Below the pieces are notes generated by a model. That model saw nothing but the letters and a program-made list of their open reading frames with translations, had not been told where the DNA came from and ran no database searches. This document shows, piece by piece, positions 1 to 64,000 of a stretch of DNA of 64,000 nucleotides. Positions within the stretch are counted from its first letter, which is position 1. Every line of letters begins with the position of its first letter. The stretch covers positions 106,475,319-106,539,318 of the forward strand of contig CP136066.1 in assembly GCA_032622095.1 (NCBI GenBank), read 5' to 3'. This DNA comes from Siphonodentalium dalli (taxonomy: Eukaryota > Mollusca > Scaphopoda > Gadilida > Siphonodentaliidae). Both the position numbers and the translations under genes were made by a program.

Positions 1-530
1 GGTCATCAAACATGTTTTATTCCAGAGTGATATCCATTTCCATTGGTACTCATTCTTGGCATATTGGTAAAGTTCTTGTTATTACTTCAGGCTAAACATA
101 TCCCTCAAATACAGAACATTTTGAGTACAGTCCCCCTTTAAAGATGGTATATATCTTCTGGGATTCTTCCCTAATTTTTGTATTGACTCTGATTGACTGA
201 GACATAAAAAGTTATAATTTTGAGTCTGAGAACATTGCAGGAGCTTGTAGGAAATCTATTTATTTTTTTTCACAAACCAAAACTGGGAAAGTAAATGTTA
301 CTATTTTTAGAACATTACAACATTTTTGATTGAAAATCTATCATTTAAAACACTTTTTAAAGTGAAATATGTTTAACACCAGATTATTCTTATGTTTTTG
401 GGGAATAATTATGCAAAAATTTTCTTCAAAAAAATTCATATATTATTGTTGTAATTGTTGCCTGGAAGAGATAGAGCATCTTTAATTTGTTTTAACTAAT
501 CTTTATTTGGAAAGATACATAATCTTTTGG
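1..530. other. AT-rich stretch with nothing recognised
   Basis: No gene, repeat family or RNA was recognised. The sequence is AT-rich with short homopolymers only. Confidence 0.5.
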
Positions 531-534
531 TTAA

Positions 535-770
535 CCCTTTTCTATACTAAATACTCATTTACAAGTTTTTTTGGGAATGTTCAGATAATAAGTTCAACAA
601 ACATAGGTCGTTTGTTGAACTTATTATCTGAACATTTCCCGCCAATACTTCTACTATGTTTTCGTCTCCGTCATTTGTTCATTTTCCTGAACACCCATCC
701 AAATGAATAATAGACCATTCAAATGTTACCGCTAGAACTGTGTGGGAGAATCCATTTAGTAAAGAAAGGG
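535..770. mobile_element. TTAA-flanked miniature element (236 bp)
   Basis: The left end is TTAA (531-534) then CCCTTTTCTATACTAAAT. The right end is ATTTAGTAAAGAAAGGG followed by TTAA (771-774). The terminal inverted repeats match over about 17 bases with one gap. A TTAA target duplication plus CCCTTT ends is the piggyBac-like pattern. No transposase is present. Confidence 0.7.
573..640. repeat. Near-perfect hairpin inside the 535-770 element
   Basis: 30-base and 31-base arms starting GGGAATGTTCAGATAATAAG are complementary except for one extra T, around a loop of about seven bases. Confidence 0.85.
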
Positions 771-840
771 TTAAATTTGTAGCAATTAATTTTAGTTTAG
801 TTTTACTATTTATCTACTTTATTCCCTTACCGAAATCTTA

Positions 841-1130
841 GTGATATCTTAGTGCTTCCTTAGTGATTGAATGCTGGAGGAAAATCACTAAGAAACACTA
901 ACAATAATCAGTAGGTGAAATGCCTAATAGGGAAAGTGAATGCTAATCTTAGTGCTTCTTAATGCTCAAGCACTACCTTAGTGCTTCCTTAGTCCTCTAT
1001 TTGGGTGAAATATTCATGAGCTTAGTGCTCGAGCACTAAGCTTAGTGCTCGAGCACTAATCTAATTTACATATCACTAGTGCTTGCCTTAGTGCTCAAGC
1101 ACTTATTTTTAATGATTTGTGAGCACTAAG
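841..1130. repeat. Left array of AGTGCTCGAGCACT palindromes
   Basis: CTTAGTGCTTCCTTAGTG, AATCACTAAG and perfect palindromes such as AGTGCTCGAGCACT recur about every 15-40 bases. The same units occur at 7380-7555, near the other end. Confidence 0.75.
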
Positions 1131-1739
1131 GTTGAAATAATAAATTCCAGCTAATATAGTATAGGCTAGTAGTAAATAAACATGCACATGTACTCACAAT
1201 TTATTCTATAGGGTCCCTATTTGTGTCCCACGGGTGTATATATAATCCTTCATCAAGTTTTTAATGAAATACAGTAATTTTCAAATTGATAACTTGATAA
1301 CTTTTAATTGGAAAAATAACATTTATACTAAACATCTGTAACATTTCATCGATTACTTTATCTAAATCACGAATATATGTACATGATTCTCTATTCTGGT
1401 CTTCCTCGGTTTAATTGTACTGACTTATTCCTGCAAAGAGAAATAAAAAATATGTTTAAAATTTGAATTATAATGTTGAATCTAGGCATACTATTACTGA
1501 ATGAGTGTCTAATCTCCAATGGATGCAAATAGCAATTCTGCCAATATGCGTTATTTGCAATCCGATGCTAGCTTAAATTTAAAAAAACATATTTTTGAAA
1601 TAACAGAACTATATGCCAATATTATCATTATTCCTACCTGTTTTCCATAAAATAAGACCCACTTATACATATATACTGATGATACTGTCCTAGCTGCCTC
1701 AAACTTTTGCAATTTAACTGTGAAAACTTTCAATGTTAA

Positions 1740-2869
1740 CCCTTTCAACCCGGGAGACCGGAATACCGGTCCGATCCTTATTTTCCTATATCCCGGGAGA
1801 CCGGAATACCGGTCCGGAAACCATACGATTTTTGACACGAAAATACAGCATAATAAACGCACATATCCATAAGAATTGTACTTCTACTTTGCACACATGA
1901 GTCCCCGGTTTACCACCGTGACTTTGGCTGTCGAACTGGCTACAGAGGGTCTGTTTCTTCGCGCATGCGCAGAGGCATATTAAAATAAAAAAGTTAGTTT
2001 TTTATCGTTTTTATCGTCGGCTAAGGAGATCAATTTCGTTAGAAATATTGCGAACAAAGCACACATTAAATATATTTTTGCTTGTAATAAGTCACAATTT
2101 CGTTACCATGACTTTAGCAGCTAAATTTGTGACCCCCGCGTCTGTTGTTTCGCGCATGCGCAGAGATGGATTTTGAAAAAACACTTTTTTTATCCTCAAA
2201 GGAGAAGCATTTCTCTAAATAACGTGACCACGTGGAGCCACAATATATAATAATGTACATGTACATGTATATTGGGACTAGAATAGACTGTCTCGCTGAC
2301 ATAATATGTGACACGTTTCACAACACGCTATAGTACAGGTAGCACATGCGCAGATGTGACATACCGGTCCGGTACTTAACTATATATGGTCCATATATAT
2401 GCGCATGTATATATGAGCCTATATATGAGCACATGCGTTTAACGTATATTAGGTTGCGTTTGAGTATTTGAAACGACGGAGAAGAAACTCCATATAATTA
2501 CAAAGTATGTGCACTAGATTCACTCTTCTGGCTAAATATGTCTAACATTTCACAATAAGGCGCTCACTGAATCGAAAACACCATTTCCTAGCTCTTATTT
2601 ACGACGATAAAAGCTATAATTGCATTTAACTTTCAATTCCGGGTAGTTGCCTAGCAACCGTTACCAGGGAGTGATCATGTGGCAAAGTATCCCGATTTAA
2701 AAATACTCAGTGGTCCATGGAGAACATACACATAAAGTTTCAGAGCCGTGGAGCTACTTGAACATAACCAACAGCATGCTCATAAACACGTGTCTACAAT
2801 AGGTCAAAATACCCCCGGGGGCCCCCGGGTCAGGGTACAGCTCTCTGTAGGGAGCCAGGGTTCAAAGGG
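1740..2869. mobile_element. TTAA-flanked element, 1130 bp, piggyBac-like ends
   Basis: TTAA (1736-1739) is followed by CCCTTTCAACCCGGG. The right end, read inverted, is CCCTTTGAACCCTGG, followed by TTAA (2870-2873). Next to the left end a 24-base unit, containing GGGAGACCGGAATACCGGTC, occurs twice (about 1746 and 1792). The interior has no coding frame that I recognise and includes copies of GCGCATGCGCAGA. Confidence 0.75.
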
Positions 2870-2873
2870 TTAA

Positions 2874-4304
2874 AGGAAATAATTTTAAAAAATCCTGTAT
2901 AAGCATCATTTTTGCAATCCATGTTTTAATAATTTGGCATTTCACACATTTGTATAACTCACTCTATAATCTCTTTCTTTTTTTGCCATAAGTTGAGCTA
3001 CCAGTACTGCTACTGAGAGATTGATTCAACTCCCTGCAATTCAAGCTGATTTCCTGCTGTATAGTCATGATGCAGTTTCTTCCCAAATCTTGCATGAATG
3101 CATGCTTCTTTGAAAGAGAAATTGTGAAATCTGAAATTAAAATAGAATAATTAATATGTCTTAGCTATAAAGATATTAAAGTCATATTTTTCTCTCATTT
3201 TGATCTTGGGGGGTACCATTAAAGAAAATATATTGGCCTTATAAAATTGTTTATTGGGGAAGACAATTAGCACATTATAGTTAATTAATACACCCAGTGT
3301 AAGTTTCTTTTAAATATAAAAAATTGCAATATATCATTCAAATATGTATATATAGATTTACATCTTGGAGGTGTGAGTCATTTTTTTATTTTCAAAAGGG
3401 TTAAATTTCCTATGAGAATTGATATATTAAATCCCATTTATACATGTTTGTGTATTTTTAAAGGGAACCTGAGAATCTGGTGGAGAGTTTGGTGAATTGT
3501 GGCAGCTGGGCCTTGTAATGATCGCTGTAGCTATTTATATTTGTTTAATATTGCACTGTGTGTACTTGAGTTGGTGAAGTAATCCTGTGAATATTATTAG
3601 TACTGTTGACAATATCATAGTTTGGATTTTCATGAGGCAACATATAAATTAAAAAGATTTATGAGAGTATATACTTACATTGTTCCCCATCCTGGTGCTG
3701 TTGTTTCTCCATCAAAAACACAGAAAAAACTGAGAAATTATCTCTTTTCACATACATAAATGTGTTAGGTATATATATTGAAAACATACTTCTTCCATAT
3801 TCCGATTAAACTCACTGATTCTTTAGAAAAAATATGAGAATAACAGCTAGCTCCATGTGTATAATATATGACTGAGAGACAAACTATGGGTAGTCAAAAC
3901 AAGAGAGCACATACACTATGACAAACATCTGTTGCTGATATTAAAGAAGTGTCAAATTACAAGATGTGGCTGGATTCCTTTGTGATGTAACTAAATTTAG
4001 AACAAGTTCAAATAATCCTATATAGGCTCCAGGGGGTGGTCAGATTAGATGATTAATTTATATATATAGGCACTGTCTTGTCCCAGGAATATTTTTAGAG
4101 CATGCATATGATACAGTTGGTTTTATTGCAGTTTAATAGCTCCAATTAAGAGCCAGCTAGTAGCTAGTACATGTAGTGAGAACAATTCGATCATTACTTG
4201 AATTAGTTAAGCAAATTGTCTCTTTTATAACTACTTTGATTCAGAATTGGGGTAGTTTCAATTCATATTAATTATCAACTACTAGTACTTATAGATCCAA
4301 AATG
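2874..4304. other. AT-rich interior of the candidate 6.7-kb element
   Basis: No coding region, RNA or repeat family was recognised in this stretch. Confidence 0.4.
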
Positions 4305-5362
4305 GTATTACATGTATTTCCAATGAAAAATTATATTTTTAAATGTATCTAAAAAAAATCAATAATTTTTGTCCCTTTTCAGAACAAATAATTGGAGAAA
4401 AATACATTTGAATAACACAAACTCATGTTGACTGGTCTGCCTGACTGAAAACATTATTATTTTATATAAAAAAATAAATAAAAATATTAATAAATAATAA
4501 TAATAATTTATTTATATAGGATATGAAGGGGTTGACAATCTGACAATATACTTTATATTGGTCTCACCTTGAAGTGTTGATCAAACCACTTATTTTGATA
4601 TGTATAATGCACAGATCAACCAATTTTTGATGCAGCAATGGATTTTTTCTCACTTTTTCCATGAAATATCTGTTGAACCTGAGTTAGTTTAATTGCAAGA
4701 GATTCTCTGCTTGAAATAAACAAAGTTCTCAGCTGTAAGCACTAAGAGTGCCTTACTAGTGATTGAGAAAATCCCAGAAACATTAAATGACTGCTGTTAT
4801 TTGGAAGCTAAATTCTTAGTGCTTCCTATTACTCCAATCTCATGGTTTTGACATTGTGTATTGAATAGATATCTTTTGTTGCAAATATTTCACTTAAAAG
4901 ATAGATTTCCAATAAAAAAGTTAAGTTTTTAAATGTATCTTAATCAGCCACATTTTCCATCCTTGTTCAGATAAAATAAGTGGAGAAAATATGTTCATGT
5001 GAGTGCATGTATGTGACACAAACTCACCCTAACTGGTCTGTTTCACTCAAAAATTATTTTTTAATATAAAAAAAATAATTGGTCTCAGCATGAAGAGTTC
5101 ATCAAACTGCTTCTTTTGATATGTATAAAGCACATACTAGTCAATACTTGTTACAGCAATGGATTTTTTCTCACTTTTTCCGTGAATTCCATGAACCTGA
5201 CTTAGTTTATTTCAAGCAGAGATTCTCTTGAAATTAAACTAAGTTCTCTGTAAGCACTAAGAGTTCCTTACTAGTGATTGAGAAAATCTCACAAACATTA
5301 ACTGACTGCAGATATTTGGAAGATAAATGCTTAGTGCTTCATATTACTCCAGTCTCATGGTT
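4305..5362. repeat. Diverged direct duplication, about 520-590 bp per copy
   Basis: Segments from about 4310-4852 and 4893-5362 align in the same orientation with small gaps. Landmarks shared by both include GGATTTTTTCTCACTTTTTC (4640 and 5161), TTTTGATATGTATAA and TACTAGTGATTGAGAAAAT. No coding frame is shared. Confidence 0.75.
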
Positions 5363-5409
5363 TAAAACATCATGCAGCATTAACAATCAGATGGTTGGAG
5401 TACTAACCC

Positions 5410-5720
5410 TTACAAAAATGTCCTAACATAATTCTCATGAGAATCTCACGTTAGAATCTCACGTGAGGTTTTTAATATGCAAATTAGCAAGATCTCATAA
5501 GAATTTTTTCTCACATGAGAAAGAATCTTTCCTCACGTAAGAATTTTTTCTCACGTGAGAAAAAATCTTGCTAATTTGCATATTAAAAACCTCACGTGAG
5601 AAATAATTTTTTCTCATGTAAGAAAGAATCATTTCTCACGTAAGAAAGAATAATTTCTCACATGAGAAAGAATCATTTCTCACGTGAGAAAGAATCATTT
5701 CTCTCGCGAGAAAAATCCTT
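5410..5720. repeat. CACGTG minisatellite with an embedded hairpin
   Basis: TTTCTCACGTGAGAAAGAAT-type units repeat about every 19-22 bases. Each is centred on the palindrome CTCACGTGAG or the variant CTCACATGAG. Within it, the segment beginning CTCACGTGAGGTTTTTAATA (about 5458) is inverted at 5565-5600. The open frame at 5662-5853 begins as a translation of this repeat. Confidence 0.8.
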
Positions 5721-6840
5721 TTTTCATGCATATAAGAAAAAATTCCTGTTCTATATATTTCAAAATATAATGACCAGTATAACAAATAAGGAATATCTAA
5801 TTCAAACAAATCTATGTGCTACCAAATTCATTTTGGTATCATTAACAATTTAACACTGTCATTTATCATCTTTTTAAGGTTATAAAATAACAAACACTGT
5901 CATTGAGAATTTCCAGGCTTTCGGACTGCTTTTGCCCCCTTGCCATTTTCTGCTTCTGGGGTCCCTGATCTTAGAGGCATTTGTGTGTGCGATGAATCTA
6001 TATTGTACAAATACAGATCTGTATTCTCACACAAATCTCACACTAAACTTCAACTTAACTTTTCTTAATATTTGATCAACCAATTTTTCAATTGCTGTTC
6101 AACATGTGTGCATGTGTACACTGCAACATGTTAACTGCTCTTCGTGGAATATTCCAAATAACTGTAAAAATCACTTCCATGAAACAATGAAAACTGCCAT
6201 AAATTGTTTATTTCCTAAAATTCATTCATTTTGTTCAAATAGATTTGAACATTTACTCTGTCTTAGAATCAATTAACAATAACAGAAGTTTATTTGATGT
6301 GATATGGGCCATCATTATTTATTCTAGAAATATAATTTAAAATATTTGAAAATAAAATTTAAATCAACTTTAATATATACACATATATACTGCATGTAGT
6401 CTACCTGGTTGATAAATTACATATTAGAACCTGCAGTAAAGGCAACACAAGAGACCACATGCCATAAAATCTTGCCATGATGCCAGATGCATGACGCGAT
6501 GCCTAAAGCCCTCTGCCATTTATATAAATATTACACTTACCTAGTATAGTGTGTATTCCATGTTGTGGAACTTATCATTAAAGAATATCCACAAATAAAA
6601 CAATAAATATAACTCCATGTTCCCCTTCTCGTGAATATAACACAACTTCAGCTTCTAGCACAGATATAAAGATAATTTACAGTCTAAATCATGCACAGCA
6701 ACTGACATGTACAGGTTAACTCCAGTAACTGTTTTGGCGCATTTTATATTTTGAATTCTCCAGCATACACCAGATCAGATTTCTCAAGACCACATGTTCT
6801 AGATTAAATCATTTTACCCACCATTGAAATCTGACTTAAA
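5721..6840. other. AT-rich stretch with nothing recognised
   Basis: No gene or named repeat was found. This is interior sequence of the candidate 6.7-kb element. Confidence 0.4.
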
Positions 6841-7370
6841 AATATCTACCCTATTTCTAACATATTCTCATGTAAGAAAATCACACTTGGCTTACTTTTC
6901 TGGAATTGGAGACCACACAATTTAAAGTCTGTATTTCTTATGAGATCTAACGTGAGAATTTCTGACTTTGAAAATATCCAATAAGTTTTTGTGAAAAAAT
7001 TTCAAAGTGTGCATTCCTCATAAGAAATCACGTGAAAATTTCTTAACCCCAAATTTCCAATTTTTTTTTAAAACTTACTTGAAGGATGATAATTTCAAAG
7101 TCTATTTTTCTCATGAGAACTCAAATTAGAATTTGCAACTTAGAAAAATATACTATCGGTTCAGTGGAAATATTTCAAAGTCTGCATTTCTTACGAGATC
7201 TCATATTTCTCACGTGAGAAATTTTTCTCACATAAGACCCTTGGTTAGAAAATTGATTTCTAACATGTTCTCACAAGGTTCATGTTAGATTTCTCTGCTT
7301 TGCATATCTTTCTAATATGCTTCTCGTGAGATTCTTATAAGATTCTAACAACTTCTCATGAGAAAGTTCT
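6841..7370. repeat. Scattered CTCACGTGAG-type motifs
   Basis: Degenerate copies of TTCTCATGAGA, TCTCACGTGAGAA and TCTTATGAGAT recur at irregular spacing. They are related to the minisatellite at 5410-5720. Confidence 0.55.
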
Positions 7371-7379
7371 GTATGGGAA

Positions 7380-7555
7380 GAATCACTAAGAATCACTAAG
7401 AATCACTAAGGAGAAAATCCCTTAGTGCTCAAGCACTAGCATTAGTGATATTCTTAGTGCTTACACCCCACAAACATTAAGGAAATGTGGAAATTAATGA
7501 TTCTTAGTGCTCGAGCACTAAGCAAGCACTAAGGAATCACTTATTTAGTGATTTC
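7380..7555. repeat. Right array of AGTGCTCGAGCACT palindromes
   Basis: Three direct copies of AATCACTAAG are followed by AGTGCTCAAGCACT and AGTGCTCGAGCACT palindromes. This mirrors the left array. Confidence 0.75.
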
Positions 7556-7567
7556 TTTCGGTAAGGG

Positions 7568-8336
7568 TTGACATACTTTCTATTAGCAAAACTATAAGGT
7601 TTTTTAACCGATTTGCAACACTGAGACACTGTCTGCAGCAATTTGTTGTAATTTTTCACAAAACATGAAGAGGTCCTGAAATTTGCCTCGGATAAAAAAT
7701 AGCTGACAAATTTCATTTTCCCCTCAGCTCAGCCGTTAGCCGACTCTAATTAACAGGGGATGGAGCCCAACCTGGGCAGCCTATTTCCGTTCTATGCTTC
7801 ACAGAATGGCTAGAAAAACCTCATTTATCAATTGGAAGAGAACTGTTATGTTGCTCAAGGGGGAAAAATATACCCATTTGGATAGTTTGAAATAAGTTTG
7901 ATCCATCCAAGTGCTGCTAAATAATGTTTTGGAAGCACCAAATTTTGTTTGGCATTTACATGTACTACTCTGAAACTAAATTTGACTATTGAAAAGCATG
8001 CCCTTTTCGGTGAGATTTGCCCAGCCCTTGCCATCAATTGATTACAGCACTAGTATTTTTATATTATTGGAAAAGAGAAGCATGGAGCATAGTAATTCAT
8101 AACATTTCCAAAAATAAGGATAATTGTTGCCCCCAAGAATATATATAGCCCCAAAACCTAGTCGTATTAACCAAATATTTTAGTGATCATCTAAAAATGA
8201 TCTTCGATTTGACACCATATAAGTTATAACACAGAACATACCCCTCATTATGTCTGTAATTGTAATGGATGTGCAGAGGTTAAAGTTCATCTACTTTTTA
8301 ACTGAGTTTTAGCACCCCTTTCAAGATGACCAGTAC
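7568..8336. other. Intergenic stretch with nothing recognised
   Basis: Only short accidental open frames were seen. Confidence 0.4.
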
Positions 8337-8782
8337 AATTAATGCCCCTAATTTACTATTTCTTCGGGTGAAAAATATCTTAGTTTAGTGGAAGAACTCA
8401 CCCTTCAAAGCTCAGAGCTATTATATTTTGATTTTTGAAATCTTATTTATTTTCACCACCTCAAATTCCATATATGGTGATGCCAGGTTAGATCTGGAAA
8501 TCCCCAGCATGTTTCATCACAAATGTATTATAACCAAAGCCATCGTTAACCGTGACATTGCATGACCTCCAAAACTCATTACGGCATCCGTATATATTTG
8601 TGGTGGACTTTTTGCTAGGCTTACAACAATTCGGGATCATCCAATGGGATGAAGAACATAAATAAATTTCAAAAATTGAAATGTAATAGCTGTGAGCTTT
8701 GGAAGGGTGTGTTCCTTGACTCAAATCAAATATTTTTCACCCCCATAACCGAAGAAACAGTAATTTAGGGGTGTTAAATCGG
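8337..8782. mobile_element. Inverted-repeat element, family X, copy 1
   Basis: Arms of roughly 130 bases are inverted: the left contains CCCCTAATTTACTATTTCTT and the right ends with GAAACAGTAATTTAGGGGTG. Next to both are GGTGAAAAATAT-type and AAAGCTCAGAGCTATTA-type segments in mirrored order. The same arms occur at 17573-18041 and, degraded, at 40966-41429. Confidence 0.7.
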
Positions 8783-9064
8783 ACAGCGTTATCTTTAAAT
8801 TTTATGTGGACTATCTCTTTTATGAATCCCTTATATTGTATAGCTTTATACCACTTACTTACTCAGGGTATGAAGGGTTTTTTTATAGATAAATCAAGGT
8901 TTCTTGGTTGCATTATGTTTGAATGTATTTTTATATTAATGTGTAAATATTTTCTGTATATATGTATATAGTAATCTCAGGTGTGACTGTGTACATATGA
9001 TGGTGATTGTGTGGATTTTTGTGTGTACCGTAAGTTGCACTATCTATTTGAATTTACTACATTA
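8783..9064. other. AT-rich stretch with nothing recognised
   Basis: Short open frames only, with no family match that I can see. Confidence 0.35.
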
Positions 9065-9477
9065 TACCATAGTGGTGTTGTGTGTCTGCCACTATGGTGT
9101 CTTTGTTTAATCTTGGGTGTTGTTATGGCAGACCAAGTTAATCATCTAATCGAGCGCATTGGTTTGATGGACCAAGTTTGTTCAGAACTGGTGATTTGAT
9201 TTCCTGTTTGATATTTTTAAAGTCATCGTTTTTCAACTGTGTTCATACCTCATAAAAGCTGTGGATCCCACCTCTGCCACCACACCATTAATTGAAGAAG
9301 GAACACAGTTGGAAACCAGACGAAGACCAAAATATTTTTAAAATGGAAAGTAAAACCAACAAACTTGGTCCGTCATACCAACGCCCTGGATTAGAAGATA
9401 ACAACCTTGGTCCTTCATACCAACATCCTAGATTAGATGAAGATGCCATAGTGGAGGATACACAACACCATTATGGT
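9065..9477. repeat. Inverted-repeat element with an internal 45-bp duplication
   Basis: The left end CCATAGTGGTGTTGTGTG and the following CCACTATGG are inverted at 9450-9477. Between them, a unit of about 45-48 bases containing CTTGGTCCGTCATACCAAC occurs twice (about 9361 and 9407). The open frame across it has no recognisable domain. Confidence 0.6.
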
Positions 9478-9666
9478 GCATACCATGACATTTTGTTGTG
9501 TGCTTCGTTGATAAGGGTCGATCCCCATTAGCAGTCTTGCATTTAGTCATGGCAACTTTAAAGTACGAACCACTCTTTAACTGTGGCTGAGTTGAATTTC
9601 TTATCACTCATCTGGTGATATACATTTCTTTCGTTGATTATGGTTGGTCCTGGAGATACTTATTAC

Positions 9667-9812
9667 CCCTTTCATGACGGGAGCTGCCCTGTGCCAGTGT
9701 ATTCTCTTATATATGCGAGGCTCCCTATGCGAGAATCACATACCTGTATATATAAGAAAATGCATTGGCACAGGGTTTTGCAAAATTTCAGGAAGCTCCA
9801 GTCATGGAAGGG
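9667..9812. mobile_element. TTAA-type miniature element, 146 bp (CATGACGGGAGCTGC family)
   Basis: The left end is CCCTTTCATGACGGGAGCTG, preceded by TTAC (a degraded TTAA). The right end is GGAAGCTCCAGTCATGGAAG then GG and TTAA (9813-9816). The ends are imperfectly inverted. A second member lies at 13803-13998. Confidence 0.7.
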
Positions 9813-9819
9813 TTAATAT

Positions 9820-10893
9820 TGAGGCAGTGGAAACAATATTGTATAATAGACTGACATGGAGTGTTCAATATTTTCAGTGAGCGCTACGAATAAAAAATTA
9901 AAAGGTTCATGTGTGCCATTAATAAGGTCATTCTACAGTGATTACGCATCTCTATATTCGGATTGCACTGTTTTACTGTTTATTTATTGCAATGGCACAG
10001 AAATTACAAGCCACCCGTGGCTGTGACGAGGATATTGAATGGCTTATACAATGGGCGATAAATAACTCGGAAGTGAGTAACGCATAAACAAAAAATCACT
10101 GTGACAAAATGCACATGCAACTGCTGATTGATTGGAAGCGGCCCCAAGACAAAGTTTGTACTCATAGCAGCTGTAGAATGACTGGTCACAAAATGGTTTG
10201 TTGTAAATTTCTACTAAGAAGTTTCAACAAGTTTCAAAATTTAACTTTTTTCTTTAAGAGCCATATCGCTAAAAAAAATTTGGGGACAAAACCTGTTTCA
10301 CTTTAATTTGTGTCAATTGAAATAATTTTGGCTATTCTACAATTGTTATGAATATGAACTTTGTTTACATAGTCAGAGCTTTCTGTGATGATCCAGCCTT
10401 GATGAACCAATTCCAGGCATAATATTTGAGATATTAAAGACATATTATGTACTCAGTGCTCAGGCGCTATCCCAACTGGAGGAATTTAGCATTCTACCAA
10501 CATCGCCGAAAATTTCAAGCAAATCGACCACAACACTCCATAGAAAACATCGTCTGAACTACGCTCATTTGTAAATATTTACTACTCGATTCGGGATGCA
10601 TCTATCGGCGATAAACTAACAAAACCCATTTTGTCATCGATAGTCGCTGCATTTAATTAGTATATAAGAATGACGGTGTGTGTTGTCAATTTGGATATAA
10701 TATTTGTAAAATTAACTACTTTGAACAAGATTATTCTCGATTTCTATTTGATCACCCTACTGGAGTGTTTCACATCACTTTAATAGTGGAAGAAAAAATT
10801 AGTAAATTTCCATCATTGTCTCAAACATAATTTAGCAGATAAAGTCTTTCAAATCATGCTGCCAAATTAGAACATTGAGCTACATCAGCAGCA
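9820..10893. other. Intergenic stretch with nothing recognised
   Basis: No coding region, RNA or repeat family was recognised. Confidence 0.4.
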
Positions 10894-10905
10894 TAAAGGA
10901 AGAAG

Positions 10906-11154
10906 CCTTGAAATAGTGTGTCTGTTATTTGCAGAATGAGGTTCCCAGAGGGTGAATTTAGTGATGCTACCCCGCATAGCGGGCTAGCATCACCAAATTC
11001 ACCCTCTGGGAACCTCATTCTGCTGATGTGTAAGTAGAATGAGGTCCCCAGAGGGTGAATTTGGTGATGCTAGCCCGGTATGCGGGGTAGCATCACTAAA
11101 TTCACCCTCTGGGGACCTCATCTGCAAATGACAGGCACACTATTTCAAGGCTTG
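10906..11154. mobile_element. Palindromic miniature element, about 250 bp, with a 9-12 bp target duplication
   Basis: The whole element is one large inverted repeat. AAGCCTTGAAATAGTGTG at the left is inverted at the right (CACACTATTTCAAGGCTT). Each arm is itself a palindrome built from GAGGGTGAATTTAGTGATGC and its inverse. TAAAGGAAGAAG occurs directly on both sides (10894-10905 and 11155-11166). The exact edge is ambiguous by three bases. A 9-10 bp duplication with long inverted repeats would suit a Mutator-type element, but that is inference. Confidence 0.8.
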
Positions 11155-11166
11155 TAAAGGAAGAAG

Positions 11167-11636
11167 TCCTTTTAGAAATTTCTCAAATATAGATCAGCCA
11201 GAGTTAATCAATGACTGGGTCTGTTGATAATGATATGTTATCATTCACAAACATTTGTGTTGTGACAAGTTATAAAAATCCCATGCAGACGGCGATGCGA
11301 GCGGCGCGTTTTTCTGTGATTTATGTGTTGTCATCATCAACAGATAAAGTTTATTGTCGAATATTACTTGAACAGCTGTGATAGGATACATTTCTGGCAT
11401 CCATAGTCGCTCTCCGTGATTAGGCTCTCACTCCTACTATTGTTTTTTGACTGTCATAGCGACGCTCACATTTGACTCTTTCATCGCGACACTCACGTTC
11501 AACATGAATGTATATACATCAATTATGTTGTTTGTTCTAATTCAGCGCTAGATGCAGGAACCATGGATGACACTCCGCTCGCAATGCCACCTGCATGAGC
11601 CTTAATTCTATTCCATTTAAAAATCACCCAAATAAA
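11167..11636. other. Intergenic stretch with nothing recognised
   Basis: No supported feature. Confidence 0.35.
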
Positions 11637-11846
11637 GTAATGCCCTAAATAATCGACTCCTTAACCACAGGAGAATTATGGGTAATATTTCAGGATTTAG
11701 TCAGAAATATGGCTTGTTGCCATTCATGTGGAAAGCTCTCACTGAGAGCTTTCCGATGAATGGCAACAAGCCATATTTCCAACTAAATCCTAAAAAATTA
11801 CCCATAATTCTGCTGTGGTTAAGGAGTCAATTATCTAGGGCATTAC
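11637..11846. mobile_element. Palindromic miniature element, 210 bp
   Basis: GTAATGCCCTAAATAATCGA at the left is inverted at the right end (ATTATCTAGGGCATTAC). The arms of about 100 bases pair almost throughout, meeting at CTCACTGAGAG near 11740. The open frame over it is a by-product. No clear target duplication was seen. Confidence 0.8.
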
Positions 11847-11849
11847 GGT

Positions 11850-12280
11850 ATATCTCATCCTATCTTAAACACCTACTGCTGTGTTATTCCTTGTTTCTAC
11901 ACTGTTGTCAGTAAATCCTCTAAATGCTGCTATTCCGAGGGAACTGGTATCAAATGTAATTAAATAATTTAAGGACTATGGAACTCAAATTATAGAGCAG
12001 GAGGCAGTAACACCCCTTGAAAACTGGCAGACAACCAGGGACATGCGACGGGGTTTGGGGAGGGGGACCCTCCCCACGAACTTTGGTCCAAATTTTCAGC
12101 AGTTAGAAAGTTCATGGGTTGAAATTGTTCACATTTGTGTATATATATAGCAGATATGGCACAGTAGCATGTTATATATACATCTCCGAAACATGCTGAG
12201 CGTTGCTCTTTGAAAATGTCTGGGACTATACAACACACAAGGCGCCTATTTTTAGAAGCAAATGTAAGTTCTGAGGCAGT
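11850..12280. other. Intergenic stretch with nothing recognised
   Basis: No supported feature before the tRNA-like sequence. Confidence 0.35.
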
Positions 12281-12281
12281 G

Positions 12282-12385
12282 AAAAAAAAATTTGGGATTG
12301 GGTGGGATTCGAACCGCAGGCCATGACGGCGAGCTCGCCTTGCGACTCAAAGAATGTTGTCAATACCACACGGCCAACCAGTAAT
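12282..12385 (-). mobile_element. tRNA-like sequence (SINE head or tRNA pseudogene)
   Basis: Read on the minus strand it has an A-box-like TGGCCGTGTGG (12366-12376) and a perfect B box GGTTCGAATCC (12305-12315). A run of nine T, a pol III terminator, follows shortly after (12282-12290). The T stem and acceptor do not pair properly, so it is not a functional tRNA. Confidence 0.55.
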
Positions 12386-12399
12386 TAGTGAGGACTTCG

Positions 12400-13797
12400 T
12401 TGTTTTTAGACCAACAGAAGCATATTTTTCTACTTTTGGTCTGAAATGGCCATCAGTTGGAAATTTCCCAGCTGTAGGAGGTGTATACTCTTGAGTTAGC
12501 TGTTGGAAAGTTCACGGATGGAGGGTGGGGGTGCAATGGAATTTTTTTTAACTTGGGAGTTGGTCTAATTCAAATTTCAAGGTAGACACCCCCCTAAGAG
12601 AGACCCTCTAGCCACGTCCATGCTGGGAACAAGATTATTTACTGCAAAAGTCACTCCTTATTAAAGTAATGAATGGTAAAATGTTTCATCTTACCAAAAT
12701 TAGTTCATAATAATTTAATATTAAATATCCCTTTTCAGAAAAATAACTTTTGTCAATTTAAAAGTTATTCACCTGATCACATCAGAGATAGGCAACTTGA
12801 AATTTGAGACTGCTAATATCAGTAATGGTTACTTAAACTTCTCTTTACATTGAAATTTATCCAGTATTTCACGAAATGGAAATGTAAGTACCCATAGTCC
12901 TTAAGTTACAAATATGTGGCAAAATCTCCATTTTTAAGGTCTGAGAAAATCGTTAGAGATATTAATTATTATGAATGAGATTTCATATTGTTTCCCTCTG
13001 TTTTTCCTGAATATTTGTGGTGTGTGGTTTGAATGTGATAGCTATAATAAATTTATAAATTTCCTAGTGTTCCTTACATGACTCCAGTTAAAGGAGGGAG
13101 ATCAAGTGACCAATTTGTAATGGGGATTTTCATGCAAATCTCTGGAGCAAAAGTTATAGTTACAAATGTTTCTAGGCGTGACTTCATGTGATATTGAAAG
13201 TAACAGATATTAACCAGGTGGTCGTCTTGGAATAATGTTGTTTTTTGAATTCCAGAAAACAATTCTCAAAAATAGATTTACAGTAAACATTGATAGCGGT
13301 AATTTACCAAGCCCACCCGCCAGATAAAATAGCATTCAGACGAATTTGTTGCATTGCCACAATCTGTTATGTGTTGAACCAACCGTTCACATGGGTGCAT
13401 ATGTTGCTTTTTTACCCAGAGCTTCTGATTAATAACTGCAGCTAATAAGTTTGATATTGGAATAAATGCAATATTTCAAATCAAATTAATTCTACGATAA
13501 TGTCAAATCTCAACAACTAACACTTTATTGAAATAAAAACATTTAAGTAAATTTTCCTTCGCTTCAAAGACAGCCGTCATTTTTTAGGGATTGAAAACAA
13601 GAAATGTCATGACTCATGCCATATAAGGTATGCATTGCGCCTTCGGTTGCATTGAAAATAGAATCTATCTGTTGCGTACTTTTAACAGATACAACGTAAC
13701 AGATGCTTAGTAGTCATTTGAATGCCTTAATGTTATTGCCTGTAATCCAATTTCCACACAACATAATCATCTGAACACTACTTTCATGTCATAACTT
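12400..13797. other. Intergenic stretch with nothing recognised
   Basis: No coding region or repeat family was identified. Short open frames only. Confidence 0.35.
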
Positions 13798-13802
13798 TTT
13801 AA

Positions 13803-13998
13803 CTCTTTCATGACGGGAGCTGCTCTGGTGCAGCATTAAAGATCATATACCAGTGCATTCACTTACATATGCAAGTCTCCCATAGGGAGCCTCACATATA
13901 TTAGAGCATGCACTGGTCTAAAAGATATAAGCATATATAAGAGAATGCATTTGCACAGGGTGTTCGCAAAATATCAGGAAGCTCCAGTAAAGAAAGGG
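13803..13998. mobile_element. TTAA-flanked miniature element, 196 bp (CATGACGGGAGCTGC family)
   Basis: TTAA (13799-13802) is followed by CTCTTTCATGACGGGAGCTG. The right end GGAAGCTCCAGTAAAGAAAG GG is followed by TTAA (13999-14002). It matches the 9667-9812 copy at both ends, while the centre is longer and has its own TATATGCAAG-type inverted segments. Confidence 0.8.
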
Positions 13999-14002
13999 TT
14001 AA

Positions 14003-15633
14003 TGATATTGCCTGTCTGCGTTCCCAAACAACTGCTTCATATATAACTTTCGCTCTGGAGATTAGCATGGAAATCCAAATTCAAAATTTGTCACTTGACC
14101 TCCCTCCAAAACTGAAAACTAACTAGGAGATAGCCTGAAGAAGAGATGATGTTCAGTAGGTGATATTATTACTTTTGCTTCATTCACTGAACATATTGGA
14201 GGCCATGATCCTTTCTATACTCAAAACAATGGATCTCGTTCCCTGTTGGCCCCATGTCAGCACCGCACTGGCCCAAAATTTACTTTTGGCAAATGAAAAT
14301 ATTTTTTGCCGAATTCTCTTAGATTTTAAATGAGATCAGGCCGAAAATTAGCGTTAATATAGACTTGTGTTGACAAAGGCTGTTACGATGACTACTGTTG
14401 TTTTAGTTAGATAAATTTAAACCTACGTTATTACCCAAGGTCAATTCAGTTACCTGAGATATTATATTTTTCTTCACAAATCATATAAATTTGCAGACTA
14501 TATTCAAAACAAGCTTTGTTTCATTTCAAATTTTCATCTACCACAAAATTCTACATGTATGTCTTTAGTTGAAAGCTTATTTCTCTTTCCAACTTGATAT
14601 ATATATAGCTTGTATACACACAAAATAGTTAGGTTCAAGAATATAATATACTAGTATACACAAAATAGTTGGGCTCTTGAACAATATTTGTAACATTCAA
14701 ACCTTGAAAATTGTTTACATGAATGGTGAACAACCTCTTAGCAGGCTATCTCCTCTTGTGATGTTGATTTTGAGAGCGATATATTGTTGCCGATATTCAC
14801 GCAAATGATATTCCAAATAAAGTAAAAAGCTTCTTATATTGAATGGGACCTTTGTTTGTCTCTTCCTTCCCAAGTGTGTATACCCGGTAAGGTTGTCCAT
14901 GGTGATGAGGTTTAATTGTGTTGTCATTCCTTTTGATGCCCATTTTAAGATACCTTACTCGTATTAAAATTCGTGCAGTACTATTTTAAAAACAGCGAAA
15001 AACAGTATGACTCATAAGTTTAGGCTATATCAAACAACATAACGTAGGGAAAATAAAGAGGGGTATTTTAGATAGATATAATACACACATATATTTACAT
15101 GGGCAACCAATCAATCTCAACGCCATCAATCATACGTACATGTAAAGCAATGAATCATGGTATATATTTGATGGAAATGCTTCTGAGAAATGCACATATT
15201 CCAGAATGAATGTGCACAAAAGAATGTCTCCGTATTCACGACCCTGTCAGTGGTGCGCGAATTCAAAGCGGCGAATTCAAAACTGAGTGAAAAATAGTAC
15301 TGCGCGAATTTAAATACAAGTAAGGTAGTGTATCTCTTCCTCTGCGGCAAGCTTAAAATAGATTGCAGGGTGTAAAATAATAGATATTAATCGAGGACAC
15401 CTGTCTGGTAAAAGCTTCATCTATTAATAACAATTTTATTCAGAATTTTTCTCCTTGAATACTACTTTCTGGTGGGCAGGTAAAGGGGCTATTTTTAGAA
15501 CAACTCTTGCAGAAATGTTCTGAGTGTTTCAAGAGGGAGAACTCTATCTTGTTAGTACCCTCAATCGAGGCAAATGTGATTTCAACTAAGATATTTCACT
15601 GTAAATTACACTCATAATACTATGTCTGCTGAT
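14003..15633. other. Intergenic stretch; one small direct repeat
   Basis: Apart from GTATACACAAAATAGTT occurring twice in tandem-like order near 14610-14670, nothing was recognised. Confidence 0.35.
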
Positions 15634-15695
15634 AGCATCACTAAATTCACACTCCAGGGACCTCATTCTGCAAATGTCAGACACACTATATTTTC
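15634..15695. repeat. Solo half-arm related to the 10.9-kb palindromic element
   Basis: TAGCATCACTAAATTCAC, GGGACCTCATTCTGCAAATG and CACACTAT occur in the same order as in the right arm at 11088-11148. No partner arm is present here. Confidence 0.7.
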
Positions 15696-16051
15696 ATTGA
15701 TTTTTTTTTGCGCGCAAATTTTTTTTATTGTGTCTGTTTCATCTTGCTTGGCAGTTTTTCTAATGAAAATTGTCTAGTTCACAGTGTAGTTCAATAAAAA
15801 AATACTTCAGATAGCTCTAGGGTAGGGTGAACTTAATGCAGTCTGACAATATCAGCTAACAACTCATGACAGAATATTAATTACAATAATTCTTATACTC
15901 TTTATTCATACAGTTAGTTGATGCATGAGTGTAATGTATGAAATAAGTATTTGTATCAGTGTTTGTACACTAAAATTGATTGCATATCAGCATATGTGAT
16001 ACAATTATGGCCATGTGACACTCAACGTAGGGCAACTCATTTTATTTTTAA

Positions 16052-16373
16052 CCCTTCGAATACTGGCCCCAGAGCATTAGTAGCACCCTGGCGTAGGGCT
16101 CCCACTCGTTCAAATAACCGCCGGTATTCTCAGTGTATCAGAATAATGTATAGTTAATAATATATAGTAGACACAGGTAGACATATAATAGTAAATCAAG
16201 AGTACAGCCGGTATACTGTAAACAGAAGACCAAATTGGAGTTATCTTCCCTACACCAACACAATGACGTTACGCTTTCTGTGACCTCATCTCCACGGTCA
16301 CATGTCACTAAAGTGCACGTCCGTGTATATGGATTTGGCACTAAATTTACCATCCGCGTTCAAACTCAAAGGG
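16052..16373. mobile_element. TTAA-flanked miniature element, 322 bp
   Basis: TTAA (16048-16051) is followed by CCCTTCGAATACTGG. The right end TTCAAACTCAAAGGG is followed by TTAA (16374-16377). The end match is weaker than in the other TTAA elements (roughly the first ten bases). The two short open frames across it are not convincing. Confidence 0.55.
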
Positions 16374-16377
16374 TTAA

Positions 16378-17483
16378 ACAATATTTTAGGCCTAGTCCTA
16401 AGTCGTAATGCGAGGTCGGGTCTGTGGTCATGCAGGCATACATAAATGCTAATTCATATGCACATTTTCCTTTTTGGTATTACTATAGGCTCTAGGCCTA
16501 CTAGTTGATGTCTGAAAAAAAGATAAATTTAATTTTGTGTAATTTTTTATTCTATTATAGGCCCTAACACTGGCCCTAGTTATTTTTTGTTGTCATTCCA
16601 GGGGATTCGACATATTTTTCATCTACTCACACAGATGAATAGGCTGGGTTATAAATTTACCAATATAATCACATCATATTCTACCTTTGTTGATTGCTTA
16701 GAGTTCAATTTAGTTGAGATTATCGCTGATTACTGCTGATTATCGCATAATTATCAGCCAAGAAAATATTTGTCTTGTACATGTTTGTAAACAGGAAGTA
16801 ACATTTAATTTGGTCTTTCAAAGAAGGGACCAATATAGAGCGGTTGGTCGTTTTTACAGACGGGACCAACATAAAACCTTGGGGTCTTGGGGTGGGTGTC
16901 TAAAATTTTATGAAAAAAAAATGCAAGAAAGGGTGGGTGGGTGTAAAAAAAATGGCAATGTAAAAAAAACACCCCCACGTCTCGCAACTTTTTTACGCCC
17001 CCCCCCCCCCTGTATGCATGACTAAATCCTTTGACAGACACTACAGTCCACTTCCCTCATCCGATTGTCACCAACTTTTAGATGGGAGCTATCAAATGTT
17101 TTTGAATTTCATTGCCAGTGGCCATCTTGGATTTTACTTTATATATATGTCTCCTCATGTTGATAATCTAGGATCACTTAGACATTTCAACTTTCTGCAT
17201 TCCTAATCGGTTCATTGACTGTAAAACATGAAATTATTCCCTTTCCAAGTTGAGCTAATGTGTCATTGACACTTTCATTTGTTTCTCATCATGGAGTATC
17301 ACACAGACTATTAAAATGGGCACAAATATTTCGATCCCAGTCATATGAATACTCTGAAACAAATTTAATATCCATAAATTCTGTATACAATTTGTGAAAA
17401 CCATACACTAAAAAGAGATGTATTCTGACACGCCATTGGCGATCATGTAGGATTCATGTGTTGTAGACATAAGGTACAATATA
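16378..17483. other. Intergenic stretch with homopolymers
   Basis: Contains a 13-base C run (16998-17010) and A runs next to it. No gene or named repeat was recognised. Confidence 0.35.
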
Positions 17484-18075
17484 GGACATTAATATCACAA
17501 AATGAATATATGATAGAACAAAATCAAATATATCATATCATTAAATATTGTGATATCACAAAATGATTTTAAAGGTACTCAATCCGTAAAGAGGGTCCCC
17601 ATCTCAACAGATTCCAACAACAACAATCCGATCAGAGGGTCCTATATTACTATTTCTTTGGCTTTGGGGGTAAAAAATATTTGATTCGAGTCGAGGAACC
17701 CATCAAACAAAGCTCAGAGTTATTAGATATTGATTTTTGAAATTTTTTATGTTCTCCAGATGAGTACTAATAGCTGCCGTAATCTGCTCTGGATGTGTAC
17801 TCCAAATCTATTCAAACAGACAAGGATGGATAACTCTAAAATCAAGTGGTAATTTTAACGCAATTTTGACTGAGTTCTGGGCCAGATAGTATTCCCGATA
17901 ATGAAAAATAATAGATTTCTAAAATCAATATCTAACAAATCTGAGCTTTGATGGGTGACTTCCTCGACTCGAATCAAATATTTTTGACCCCCGAAGCCAT
18001 TGAAATAGTAACTGAGAGGAGTTTTATCGGATTGAGTACCTTTAAATATTGTGATATCACAAAATGATTTTAAGA
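17484..18075. repeat. GATATC palindrome repeats flanking a family X element
   Basis: Units such as TGATATCACAAAATG recur at 17484-17572 and 18042-18075. A 32-base sequence starting TTAAATATTGTGATATCAC is identical at 17541-17572 and 18042-18073, on either side of the inserted element. Confidence 0.75.
17573..18041. mobile_element. Inverted-repeat element, family X, copy 2
   Basis: AGGTACTCAATCC at the left is inverted at the right as GGATTGAGTACCT. The arms of about 190 bases share GGGGTAAAAAATATTTGATT and AAAGCTCAGAGTTATTAGAT in mirrored order. It is homologous to 8337-8782. It sits between the two 32-base direct repeats. Confidence 0.8.
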
Positions 18076-18411
18076 TAGCACTAAATCCAAATTTGTGTGA
18101 AAACGCAGCGTGCGACATGGCTAACTGTGGCATAGTAATTATGATGACCAATTGTCACCAAACTCCACCATAATAATTAAGATGTCACACCTACTATGCC
18201 ATCGCTACTGTGGCACGTGTGTCCGCAGCCAGTGACTAAAAAGCAGTCAGCAGAATAATTGGGTGTGCTTTTCAAAGTTCAGCCGAATTGCATCTGCAGC
18301 CAGTTATTTATATAGATCACGTTATCATTTAATGTGCTGCGTGGGCTAGTATCAAATTATCAGCAGATTTTATTACGGGAATAAATCATCAAAAATCAAT
18401 AGAAATATCAG

Positions 18412-18564
18412 AAATGAATGTAGTGGGTGTGTGTTATTATGGGATATGGCGCTGTGATCAATGGGGGCACATTTATTGAGAACCGCTTTGTGGTTCACAC
18501 AAAATGCCCCAACAACTGCATCGCAGAATCCCACAATAAAACACACACCCACTACATTCATTTC
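18412..18564. mobile_element. Hairpin miniature element, 153 bp
   Basis: AAATGAATGTAGTGGGTGTG at the left is inverted at the right (CACACCCACTACATTCATTT). The arms pair over about 65 bases with some mismatches around a GAACCGCTTTGTGGTTC hairpin core. Confidence 0.8.
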
Positions 18565-18893
18565 TTAATTATCAGACTGAAGTTCCTTTGAATTTTGTTT
18601 ATTCCTTGAATATCTTCTGACATTGACTGTTGAATAGAAATGTGACAATGATCGTTGCTTTGTTAATATGGGATGTGAAATGTTCCTTATAAGATTGAAC
18701 ACAATCATTGATTTTGAAACAATATATTGATTGTTATTTGACACATGTTTAATTTAATTCGACATACTTTTTGACCGAACGATTGCCCATAAAATCGGTG
18801 GTAACAAATCAGTGCCCAGTTGTGACATATTGAGATTTATGTGATGGTGGTAGAATTTGTCACCTCATTTTTACCGAAGGTGGTGCATAGTTA
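18565..18893. other. Intergenic stretch with nothing recognised
   Basis: No supported feature. Confidence 0.35.
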
Positions 18894-19439
18894 TGGGGCG
18901 CCGTTCCTCTATTTATGACCTATTTAGTGATATTAATAATACTTTTTATGATATCACTAAATGAATAAATGATATCACAAAATCGAATATATGATATCAT
19001 TAAATATTGTATGATATCACAAATTGATTTCAAGATATCTCTAAATCCAATTTGTGATATCATAAATTAATTTTTTTTATATCACAAAATCGAATCATTT
19101 TTATCACAAAACAGTAAGCATTTAGTGATGGCACTAATTCGATTTTGTGATATCATAAATTAATTTTGTGATGTCATAAAATTGAATTTGAGATATCACT
19201 AATTATTTTTGTGATATCAGTAAATAGAAAATTGGCATAGCTGCAGGGGGGGGGGGTCAGGAACATATTTCTGGACACTAGGCCGGTAGGCCCACCACCC
19301 CCTAATTTTAATTTTTTCCGATTCTGGGATAGGGACCCACCCCCTCCAAACTGCTTCAAATGACTATTTTACTCTGTTTTCCTGATTTTTAACCGATATA
19401 TGTTCGGTATCATGATCAACAAGACTTTAAAGTTTCAAA

Positions 19440-19960
19440 ACTTTTCTCCAATAAATGTGGGCTGTAAGGTGTGCTGGTGGATTGACATTTGAAATCCAAG
19501 GTGGCTGCTGGCGGCCATGTTTGTTTTAAACAAAAATTGGGGAGAGGGAGGCTCCCATATCTAGAGATCACCTCAAAGATCCATATGAAGTTTGGTGATG
19601 ATTGGATGAGAAATGTGACCTGTAAGGTGTGCTAAAAGATTTAGTCATACAAAGAGTAAATTTCAAGATGGCCGCTGGAAGCCATGTTTTTTTTTACAGA
19701 ATTCGTGACAAAATGGTAGGCACCAATTGATACGTCACACTGACGATCCATATGAAGTTTGGTGATGATCGAATGAGGGATAAGTTATGTAGGGTGTGTT
19801 AAAGGATTTAGTGATGCAAAGAGTAAAATCAAATATGGCTGCCGGCGGCCAAGTTTTTCATCGAAAATCGTTCAAATTTGACAGCTCCCATCTAGAGGAG
19901 ATTCTAGATCCATATACCGAATATCGTTGAAATCGGTCGAAGTTTAAATCTAAGCCTGCC
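19440..19960. repeat. Tandem block with AAGTTTGGTGATGATCGGAT units
   Basis: Diverged units of about 170 bases contain ATCCATATGAAGTTTGGTGA (about 19578 and 19747) and AAGATGGCCGCTGG-type segments. The same family recurs at 58330-59110. Confidence 0.7.
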
Positions 19961-20230
19961 CATGTCAATGTGCATTGATAGATCCTTGATGAAAACATTT
20001 AGCAAGCTGACCTTTTCATTACCCATTGGTGTCATCCCTCATTATTAACTGATGGTGAACTCAAACACCCTACCAAGAGTTAAGTACATACCTATTACAT
20101 CATAGAAGCATTCTTAAAACCTTTTTTCCCCAATATTTTGAAGAAAAATTACTCAAGGAAAAAATGTGTCAGCCGGGCTGCTGAACCACCCACACACCCC
20201 CCCGCCTAGTGTTTGGAAAATATGTGCAGA

Positions 20231-20259
20231 CCCCCCCCCCCCCCCCCCCCCCCCCCCCC
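20231..20259. repeat. 29-base C homopolymer
   Basis: An uninterrupted run of 29 C lies within the GATATC element. Its length may be unreliable in the assembly. Confidence 0.9.
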
Positions 20260-20831
20260 ATATAGCTGGACTACTTATTCCGTCAACATTTTGTGATATC
20301 ATTAAATTATCTTTTTATATCATAAAATCGAAATATTGATATCACTAAATGCTTACTTATTTTGTGATATCATATATTTGATTTTGTGATATCACTAATT
20401 CCCCAACATTTTATGATATCACAAAATCATGATATCTTAAAATCATTTTATGATATCTTAAAATATTTAATGACATCATATATATTCGATTTTATGATAT
20501 AAAATATTGATTTAGTGATATCATAAAATTAATTATTGGTATCACTATATATAATAAATAGAGGAACGGCGTCCGTGAATTAGTTATATCATAAAATCGA
20601 ATATGTCATATAAAATAAAGAGTATATTAATGATATCACAAAATTATTATATGATATCACAAATTCTAATAAGTGATATTACAAAATGAATATATGATAT
20701 CACAAAATCGAATATGTGATATCGCTAAATTCTTATAATTTTATGATATCATATATTCGATTTTGTGATATCATATATTCGTTTTGTGATATCACAAAAT
20801 ATATAATAAATAGAAGAAGTGGCGCCCCATA

Positions 20832-21834
20832 CAACAATAGATCAAAAATATTTTTCATCATGCCAATTAAGTAATCTTTCCTGTTTATTGCAGAGTTCCT
20901 GTAAGCTATTGGATGCTACGAAGATGTGGATTGTGCAGCATAAATTGTGTTATTTGTGTTAGTTTTTGTTGTTTCTGGTAGTACTCCTCGCTGCCTTTCG
21001 CCAAGCTGCTCTTTCTGATGTGTTCTTGATTATTCTTATATGCAGAGATGGATTAAACCGGGAAGAACCAGATGGTCTCCGTTTGGGAAAGGGGTGGGGT
21101 CGGTCCATTATGGAATTTCCCACTCTAGCCCATCCCCAATTAATCCAGAATTGTTTTTACTCAAGTCCGTGAAATTCCATTTGCACCATGCAGACCACCA
21201 TAGTTCCGCTAGAAGGCCAAACTTCGGAGTTGTACTTTTTATCATACTATATAAAGCACAATAGGTAATTATCCTCTTTTGTTCGAAGATATGTAACTTT
21301 TATGAGCCTGTATGGTTTCCATAATATTGGAACATACACGAGACGATTATGCAACTTGTCTGTAAGCTCATTGAAATTGTTTCAAACATAGTACTTGTAA
21401 GTTGTAAAAATTACCTGATGTTATCGAGACTTCATGCAAATTGCAGTGTACGTCTTAATAATTGTTGTCTGCGTATATTCCTTGAACGTAAATGTGTCAT
21501 ATATTTCAAGTCCGATGTGAGAGCTCAGCTATGTCCATGCACAAAATAACCGCCATCCATTGTATTATATGTATATAGTTTCTCGCCTTCGTCCATTGAC
21601 ACATCCACACAAAAAATAACTCTTGGCATTATTTTGACGAATTTTGCCGAATAAGTATAACGAATGAGCAACGGAATTCGCTTTGCTTCCAAAGTTAGGT
21701 AAATTCCATTTACAGACCCAACTTTTCCAAACTGTCGATCATCTCATCTATGGTTGGAAATTGTCCAACTGATGGACATTTCAGTCACATAAATATTTTG
21801 GAACTTCTGTCTATCTGTATGTATGTATGTATGT
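20832..21834. other. Intergenic stretch with nothing recognised
   Basis: Short open frames at 20966-21264 show no recognisable domain. Confidence 0.3.
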
Positions 21835-22098
21835 TCCGATCCGACTCGAATTTGGTATGTAAGCCTACTTTGATCCCGGGAACAATACGGGTGGGTCCAG
21901 TTTCACGTGCGACCGTGTCCTTGACCTTGACCTCGCTCATATACGCTCATATGGGCATGTTACTGAACCCCGACCGATCCGACTCAAATTTGGTATGTAG
22001 GCCTACTTTGATCCCGAGAACAATATGGGCGGGTCCAATTTCACGTGCGACCGTGTCATTGGCCTTGACCTTGGCCTCACTCAATACGCGCTCATATA
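21835..22098. repeat. Two tandem copies of a unit of about 135 bp
   Basis: The segment starting CCGATCCGACTCGAATTTGG (about 21837) is repeated from about 21973 as CCGATCCGACTCAAATTTGG. Both copies contain TTTCACGTGCGACCGTGTC and CCTTGACCTTG. Its style resembles the (GACCTTGA) families at 25.6 and 40.6 kb. Confidence 0.8.
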
Positions 22099-22657
22099 GG
22101 CATGCATGTGTCTGACCGATCGAACAATAGTTTGTCCAGACGCTGTATATTCTGCCTTGGACTAATATTAGTCCCAGATTCTGCCCAGACGGAGACATCC
22201 ATAAATAGCCCGGACGAAGTCGGACACATCAGCTATATAGTAATAACTAATGTTGTGCTCTGCCAGGCACGAAATTTCCAACAAAATCCAGAGTTGTAGG
22301 CTCCTTGCACACGACTGAGAAATCCCTATCGCCACGTCCCTGCATATATATGGTTCACTTGCAGTATAATCCCCATAAATGGGGGGGGGGGGTGTAAGTA
22401 GAAGAAGATAGTTAGAAATGAGTAATATCTCGTATATATGTGTATATATATAGGCACCATTCTGTTGTTAGTTCATTTGTATTTTTTTTTTTATTTAATA
22501 AATCTTCTTGTTAAAACATTAATCGATGCAGTGCCTTCGTATTTCCATCGATATTGTTAAGTATATATTCAAGTTTCAAATGACATTAAATACCATGCCC
22601 CTATGTACAGGAATACATACCTTGACAGAAGTTGGGGCTCCTATATATATAGATATA
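22099..22657. other. Intergenic stretch with nothing recognised
   Basis: Includes an 11-base G run near 22381. No gene or repeat family was seen. Confidence 0.3.
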
Positions 22658-22917
22658 TACGAAAGCGCATTATATATATATATAGGGTCATCCGCACGAA
22701 ACACCACCACCCCACAATATACAAATACATAACTCGTTATAACGACTTGCAACAACTCGTTATAACAACGTACATGCAACCTGTTATATAACTCGTTGTA
22801 GAAATAAAAACAAGTCGTTATAAAATTTACATGTCATTATAACGTTTTGTTGTGAGTTGTATATTTGGGGTGCGCCGTGGTGTTTTGGATGGCCCTATAT
22901 TTAATGCGCTTTCGTCC
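22658..22917. mobile_element. Fold-back miniature element, about 260 bp
   Basis: ACGAAAGCGCATTATATATA at the left is inverted at the right (TTTAATGCGCTTTCGT). Inside each arm follow CACCAC-rich and AACTCGTTATAACGA segments, the latter repeated several times around the centre. Confidence 0.75.
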
Positions 22918-23798
22918 CAGCTGATTGAAAAACAAACGACATACTAATTCTAATTGTGTATTCGGGATTCCAAAAAATACATGTAATTTATATGATATTT
23001 CAAAATGTGTGCATATCAGTAACATATACACGAATACAGTACTGTCTCGATCATGCCGGGAATCTCTTCTCTGGCTACTCCTGTATATCACTGGTGTAAA
23101 TGTTTTCCATAGGCCCCAGTGCAAACGCTTTAGCGTATACTGTTTACAATATAAATCCTGGGTTCAAAATTTTCTTTAAATCTGGAAGATTGCATGCGGA
23201 AACTTTTTATGCAAAAAATTCATGTCCGTCAAGCAGGGAATTCGCCTTTAAATCTTGTGTGTTCGTAACTAGTGTCAGAACCGCACTAAAAATAATGTTA
23301 TATTTTAGATTGTGCACACCACAAAATTCAAAATTCACCACAAAGAGTTAATTCCTGCATGTGCCAATGGATATTTTACCTATGGGAAATGATATGGAAG
23401 AGGTGTGATGATTTTTTTAAAGTAAAAATCACACAAGGCTATTGACCAATCAGGGCCCAGTGTCTATTTTATTCTCTCCTTTTATCCTCCCGCATCCGCG
23501 AGATGTCACTCCGAACCGTATTTACACCAGTGTAACCTAACGATTATGCAGATCAAAACCTGGGAACGATGTTGTGTTCTGACGGAAAACTTTATGATAT
23601 TGAAGAAAAAAACAGGTAAAATATTTCTTAATTCAAATACATGCATTCTTATAAATATAAGGATGTATATGTAACAACTTACGTGAAGGTCCCAGCTCGT
23701 GACTATATATGATTCAGGCGACGTTTGTGGGCCGATTTCGTGATAAACATTTAACTGATTACCTGGGGAAAATGTCCTATAATACCACCTTAAACATT
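22918..23798. other. Intergenic stretch with nothing recognised
   Basis: No supported feature. Confidence 0.3.
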
Positions 23799-23806
23799 AA
23801 TCCAAC

Positions 23807-24686
23807 GGGTAGGGTTCTCTATTCCGAAGGTTCGCTATTCCGAAGGTTCACTAATCCGAAGGTTCACTAATCCGAAGGTTCACCAATCCGAAGGTTCACT
23901 ATTCCGAAGGTTCGCTATTCCGAAGGTTTTCTATTATGGGAGTTTTTAGCCAGAAATGAATCAAAATTTGCGCCCCCGTACATTTATACACCCCAATCTA
24001 ATATCTAATTTGTCCCGGATGTCGGTTATTAATAGCAAGAAGACAGTATCAGTTTATCATTTTAATATTATAGAAAGTTGAAAACACAATGACTGAAATA
24101 AACTACGAGTTAGAGATGCATTCTACCCGAACTGGCAATCTGTACTTGAAAGAAACATCAACATTAAAATCAATACAAAGTCAGAATTGCAGTTAGGTCC
24201 ATTCAGCGGTATTCTGCTATACAGTAAGTTATAGCGCTCCAGTATTGATTGACCGTAAGAGCCCCACTGTTATAGTCCGCCTTTAGCATTTGGGACATTA
24301 TATTAATCAAAATAACTCCTATGTAAATCATTTATAAATCAGATGATATATTGAAGTTATATAGACGTAAAATAACTAAAATATGTCGTTTAGTCCTCAG
24401 CCGATAGACGACATATATGTCGTTCTACTCGCCAAAGGGTTAAATCTCAAGGAAACCCACGAAAACAAAAATCACATTTATTTTTTTAATGTTTTAAGTT
24501 GTTTCCTTCATAAGAGTCTTCGTACTAAAGAACCCTCTCAATATACTTTAGAATATAGAATTAACTTTTAAAATAACAAAAACCTTCGGAATAGCGAACC
24601 TTCGGAATAGTGAACCTTCGGAATAGTGAACCTTCGGATTAGTGAACCTTCGGAATAGCGAACCTTCGGAATAGAGACATGTTCCC
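23807..24686. mobile_element. 880-bp element whose ends are inverted 17-bp repeat arrays, 8-bp target duplication
   Basis: The left side holds seven copies of a 17-base unit (TTCCGAAGGTTCGCTAT and variants) at about 23823-23934. The right side holds six copies in inverse orientation at about 24584-24678. The outermost bases are GGG and CCC. AATCCAAC is directly repeated at 23799-23806 and 24687-24694, a perfect 8-bp target duplication. The interior is AT-rich with only a 62-residue open frame and no recognisable domain. Confidence 0.85.
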
Positions 24687-24694
24687 AATCCAAC

Positions 24695-25597
24695 AACCCG
24701 AGTACAGTTAACAAATTATTCAAATCCATTCAACATTATCATTATCATATACGTATCTTCTATTTTGGGAAATACATATATATAGACTATATATATTGAC
24801 TGGTTATTTTACAGGTTAAGAGTGATATATATTCTCTCACAGAGACAATGTTGAAAATATTAGTGTGTACACAGGGGGATACGCGTATCAAGAAAACAAG
24901 TATGGACACAATAGGCATACACACAATTCGGCTTTTTGGATACACAGTTACACACCACCCCATTTTTTAAAAGCAATTTTTTTCGTCCGATTCTTAAATA
25001 GTGACCCACATCTTTTAAACCGTTTAATAGCAGTGACATCTATGTGGATTCATGGGATACATTTATATATAAAACAACACAATTAATAACATCCACACGG
25101 AGACAGTGAACGAATTTCTTCACATTGCACATTTGAAATTTATAAAATCAATAAAATATGGTTGGACGATTTAGAATTCAATAATGTGATAATTATAGTG
25201 ATATAATATTAGCTATTTCTTCCCATTCCCAATTATAAAGCTATGAAGATGGAATTTCATCATCTCATTGTTTCCATGCGGTATTTTAAGGAATTTACGA
25301 TTGTTGACTGATAACTGGATACATTTTTATCGTGTGTACACCCCCATAAACACACAGACACTTCTCAACAAGTCACCAAATTGAAAGCTGCATATGGATG
25401 TTTAATATCTTATAATAACCACGTGCATGGTGTCGCTACCATAGTCATTCTCTCTCAACTCAATAAGTTATACTTCTAGCCAACCCAAGAGTTATCAGAA
25501 CCCATTCTTAAATGATGGGATCAGTCAATTTAACCCCCTCTCAAGTCGATCACCCACAAGCGTTAAACTAATATACCATAATATATAGAACTATAAG
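24695..25597. other. Intergenic stretch with nothing recognised
   Basis: No supported feature. Confidence 0.3.
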
Positions 25598-26110
25598 GTG
25601 ACCCGACTTCGTCCGGGCTTTGACCTTGAATTGGCCATTTTGAAGGTTAAGGTCAAGTGGGGTCACGATTTGACCAGTCCAAAAAACACTGCCCGGACAA
25701 AAGTACCCGAAAAACGTGCCCGTCGAAATCCATCCGGTTTTACCCGATTTGACCTTGAATTGATCATTTTGAAGGTCAAGGTCTGGTCGGGGTCACGATT
25801 GGACCCGTCCAAAACAATCAGTGGACAAAGGTAACCCCACGTATCAAATTTCGTCGAAATCCCATCAAAATTGGCGATTTGACCTTGAAGTTACCCGATT
25901 TCAAGGTCACGTCGCACGGGCAAATGAATATGCTTATGCGACTCGCCATAAGAAAGTACCCCCACATACCAAGTTTCATCGAAATCCCGTGATATTCGGG
26001 CGTTTTACCTTGAAATGACCCGATTTCAAGGTCAATGTGACGTCGCACGGACAAATTAATATGCCTATGTTCGTCCCCAAGTTTCATCGAAATCGGGTCG
26101 GCCGTTTTCG
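25598..26110. repeat. Tandem (GACCTTGA)-containing units
   Basis: Four diverged units of about 130-145 bases each contain a GATTTGACCTTGAA or TTTTACCTTGAAATGACC segment, a run like CAAATTTCGTCGAAATCC and AAGGTCAAGGTC or AAGGTCA. Similar units occur at 40598-40855. It ends in a CACACACA run near 26130. The open frames crossing it are repeat translations. Confidence 0.8.
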
Positions 26111-26257
26111 AGTTCATCGCGAACACACAGACACACACACACACACAGATCTTCCAAAATATATAATAGATCATTCCTGAACCAGTACGTCTATAACCAG
26201 AATTGGTTCCTGAGCTGAAAATCTACAGATACAGTCCAGAACCATTAGATTCCATTA

Positions 26258-26816
26258 TTACGCCACCTAGTGTGGTGTTACTTGCATTTGGTTTTTTTAT
26301 ATCGCATGGAGTACAGGGCGAATGTATTCTTGGAGATTGTTTGTACCTTACTCAATCGTACCGATATAATCACGTAGATGCCGAAATTGTAAAGTTAACG
26401 CCAGCGGTGTATAATACGTTTATGAAAATATGATAAATCCTATCGATAGAGTCAGGACAGGCTCAAATTGTAAACTTAAAGTCACCGGTGTAATAATATG
26501 TTGTTGAAAATATAAATAATCTGATAGCCTGAAAATATTGTATAACCTATTGGGAGCCCATAATAAATGGGAATAACCTATTGGGAGCCCCTGCTGTATT
26601 TTATGGAGATTGTTTGTACCTTACTGAATCGTACCGATATAATCACGTAGATGCCGAAGTTGTAAAGTTAACGCCACTGGTGTATAATATGTTTATGATA
26701 AATCGTATCGATAGAGTGAGGACAGGCTCAAATTGTAAACTTAAAGTCGAAAATATAAATAATCTGATAGCCTGAAAACATTGTATAACCTGTTGGGAGC
26801 CCCTGGTGTAGTGAAC
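26258..26816. repeat. Direct duplication of about 270 bp
   Basis: GGAGATTGTTTGTACCTTAC begins both copies (26333 and 26606). It is followed in each by AATCACGTAGATGCCGAA, TAAAGTTAACGCCA, ATCGATAGAGT and AGGACAGGCTCAAATTGTAA. The upstream part (TTACGCCACCTAGTGTGGTG, 26259) resembles 28552-28630. Confidence 0.85.
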
Positions 26817-27219
26817 TGAATTATGGGTAATTTTAATTGGAGTGCGCATGTCTGTTTTTTTTGTAGTAACGGCCATCTTTTATTTTCTGCATGCGCAGTC
26901 TATATGCGTTCTTTTGGGGAAATTCGCTATTTTGGTTAAGTGAAACAATGGTATGAGTTCAATGTTTGTTTGTATATAAGAAAGTATATTGAATTTTGGA
27001 GGCCGACAATTGTATCTATTTGAAGATTAAAAGTTGCTTGTGTGTATTTAGCTGTGCATGGTTCGTTAATTAGGCCAGCCTATTGTCATATTAGAACGTC
27101 TCCAATAACATACAACCTCTCTGCAGTTAACATTGTGAATTTGGCAACAGTCCAAGCAGGCCCTCTAATGGAGCACTGTGAATTTGGCAACAGTCCAAGA
27201 CACGTGGGGTATATATAGA
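26817..27219. other. Intergenic stretch with nothing recognised
   Basis: Contains a short duplicate GTGAATTTGGCAACAGTCCA (about 27134 and 27178). Nothing else was recognised. Confidence 0.35.
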
Positions 27220-27360
27220 ATACACACGTAGTGTTTCTGAATACCAAATTTACACCACGAGTGGGATTGATGGTTTACCACACGAGCTTTAGCGAGTGTG
27301 GTAAATCATCAATCCCACGAGTGGTGTAAATTTGGTATTCAGAAACACTACGTGTGTATT
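27220..27360. mobile_element. Near-perfect long hairpin, 141 bp
   Basis: AATACACACGTAGTGTTTCT at the left is inverted at the right end. The arms of about 62 bases pair almost without error around a loop near GAGCTTTAGCGAG. Near-identity of the arms suggests a recent miniature element or a selected structure. Confidence 0.85.
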
Positions 27361-28551
27361 TTGTTTATACCATGACCGGTACAGGAGCAACAACTGCTAT
27401 GAAATCGAAATAAACCCACTTAAATTAAGATGATTCTGTCGCACCATTCACAATCATCCCCGTTGTGTTCCCCACACTTGGCCGTACATCGACGTACACT
27501 ATCACAGCTGATCAGGCGTATTGATACATTGAATTAGGTCAACATTCAATTGTACGAATATGGTATCATTGTAGCCAATTCACAATAAACTGTAATCATG
27601 ATGAAACCGCCATAAATAAACAACATGAATATATATATGGGAATACGAATTTAATGAATATAAATATAACACATTGCGGGAACTTTTTTTTCTCCGCCGT
27701 ACAGTGAACAGGAAACCACGAAAGTCATTTTGAAATCCACCGTTTGTTGTTCGAGTTTTTTACGTCTATTTCTTGAAATATATGTTCAATTTGTTGATCT
27801 GGATGTGATTTCCACGGAAATAACTGTTCGTTTTTATCGCATTAGTGAGTATAATATTCAATTGAATCGAAAGTATCAAATTGTTTTCATCGCGAGGCGC
27901 TACATTTTAAAAATAGAGTGATTTTGATCGAGGTCATGGAAGGTTAATGAAAGGTCAACTCGGATGTAGTTCTACTATGGGTATAAACTTTAACCATTGA
28001 AATGCCATTAAAACGTGTTACCCACAGTAGAAACGTGTTACCCACGGTCGGACTCCTGTTCACACACAGTAGGGTGTACAGCACAAATATATTATATAGC
28101 ATGTTTGTACACAGTACAATAGGGAGTCATGGTATAAAATAACTGAACACCTGTGGCCAACTTGATCTCCAGAATGTTTTTAAGTGGAAGGGACAGTGTA
28201 GTGGGGTGGGGGTGGAAGTTAGATTTTGAGTGTGTATGATTCACAACTTTTGTAAAAAAAAGTTAATGCACATGTAGTTGGAAATTTCATACATTATTAC
28301 ACTACAACATAAAGGTTAAAATACATGGTTACCATTGCCTGGTATCCCAACTAGTAATTATTGTCCCCATTATGATGGGGACGGGGATCGAATGATGGAG
28401 GTATTTTGAGGGGGTGGGAGTCACAACTGTTATAAAGAATTTTAACAGTTGGAAATTTCATACATGATTACACTAACTTTTTGTCCCCATTTATTTTACT
28501 GCTGTCTTGTTTGTTACTGTATTCCTGATATGGAAATAATAAAGAGCATTT
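27361..28551. other. Intergenic stretch with nothing recognised
   Basis: Short imperfect repeats only (for example GTGTTACCCACAGTAG and GTGTTACCCACGGTCG near 28018). Confidence 0.35.
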
Positions 28552-28893
28552 ATTACGCCACCTGTGGTGTATCTAGCTGCTGAGATTTTGATATTGCGTG
28601 GTGGACAGGGCGAATGCATTGTGGGGCTTTTATTTATAGAGTTGGAAATTCCGTTTATTTAAAAGTCGGAACTACGCGACCAGTAGGCCAAGTCCAGTAA
28701 AACGGTTCGTTATAGGTGCTGGTTGTTATTGTTATTTTAACGGAATTCTGAGTTGGTCATTCGCGAAACCAATATATTTTATATTCTATAATTAAAACCG
28801 TGGGTATATAATATATGATCCTCTTTATGGATATTGTAGGAAGGTAAATTTAGCTAAAGCGGTGGGATATCTTGCAAGACAACACATTTCGGT

Positions 28894-29603
28894 TTGCGCT
28901 ATAACTGCTCAATGTTTTAAGGTGTTACACAACGTCTGATAAAAAGAGTTCTATCGGGAATATTCACACTATTTTTTCAGAGAACATGCATAGAGTAAAC
29001 ATAGTCCTATCGGACTATCGTAAAGTAGTTCCGTTTAATTCGGGATTAATTAACCCTCAGACTGCCGAAACTGCCGACAATAAATTCGCTTGTTCGTGTC
29101 CGCCGAAAATCAAACTTGCCTGTTTAGAGGTCCCATTTTCGTGGCTAATGGTGATAGAATCACAATTTTTCAGTCAAATTCATGGATAAATTACATTACA
29201 CTTAATCGGCTTATGTCCGCGGCCATAAACCTGCGTTTTGATAACAATTTATTTGAGACAAACTGTTGCGCGGGTATCAGTCGGCGCTTATCGGTTGAAG
29301 TTATTATGATCGTGCAGCCTGCGCGTGCAACAAGTGTTCAAATACAACAGAAGAAAAAAATACTATGTCAAATAAATAACGTCATCAATGGACAGACAAG
29401 TTTCATTTCCGCGGGACACGAAAAAGCGAATTTAATGTCGTCAGTTTCGGCAGTCTGAGGGGTTTAATTAATCTCCTTTACGATATCCCGATAGGACTAT
29501 ATTTACACTATGTTCTCTGAAAACAAATGGTGTGAATATTCCCGATAGAACTATTTTTATCAGACGTTTTGTAACACATTAAAACATTGAGCAGTTAGCG
29601 CAA
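28894..29603. mobile_element. 710-bp terminal-inverted-repeat element, arms about 180 bp
   Basis: TTGCGCTATAACTGCTCAAT at 28894 is inverted at the right end. Mirrored landmarks are ACGTCTGATAAAAA, GTTCTATCGGGAATATTCAC, AGTCCTATCGG and CCCTCAGACTGCCGAAACTG. A 122-residue open frame in the centre shows no domain that I recognise. Outside, TAACGGAATTCTGAG with AACCAATATATTTTATATT occurs at about 28738 and 29997, so a wider duplication surrounds the element. Confidence 0.8.
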
Positions 29604-30420
29604 TTTTCTGGAATTTCGGACTATTTCGTCTATAAAAATACGATGAGCAACTGAAAATGTTTTTCAACATTCTGGAAGGAGTAGATGTCCAGGTATATAT
29701 GTTTAAAATTTCACGCATAAACTATGACAGATAACAAAGTTATAATTAGTTTTATAGGCCCACCATAAATCCCCTATAATAAACGCATGCCCCCGTAAGC
29801 ACATGGCTTTGCTGTGGATGCTTTCGTTCCCAGCATGCATCATTCTCGCTATCTGTAAAATGTCTATGAACAATGGCTGTGCCACGCACTCTTAGCTTTG
29901 ATCCGCATTTAGAAGCATTCTGGTGTGGCGAATGAGAAACCTGCAGTAATTTATAAGCCGTAGTTCATTGTAATAATTTGAAGAATTACTTATCTTAACG
30001 GAATTCTGAGGCGGTCCATTCATGTAACCAATATATTTTATATTATGATTTATATTTATGGCTAATAATACGATCTTGGTGGCGTTACCATTTCTGACTA
30101 TGGTTTTCTTGTTTAAAATGGTGGTGTACCTGTGAGTTAATATGTGAATGTGTGATACTGATTATTTAATTAAACTCATTTATGAATGATCACAATATTT
30201 CTTATAAACTACAAAGGGGAACTATATACGTATTCCTCTTTGGATAATGTTACCCCATACTAAATAATTGAAGATGGTAAGCTCCCTTACTATGAATGAT
30301 TTGGATATGTGACGACTCGGGCCGGAGACAACTCGCCCCGGTGGTGATTTTGGGGCCGACTTCTCTCCGGAGCGACCTGTCCCAGGTGGAATGCCATATA
30401 ATATTTTCTTAACAGTATAA
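29604..30420. other. Intergenic stretch left of the tandem array
   Basis: No gene was recognised. It contains the right-hand copy of the GGAATTCTGAG repeat. Confidence 0.35.
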
Positions 30421-33400
30421 TTATACTTCCATGGTGTAACCAAGGAAGTATATTGTTTTTCTACTGCGGCCGTTTTCTGTTTAATTGAAAATACTCAGAA
30501 ACTAATGGGAGGAGGACCGCGAAATCTCTAGCGAATATAGGCATCTAAGGTCTACTAAAAATAATGGTATCCAGATGTTGGTCCAATATCTTTTGACAGA
30601 GTTATGGCCCTTTTTCGATTATTTTTCATTATTATTATTATTATACTGGACACTTTTGCAACCCTTATTACTCGAAAAGTACCACGAGTAGCACACTAAA
30701 TATTGGTACGTATCTTTGGGTCAAAGAGTTGTATGCCATCGTCGCATAAAGAATATTGTCCGCGTTTTCTCCGAGGAGTTATCTCCCTTTATCTGAAAAA
30801 ATGTCATTTTATTATCTCGGAAATTATAAGCAGCAGAGCATCGAAAATTGGACCGTATGCACACCTCGATATGCCCTACTGCCCACGGGCATCAAAACTT
30901 GTGTCCGCGCTTTTCCTGAGGAGTTACCGCCCATAAATAGGCAAACCTCTATTTGATTTACTATGCTGTACTCTCGTATCATTAGAGATAACTGCATTTG
31001 GATTTCATAGTCGTGTTGACCGTTGTCAGTTTAGTCTGAAAAAGAAAATTGAACAGGGTCGGCCATATATTTTGACGCTGGGGTGGGGGCAAAATTTTCG
31101 AAAAAAAAGGTTTTGATTGACATTCCTCTATTTAAGTATGTTGATTCCCTGAACGAAAACAAATCCATACTAGAAAGGATTTTTGAAATCAGAGAAGACA
31201 TGCAAGAGTTACGGGCCCTCCAACTTTGCAATTTTGGGCCCATGTGCTTGTGACCACATCTCCTCTGAAGATATCGAACATAGGATGTCATCTGATACGC
31301 CAATATGTGCGGACTGAAGAGGGCACGCGACTGGCCAAATTTTGCCAGTGTCGGTTCATTATTGTGGGTCTGGGGAGGGGTGGTCCGTGGTACCAATTTT
31401 TAATTATTCTCGGAATCAGATGAAACTTGGAATATAACATCTGCAACATCAGCCGATCTAGAAGCTGGAAGAATTTCGAAAATCCATCGAAAACTAAAAG
31501 AATCGCGGGCCCTCAAACTTTGCAATTTTGGGCCCATGTGCTTGATAACACATCTCCTCCGAAGATATCGAACATAGGATGTCATCTGATACGAAAATGC
31601 GTACGGACTGAAGACGGCACGCGGTGGGCCAAATTTTGCAAGTGTCGGTTCAGTATTGTGGGTCTGGGGAGGGGTGGTCAGTGGTACCAATTTTTAATTC
31701 TTTTCCGAATCAGATGAAACTTAGAATATAACATCTGCAACATCAGCCGATCTCGAAGCTGAAAACAGATCGTAAATACGTTGGGAAATGGCGGAGATTT
31801 TGGCCGTCCAATTTTAAATTTGGGCCCATATGCTTTCCAATAATCAAAGTGTTATCCGTCTCCAAATCAGATGAAATTTACACTATGCAATCTATGTTAG
31901 CGGCAGATCGCAAAACTGAAAATAATTTTAAAATCCGTTGGAAACTAACGGAGTTACGGGCCCTCAAACTTCGCATTTTGTGCCAGGGTTGATGTTTTCC
32001 CAATCCCGTCACCTAATTTCGAGGCAGGGGTGGGGTCACGTCCAAACACTTGAGATAAACATACACATGTCTTGACAACATATACTCACCATACTTCACA
32101 TTTTACGTCCCTAAACTGGGATTCTTTCCACTCATGATTTTCCCTATTATTATACTTCCATGGTGTAACCAAGGAAGTATATTGTTTTTCTACTGCGGCC
32201 GTTTTCTGTTTAATTGAAAATACTCAGAAACTAATGGGAGGAGGACCGCGAAATCTCTAGCGAATATAGGCATCTAAGGTCTACTAAAAATAATGGTATC
32301 CAGATGTTGGTCCAATATCTTTTGACAGAGTTATGGCCCTTTTTCGATTATTTTTCATTATTATTATTATTATACTGGACACTTTTGCAACCCTTATTAC
32401 TCGAAAAGTACCAGGAGTAGCACACTAAATATTGGTACGTATCTTTGGGTCAAAGAGTTGTATGCCATCGTCGCATAAAGAATATTGTCCGCGTTTTCTC
32501 CGAGGAGTTATCTCCCTTTATCTGAAAAAATGTCATTTTATTATCTCGGAAATTATAAGCAGCAGAGCATCGAAAATTGGACCGTATGCACACCTCGATA
32601 TGCCCTACTGCCCACGGGCATCAAAACTTGTGTCCGCGCTTTTCCTGAGGAGTTACCGCCCATAAATAGGCAAACCTCTATTTGATTTACTATGCTGTAC
32701 TCTCGTATCATTAGAGATAACTGCATTTGGATTTCATAGTCGTGTTGACCGTTGTCAGTTTAGTCTGAAAAAGAAAATTGAACAGGGTCGGCCATATATT
32801 TTGACGCTGGGGTGGGGGCAAAATTTTCGAAAAAAAAGGTTTTGATTGACATTCCTCTATTTAAGTATGTTGATTCCCTGAACGAAAACAAATCCATACT
32901 AGAAAGGATTTTTGAAATCAGAGAAGACATGCAAGAGTTACGGGCCCTCAAACTTTGCAATTTTGGGCCCATGTGCTTGTGACCACATCTCCTCTGAAGA
33001 TATCGAACATAGGATGTCATCTGATACGCCAATATGTGCGGACTGAAGAGGGCACGCGACTGGCCAAATTTTGCCAGTGTCGGTTCATTATTGTGGGTCT
33101 GGGGAGGGGTGGTCCGTGGTACCAATTTTTAATTATTCTCGGAATCAGATGAAACTTGGAATATAACATCTGCAACATCAGCCGATCTAGAAGCTGGAAG
33201 AATTTCGAAAATCCATCGAAAACTAAAAGAATCGCGGGCCCTCAAACTTTGCAATTTTGGGCCCATGTGCTTGATAACACATCTCCTCCGAAGATATCGA
33301 ACATAGGATGTCATCTGATACGAAAATGCGTACGGACTGAAGACGGCACGCGGTGGGCCAAATTTTGCAAGTGTCGGTTCAGTATTGTGGGTCTGGGGAG

Positions 33401-36400
33401 GGGTGGTCAGTGGTACCAATTTTTAATTCTTTTCCGAATCAGATGAAACTTAGAATATAACATCTGCAACATCAGCCGATCTCGAAGCTGAAAACAGATC
33501 GTAAATACGTTGGGAAATGGCGGAGATTTTGGCCGTCCAATTTTAAATTTGGGCCCATATGCTTTCCAATAATCAAAGTGTTATCCGTCTCCAAATCAGA
33601 TGAAATTTACACTATGCAATCTATGTTAGCGGCAGATCGCAAAACTGAAAATAATTTTAAAATCCGTTGTAAACTAACGGAGTTACGGGCCCTCAAACTT
33701 CGCATTTTGTGCCAGGGTTGATGTTTTCCCAATCCCGTCACCTAATTTCGAGGCAGGGGTGGGGTCACGTCCAAACACTTGAGATAAACATACACATGTC
33801 TTGACAACATATACTCACCATACTTCACATTTTACGTCCCTAAACTGGGATTCTTTCCACTCATGATTTTCCCTATTATTATACTTCCATGGTGTAACCA
33901 AGGAAGTATATTGTTTTTCTACTGCGGCCGTTTTCTGTTTAATTGAAAATACTCAGAAACTAATGGGAGGAGGACCGCGAAATCTCTAGCGAATATAGGC
34001 ATCTAAGGTCTACTAAAAATAATGGTATCCAGATGTTGGTCCAATATCTTTTGACAGAGTTATGGCCCTTTTTCGATTATTTTTCATTATTATTATTATT
34101 ATACTGGACACTTTTGCAACCCTTATTACTCGAAAAGTACCAGGAGTAGCACACTAAATATTGGTACGTATCTTTGGGTCAAAGAGTTGTATGCCATCGT
34201 CGCATAAAGAATATTGTCCGCGTTTTCTCCGAGGAGTTATCTCCCTTTATCTGAAAAAATGTCATTTTATTATCTCGGAAATTATAAGCAGCAGAGCATC
34301 GAAAATTGGACCGTATGCACACCTCGATATGCCCTACTGCCCACGGGCATCAAAACTTGTGTCCGCGCTTTTCCTGAGGAGTTACCGCCCATAAATAGGC
34401 AAACCTCTATTTGATTTACTATGCTGTACTCTCGTATCATTAGAGATAACTGCATTTGGATTTCATAGTCGTGTTGACCGTTGTCAGTTTAGTCTGAAAA
34501 AGAAAATTGAACAGGGTCGGCCATATATTTTGACGCTGGGGTGGGGGCAAAATTTTCGAAAAAAAAAGGTTTTGATTGACATTCCTCTATTTAAGTATGT
34601 TGATTCCCTGAACGAAAACAAATCCATACTAGAAAGGATTTTTGAAATCAGAGAAGACATGCAAGAGTTACGGGCCCTCAAACTTTGCAATTTTGGGCCC
34701 ATGTGCTTGTGACCACATCTCCTCTGAAGATATCGAACATAGGATGTCATCTGATACGCCAATATGTGCGGACTGAAGAGGGCACGCGACTGGCCAAATT
34801 TTGCCAGTGTCGGTTCATTATTGTGGGTCTGGGGAGGGGTGGTCCGTGGTACCAATTTTTAATTATTCTCGGAATCAGATGAAACTTGGAATATAACATC
34901 TGCAACATCAGCCGATCTAGAAGCTGGAAGAATTTCGAAAATCCATCGAAAACTAAAAGAATCGCGGGCCCTCAAACTTTGCAATTTTGGGCCCATGTGC
35001 TTGATAACACATCTCCTCCGAAGATATCGAACATAGGATGTCATCTGATACGAAAATGCGTACGGACTGAAGACGGCACGCGGTGGGCCAAATTTTGCAA
35101 GTGTCGGTTCAGTATTGTGGGTCTGGGGAGGGGTGGTCAGTGGTACCAATTTTTAATTCTTTTCCGAATCAGATGAAACTTAGAATATAACATCTGCAAC
35201 ATCAGCCGATCTCGAAGCTGAAAACAGATCGTAAATACGTTGGGAAATGGCGGAGATTTTGGCCGTCCAATTTTAAATTTGGGCCCATATGCTTTCCAAT
35301 AATCAAAGTGTTATCCGTCTCCAAATCAGATGAAATTTACACTATGCAATCTATGTTAGCGGCAGATCGCAAAACTGAAAATAATTTTAAAATCCGTTGT
35401 AAACTAACGGAGTTACGGGCCCTCAAACTTCGCATTTTGTGCCAGGGTTGATGTTTTCCCAATCCCGTCACCTAATTTCGAGGCAGGGGTGGGGTCACGT
35501 CCAAACACTTGAGATAAACATACACATGTCTTGACAACATATACTCACCATACTTCACATTTTACGTCCCTAAACTGGGATTCTTTCCACTCATGATTTT
35601 CCCTATTATTATACTTCCATGGTGTAACCAAGGAAGTATATTGTTTTTCTACTGCGGCCGTTTTCTGTTTAATTGAAAATACTCAGAAACTAATGGGAGG
35701 AGGACCGCGAAATCTCTAGCGAATATAGGCATCTAAGGTCTACTAAAAATAATGGTATCCAGATGTTGGTCCAATATCTTTTGACAGAGTTATGGCCCTT
35801 TTTCGATTATTTTTCATTATTATTATTATTATACTGGACACTTTTGCAACCCTTATTACTCGAAAAGTACCAGGAGTAGCACACTAAATATTGGTACGTA
35901 TCTTTGGGTCAAAGAGTTGTATGCCATCGTCGCATAAAGAATATTGTCCGCGTTTTCTCCGAGGAGTTATCTCCCTTTATCTGAAAAAATGTCATTTTAT
36001 TATCTCGGAAATTATAAGCAGCAGAGCATCGAAAATTGGACCGTATGCACACCTCGATATGCCCTACTGCCCACGGGCATCAAAACTTGTGTCCGCGCTT
36101 TTCCTGAGGAGTTACCGCCCATAAATAGGCAAACCTCTATTTGATTTACTATGCTGTACTCTCGTATCATTAGAGATAACTGCATTTGGATTTCATAGTC
36201 GTGTTGACCGTTGTCAGTTTAGTCTGAAAAAGAAAATTGAACAGGGTCGGCCATATATTTTGACGCTGGGGTGGGGGCAAAATTTTCGAAAAAAAAGGTT
36301 TTGATTGACATTCCTCTATTTAAGTATGTTGATTCCCTGAACGAAAACAAATCCATACTAGAAAGGATTTTTGAAATCAGAGAAGACATGCAAGAGTTAC

Positions 36401-39400
36401 GGGCCCTCAAACTTTGCAATTTTGGGCCCATGTGCTTGTGACCACATCTCCTCTGAAGATATCGAACATAGGATGTCATCTGATACGCCAATATGTGCGG
36501 ACTGAAGAGGGCACGCGACTGGCCAAATTTTGCCAGTGTCGGTTCATTATTGTGGGTCTGGGGAGGGGTGGTCCGTGGTACCAATTTTTAATTATTCTCG
36601 GAATCAGATGAAACTTGGAATATAACATCTGCAACATCAGCCGATCTAGAAGCTGGAAGAATTTCGAAAATCCATCGAAAACTAAAAGAATCGCGGGCCC
36701 TCAAACTTTGCAATTTTGGGCCCATGTGCTTGATAACACATCTCCTCCGAAGATATCGAACATAGGATGTCATCTGATACGAAAATGCGTACGGACTGAA
36801 GACGGCACGCGGTGGGCCAAATTTTGCAAGTGTCGGTTCAGTATTGTGGGTCTGGGGAGGGGTGGTCAGTGGTACCAATTTTTAATTCTTTTCCGAATCA
36901 GATGAAACTTAGAATATAACATCTGCAACATCAGCCGATCTCGAAGCTGAAAACAGATCGTAAATACGTTGGGAAATGGCGGAGATTTTGGCCGTCCAAT
37001 TTTAAATTTGGGCCCATATGCTTTCCAATAATCAAAGTGTTATCCGTCTCCAAATCAGATGAAATTTACACTATGCAATCTATGTTAGCGGCAGATCGCA
37101 AAACTGAAAATAATTTTAAAATCCGTTGGAAACTAACGGAGTTACGGGCCCTCAAACTTCGCATTTTGTGCCAGGGTTGATGTTTTCCCAATCCCGTCAC
37201 CTAATTTCGAGGCAGGGGTGGGGTCACGTCCAAACACTTGAGATAAACATACACATGTCTTGACAACATATACTCACCATACTTCACATTTTACGTCCCT
37301 AAACTGGGATTCTTTCCACTCATGATTTTCCCTATTATTATACTTCCATGGTGTAACCAAGGAAGTATATTGTTTTTCTACTGCGGCCGTTTTCTGTTTA
37401 ATTGAAAATACTCAGAAACTAATGGGAGGAGGACCGCGAAATCTCTAGCGAATATAGGCATCTAAGGTCTACTAAAAATAATGGTATCCAGATGTTGGTC
37501 CAATATCTTTTGACAGAGTTATGGCCCTTTTTCGATTATTTTTCATTATTATTATTATTATACTGGACACTTTTGCAACCCTTATTACTCGAAAAGTACC
37601 AGGAGTAGCACACTAAATATTGGTACGTATCTTTGGGTCAAAGAGTTGTATGCCATCGTCGCATAAAGAATATTGTCCGCGTTTTCTCCGAGGAGTTATC
37701 TCCCTTTATCTGAAAAAATGTCATTTTATTATCTCGGAAATTATAAGCAGCAGAGCATCGAAAATTGGACCGTATGCACACCTCGATATGCCCTACTGCC
37801 CACGGGCATCAAAACTTGTGTCCGCGCTTTTCCTGAGGAGTTACCGCCCATAAATAGGCAAACCTCTATTTGATTTACTATGCTGTACTCTCGTATCATT
37901 AGAGATAACTGCATTTGGATTTCATAGTCGTGTTGACCGTTGTCAGTTTAGTCTGAAAAAGAAAATTGAACAGGGTCGGCCATATATTTTGACGCTGGGG
38001 TGGGGGCAAAATTTTCGAAAAAAAAGGTTTTGATTGACATTCCTCTATTTAAGTATGTTGATTCCCTGAACGAAAACAAATCCATACTAGAAAGGATTTT
38101 TGAAATCAGAGAAGACATGCAAGAGTTACGGGCCCTCAAACTTTGCAATTTTGGGCCCATGTGCTTGTGACCACATCTCCTCTGAAGATATCGAACATAG
38201 GATGTCATCTGATACGCCAATATGTGCGGACTGAAGAGGGCACGCGACTGGCCAAATTTTGCCAGTGTCGGTTCATTATTGTGGGTCTGGGGAGGGGTGG
38301 TCCGTGGTACCAATTTTTAATTATTCTCGGAATCAGATGAAACTTGGAATATAACATCTGCAACATCAGCCGATCTAGAAGCTGGAAGAATTTCGAAAAT
38401 CCATCGAAAACTAAAAGAATCGCGGGCCCTCAAACTTTGCAATTTTGGGCCCATGTGCTTGATAACACATCTCCTCCGAAGATATCGAACATAGGATGTC
38501 ATCTGATACGAAAATGCGTACGGACTGAAGACGGCACGCGGTGGGCCAAATTTTGCAAGTGTCGGTTCAGTATTGTGGGTCTGGGGAGGGGTGGTCAGTG
38601 GTACCAATTTTTAATTCTTTTCCGAATCAGATGAAACTTAGAATATAACATCTGCAACATCAGCCGATCTCGAAGCTGAAAACAGATCGTAAATACGTTG
38701 GGAAATGGCGGAGATTTTGGCCGTCCAATTTTAAATTTGGGCCCATATGCTTTCCAATAATCAAAGTGTTATCCGTCTCCAAATCAGATGAAATTTACAC
38801 TATGCAATCTATGTTAGCGGCAGATCGCAAAACTGAAAATAATTTTAAAATCCGTTGGAAACTAACGGAGTTACGGGCCCTCAAACTTCGCATTTTGTGC
38901 CAGGGTTGATGTTTTCCCAATCCCGTCACCTAATTTCGAGGCAGGGGTGGGGTCACGTCCAAACACTTGAGATAAACATACACATGTCTTGACAACATAT
39001 ACTCACCATACTTCACATTTTACGTCCCTAAACTGGGATTCTTTCCACTCATGATTTTCCCTATTATTATACTTCCATGGTGTAACCAAGGAAGTATATT
39101 GTTTTTCTACTGCGGCCGTTTTCTGTTTAATTGAAAATACTCAGAAACTAATGGGAGGAGGACCGCGAAATCTCTAGCGAATATAGGCATCTAAGGTCTA
39201 CTAAAAATAATGGTATCCAGATGTTGGTCCAATATCTTTTGACAGAGTTATGGCCCTTTTTCGATTATTTTTCATTATTATTATTATTATACTGGACACT
39301 TTTGCAACCCTTATTACTCGAAAAGTACCAGGAGTAGCACACTAAATATTGGTACGTATCTTTGGGTCAAAGAGTTGTATGCCATCGTCGCATAAAGAAT

Positions 39401-39592
39401 ATTGTCCGCGTTTTCTCCGAGGAGTTATCTCCCTTTATCTGAAAAAATGTCATTTTATTATCTCGGAAATTATAAGCAGCAGAGCATCGAAAATTGGACC
39501 GTATGCACACCTCGATATGCCCTACTGCCCACGGGCATCAAAACTTGTGTCCGCGCTTTTCCTGAGGAGTTACCGCCCATAAATAGGCAAAC
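30421..39592. repeat. Tandem array of a 1729-bp unit, 5.3 copies
   Basis: Copies start at 30421, 32150, 33879, 35609, 37338 and 39067. Lengths are 1729, 1729, 1730, 1729 and 1729, and the last is cut after 526 bases at 39592. Each begins TTATACTTCCATGGTGTAAC, where ATACTTCC...GGAAGTAT forms a short hairpin. Copies differ by only a few bases. Copy 1 alone has CCACGAGTAG (others CCAGGAGTAG) and GCCCTCCAAC (others GCCCTCAAAC). Copies 2 and 3 share CCGTTGTAAAC where 1, 4 and 5 have CCGTTGGAAAC. Copy 3 has one extra A near 34560. The 60-123 residue open frames, repeated once per unit on both strands, show no domain and overlap heavily, so I do not call them genes. Confidence 0.95.
31167..32020. 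repeat. Internal sub-repeats of the 1729-bp unit (shown for copy 1)
   Basis: GGGCCCTCCAACTTTGCAAT (31212) recurs 294 bases later (31506), in degraded form as GGCCGTCCAATTTTAAATTT near 31801, and again near 31961. CAGATGAAACTT-type segments recur at 31417 and 31711, with a relative near 31866. The first two sub-units are nearly identical over about 290 bases; the others are diverged and shorter. Confidence 0.85.
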
Positions 39593-39616
39593 ACTATACA
39601 CCAGGATGAATAAACC

Positions 39617-39620
<4 letters not shown>

Positions 39621-39653
<33 letters not shown>
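39621..39653. repeat. 33-base T run beside the end of the array
   Basis: A T homopolymer starts 28 bases after the truncated sixth copy. It could be the poly-A tail of a minus-strand retroposed sequence, but no retroelement body was recognised. Confidence 0.8.
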
Positions 39654-39657
<4 letters not shown>

Positions 39658-39791
39658 GTACAGAGCTCTAATTTTTTTATTGCATATTCCGAATTGGACT
39701 AGAGATTAGGACTCGAATATACTGCTTAAAAATGTTTTTACCCAGGGCTTTCCGTGTTACGGGGTACGGAATTATTGCAACTATTTTTCCC

Positions 39792-40592
39792 GCCAAATCC
39801 AAACCGGCTGGTTAAAGAGCAAGATAATGTCGTAGAATGTACATTGACATACTTTATGTACGTCCCAGAAGTTTGACGGCTATACTATAAATGTAACATG
39901 CCCAACGGAGAATGTGTGTCAGTGTGGGTTGAGACTTTAGGAAAATTCCACGAAAATTGCAAAGGGGTGAAAATTCAAACATCGAGATAATATTTTTTGA
40001 CGCGTACATCTGATGGCTAGTATTAACGCGCATCCAGAGGGCGATTTTCTAATTTTCAGATGGAACGGTTTACTCGTGACAACGCTATATATCATTAAAA
40101 TGTATACTTATGTAGTCTATCACTAGCCGATTTTTTAGCCCCAAATCCAAACGGGCTAATGTAGGAGCGAGTTTCACGCAGGAGCATGTAAGCCGGTATA
40201 CTGTTGGTATGCCTTCAAAATTTGACCGCTCTACTATAAACGCAACCTGCTCAAGAGAGTGTTTGTGTCGGGTGGGTTCAGATTTGGCAAATTCCACCGA
40301 AGATCACATGCGAAAAATTACTCCGAAAATCTGATATTGAGATAAAAACTTTTCGACGACTGGATGTGATAAGTAGTATCTAAACGCAAGATTAGTAAAC
40401 TTTTTAATGATTTAGATTGGACGGTTTAACCCTGGTAGAGTATAACGTTGTAACGGGTGATATATATTACTCAAATTCAAACCCTCTCTTCAAGACGCAA
40501 ATTCAAACGGACTTATCAAGAAGCAAGGCAAATGCATGAACATGCTCACCGATATACTATATAGGTATGTCCGCTCTACTATAAAAGTAACA
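39792..40592. repeat. Tandem units of about 350 bp, 2.3 diverged copies
   Basis: CCAAATCCAAACCGGCT (39793), CCAAATCCAAACGGGCT (40141) and CAAATTCAAACGG (about 40498) start successive units. Each is followed by GCTCTACTATAAA-type and AAATTCCAC-type segments in the same order. The third copy breaks off where the next repeat family starts. Confidence 0.8.
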
Positions 40593-40597
40593 TATTG

Positions 40598-40882
40598 TCA
40601 CGATTTGACCTGTCCAAAACACTCCCCGGACAAAAGTTTTCCTAGGTATCAAATTTCGTCGAAATCCATTCGTTTTACCCGATTTGACCTTGAACTGACC
40701 ATTTATAAGGTCAATGTCAGGTCGGGGTCACGACCTGACCCCCCCCCCCAAAAGACTCCCCGGACAAAAGTACCCCTAGGTATCAAATTTCGTGGAAATC
40801 CGTCTGTTTTACCCGATTTGACCTTCGATTGACCATTTTGAAGACCAAGGTCAGGTCGGGATGGGATGGGATGGGATGGGAT
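40598..40882. repeat. (GACCTTGA)-type tandem units ending in (GGGAT)n
   Basis: Two units of about 130 bases have CCCGATTTGACCTTGAACTG, TATCAAATTTCGTCGAAATC and CCGGACAAAAGT, as at 25598-26110. A GGGAT run follows at about 40857-40882. Confidence 0.8.
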
Positions 40883-40965
40883 GGAATACCATGGAAGTAT
40901 ATCTGATTCCATGGAATCTGACCTCTAGTTTTATTTGTATTTATAACAGACTGTATTAAAGATGA

Positions 40966-41429
40966 ATAATCCGATTAAGCGCCCCTCAAATACTATTTAT
41001 TTGGAGTCGCGGGGGGAGGGGGTCGAGGAACCCACGTATCAAAGCTATCAAGTTATTAGATATAGATATAGATTCTATTATTTTTCACCATCGAGACTTA
41101 ATAGTGGCCCAGAAAAAAGTCGACGATCTCGGACCAAATTGCCGATGCAGGTGGATAACTCTAAAATCAAGAGGCTCAGCCATTATAGTGTTGATAATTT
41201 ATAAGACCAAACTTCGTCGAACAACATGTTGATTAATAACACGTTTCGGGCGATTTTGTACTATAGTTAAAAATTGACAGTGGTTAGTATTGATTTTGGG
41301 TAATTGACAGTGGTTAGTATTGATTTTGGGTAATTGATAACTTAAGCGGCATTTCTAAAATTGTTGTCGTTGTTGTTGTTGGAATCTGATTATATGGGGA
41401 CCATAAAATTGGATTGAGTTCTTTTATAT
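40966..41429. mobile_element. Family X, degraded copy 3
   Basis: GGTCGAGGAACCCA, AAGTTATTAGATAT, GTGGATAACTCTAAAATCAA and the inverse of CCAACAACAACAATCC match 17573-18041 in order. The inverted arms are heavily decayed. Near 41280 a TTGACAGTGGTTAGTATTGA unit is duplicated. Confidence 0.6.
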
Positions 41430-41883
41430 ACGGTACTTTAGCCAAACTGCTAAGGTACGTGCCGTAGATCTATGCGCCGCTTGCATGACCGTCATTTGTC
41501 GATCACGTCAAATGCGCCCGTTCGTCACAACAATAGCAGCGCCCGAGCGCTGATTTATTCAACGCCGATTCCACGGGCACATGTATGCTCAATGGAATTC
41601 GAGCGCTTTCAGACAACACGAGATAATTGCGGATTTGAATCCACGTAGGATGGTCCATTTCCAAAATCTAAATCACGTGGCTGGATATAGTATTACTGTA
41701 AAGTATGGACCCGAAAGAGACTATATAGACGAAATACCATTACAAAACGATTTGTGCATGGCTCAAGGGCTGTCCAGACCAGATGAAGTCACGTTCATAA
41801 TATACGAAATAAAGATTCATTATTCAAAACACAATTATAGTCAATTATGTCTGTATAATCGCCTGGCATGTGAATCAAAATAT
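41430..41883. other. Stretch with an unassigned 124-residue open frame
   Basis: An open frame at 41581-41955 (+) gives 124 residues with no domain, signal peptide or membrane segment that I can recognise. It runs into the left arm of the fold-back. The upstream 100 bases are GC-richer than the surroundings. It could be a remnant exon or chance; I favour chance. Confidence 0.25.
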
Positions 41884-43329
41884 AGGCCTACGGTACTCTA
41901 TAGTCTGGTCGATAAACTCAAATTTTATGGTCAACCTAGAAAAAATTTGGACTAAGTTGGTTTTTATATCACTTTGAAGAGGAAGCTCTCCTCTATAACA
42001 TATCCAAAATCCGCTAAAATCCGCTTTGAGCAATTTTTGTAATTCAAGATGGCGTCCAATATGGCTGCCATTTTCCTATAAGTCAGCTCGATGCAATTAT
42101 AGTGAGAACATCTTGTCATATGTATACACTTGTATACATTTTTGTGAAGCTATGACATAACGCCATCTTTATGTGCCAAAATTGAAACTTCCCGTCTAAG
42201 ATGGCCACCAAAATGGCTACCAGAAGTGGAATTTATACGTTTTTACTAATACTTTTAAGATAAGTTTCTGAGGTTTTGAACTGGTTGAGAATTGTAACTT
42301 TATCTTGTATATAGCATGTTAACTGACCATTGGAGCAATGATATATGCTGTTCGTGGGGGTCCACACCCTTCCGATCACTCAAAAATTCGATTTTACAAA
42401 ACGCGGTATAACATTTTACAAAAGATCACCTTTGGGATTCTGGTCACATTTCACCAAGACGTGGGACGAACAGTGCAATGTAAGTGATCCATTCTATACC
42501 TTATTGATATTCGAACCCAATGGTACCAAAATTGTCACTTTGGCTCAAAATGGCTGTCAAAATGGCCGCCAAAATATGGAAAAATGTTAATTATTATCCC
42601 AACGTGCCATGCAACCACTTACAATTTATGGTGATGTACATAAATGCCTATTCCGTATTATATACATTGAATACCAACATTTCTTATGCACCTTTATTAA
42701 TTTTTACTATTTAACATTCTGAAATTACCAGAATTATGGGATTTTTCTATCACAAACAGCATCAAACTCTGCTAAAAAATCACCATCTTTAGTATCAAAG
42801 GTTCTTTTTATTTTGATATGCCTCAAATATGGCATAGTGTTGTGTTTTAGACAATATTACTCAAGATTACATGCAAAATGCCAACCAAATTTAGTAAAAA
42901 GTTTATATTCCGAACATTATTCTCGGCTGTTCCGAAATTGTAGCAAATTGTGACTCACTTGGTTATTAAACATGCTACTTAATCAATGGACAACTTAATC
43001 TTATATTATGGTTGTCCCAAATTTTTTTTATTATGGTTGTCCCAAAACCTTATGGGGCACGATAAATTAATTTTAAGGGATGCAGTATGAATTTTGCCGA
43101 ACACCTATTTTGGGATTATGTCCATGTTTTTTACGGAAACGGACGGAACGTTGAACCTGAACTGACAGGTATCATATTATGTGGCTACTCTGGCCCATTA
43201 GCATAAACAACTTATGAACTATTGTCAGGAAAACCGTTTTATTCACATTGCATATAAAACGCAATTAATGTGGAGAACACTCTGATATTACCTCTATCGA
43301 TTAACATATCCTTGAGTTATTGTGGAAAG

Positions 43330-45540
43330 TGATAGTCACACAAAGGTGCACCAGTACAAATCACACATGAGCATGCAGTCACTCCATTTATACATACATG
43401 AATACCACGTAAATGGCCATGTGCCACTCGCTGTATAGACATACACCTCACCCATTACCATACAGCCACAATTGGGTTTACCCACACCAACGCATGGCCA
43501 TATAGCCGTGAATAACATTGCAGACACACCAGGTATACTCCCACACCTCACATGACCTGTATACATATTCACTACATACATGAACACAAAGTAACCTCTT
43601 GTATACCTATTCACCTAACCATAGGCCATACAGTCTATCCATGTATATGTATTTGCCACATGCATAGCTATACAGCCACTAAATATATACATGTACGCCT
43701 AACCGATTACCATACAGTCACTCCATACCTGTTCGCTACATCCATTGTCATATATTACTTCTTGTATATCTATTGCCTCACCAGTGGTCATACAGTCTCA
43801 CTCCCTGTATATATACATATTTGCGACACCCATGACCATATAGCCACTCAAGATATACATATACACCCAACCCAAAACCATAGAGTCACTCTAGGTATAT
43901 ACATAATAACCTCACAAAAGTGGCATTACAGCCCTTCTAGATATATCAATGTCTCGTACCGCGCATACGGCCATTCATACACTCCAGACTTGCATATACA
44001 CCTGACCCATGACATTTCAGCTTCTCGCTGTATACGCATAAACAACAGCCGTGATCATAGTCACTCCTTGTATATCAATTCACCCCACCATTAATTTTGT
44101 CATACTGTCAATCCCCATATACCTATGTACATATTGGCCGTGCCATGGCCATGTAGTCACTCGTGATATACATATACACCTCACCCATGACCACAGCGTC
44201 ACTCCATGTGTGTATATATACCTCACCAATGGCCATACAACCCTTTTAGATATACCAATACCCCGCACACACGGCCATTCGTACACGTCAGACTTGCATA
44301 TACAGCTCAATCGTGACATTTCAGCTTCTCGCTGTATACGCATAAACAACAGTCGTGATCATAGTCACTCCTTGTATATCAATTCACCCCACCATTAATT
44401 TTGTCATACTGTCAATCCCCATATACCTATGTACATATTGGCCGTGCCATGGCCATGTAGTCACTCGTGATATACATATACACCTCACCATGACCACAAC
44501 GTCACTCCAGGTGTGTATATATACCTCACCAATGGTCTTACAACCCTTTTAGATATACCAATACCCCGCACACACGGCCATTCGTACACTTCAGACTTGT
44601 ATATACAGCTCAATCGTGACAATTCAGCCACTCGCTGTATACATATACACCCTCTCCACGAGCATTCAGCTAGTTAATGTATGATTGTACACACCACCGA
44701 TGACAATACAATAGTACATATTAACATATACATCCCATCCATCACCATGAGGTTGCCAATGGCCATCAAATTGTACTCCAGGTATGCATATACACTTCAA
44801 CAATGACCGTGCAGTCATTCCATGTACACATATACACATTGCCCATAACCACACAACCACACCCTATTTATACATACACCCATCCATTACCATACATCCA
44901 ACACCCGCCCATGACAATACATCCACCCAATGTACATATGTACAGCCCACCACTGACCACACAGTCACTCCATGTATACATACAGGACAGTGTAGCTGCT
45001 CTCGTTATGACCATACACCACTTCAATGACCAGATAGCCACTCGCTGTAAACATGTTCACCTCACACATCAGCATACAGCTACTCCTTATATACCTATAT
45101 TGATTGATTGATTGGGGTTTATTGTCGCTTTAGTCACTAAGGCCATATCACGATATTGCCAGTTTTAGTGGTGGAGGAAATCCGCACACTTGCGACTAAT
45201 CTAACAGTGATTTCAATGGCTGGTAAACTCGTCAACCATGTGCGGCAAACCACCGGCCATCGGCGAGTAACTGGTAACTCCACCAGATAAAGATTTCGAG
45301 TTACAAAGTCCACGATGGAAACATGTGGATTTGAACCCTAATCGCCAGCGCTGGAGGGCGAAACGGCTTGGAGTTGTACCCCTAACCGATTGAGCCACCG
45401 AGGCCCCTTATATACCTATACATCTCACTATGGACATCCCATCCATGGCCATATAGTCACACATTGTATAACTATTCACACCATTCATGAATACAATAAG
45501 TCCATGTATACCTACTCACATCGCCTATAACCAGACAGTC
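43330..45540. repeat. Degenerate minisatellite of about 43-46 bp with a 304-bp higher-order repeat
   Basis: ACCCATGACCATACAGTCAC and GTATATACATATACACCTCA alternate throughout at about 43-46 base spacing. A higher-order unit of 304 bases is nearly identical at 43987-44290 and 44291-44593, with a third beginning at 44594. The long open frames here (for example 180 residues at 43552-44094) are rich in H, T, Y and I and follow the repeat. Confidence 0.85.
45100..45405 (-). mobile_element. tRNA-derived SINE with a (CAAT)n tail and a 15-bp target duplication
   Basis: Read on the minus strand, the head carries an A box TGGCTCAATCGG (45386-45397) and a B box GGTTCAAATCC (45327-45337). The body ends in a (CAAT)n tail (plus strand ATTGATTGATTG, 45099-45112). 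CCTTATATACCTATA is directly repeated at 45085-45099 and 45406-45420 without mismatch. The insertion splits the minisatellite, so it is younger than the fold-back loop. Propagation by a LINE partner is expected for this class, but none is visible here. Confidence 0.9.
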
Positions 45541-46895
45541 AACAGACATACCCACTGTATTAAGTTGATCAATGTTGATGCTAATGGACCAGAATAGCCA
45601 CATAATATGATCCATCTCAGTTCGGTTTCAACGTTCTGCCCATTTCCGTTCAAAAACAAGGAAGTTTTAGACAAAATCCGTATTGCATTCATCAAAATGA
45701 ATTTGTCATGACTCGTATGGTACCGGGACAATCAGAATAGAACATTTAGTTAATTAAGTAGCACATGAGTCACAATTGATTATGTATACATATACACCAC
45801 GTATATACACATATGTATATGTATATCATAATGTTTACCAAACTTGGTTGCCATTTTGGAAGCCATCTTGAGTAATTTTGTCTAAAACAACTCAGTGTGA
45901 CACATGTAACACATATCAAAACAATAAACATCTTTGATACCAAACATGGTTCCATTTTACTTTCAAAAAATGGCTCAAACCTGAACAGCCATTTTTTGCC
46001 GATTTTGATATCAGGATTGTGACAGAAAATTTCGAATAATTCTTGTAATTTCAGTGGTTAAAATAGTAACAAAATACCAAAGGTGCATCAGAAATGTTAG
46101 TACTCAAGCTATATAAGACATAATAGTCAACTGCATCACCATAACTTGTAAGCGGTTGCGTGGCACGCTGGGATAATAATTACCATTTCCCATATGTTGG
46201 CGGCCATTTTGGCAGCCATTTTGAGCCAAAGTGACAATTTTGGTACCATTGAGTTCGAATATCAATAAGATATAGAATGGATCAGTTACATTGCACAGTT
46301 TTTCCCACTTCTTGATGAAATATGATTAGAATCTTGGGGATCTTTTGTGAAATGTTATACCGCGTTTTGTAAAATCGAATTTTTGAGTGATCAGAAGGGG
46401 TGTGTACCTCACGAACAGCATATTTCATTGCCCCAATGGTCAGTTAACATGCTAAATACAAAATAAAGGTAAAATTCTCAACCAGTTCCAAACCACGGAA
46501 ACTTATCTTAAAGATATTATAAAAAAAAACGTAAAAATTCCACTTCCGGTCGCCATTTTAACGGCCATCTTGGACGGGGAGTTCCAATTTTGGCACATAA
46601 AGGTGGCGTTATGTCTTAGCTTCACAAAAATGTATACATGTGTATACATATGACAAGATGTTCTCACTATAATTGCATCAAGCTGACTTATATGAAAATG
46701 GCAGCCATCTTGGACGCCATCTTGAATTACAAAAAATGCTCAAAGCGGATTTTAGCGGATTTTGGATATGTTATGGAGGATATATTCTTCTTCAAAATGA
46801 TATACAAACCAACTTAGTCCAAATTTTTTCTAGGTCAAACCTTTTATCGACCAGACTATCTAGTCAAACTGCTAAAGTGCCGTATACGGTAGGCC

Positions 46896-47081
46896 TACTT
46901 TAGCAGTTTGAATAGAGTTTGGCTAAAGTGCCGTATGTACTTTAACAGTTCAGCTAAAGTGTCGTATACCGTATAGTATTACTATACGGTATACGGCACT
47001 TTAGCTGAACTGTTATTTCGATCTAAAGTACATATACGCATACGGCACTTTAGCCAAACTCTATTCAAACTGCTAAAGTAG
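46896..47081. mobile_element. Palindromic element, 186 bp, next to the fold-back
   Basis: CTACTTTAGCAGTTTGAATA at the left is inverted at the right end. The arms of about 90 bases meet at ATAGTATTACTAT near 46980. Each arm repeats GCTAAAGTGCCGTAT. Related sequence lies beside the left arm at 41440-41466. Confidence 0.8.
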
Positions 47082-48601
47082 GGGAGACCCGGGCAAAGCG
47101 GATCGCCCGGGCAAAGCCGATCACCTTTATTATTTCAATACTAGCAAATTATTCCGATTCTATCCGTATTTTAGAATAAGTTACTGTATATACGGATCTC
47201 TAGCCACGGCCTTTAAATTATCCTCACTCATTTACTTCCGGTGTCATAATTAGCATGAACTACTTCCGGTTTCTACAGTCCTCATAACTTCCGGTGCCGC
47301 GAAAATGGCGGCATTTATAAAAGCCTTCCTTTTTATAAAAGATTCGATGGTGCCGTCAAAGATTAGACCGCTCAGAGTTTTGGAGATTTCCTAAAATGTC
47401 ACCGGGCTAACCTTATTGGCACTTATGTAGGGTGATACCGAGACAAAACTCACGTCTTATCACGTAACTTGTAAATGTAAGTAAGTTGCAAGTCGCACAT
47501 GACCACAGCCTGGCACAGGACTCAGGAGTTTGTCAGAATGATAATAAATAATAATAATAATACATATATACAATACAAATAATAATAAATAGTAATATAC
47601 TAATAATAAATAGTAATAAAAGTATAGGAATGAATCAAGGGGATTAGTGATTTGACCTACAAATGTTTATTTATAAATTTTTTGCCTCGAAAATAGGAAA
47701 GCCAAAATGTTATCGTCATATCGATTGTACTACTTGTAGCGATCTTCAGACAGATTGCTATTTATGACTATTAATATTATACATCAATATGACCGCATGT
47801 GGCTGAAATTTAACTTCGCATTGACTACAGTCTTTCAGGTAGTAACGGGTCACAGGCAGTAACGGGTCAGTTGCTGTTTATCGTCGTGGCAAAAGTCACA
47901 GATGCACTTGATCTCCCAAAATCCTGTTGATTCTTGAGAATGAATATGTGTTGGAGATCATGTGCAATTTGTGGCGAGTTCTGACGGTAATTTCCGATTT
48001 AATTCAATTTTTCTGACGGACAGTGGAAACGCATTGGAGGAAAGTAGGTCAACAAAATATGTCAAGTTGCAGATCGGCTGCTGCCAATACAAAACAGAAT
48101 AAAGTACACCCAAACTAAGCACTGTAAAATATTAACAAATTATTTATTTTTCAACTCCCAGAGCCCCACAAAAGTTAAATTTGTCTTATTGTGTAAACAA
48201 TCTAAACATTTAATTTGTTTCGACCTACTTCCGTTGTCAATAGCGGGTCACATGCTTTTGTTGACAGTCGATCGCACGTGCTATCACGGAATGGATAAAA
48301 ACATGTCAATTGAATTCTAATGATTAGCATACGTTGGAAATAATAAAACATAGTAACATTTCATGCCTTCATTGACAATTTAAGACATAATATAGGTTGA
48401 AATTGTTCTCATAGTTTAATTTTCCAACCAGAATTGAATGAAGAGTGAATATTTTTTTAGAGCAACACTGAGAGCAACAGTCAAATATTTTGCAATGGTC
48501 GGTAAAATATTTAGATTGGAATGGCTATCAGTTGGAACATTTCTAACTATACAGGGTGCCAGGTTGAAAAATTCTAGCAGTTGGAATTCTTGAAGGACCT
48601 G

Positions 48602-48632
<31 letters not shown>

Positions 48633-49026
48633 TATCCAAGCCAAATTATTAACCCACCACTAGGGGTGTGGGAGGGACAGGGACGTCCAATTACCCCCCC
48701 CCCCCCCCCAATGTTGGGGAGGGGAGAGTCACTCCAACACCATACCTGTCACTACGTCCTTGAGGAGGGGTGCAAGGAGGGTGTGATTACCTGGATTCAG
48801 GAAGTTGGGTCTCGCCCAAGGGATGACCAGTGCCCATATGAATATGCTAAGGTGCATCCACCAAATGAAGTGCCCAAGCCATATAATCCTCCCCGAGAAA
48901 ACCACAAAATAAAAAAAATATATAAACACCAAATGATAATTTCGCGATTTCAATTGTTCTGTTATAAATTGATCTATTAGTACATTGCATTCTGTGTACA
49001 AACAGATAGTGTGCCATGTAACTGTT
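47082..49026. other. Intergenic stretch with homopolymers
   Basis: Contains two tandem GGGCAAAGC(C/G)GATC units (about 47091-47130), an AATAAT-rich simple repeat (47540-47620), AGTAACGGGTCA twice (47841-47870), a 29-base G run (48604-48632) and a 16-base C run (48694-48709). No gene was recognised. Confidence 0.5.
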
Positions 49027-52000
49027 TAGTGTGGTCGTCAGAGGGTTCGACCCGGAAGAAATTGGTATAGAAGCGGTTTTGGTGTTATTCGACGCGGGAG
49101 AATCTCGTGTATAACATATCCAAAATCCGCTAAAATCCGCTTTGGGCAAAATTCAGGATCCAACATGCCGTCCAACATGGCTGCCGTTAGTCAAAAGATA
49201 CTCTGACTGAGATTAATTCGATAACAGTGAGAACAAATGTTGTCATATGTATACAAATGTATACATTTTTGCAAAGGTAAAATGTTGTGCCACCTGTTTA
49301 TGGCAAAAATGGAACCCATCGTCCCAGATGGCGGCCTAAACTAGAACATTTGAAGTTTTTGCCTAATATCTTAAAGATCAATTCCTGTTGTTTGATAATG
49401 GTTCAGACTGGCGACATTGATTAGTCATATTCATGTTAATTCATCATTGGAGCAATGAAAGATACCATAAATGGGGTCCCAGACTCATCTACACCCTCAA
49501 AAATTCGATTTTACAGAACGCGGTATAAAATTCCACAAAACTCTCCATTGTGATTACAGTCATATATCAACAAGAAATGGACAGAACTGTACAATGTAAG
49601 TTGGGCATACCAATATCTATAAATACTCCAATTCAATGAAACCCAAATTGGCGCTTTGTCTCAAAATGGCGGTCAAAATATGGAAAATGGCGGATATTGA
49701 TCACAGTGTCATTCAATCCATTATAAGTAGTGGTTGATGAATAAAATTGACTAAATAAATACGAATGTATACCTCTTTATGATGCCATTATGCTAGCTCT
49801 ATGTAAAAACTTAAAAATCAGTACCAAAAATGGCTGCCAAAATGGCCACCCGATGTGAAAAATACTATTTTCTATCACTTCTGTTTATCACTTGTTGCTC
49901 TCTGAACTGGGAAACAATGGGTATATTCTTTCAATGATCGTGTCAACTGATCATTACAGCAATGACATTTCTAATAGATTAGATCATAGTTTACTCTGGT
50001 CCTTCACTAATAAGTTATAACGAATGTGGTATGAAATTTAACCAAAATCGACTTTGGGGTTCTGGTCACATTTGATATTTAGGGATGAACAGATCTTGTC
50101 TCCAAAATAATTGATCAAATAGACCAAATAGACAAAAAGAAACAATAAATTTTATCTAATATGGTTCCAAAACGAAAATGGTAGACTCTGCCCATCTTAT
50201 CACATAATGGAAGTTGTGAGTGGTGGATGCAGTTGATAGTTGGCTCATATACATGTATGTGGCTCATATACATCAAAACTATTTATTTTCAATCTTTTGG
50301 TGGCTTCCCGCGGGTTGACAAAATCTCGACTCATCAGTGCTATAATGTCGTATATCCATTTTGGCGGGAAATGAGTATTTGATACCATTCGAATCGTGAG
50401 AAAAAATCCAATCCGATGGGCCAAACTGTCCTTGCATTGGATGACAAATATTCGCACACACCAGTGAAGCAAATGTCGTATCTCCAGCGATCTTTACAAT
50501 TATTCGTGCTATGAGGTCGTATGTCCAACAGCAGCCAATCGGACGCTTCAGGTTGTCCACGTGACTTCTGTTTTGTGTTTGTGAATTCTAAAATGTGTGC
50601 TATATGGCAGTATCTCCATGTTAGTCACGTGATCATTTGGTGATTTAAATTTTGTGATTGTTCCACACATTTCTGTATGATGATGCACATGGGTGAATTT
50701 TCATAGTGTAGAATAGGCACTTTTTAGTTCATAGACACATGCGATTGCCACCATATTTAGCTTAATCTGCATTTATTAGCACAACTTCATTATAGCACGG
50801 AAACGAATCGTCGCTGGCATGTCATATCTCCAAACAAGCTATTGCTTTTTAAAAGAAAACGAGGGAATAAACAGAAAACAATATGTGGTTCAATGAACAG
50901 CTAATGTCAGTTTTCATTGGGATAAATACAACAATATGTCATGCTTTGTCAACATTAGGAGAAATGTTGTCTAAAAACTTCAACCTTCATTTTCTCGGAA
51001 AGTTGAAAATGTGGGTTACATTATAGCACTGATGCGACGAAATATTAACTATTCGGGCTCGGCCATCATTTTCAAGTTTCAAGCTGGAACTAAATGTAGC
51101 CCATGGATTCCCCATTCGACATGTAAGAAAAGTAGTTTTACTCTGATCTCTTCCCAGATATCAACTCTCCGGTAAATGGTGATCTCTTATGTTCTAGAAA
51201 ATACGTGTGCCAAACACATATATGTATGAAGAAACTATCCCCATACATTGTTTACACATCGACTCCGTAAGTATGTGGAGGTTTTCTTGGACAAGCGGGA
51301 TTTTCAAACCTCGAAACCGTCCGTACAAACAATAAAAGGAAATGACGTTGGATGTAGGTCTAGAGTACGTCGTCCGCATGAAATAGTTTTCGTGTCATTA
51401 ATTTGCACATATTTCGTGCTCTGATGAGCATGGATGAACGCCTTATGTGGCAGTTTGATTGTCTAACATCCGGAAAATAACATGTTCATTGTTCACATTT
51501 CTTAGACAAACATGTTGTTAATCACCATGTTCATGTGGCATTTCTATCCAATGACAACCTTGAAATGCCAGTTAATCAAGCTAAATGGTTGATACCTTTA
51601 CGCCTACGGGTCAGATCCAGCCGTGACGCACATTGTGTCTACATATCATTGATGAAATTCACTAAATGTGTAGAAGATATAGGTGCGTCTATATATGTAC
51701 TAGAATGTTTCTATCCACATGTATATACCCACAATCGCATGACACGGAATTGTCACATAAAGTGTGAAGGGTATACAATGTACGTGCGAATTTTCATTTT
51801 TCCTCTTGATATTGAAGAAAATAATTTTACTTTGAAACTCCCCAGCTCCGATAACCAACTTGCCCACCAATTAAATAAACCCCAGATTATTCGCTTTTCC
51901 CGCCTGTCCTTTTCACTTTCGCCAGCACCGGAAAACCTATTATAGCCTGATGCTTCCGGACTACCACCGATGCCCATATATTTGATGTTCCGAATAGTCG

Positions 52001-53255
52001 TTATAAGTAGAAATGTTTGACACTGTGTTTTCAAATAATCCAGATTCGTAGCAATTTAATTTCTTTTTAATTAATTTCCAGATAGTCCCTCGTAATAAGT
52101 GGACATCGTGTTGGATCCTGCAGTAGATACTGCTTAGTTGGAACATTTCGGGCTGAACTGATTGTGGTAGTAGATTATTGGCAACATGTTTAATAGGTCT
52201 GTCATCGTTAGCTCACAACCGAAGTGTTGTTTCAGCTTTCCTCTGAGCAGAACTTAAATTTCGACAATTTTTGGTGGCCATTTTGGTAGCCATCTTAGCA
52301 TTTTGAATCGTGATTGGCTACTCATACCCACAAAAAACATTGATTTCAATCAATGATGTGTATTGGTGCCGAATTGGCGTTTTGTCGAATGGGTTTTCGT
52401 GAATAACTACATATTTGCCATTTTCATTATTATTGGCGACCATGTTGGACGCCATCTTGAATTCTGTATTTTCCCCAAAGCGGATTTTGGATATGTTATA
52501 CACGAGATTCTCCCGCGTCGAATGACAGCAAAATCGTTTCTTTACCAATTTCTCCTGGGTCTAACCCTCTGACGACCATTCTAAATATCTGCCATTTTCC
52601 ATATTTTGACAGCCATTTTGGCAGCCATTTTAAGACAAAGCGCCAATTTGGTATGGTATGGTATGCCCAACTTACATTGTACAGTTCTGTCCATTTCTTG
52701 TTGATATACGACTGGAATCCCAATGGCGATTTTTGTGGAATTTTATACCGCGTTCTGTAAAATAAAATTTTTGAGGGTGTATATGAGACTGGGACCCCAT
52801 TTATGGTATCTTTCATTGCTCCGATGATGAATTAACATGAATATGACTAATCAATGTCGCCAGTCTGAACCATTATCAAACAACAGGAATTGATCTTTAA
52901 GATATTAGGCAAAAATTTCAAATTTTCGAGTTTAGGCCACCATTTTGGCAGCCATCTGGGGCGAGGGGTTCCATTTTTTCTATAGATATGTGGCATAATA
53001 CTTTACCTTCACAAAAATGTATACATTTGTATTAATATGGCAACATTTGTTCTCATTATGTCGAATTAATCTCAGTCAGAATCTCTTTTGACTAAAGGCG
53101 GCCATGTTGGACGCCATGTTGGATCCTGGATTTTGCCCAAAGCGGATTTTGGATATGTTGTAGCAGAGATTTTCCCGCGTTGAATGACACCGAGATCGCT
53201 TGTATACCAATTTCTTCTGGGTTGACCCCTTTTTTTGCGTACCACGACCACACTA
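49027..53255. mobile_element. 4.2-kb fold-back element with 0.67-kb arms
   Basis: The left arm 49027 to about 49697 is inverted in about 52586-53255. Landmarks are TAGTGTGGTCG at both edges, AGAAATTGGTATA, ACGCGGGAGAATCTC, CATATCCAAAATCCGCT, CAATTCCTGTTGTTTGATAA and GATACCATAAATGGGGTCCC. A further partial unit in the right-arm orientation lies at about 52245-52585. The centre (49698-52244) is not related to the loop of the other fold-back. A 136-residue open frame (51535-51945) shows no domain. Confidence 0.85.
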
Positions 53256-53302
53256 GTTGTGATAATAACCTGACAGGGATGAATCCAGCAGGCACTTCAT
53301 GC

Positions 53303-54037
53303 TAGTGTTCGGTATTCAACGGATTTCGGTATTCGAATATTCGGTTCGAATAACGAGCGAATATTCGAATAGTATTCGAATATTTAGATAAATTATAAAA
53401 TTATATAGATAACATATTTTGGAACCAATTTGTTATTTAATGAAATAGCATATTTATCCATGCACATGCTATACGCAAAAAAAGAGAGAAAAAAAGTCTT
53501 TTGGCTTAATAGCAAGAGTTTATCTGCTTATGAAGTTCAAGTAGTCAATGTCCCATGCATGGTTTCACAAGTTGTTCGTAATGCCACAATAACTAAGACC
53601 ATGATCTGGATTGAGCTTGCAGGTTGCCTTTTTAGATTTGGCATCCAGCGTGATGTGAGTCCAATCCATATATCTTATTTCTTCGAATTTCACGCCATAT
53701 TATACACACAAGTGACAACGCGCAAACAAAACAAAACGATGCCTTATAGGTCTGCCTCATATGACAACGTGCAAGAACGGTCTGGTTTACACCTAGCCAA
53801 TAAAATTATTTCGACGTCATGACGCTAATCAAATAAGAACGTTACAGTTACGTCATATTAATTCGTTTATGGTCAGTGGAAAATAGACTATACTTTTAAC
53901 AGACCCTCAGACTAATAACAAACCAGGAAACAACTACCCGGAGATTATTCTCGAATATTCGAATAGTCAAATAATTATTCGAATATTTATTTTCACGAAC
54001 GAATATTCGAACATTCGAATATTCGGACTGAACACTA
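53303..54037. mobile_element. hAT-type non-autonomous element, 735 bp, with an 8-bp target duplication
   Basis: The ends are TAGTGTTCGGTATTC at the left and, read inverted, TAGTGTTCAGTCCGAATATT at the right, with arrays of CGAATATTCG palindromes inside both ends. CTTCATGC is repeated without mismatch at 53295-53302 and 54038-54045. An 8-bp duplication with TAGTG-type ends is the hAT pattern. The 130-residue open frame in the middle has no transposase motif that I can see. Confidence 0.9.
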
Positions 54038-54045
54038 CTTCATGC

Positions 54046-55636
54046 AGTGCTACATGTACATGTAGCTGGCAGCCAGTGGCAGGTCAATTATATTTAAAAT
54101 TAACACACAACTGAGGGTGGGTTGGGGGCTTGGTGAAAATGGGTATCATGTCAGTGGCGACACACACCCAACACTCACTGTCGTTTGCGACGTCGTTGGT
54201 TGTAACATTTACCTTTGTTTTTCTGGATCGGAGCAAAAGGAAAGTAATTGCAAGTCCCAGTTTTGTTGTTGCTTCTTTCTTGATGTATATGTTGAATACA
54301 AATGTAATCTAAATTGAATCATGATCCACAAATAAAGCGATAAGTGGACTAGCTCACAAACCAATGATATTAATTGGATACATGTATATGTCAATCAGAT
54401 TTGGCACTGGTAAGTGCTGCACATGCATTGCAATGAAATGAGTACACCACATTTGGTATTCATGGTCATATAAACATGTACCGGGTAGGCCAAATGAATA
54501 TGTTGTCAGTTTTGTGTGTGTGTTTGTGTCATTAATTAATTAATTTGAAACTACAAAACATATGTACTGTCCGAAAATAAATATAGAGCTTTGATAAAAT
54601 TCATTGACAATTAAATGTGAGTAAAAAATGTGAGTTAAAGATATATATGTAATTAAATAAGTTATAGGCAATAACAACAAATTTGCCACTCGAGGTGACT
54701 CAAGACAGTACAATCCGCAATGAATTATAACTGATCCACTTGGGATTTGGGATGCAAGCGCGGAAGGTGCTCGACATGATCAAATGATCTTGTCCGCCAC
54801 CTTCTGTTCTGGTAAATTTCCATTTTCCAGTGTTTTATATCAGTTTGTTGCCTTTACCCCTGTTTATCCCATAGAAAGAATGGAGCTGTCCTATCCTGAC
54901 TGCCAACCATCCACCCCAACTGCTGCCACCTCTGCTCTGATTATTATATACTAGTAAATGTTTGTATTTGTATTTGAACACAAAACATTCAATCACACAC
55001 TGTAACACTACTACATATGATTTGTGAGTGAATGCTATTAACTGTACAGAGGGCCATATTATGTTGGGAACAAATGTAATTTGAGTTTGTATCTCCACTA
55101 TAAAAATAAAAAAAAAAACATATTTCTCAAAGTTCTACTAATTTTTCTACAAATTAGTTATTGATTGTGATTCTAAAAGCGCTAATTATCATCATCAAAA
55201 ACATAGAATTAATTTCCCCGATGATGACGTACACGTGTATTCGGATGATGCTGAAATGGAGTTTAATCAGTTTATACTAATTATAGTAAACAAGTTTGGG
55301 TTAGATAAAAAAAACTTTTAATTGGAATAAATACATCTTGCACATGTTATTTGTGGTTTAATAACACACGAACAGCCATCAATTGGGATATATACAGTTC
55401 AAACAAAAGGTGACCCTTTACTGCCTGAATTGACCCCTTATTGCCTGGATTTCGTGCTATCTTTGATCGCGTATTTTAAAAAGAAAGAGCAATATTTGTG
55501 AACATCACATAAGATGTATGATAGAGCTAGGATTTATGAACAAAATGACATATAAATTTTTATCCATTGTACTTGCATACAGACAGGTGCAGCACAAACA
55601 TAAAAAGTGACCCTTTACTGCCTGAATGACTGTACA
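54046..55636. other. Intergenic stretch with nothing recognised
   Basis: Contains repeated TGACCC(T)TTACTGCCTG-type units near 55410-55460 and 55608, the inverse of AGTAACGGGTCA at 47.8 kb. No gene was seen. Confidence 0.4.
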
Positions 55637-56415
55637 TCACCTATTTTCTCTTTATATCACCGCAACGGCAAGTTTCATTTTCGAAGCGTTGGCTGCCCTC
55701 TGTGACACGCTGCTGGGTACGGTGTCCAGTAAAACTTGATCCACTCTTGGACGAAGTTGTTTGCAGCAGTGGTCTGAATATTTCGACCTAAATCTTGGAT
55801 ATGTTAGTGACACTGTTGCTCGTTTTCTCATCCCGATATAACAGTGTTGTGTAACAAATAATTTAGTTCCGAACGACTCGTATTATTGATTCTTAAATCA
55901 CGAAGATAATTGTGTACCATCTGCCAATAACACACAAGAAAATAAGATGCATGCATCAGATCTCCCATGAACTATTTTACGAGATTTAACGAAAGTGTTA
56001 TACATTGTTTATGTAATAAGTTCCATGATTGTTGAGATTCGATTACTGGTTTTTATTTGTCAGTTGTCACAGACGGAAAAAGTTGCGTATTGAATTATAT
56101 GCTCACAAATATGTGTGTTTAAGTCATATTTTTTTCATAATGAAATATATGTGATAACACAGAAGTCAACAATTTAAAGCGGAAATCACATATTGCAATA
56201 GCTACATCATTAATAACATTAACATGCCCTGGAAATACTCGGACAGCATGATGCAAACGGCAGAGATTCCTCTGCCCTTTTATTATCTGTGTACAATTTT
56301 GCCCGACACCGCCAACTAATTACGACGTATGTACATGGTGGCGTGTCAAAGAAATCAGCGGACGGTTCGAAAATGAAACCTGGCGTTGCGGTGATATAAA
56401 GAGAACATAAGGTGA
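55637..56415. mobile_element. 779-bp element with terminal inverted repeats of about 50 bp
   Basis: TCACCTATTTTCTCTTTATA at the left continues to CACCGCAACG and TTTCATTTTCGAA. The same order is found inverted at 56366-56415 with few differences. No target duplication or coding region was recognised. Confidence 0.8.
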
Positions 56416-56846
56416 TATTGCCAGTGCCATGCTAAATGTAAATCACAGCGGTCACGTTGATGTATAACAGTCATAATAGCAATGAATATGGAGAGCGCCA
56501 CGAGCGTAACGTTTTTTCAGGTTTCTAATTTTCGTGATACTTAAAATAAAAAAATATGACGTAAATCGCTAATCCCCTAGTTGCGCCCCTATTCTTTATA
56601 TATTACTTATATATCTATATATATCTATATATCTATTAGATTTTTTATTTACTATCATCTTGTCAAACCCCTGTGCACATGACCCAGAAATTGGGACACA
56701 CTAAAGTAAAAGTTATAGTCCGATTCGAGTCAGTCCAGTAAAAGGTGTAGTTGGGATAATATAATTCCAATAATGATGAATTTTGGTTTTTGGTAAGCTG
56801 TGCCAATTACAAATAAAAGAAATTAAAAAGATAATTTGTAAGTCTT
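56416..56846. other. Intergenic stretch with nothing recognised
   Basis: No supported feature. It holds one of two similar AGTAAAAG/TGTAGTTGG segments (the other is near 57670) on either side of the next element. Confidence 0.35.
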
Positions 56847-57618
56847 AGGCCAAAACAAAATGAATGCGTGTTTCCCGTAACGAGCCCAAAACAAATAGGG
56901 GCGGTAGGCTTTTCATTTTATTTTTTTATGGTCTCGTGTGGGCCATGCCTAACCACCATCAAACACCATACAATGGCCCGAGCAACCAACAAATTGTTGA
57001 TAAAACTGATATATGCTAACAAGATATAATTATATATATTTTTACGAAATAAGTTTAATTTATTAACCAAACAGTAAATATATCGTAGATATAAAATATC
57101 TAGTTTGATGCCAACAAAATGGGAATGACAATTATGTGTCCCCAGGGAGCAGTATTAAAAAAAATATCTCCCCGATAAGAAATTCTCCTATCAGAGTTGG
57201 GGTACAATGTTTACTTTAGTGATACATTGTAGTTGCCATTCATTTCCCTGGCCACTGTAGCTTCCTGCTGCGCATGTCTTATAAGTCTCAGCCGGCTACA
57301 GCTGGCTACAGCTTTTTTGCTCAAATACACTCAACAATACTCCATATAAACGCAAACATGTGCTTCCGGTCAGCGAAGAGGAACGATAACCTGTAATCTT
57401 CCGGTATTGCGTCCGGTAGTAATTTGACTTTCTGTTTGAAGAGTGACGAATGTGGCTTTGCGAAAAATATATAAATATATCAAAGATATAATTTATCTCG
57501 CGAGGTGAATTATAGATTGATTTTTTTTATTTAAAACCAATAAAATTAACTTGGGTCGGGAGGTTTTGAAGACGGTCGGTTGGGTTACGGGAAACACGCA
57601 TTCATTTTGTTTTGGCCT
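56847..57618. mobile_element. 772-bp element with a perfect 35-bp terminal inverted repeat
   Basis: AGGCCAAAACAAAATGAATG and the next 15 bases to CCCGTAAC (56847-56881) are exactly inverted at 57584-57618. The interior has no coding region that I recognise. Target duplication is unclear. Confidence 0.85.
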
Positions 57619-57850
57619 TATGTTTCAACTTTTATCGACATTTTTCGTTCTCCAGCCCACTAAAACTAGTAAAAGCTGTAGTTGGAATCAGCCGAGTCAG
57701 AAATAGTAAAGTTGTAAACACATTATCTGGCGATCTCCATATACATTCTATCTATCTCTATACTCTCACACTCCCAGCTTTCTGGCAAGATCCATGTTTT
57801 TAATTTGTCCAGGAATGTTTGCCAAACCCGTGACTTCTTCGGATCTTTAA

Positions 57851-58010
57851 CCCTTTCAGCGCCAAGTCCGATTTTTGTATCAACCCATATTTCCTTGATC
57901 ATTTAGAGCTCTTTCCATCAATGTATCACATTATTATTATAATCAATAAATTCGAAAAATGATCAAGGAAATATGGGTTCATACAAAAATCGGACTTGGC
58001 ACTGAAAGGG
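57851..58010. mobile_element. TTAA-flanked palindromic miniature element, 160 bp
   Basis: TTAA (57847-57850), then CCCTTTCAGCGCCAAGTCCG. The right end, read inverted, is CCCTTTCAGTGCCAAGTCCG, followed by TTAA (58011-58014). The arms match over more than 50 bases with two substitutions. This is the cleanest member of the TTAA group in the window. Confidence 0.92.
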
Positions 58011-58329
58011 TTAATATGCACACGGGACAGCCATTAGCGCCTTCTCCCGATCCGACTGTGACAGTGTCAAGTGTTGTGTCATCCCTAGTCATGACATTAC
58101 GAGAGGAGCAGATGTACAAATTATCCCAGTATGTATTTTTCAAATTTACCGGTGGATAAATGTCTTCATTGTTTGATCATAAATGATCACTGTATTATTA
58201 GCTAACAAGGGGTGCACATCGGAAGATGGTTCTCATCAAGATTTTTTTGCCTGAAAGAGTGGATCTGTTGCAAAAGAATTATTGTTGGGTTTTTTTTTTT
58301 TTTTACAAATTCGGGAAAAAAGGGCCATG

Positions 58330-59110
58330 TTTTTAAACTCGGTTAACTTTGATGGCTCCCATCTGGAGATCGGTCACCCCGAGCATCCATATGAAGTTTG
58401 GTGATGATCGGATGAGAAATGGCATACAAAGAGTAAAATCCGATGTTTTTTTTTAACAGAATTCGGAACAAAATTGTATTTAAGCACCCATCCAAAGGTC
58501 ACCCCGAGGATCCATATGAAGTTTGGTGATGATCGGATATGCTCTGTAGGGTGTGCTAATGGATATAGTGATGCAAAGAGTAGAATCCAAGATGGCAGTC
58601 AGTCGCCATGATTTTCATTGAAAATCGCTCAAATTTGATAGCTCCCATCTAAATTTACAAATAATTCTCCAATAAATGTGGGCTGCAGGGTGTGCTGATT
58701 CACGAAATCCAAGATGGTGGCTGGTGGCCATTTTTTTTAGCGAAAAAAGAGAGGCTCCATTCTAAAGGTCATCCCGATGATCCATATGAAGTTTGGTGAT
58801 GATTAGATGAGAAAGTTGACCTGTAAGGTGTGCTAAAGCATTTAGTCTTACCAAGAGTAAAATCCAAGATGGCCACTGGCAGCCATGTTTTTTAACAGAA
58901 TTAAGAAAAACTGGTAAGCACCAGCTAGAGGTCACCTGAGGATCCATACTAGTATGAAGTTTGGTGATGATCGGATGAGGGATATGTTCTGTAGGGTGTG
59001 CTCAAGGATTTAGTGATGCAGAGTAAAATCCAAGATGGCTACTGCCTACTGGTGGCCATGTTTTTCATCTAGAGGCGATCCTAGACTCGTATACCGATTA
59101 TCGTTGAAAT
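58330..59110. repeat. Tandem block with AAGTTTGGTGATGATCGGAT units
   Basis: ATCCATATGAAGTTTGGTGA or close variants occur at about 58386, 58510, 58780 and 58942. They alternate with AATCCAAGATGGC and GTAGGGTGTGCT segments. It is the same family as 19440-19960 and is not coding. Confidence 0.8.
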
Positions 59111-61508
59111 AGGTCAAAGTTTGAGTTTATATTGTGCTTACGGTCGCGATTGATTAAAATTGATAACAAAAGCATGCCATCGGGGCGTGGCATAATATGC
59201 CCGTTTCTGGAGTAGAGTGGGGCAAGGTTTGATTCATTTGTTTGAAACATTTGACTTCAGACGAAATAATTAAAAAAATAGAACACAATAACTTAAAGTG
59301 GTATTTTTGACTGAAAAATTCACATACCAAATTTTTTTATCAATCAGAAACCTCAAAATATAAACATTTTAAGTTGTAATTAATATACCTTGTTACCAGT
59401 GATAAATAACCACATCAACAATCATTCCGTCCAATCCAAATAAGTTTGTGGTATGAATAGTATTCTTCTGAAACACTGCAATGCACATTTTCCTTGCTTG
59501 TTATAAAGATTAAGTCAATGCATACACTCGATTCAATCTAAAGTTATCATCCGGAAACCAAATGCGGACGGACGATAGACGGACTATGGACGGACAACCC
59601 ATTTACATAATACGACCGTTTTTCAAACGGGCTTGTAAAAATAGAGAAACTAAGTCCCATAACTCTTGCATAAAATAGACGTGCATTTATGCAAATTATG
59701 TGCTTCGATACAACCCGTGACGGTGATCAATCACTGCATATATTTGTAATCTTTATCGACACGTTATAAATTTCTGCACAGTGCGTGATCGTTAGATGCG
59801 GAACTCAATTTATTACCTCATGTTTAGAACTTCAGATATACAATTCAGATTGTATGAATACAATTCAATGTCAGTCGCCGTTATGCGAGACAAAACCTAG
59901 TTTGGAATGAACAGAAAACTTAGAACAATCGGTCTATTACGTTCTTAAATGGACGTCATTATGTGTGACCAGTTACAGTATATTCCACGCAACAGTACTG
60001 CCGGCAGAATTCCTAGAAATTTTCTACTTTCAGTTTCTGTTCCTGGGAAATCGAGCCTGTTGCACCGTTTCGATACGTTGAATCTTGTTGATAACGTTTA
60101 ACACTTGTAATTTATATGTTTTCTGGGACCCCCTCCATGAAGACAATTACTGTGAATATGTGATGTAGGTGTTTGATCTATTGTGGGGTGAAACGTTTAA
60201 CAGGTAACTACCATTGGTATTGGACTACAACAGTTATATAGCTGAACGGTGTACCCATGTCCCAAGTGTGCCAAATCTTTATTATCTTTATTAAATAATG
60301 TAGAAAAGTGACTTCAATTCCATGGGGTTGTGATACGTTGATTGAACTGTCTTTAAGCGTCTTACTGTCACTTCTTGTGTCAAGTTCGCCATGACACAGC
60401 TAGATAGAAATTCAATGCAACATATCCCAAACCCTCCATGAGACTGAGAGTGACTTGCCTATGTCATGATTTTCCTAAAGAAAACACAAGTTCCAACGGA
60501 TGTTTAAGGAGATTAATATTGTTATATAGTATCTAGTAAATTTTGCAGTTTTTTTGTCATGAGACACCGAAATAAACACTGGTAAACAATGTCAATATAA
60601 CTAGTAGACCCCGAAGCCATGACAAATAGTTTTCACGGCTGGCTCAACCAATTTTGGTGGCTGGTTATCTAGCTAAGCCGGCTCAGTCGCGACGTTCGTG
60701 GCTGACGAAATATGGCGGCTCAGCCGGCTGAGACGTTATCATTCTGCGTATTTCGCTTCCGAAATTTTCCCAATCCCCGGTTATAGACACCCGCTTGTTT
60801 TTGGCGTTTGTTGTGAACCCGTATAATTCCAGACCATGGACGTATTCTTTTGGTGTTGGGCTTTTCCATTATGGCGAAATACACGAAGGACTCAGTAAAG
60901 TACTCGCAGTGATGTACTATGTAGTTTCCCATCTATCTAATTGGTATATTAGTTACATTGGGACTTCTGTCGACTTCCGACGGCTATACCATCACTGGCA
61001 TCTTGCGATATATGCACGCATCATTGAATGCTGAATCCGATAGTATTGATATATAATATTTCAAACTATTTTCTATTCTCTTCTACAGGTTATGTGCATA
61101 TATTGACAAATGTCAGCGATGTCGGAGACTGAGATCGTGTCGAAATAAATAATTTATACGTTAAACCCTTTCAATACTGAATGGATGTTCCCACTCTGTT
61201 ATATGAAAGCATGCATTGAAATAGTCTATTCCACAATGAGAGGCCCCGGGTATTCTGATAGTGTAACAACCATACCGTGTCCATACGAGTATGCCAATAT
61301 TAGGCAATGCGGGTTAGTTATTTGCGATTCGCAGTACAGTTGTCCTTAACATATAAGTCCATGCACATGGCTCAGCCATTTTACAATTCCGGCAGCGGAG
61401 ATTTTTTCATGCGGCTGGCGTTAGAGATAATATGGCTGGCGGCGGCTTGTGGCCAATATGGCTGGCGGCGGCGCCGTGTGATGGCGGCTTCGGGCTCTAA
61501 TAACTAGC
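59111..61508. other. Intergenic stretch upstream of the Fem-1-like gene
   Basis: No convincing exon was seen. AGCCGGCT and GGCTGGC-rich pieces occur at 60640-60730 and 61410-61490, the latter GC-rich and possibly promoter-proximal. A lone TTAAACCCTTTCAATACTG (61163) resembles a single end of a TTAA element without its partner. Confidence 0.35.
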
Positions 61509-61580
61509 TGATTCGATTCGATGTCGATATCAGGAAGGAGATTCGATTCGATGCAAAATCCCCGATTCACAGATCCCTAA
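61509..61580. repeat. GATTCGATTCGATG repeats, possibly one hAT end
   Basis: ATTCGATTCGATG occurs twice and is followed by CCCCGATTCACAGATCCCTA, which resembles a hAT terminus read outward. The opposite end and a target duplication were not found, so the assignment is weak. Confidence 0.35.
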
Positions 61581-61710
61581 TTGAAACCAACAACAACTTT
61601 TGAGTACAGTATCCCTTTAAATAACTTTTTTTACCACTTCTTGTTTCAGAATTCTATCACGCCAGAAATTCTTGGGGTACACTTCTTTCTTTTTCTGCTT
61701 GCGCAGAACA

Positions 61711-61730
61711 GATTGATTGATTGATTGATT
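61711..61730. repeat. (GATT)n simple repeat
   Basis: GATTGATTGATTGATTGATT resembles the SINE tail at 45.1 kb, but no A or B box lies on either side. Confidence 0.6.
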
Positions 61731-61954
61731 ATATTTAGGAGATTATTGTGGTACATGTACAGGAGGTGTAAAAGTAGAAAAATTAAAAACAAAACAATAT
61801 ATCACATTTTCACACAATTGTTCAGTAAATCAGTGCTAAGATTATCAGAATATTCAGGTTCTTATGTTACTACATGTATTTAGGTAATAGAAAACACACA
61901 GGGTTCAACAATTCGAGCTAGTATAAGTGAAATATATATTATATAGAGGATCTC

Positions 61955-62082
61955 TAATGAGTCTCAATTCTATACAAAATTTATTAACTGCGTGCACTAA
62001 ATTTAATTTGAGTCGAGCTTTTGCGAGGCTCGACTCAAATTTAGTGGATGATGTTAATAAATTTTGTATAGAATTGTGACTA
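61955..62082. repeat. Long hairpin just upstream of the Fem-1-like gene
   Basis: Arms of about 55 bases (61955 onward and ending near 62082) are nearly complementary. They include ATACAAAATTTATTAA on the left, its mirror on the right, and a GAGTCGAGC/GCTCGACTC stem around a loop of about nine bases. Length and structure fit a miniature inverted-repeat element. If the acceptor at 62207 is real, the hairpin lies in the intron or promoter of the gene. Confidence 0.7.
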
Positions 62083-62207
62083 ATATGAGCTGAAGTCTGA
62101 TGTTACTGCGTGTGGCAATAATACATGATTGTGTGTCTTACTAAAATATTTGAGGCCGGTTTTAGGGGTCAATTATGTGATAAATACAGCTGTACTATTT
62201 TTTTCAG

Positions 62208-62239
62208 GCTGATTTGTGTATAACTACCTAAAACTAAAA
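62208..62239 (+). other. 5' UTR part of the coding exon, after a splice acceptor
   Basis: A pyrimidine-rich tract ending in TTTTCAG (AG at 62206-62207) precedes the start codon by 32 bases. This fits a 3' splice site that joins an upstream non-coding exon to the Fem-1-like exon. The upstream exon and promoter were not identified. Confidence 0.5.
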
Positions 62240-64000
62240 ATGGATCTGATGATTCCATTGAAACAAAGAGTACTGAATGCTGCAGAAGCTGGCGACCACA
62301 AAGGAATGAAAAAATTGTTGGCGAAGAAGCAAAGAAGTGAGAGACAAAAATTTCTCAACAGTTTTGAGTGCTATGACAAATATTTCAGTGATTCACCGTT
62401 ATTGATCGCTTGTCAACAAGGAGACTTGGAGATGGTGAATCTATTTTTAGATTACTGTGGTGCCGATGCTGAGCCACCTGTGATGTACGACAAGGGAGGT
62501 AATCTCATCCGCCATCAGATAAGCCCAATGGTGGCAGCTGCTGAAAAATCCAAATTTGAAATTCTTGAAACACTCATAAGAAATGGTGCTAATGTAAATG
62601 GCCTTGAAAATGTTGACGAGGTTCCCCTATTAGCATCATTGCAGAGTCTCGGATCACCTGATTCACAAATGGAAGCCATTGATTATTTTCTGAAACAAGA
62701 AGACTTTGATGTTAATAGAAAAGATTCTGCTGGCCGGACAGCTTTAATGCTTGCGGCTAGATATTCAAATCACACTGCATTCAAATACCTTGTAGAAGCT
62801 GGTGCTGACTTCAACATGGTTGACACACAGGGACAATCTGCCATCCATTATGCGATTAAGTTATTAAATGATAAAACAGTCAAGTTTATTTTAAAGCATA
62901 CTTCATATCGAGTTAACTCTGTCAAAGATACGCTGTTAACAACAACTGCGTTGGTGTGTAATAATTACTGTAATTACTCCACTGAGACACAAAAAAAGAA
63001 ACAAATAATGTCGATAATCACTGAGTATGTGAACTATGATTATTCTACCATTATTAATGCGATGGAATTACTTGGTGCAGTAGATAGACGGCTAGATATT
63101 CTTGAGGAAGCTTCGCGTCGTCGATGTGAAGATATGAAAAATCCTGTCCTCAAATCACTTCCCGACTTGCCGGCTGATGTTTATGGCCATGTGCATGAAC
63201 CGAGAAATACTGTTGAGTTTGAATCATGGAAAAATAACTCTTCTCAGGACCATAACGAGGAAATACTATATCTGCTAATCCTGGAACGTATGCTTGGGAC
63301 CGCTCATTCGCTAACCATGAGTCATTTGATTATTTTTGCCCAAGAAGTATCCCTCCAGAATGATTGGTCAAGAGCATTAAAGATACTTGATCACAGCATA
63401 ATGTCATGTTTACAGTCAGACTTATTTCTCTCCGAGAATTCCGACAATTTGTTGGAGGAACTTGTGAATGTGATGATGGCTACACATGGTAGCCTACAAC
63501 TAAAGAAGGTTATGCCAGCAAACGTTACAAGAGCACAACTTTTTGAGGTATCTTTCAAAGTCCTCCATGGTTTTGCAACCACTGCTGAGAAATTTCATAC
63601 CAATTCGTCAGAATCTAACTCAGCTAAATGTGAAATATGTGAAGATTATAAAAGCATGCGAGTGATTCGCTCTGTCCTGCGCATCTTGGCGTTAACTATT
63701 GAGATCAACGACTTGCTTCAGCTTTCAAAATACTCTCCAGATTTATCCAAAGAAATTGAGGAAATAGTCAATCGACTGAGCTCATTGGGAGCTGGGTGTG
63801 GCAGTTTGGTTTTCCATGCAGCAATGCATTGGACTAACACTATAGAGAAATTAATAGATGGTGTTGAATATACGATAACCATCCCGAATCCAAAGATATT
63901 GTGTTTTCTGTTGGAATGTGGCTATCGATATATGCTGAATGAGACTGATTCTGAAGGAAACACACCCTTGATATTTTTCGCTTCTAATCATTATCCGAGA
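62240..64000 (+). CDS. fem1-like: Fem-1-like ankyrin-repeat protein, partial (3' end outside the window)
   Basis: 587 codons run without a stop from ATG 62240 to the window edge. N-terminal ankyrin-type repeats are visible at about residues 51-83 (SPLLIACQQGD), 94-125, 128-160, 162-195 (GRTALMLAARY) and 198-225. The Fem-1 signature INAMELLGA lies at 272-280, followed by a helical TPR-like region with LLILERMLG at 345-353. Further ankyrin-like sequence begins near 524 (VFHAAMHW), and NPKILCFLLECGY...GNTPLIFFA spans 550-581. This order of ankyrins, LELLGA-type motif, (R)ERILG-type TPR segment and C-terminal ankyrins is that of FEM1A/B/C, which are about 620-670 residues. They are cytosolic/nuclear substrate receptors of CUL2 ubiquitin ligases that bind C-terminal arginine degrons. 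The ankyrin repeats are more divergent than in typical FEM1 orthologues, so a lineage-expanded paralogue is likely. The C-terminal VHL-box region falls outside. The ATG chosen is the first in frame after a plausible splice acceptor, and MDL matches the usual Fem-1 start. No intron is needed within the part seen. Confidence 0.9.
   Translation, partial: MDLMIPLKQRVLNAAEAGDHKGMKKLLAKKQRSERQKFLNSFECYDKYFSDSPLLIACQQGDLEMVNLFLDYCGADAEPPVMYDKGGNLIRHQISPMVAAAEKSKFEILETLIRNGANVNGLENVDEVPLLASLQSLGSPDSQMEAIDYFLKQEDFDVNRKDSAGRTALMLAARYSNHTAFKYLVEAGADFNMVDTQGQSAIHYAIKLLNDKTVKFILKHTSYRVNSVKDTLLTTTALVCNNYCNYSTETQKKKQIMSIITEYVNYDYSTIINAMELLGAVDRRLDILEEASRRRCEDMKNPVLKSLPDLPADVYGHVHEPRNTVEFESWKNNSSQDHNEEILYLLILERMLGTAHSLTMSHLIIFAQEVSLQNDWSRALKILDHSIMSCLQSDLFLSENSDNLLEELVNVMMATHGSLQLKKVMPANVTRAQLFEVSFKVLHGFATTAEKFHTNSSESNSAKCEICEDYKSMRVIRSVLRILALTIEINDLLQLSKYSPDLSKEIEEIVNRLSSLGAGCGSLVFHAAMHWTNTIEKLIDGVEYTITIPNPKILCFLLECGYRYMLNETDSEGNTPLIFFASNHYPR

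Follow-up and report, generated by a model that had tools for sequence, protein, structure and literature searches.

What is repeated at this locus of the scaphopod Siphonodentalium dalli, and how did one long noncoding unit come to stand there more than five times over in nearly identical form? We analysed a 64,000-nucleotide stretch of contig CP136066.1 (forward-strand positions 106,475,319 to 106,539,318; assembly GCA_032622095.1), which we call the window and whose own numbering we use throughout. A preliminary description made from the letters alone had noted a recent tandem array in it, and had left unequal crossing-over, gene conversion and rolling-circle copying as candidate mechanisms. 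We conclude that the array is real, young and noncoding; it belongs to a known kind, and nothing in it points to a gene or to new machinery. With moderate confidence we read it as a young satellite-like tandem array, the unit of which has a hairpin at one end, and which grew and was partly homogenised by unequal homologous exchange.

Results

The array spans positions 30420-39592, where a 1729-bp unit is repeated head to tail in five full copies (one of them 1730 bp long) followed by 525 bp of a sixth, bearing out the 5.3 copies with internal 294-bp sub-repeats described earlier. Units start at 30422, 32151, 33880, 35610, 37339 and 39068 (spacings of 1729, 1729, 1730, 1729 and 1729 bp), all on the + strand. 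Copy 1 (30420-32150) is counted here with two shared bases on its left; copies 2 (32151-33879, 1729 bp), 3 (33880-35609, 1730 bp), 4 (35610-37338, 1729 bp) and 5 (37339-39067, 1729 bp) follow without interruption, and partial copy 6 (39068-39592), comprising unit positions 1-525, is truncated where the array ends on the right. Identity on the left side extends those two bases beyond the unit start at 30422, to 30420, and past one mismatch the three bases at 30416-30418 match too. The layout can equally be written as six 525-bp segments and five 1204-bp segments. G+C content is 41%, against 36.7% in the rest of the window, where a blastn search with the unit (E 0.5) returned just seven matches, each of 15-25 bp and at chance level.

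The copies differ at a handful of bases over 1.7 kb, as had been claimed: when the five full copies are aligned with the partial sixth, four positions vary, three of them SNPs and one an A8/A9 homopolymer length. Unit position 264 is C in copy 1 (30685) and G in copies 2-6; position 800 is C in copy 1 (31221) and A in copies 2-5; position 1520 is T in copies 2 and 3 (33670 and 35400) and G in copies 1, 4 and 5; and at position 679 the A8 run is lengthened to A9 in copy 3 (near 34559). Copy 1, outermost on the left, thus carries the sole two SNPs private to one copy, and its C at position 800 is the derived base, because both other sub-repeats carry A there. The grouping of copies 2 and 3 against copies 1, 4 and 5 is also true, but a single site (1520) defines it.

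Between pairs of the full copies, SNP divergence averages 0.00081 per site, and this 99.9% identity supports the view that amplification was recent. If a few substitutions occur per billion sites each year, the last common ancestor of the copies would date from the past few hundred thousand years. Because mean divergence is only 0.08%, copy number is probably still variable within the species.

Near-identity of this degree also raises the question of whether an assembler expanded the array, or whether the true copy number is lower than assembled. Homopolymer length, in which sequencing often errs, accounts for one of the four differences, and since no SNP separates copy 4 from copy 5, nor copy 2 from copy 3, either pair may be an artefactual repeat. 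The three SNPs nevertheless sort the copies into 1, 2-3 and 4-5, and the window contains no N. We consider an assembly artefact improbable.

Each copy opens with a hairpin, which in copy 1 (30422-30452, + strand) lies exactly at the left edge of the array and recurs at the starts of the later copies (32151, 33880, 35610, 37339 and 39068). Thirteen of its 14 stem positions are paired, around a 3-nt loop, and its energy as DNA (-9.6 kcal/mol) was equalled by none of 200 shuffles, confirming the short hairpin first noticed at the unit start. It is the sole hairpin of the unit with at least 12 stem positions (at most one mismatch, loop 3-20). Hairpins of similar size are common in the window, with 35 of 41 outside the array; by simple geometry, the probability that either edge of the array comes within 5 nt of the edge of any hairpin is ~0.014, a rough figure computed after the match had been seen.

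Downstream of the hairpin, an (ATT)5 microsatellite occupies unit positions 207-221 (30628-30642, + strand; examined in copy 2, the copies being identical there), and from about unit position 791 the 294-bp sub-repeats follow in 1.9 tandem copies (31212-31761, + strand, in copy 1; 32941-33490, 34671-35220, 36400-36949 and 38129-38678 in copies 2-5). The two tandem sub-repeats differ at 41 of 294 positions, without gaps, and a degenerate third piece at unit positions 1438-1563 (31859-31984, + strand, in copy 1) is 70% alike to unit positions 987-1113. The unit therefore records two time scales: its sub-repeats are ~14% diverged, against ~0.1% among copies, and are far older. Since the sub-repeats diverged long before the array formed, amplification was recent and acted on a unit that already held its inner repeats.

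No gene was found to explain the array, in agreement with the preliminary description as far as tested. The longest stop-to-stop frame within it is 124 amino acids, a six-frame Pfam search over two units gave no family at E 1, and the 41 sub-repeat changes are spread 13/13/15 over codon positions without bias, indicating that the sub-repeats are not coding; on these grounds we rejected the idea that the unit contains a gene. Likewise, nothing supported a structured RNA, a ribozyme, or a repeat of the 5S or tRNA type: Rfam gave no family in the window at gathering score, and ARAGORN gave no genes. Rfam at E 10 over 30000-34200 gave four SNORD49 matches of 15.8-17.7 bits against a cut-off of 37, and no hammerhead. 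A descriptor search found no hammerhead core on either strand; the + strand has four CTGANGA words, none with stem and GAAA, and the - strand has no CTGANGA at all. Comparison of the unit with phages and plasmids gave no match, although these prokaryotic and viral collections carry little weight for eukaryotic DNA. Exact hairpin and sub-repeat strings had no match in the viral_contigs or genome_contigs collections, also prokaryotic or viral, and DNA strings looked for in the text of papers were not found.

The array sits among many inverted-repeat elements. Just upstream lies a foldback element (28894-29603) with arms of 76, 70, 40 and 23 nt that are 83-93% complementary, flanked by 54-55 bp direct repeats (28732-28785 and 29990-30044) that are 87% alike. 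Long, near-perfect, MITE-like inverted repeats occur at 573-639, 10903-11153, 27208-27371 and 46859-47082 (stems of 20-42 positions, loops of 3-18 nt). A family of ATATCAC-type repeats with a period of ~21-22 bp is dense, in both orientations, at 18892-20800, and longer related repeats, again in both orientations, lie at 41900-43209, 45573-46859, 49042-49698 and 52584-53230 (67-84% alike over ~0.6-1.4 kb). A second tandem array, at 43830-44642, has a period of 304 bp, 2.6 copies and 89% matches, and is far more diverged than the 1729-bp array. A 16-bp tandem repeat occurs at 23813-23928 and, ~0.65 kb away and in opposite orientation, at 24581-24674. Homopolymer runs include C29 (20231-20259), T33 (39621-39653) and G29 (48604-48632). 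A six-frame Pfam scan, covering the window apart from 10001-10400, 30401-30421 and 33883-39400, found ankyrin models only: an ankyrin-repeat coding stretch on the + strand (62672-62908; Ank_2, E 1.1e-24) and a weaker Ank_KRIT1 match (62270-62581) below the curated cut-off.

The array ends abruptly at 39592, as had been reported. The T33 run on the + strand to which this end had been linked sits 28 bp past the array and need not belong to it. We also asked whether the run could be the poly(A) of a minus-strand retroposon accompanied by a duplication, and a recurrence search showed nothing convincing: the last 8-12 bases left of the run (at most one mismatch) recur in 39654-48000 only as 8- or 9-base near-matches (eight hits). 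The right flank (39593-39621) was compared with the hairpin for a decayed copy; the score against its reverse complement was reached by 1 of 200 shuffles, weak given that 12 comparisons were made, and that against its forward strand by 17 of 200. No duplication pairs the two edges of the array, as their longest shared word is 5 bp, equalled by 469 of 500 random pairs.

These edges bear on two readings in which the unit is, or derives from, a mobile element; the published systems are cited here from excerpts of the papers. In the first, LTR-like, six 525-bp terminal direct repeats surround five 1204-bp interiors, and the array was expanded by terminal-repeat recombination. The copy arithmetic fits the TDRx_I(x-1) pattern of biv-TRIM arrays (excerpt of PMC6934838), but fractional-copy arrays of any kind satisfy the same arithmetic. 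Penelope pLTRs may have a 5'-end palindrome, they can occur as partial tandems, and target-site duplications are absent from some of their insertions (excerpt of PMC3846280); the unit may be a non-autonomous Penelope derivative. The 5-bp word common to both edges is unremarkable. The 525-bp repeat lacks a TG at its start and a CA at its end, and neither a primer-binding site nor a polypurine tract was seen (all by eye only), although bivalve TRIMs can lack a canonical primer-binding site (excerpt of PMC6934838). Pfam found no reverse transcriptase in the scanned frames, and none with a GIY-YIG endonuclease in the two units; the hammerhead core is lacking on both strands. We regard an LTR-like origin as unlikely.

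In the second reading, the unit would be a non-autonomous Helentron/HINE-like element, the rolling-circle product of which would have entered the site with a fixed end on one side and an arbitrary end on the other: copying would have begun from the 5' hairpin, run through the terminator on a circular template and gone round 5.3 times, halting within the sixth turn. In published HINEs, a 5' subTIR and its complementary IR are followed by a microsatellite, by central repeats and, on the 3' side, by a subTIR and a palindrome (excerpts of PMC7492417 and PMC4067079). The left half of this layout is present, as the array edge falls exactly on a hairpin arranged like the subTIR and its complementary IR (14-position arms, 13 paired, 3-bp spacer), and a microsatellite and then central tandem repeats follow in the published order. 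The lack of a target-site duplication also speaks for this reading. Helitrons are known to make head-to-tail circles and may end early or read through (excerpt of PMC4778049); tandem insertions have also been reported (excerpt of PMC5148889).

The right half of the layout fits poorly. Near the 3' end of the unit we sought the 5' arm in inverted form and did not find it, the reverse-complement score of 7 being reached in 27.6% of shuffles; all that turned up was a direct match, which covers 10 of 11 columns with one gap and starts 60 bp from the end (4.4% of shuffles). The 3' palindrome, 5-10 bp long in mites, is also missing: the last 120 bp contain no perfect stem of at least 5 bp with a 3-12 nt loop, and a stem of 4 bp that lies 29 bp inside the 3' end, which could be counted in favour, is at chance level, being present in 681 of 1000 random 40-mers from the window. 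Folded as minus-strand RNA, the unit has a stem of 7-8 pairs, wobble pairs included, ~67 bp from its end, against a published range of 8-35 bp. HINEs insert at TT without duplication; here we saw no duplication, and the right end is cut, so that the target is unreadable. The right end of the array is not at TT, and its last bases are unlike the end of the unit (by eye). The canonical Helitron marks of 5' TC, 3' CTRR and a hairpin ~11 bp inside (excerpt of PMC4067079) were not seen on either strand at the unit junction, again by eye. No Rep or helicase domain appeared in the frames scanned with Pfam, and a base common to copies 2 and 3 only is not produced by a clean concatemer.

Because the 3' inverted subTIR and an above-chance 3' palindrome were not found, we do not file the unit as a HINE; it could still work like one, and we hold a rolling-circle concatemer to be possible but doubtful. 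Far more remote is the possibility that the unit represents non-autonomous rolling-circle elements of a new kind, equipped with a 5' hairpin origin alone and lacking a terminator, of which this locus would be a fresh, undecayed product. If such an element existed, each transposition would drop a multi-copy concatemer with one end fixed and the other arbitrary.

Discussion

We favour growth of the array by unequal homologous exchange. A 1729-bp unit, with its older 294-bp repeats already inside, would have been placed or duplicated here with one end at the hairpin. Unequal exchange between copies would then have brought it to 5.3 copies and homogenised them in part. The T at position 1520 of the neighbouring copies 2 and 3 fits exchange or conversion after the array had formed, and recurrent mutation explains it poorly. 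Of the mechanisms first put forward, unequal exchange or conversion thus gains support, though the evidence is thin, this being a single site. We infer that the later copies were made by exchange. The hairpin at the start of the array and the fractional copy at its end suggest, more weakly, that the unit derives from a mobile element.

Two points count against growth by exchange. Exchange rests on the one shared site, and plain unequal exchange does not predict a hairpin at the edge. The fractional copy also has to be explained: simple tandem duplication yields whole copies, so that a 525-bp remainder calls for a direct repeat already in place, for a deletion at the end, or for an inserted concatemer. 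The layout of six 525-bp and five 1204-bp segments is expected equally from recombination between 525-bp direct repeats and from a concatemer cut at one end.

We suggest that the array is a clean natural case for watching a satellite-like array begin. The hairpin-marked edge is interesting, if unproven in its significance, and together with the fractional copy it makes possible a direct test of exchange-driven growth against insertion of a rolling-circle concatemer.

Among known systems, the locus shares with HINEs and other non-autonomous Helentrons of the DINE-1 kind its 5'-edge hairpin, microsatellite, central tandem repeats, noncoding sequence and lack of a target-site duplication; unlike them it has no 3' inverted subTIR or above-chance 3' palindrome, and its whole unit is repeated with the last copy cut. 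Head-to-tail circles, early ends and read-through were seen in the Helraiser experiments (excerpt of PMC4778049). In one-ended transposition of IS801, a relative of IS91, one end of the insert is constant and the other varies, falling at a tetranucleotide that resembles the normal terminus (excerpt of PMC3189936), whereas here the cut end and the end of the unit do not resemble each other. Tandem TRIM arrays such as biv-TRIM and Cassandra likewise have x terminal repeats and x-1 interiors, and Cassandra tandems can end in incomplete units (excerpt of PMC7215508); our repeat of 525 bp differs from their 100-250 bp (excerpt of PMC6934838), and we saw no target-site duplication, TG..CA ends or primer site. 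Penelope-like pLTR tandems resemble the array in the palindrome at the 5' end of the direct repeat and in forming partial tandems (excerpt of PMC3846280), and differ from it in that the array has no reverse transcriptase, hammerhead core or target-site duplication.

With its head-to-tail noncoding unit, the locus agrees with satellite-like arrays. The scattered satellite arrays of bivalves, such as those of the Crassostrea gigas satellitome, are short runs of noncoding, head-to-tail repeats, with oyster monomers ranging from 21 to 3287 bp (excerpt of PMC8268682). Monomers of 160-180 bp dominate there, one array is known here, and the two are likened by layout, not by sequence. The same excerpt names unequal crossing-over and rolling-circle reinsertion as ways in which oyster satellite arrays change.
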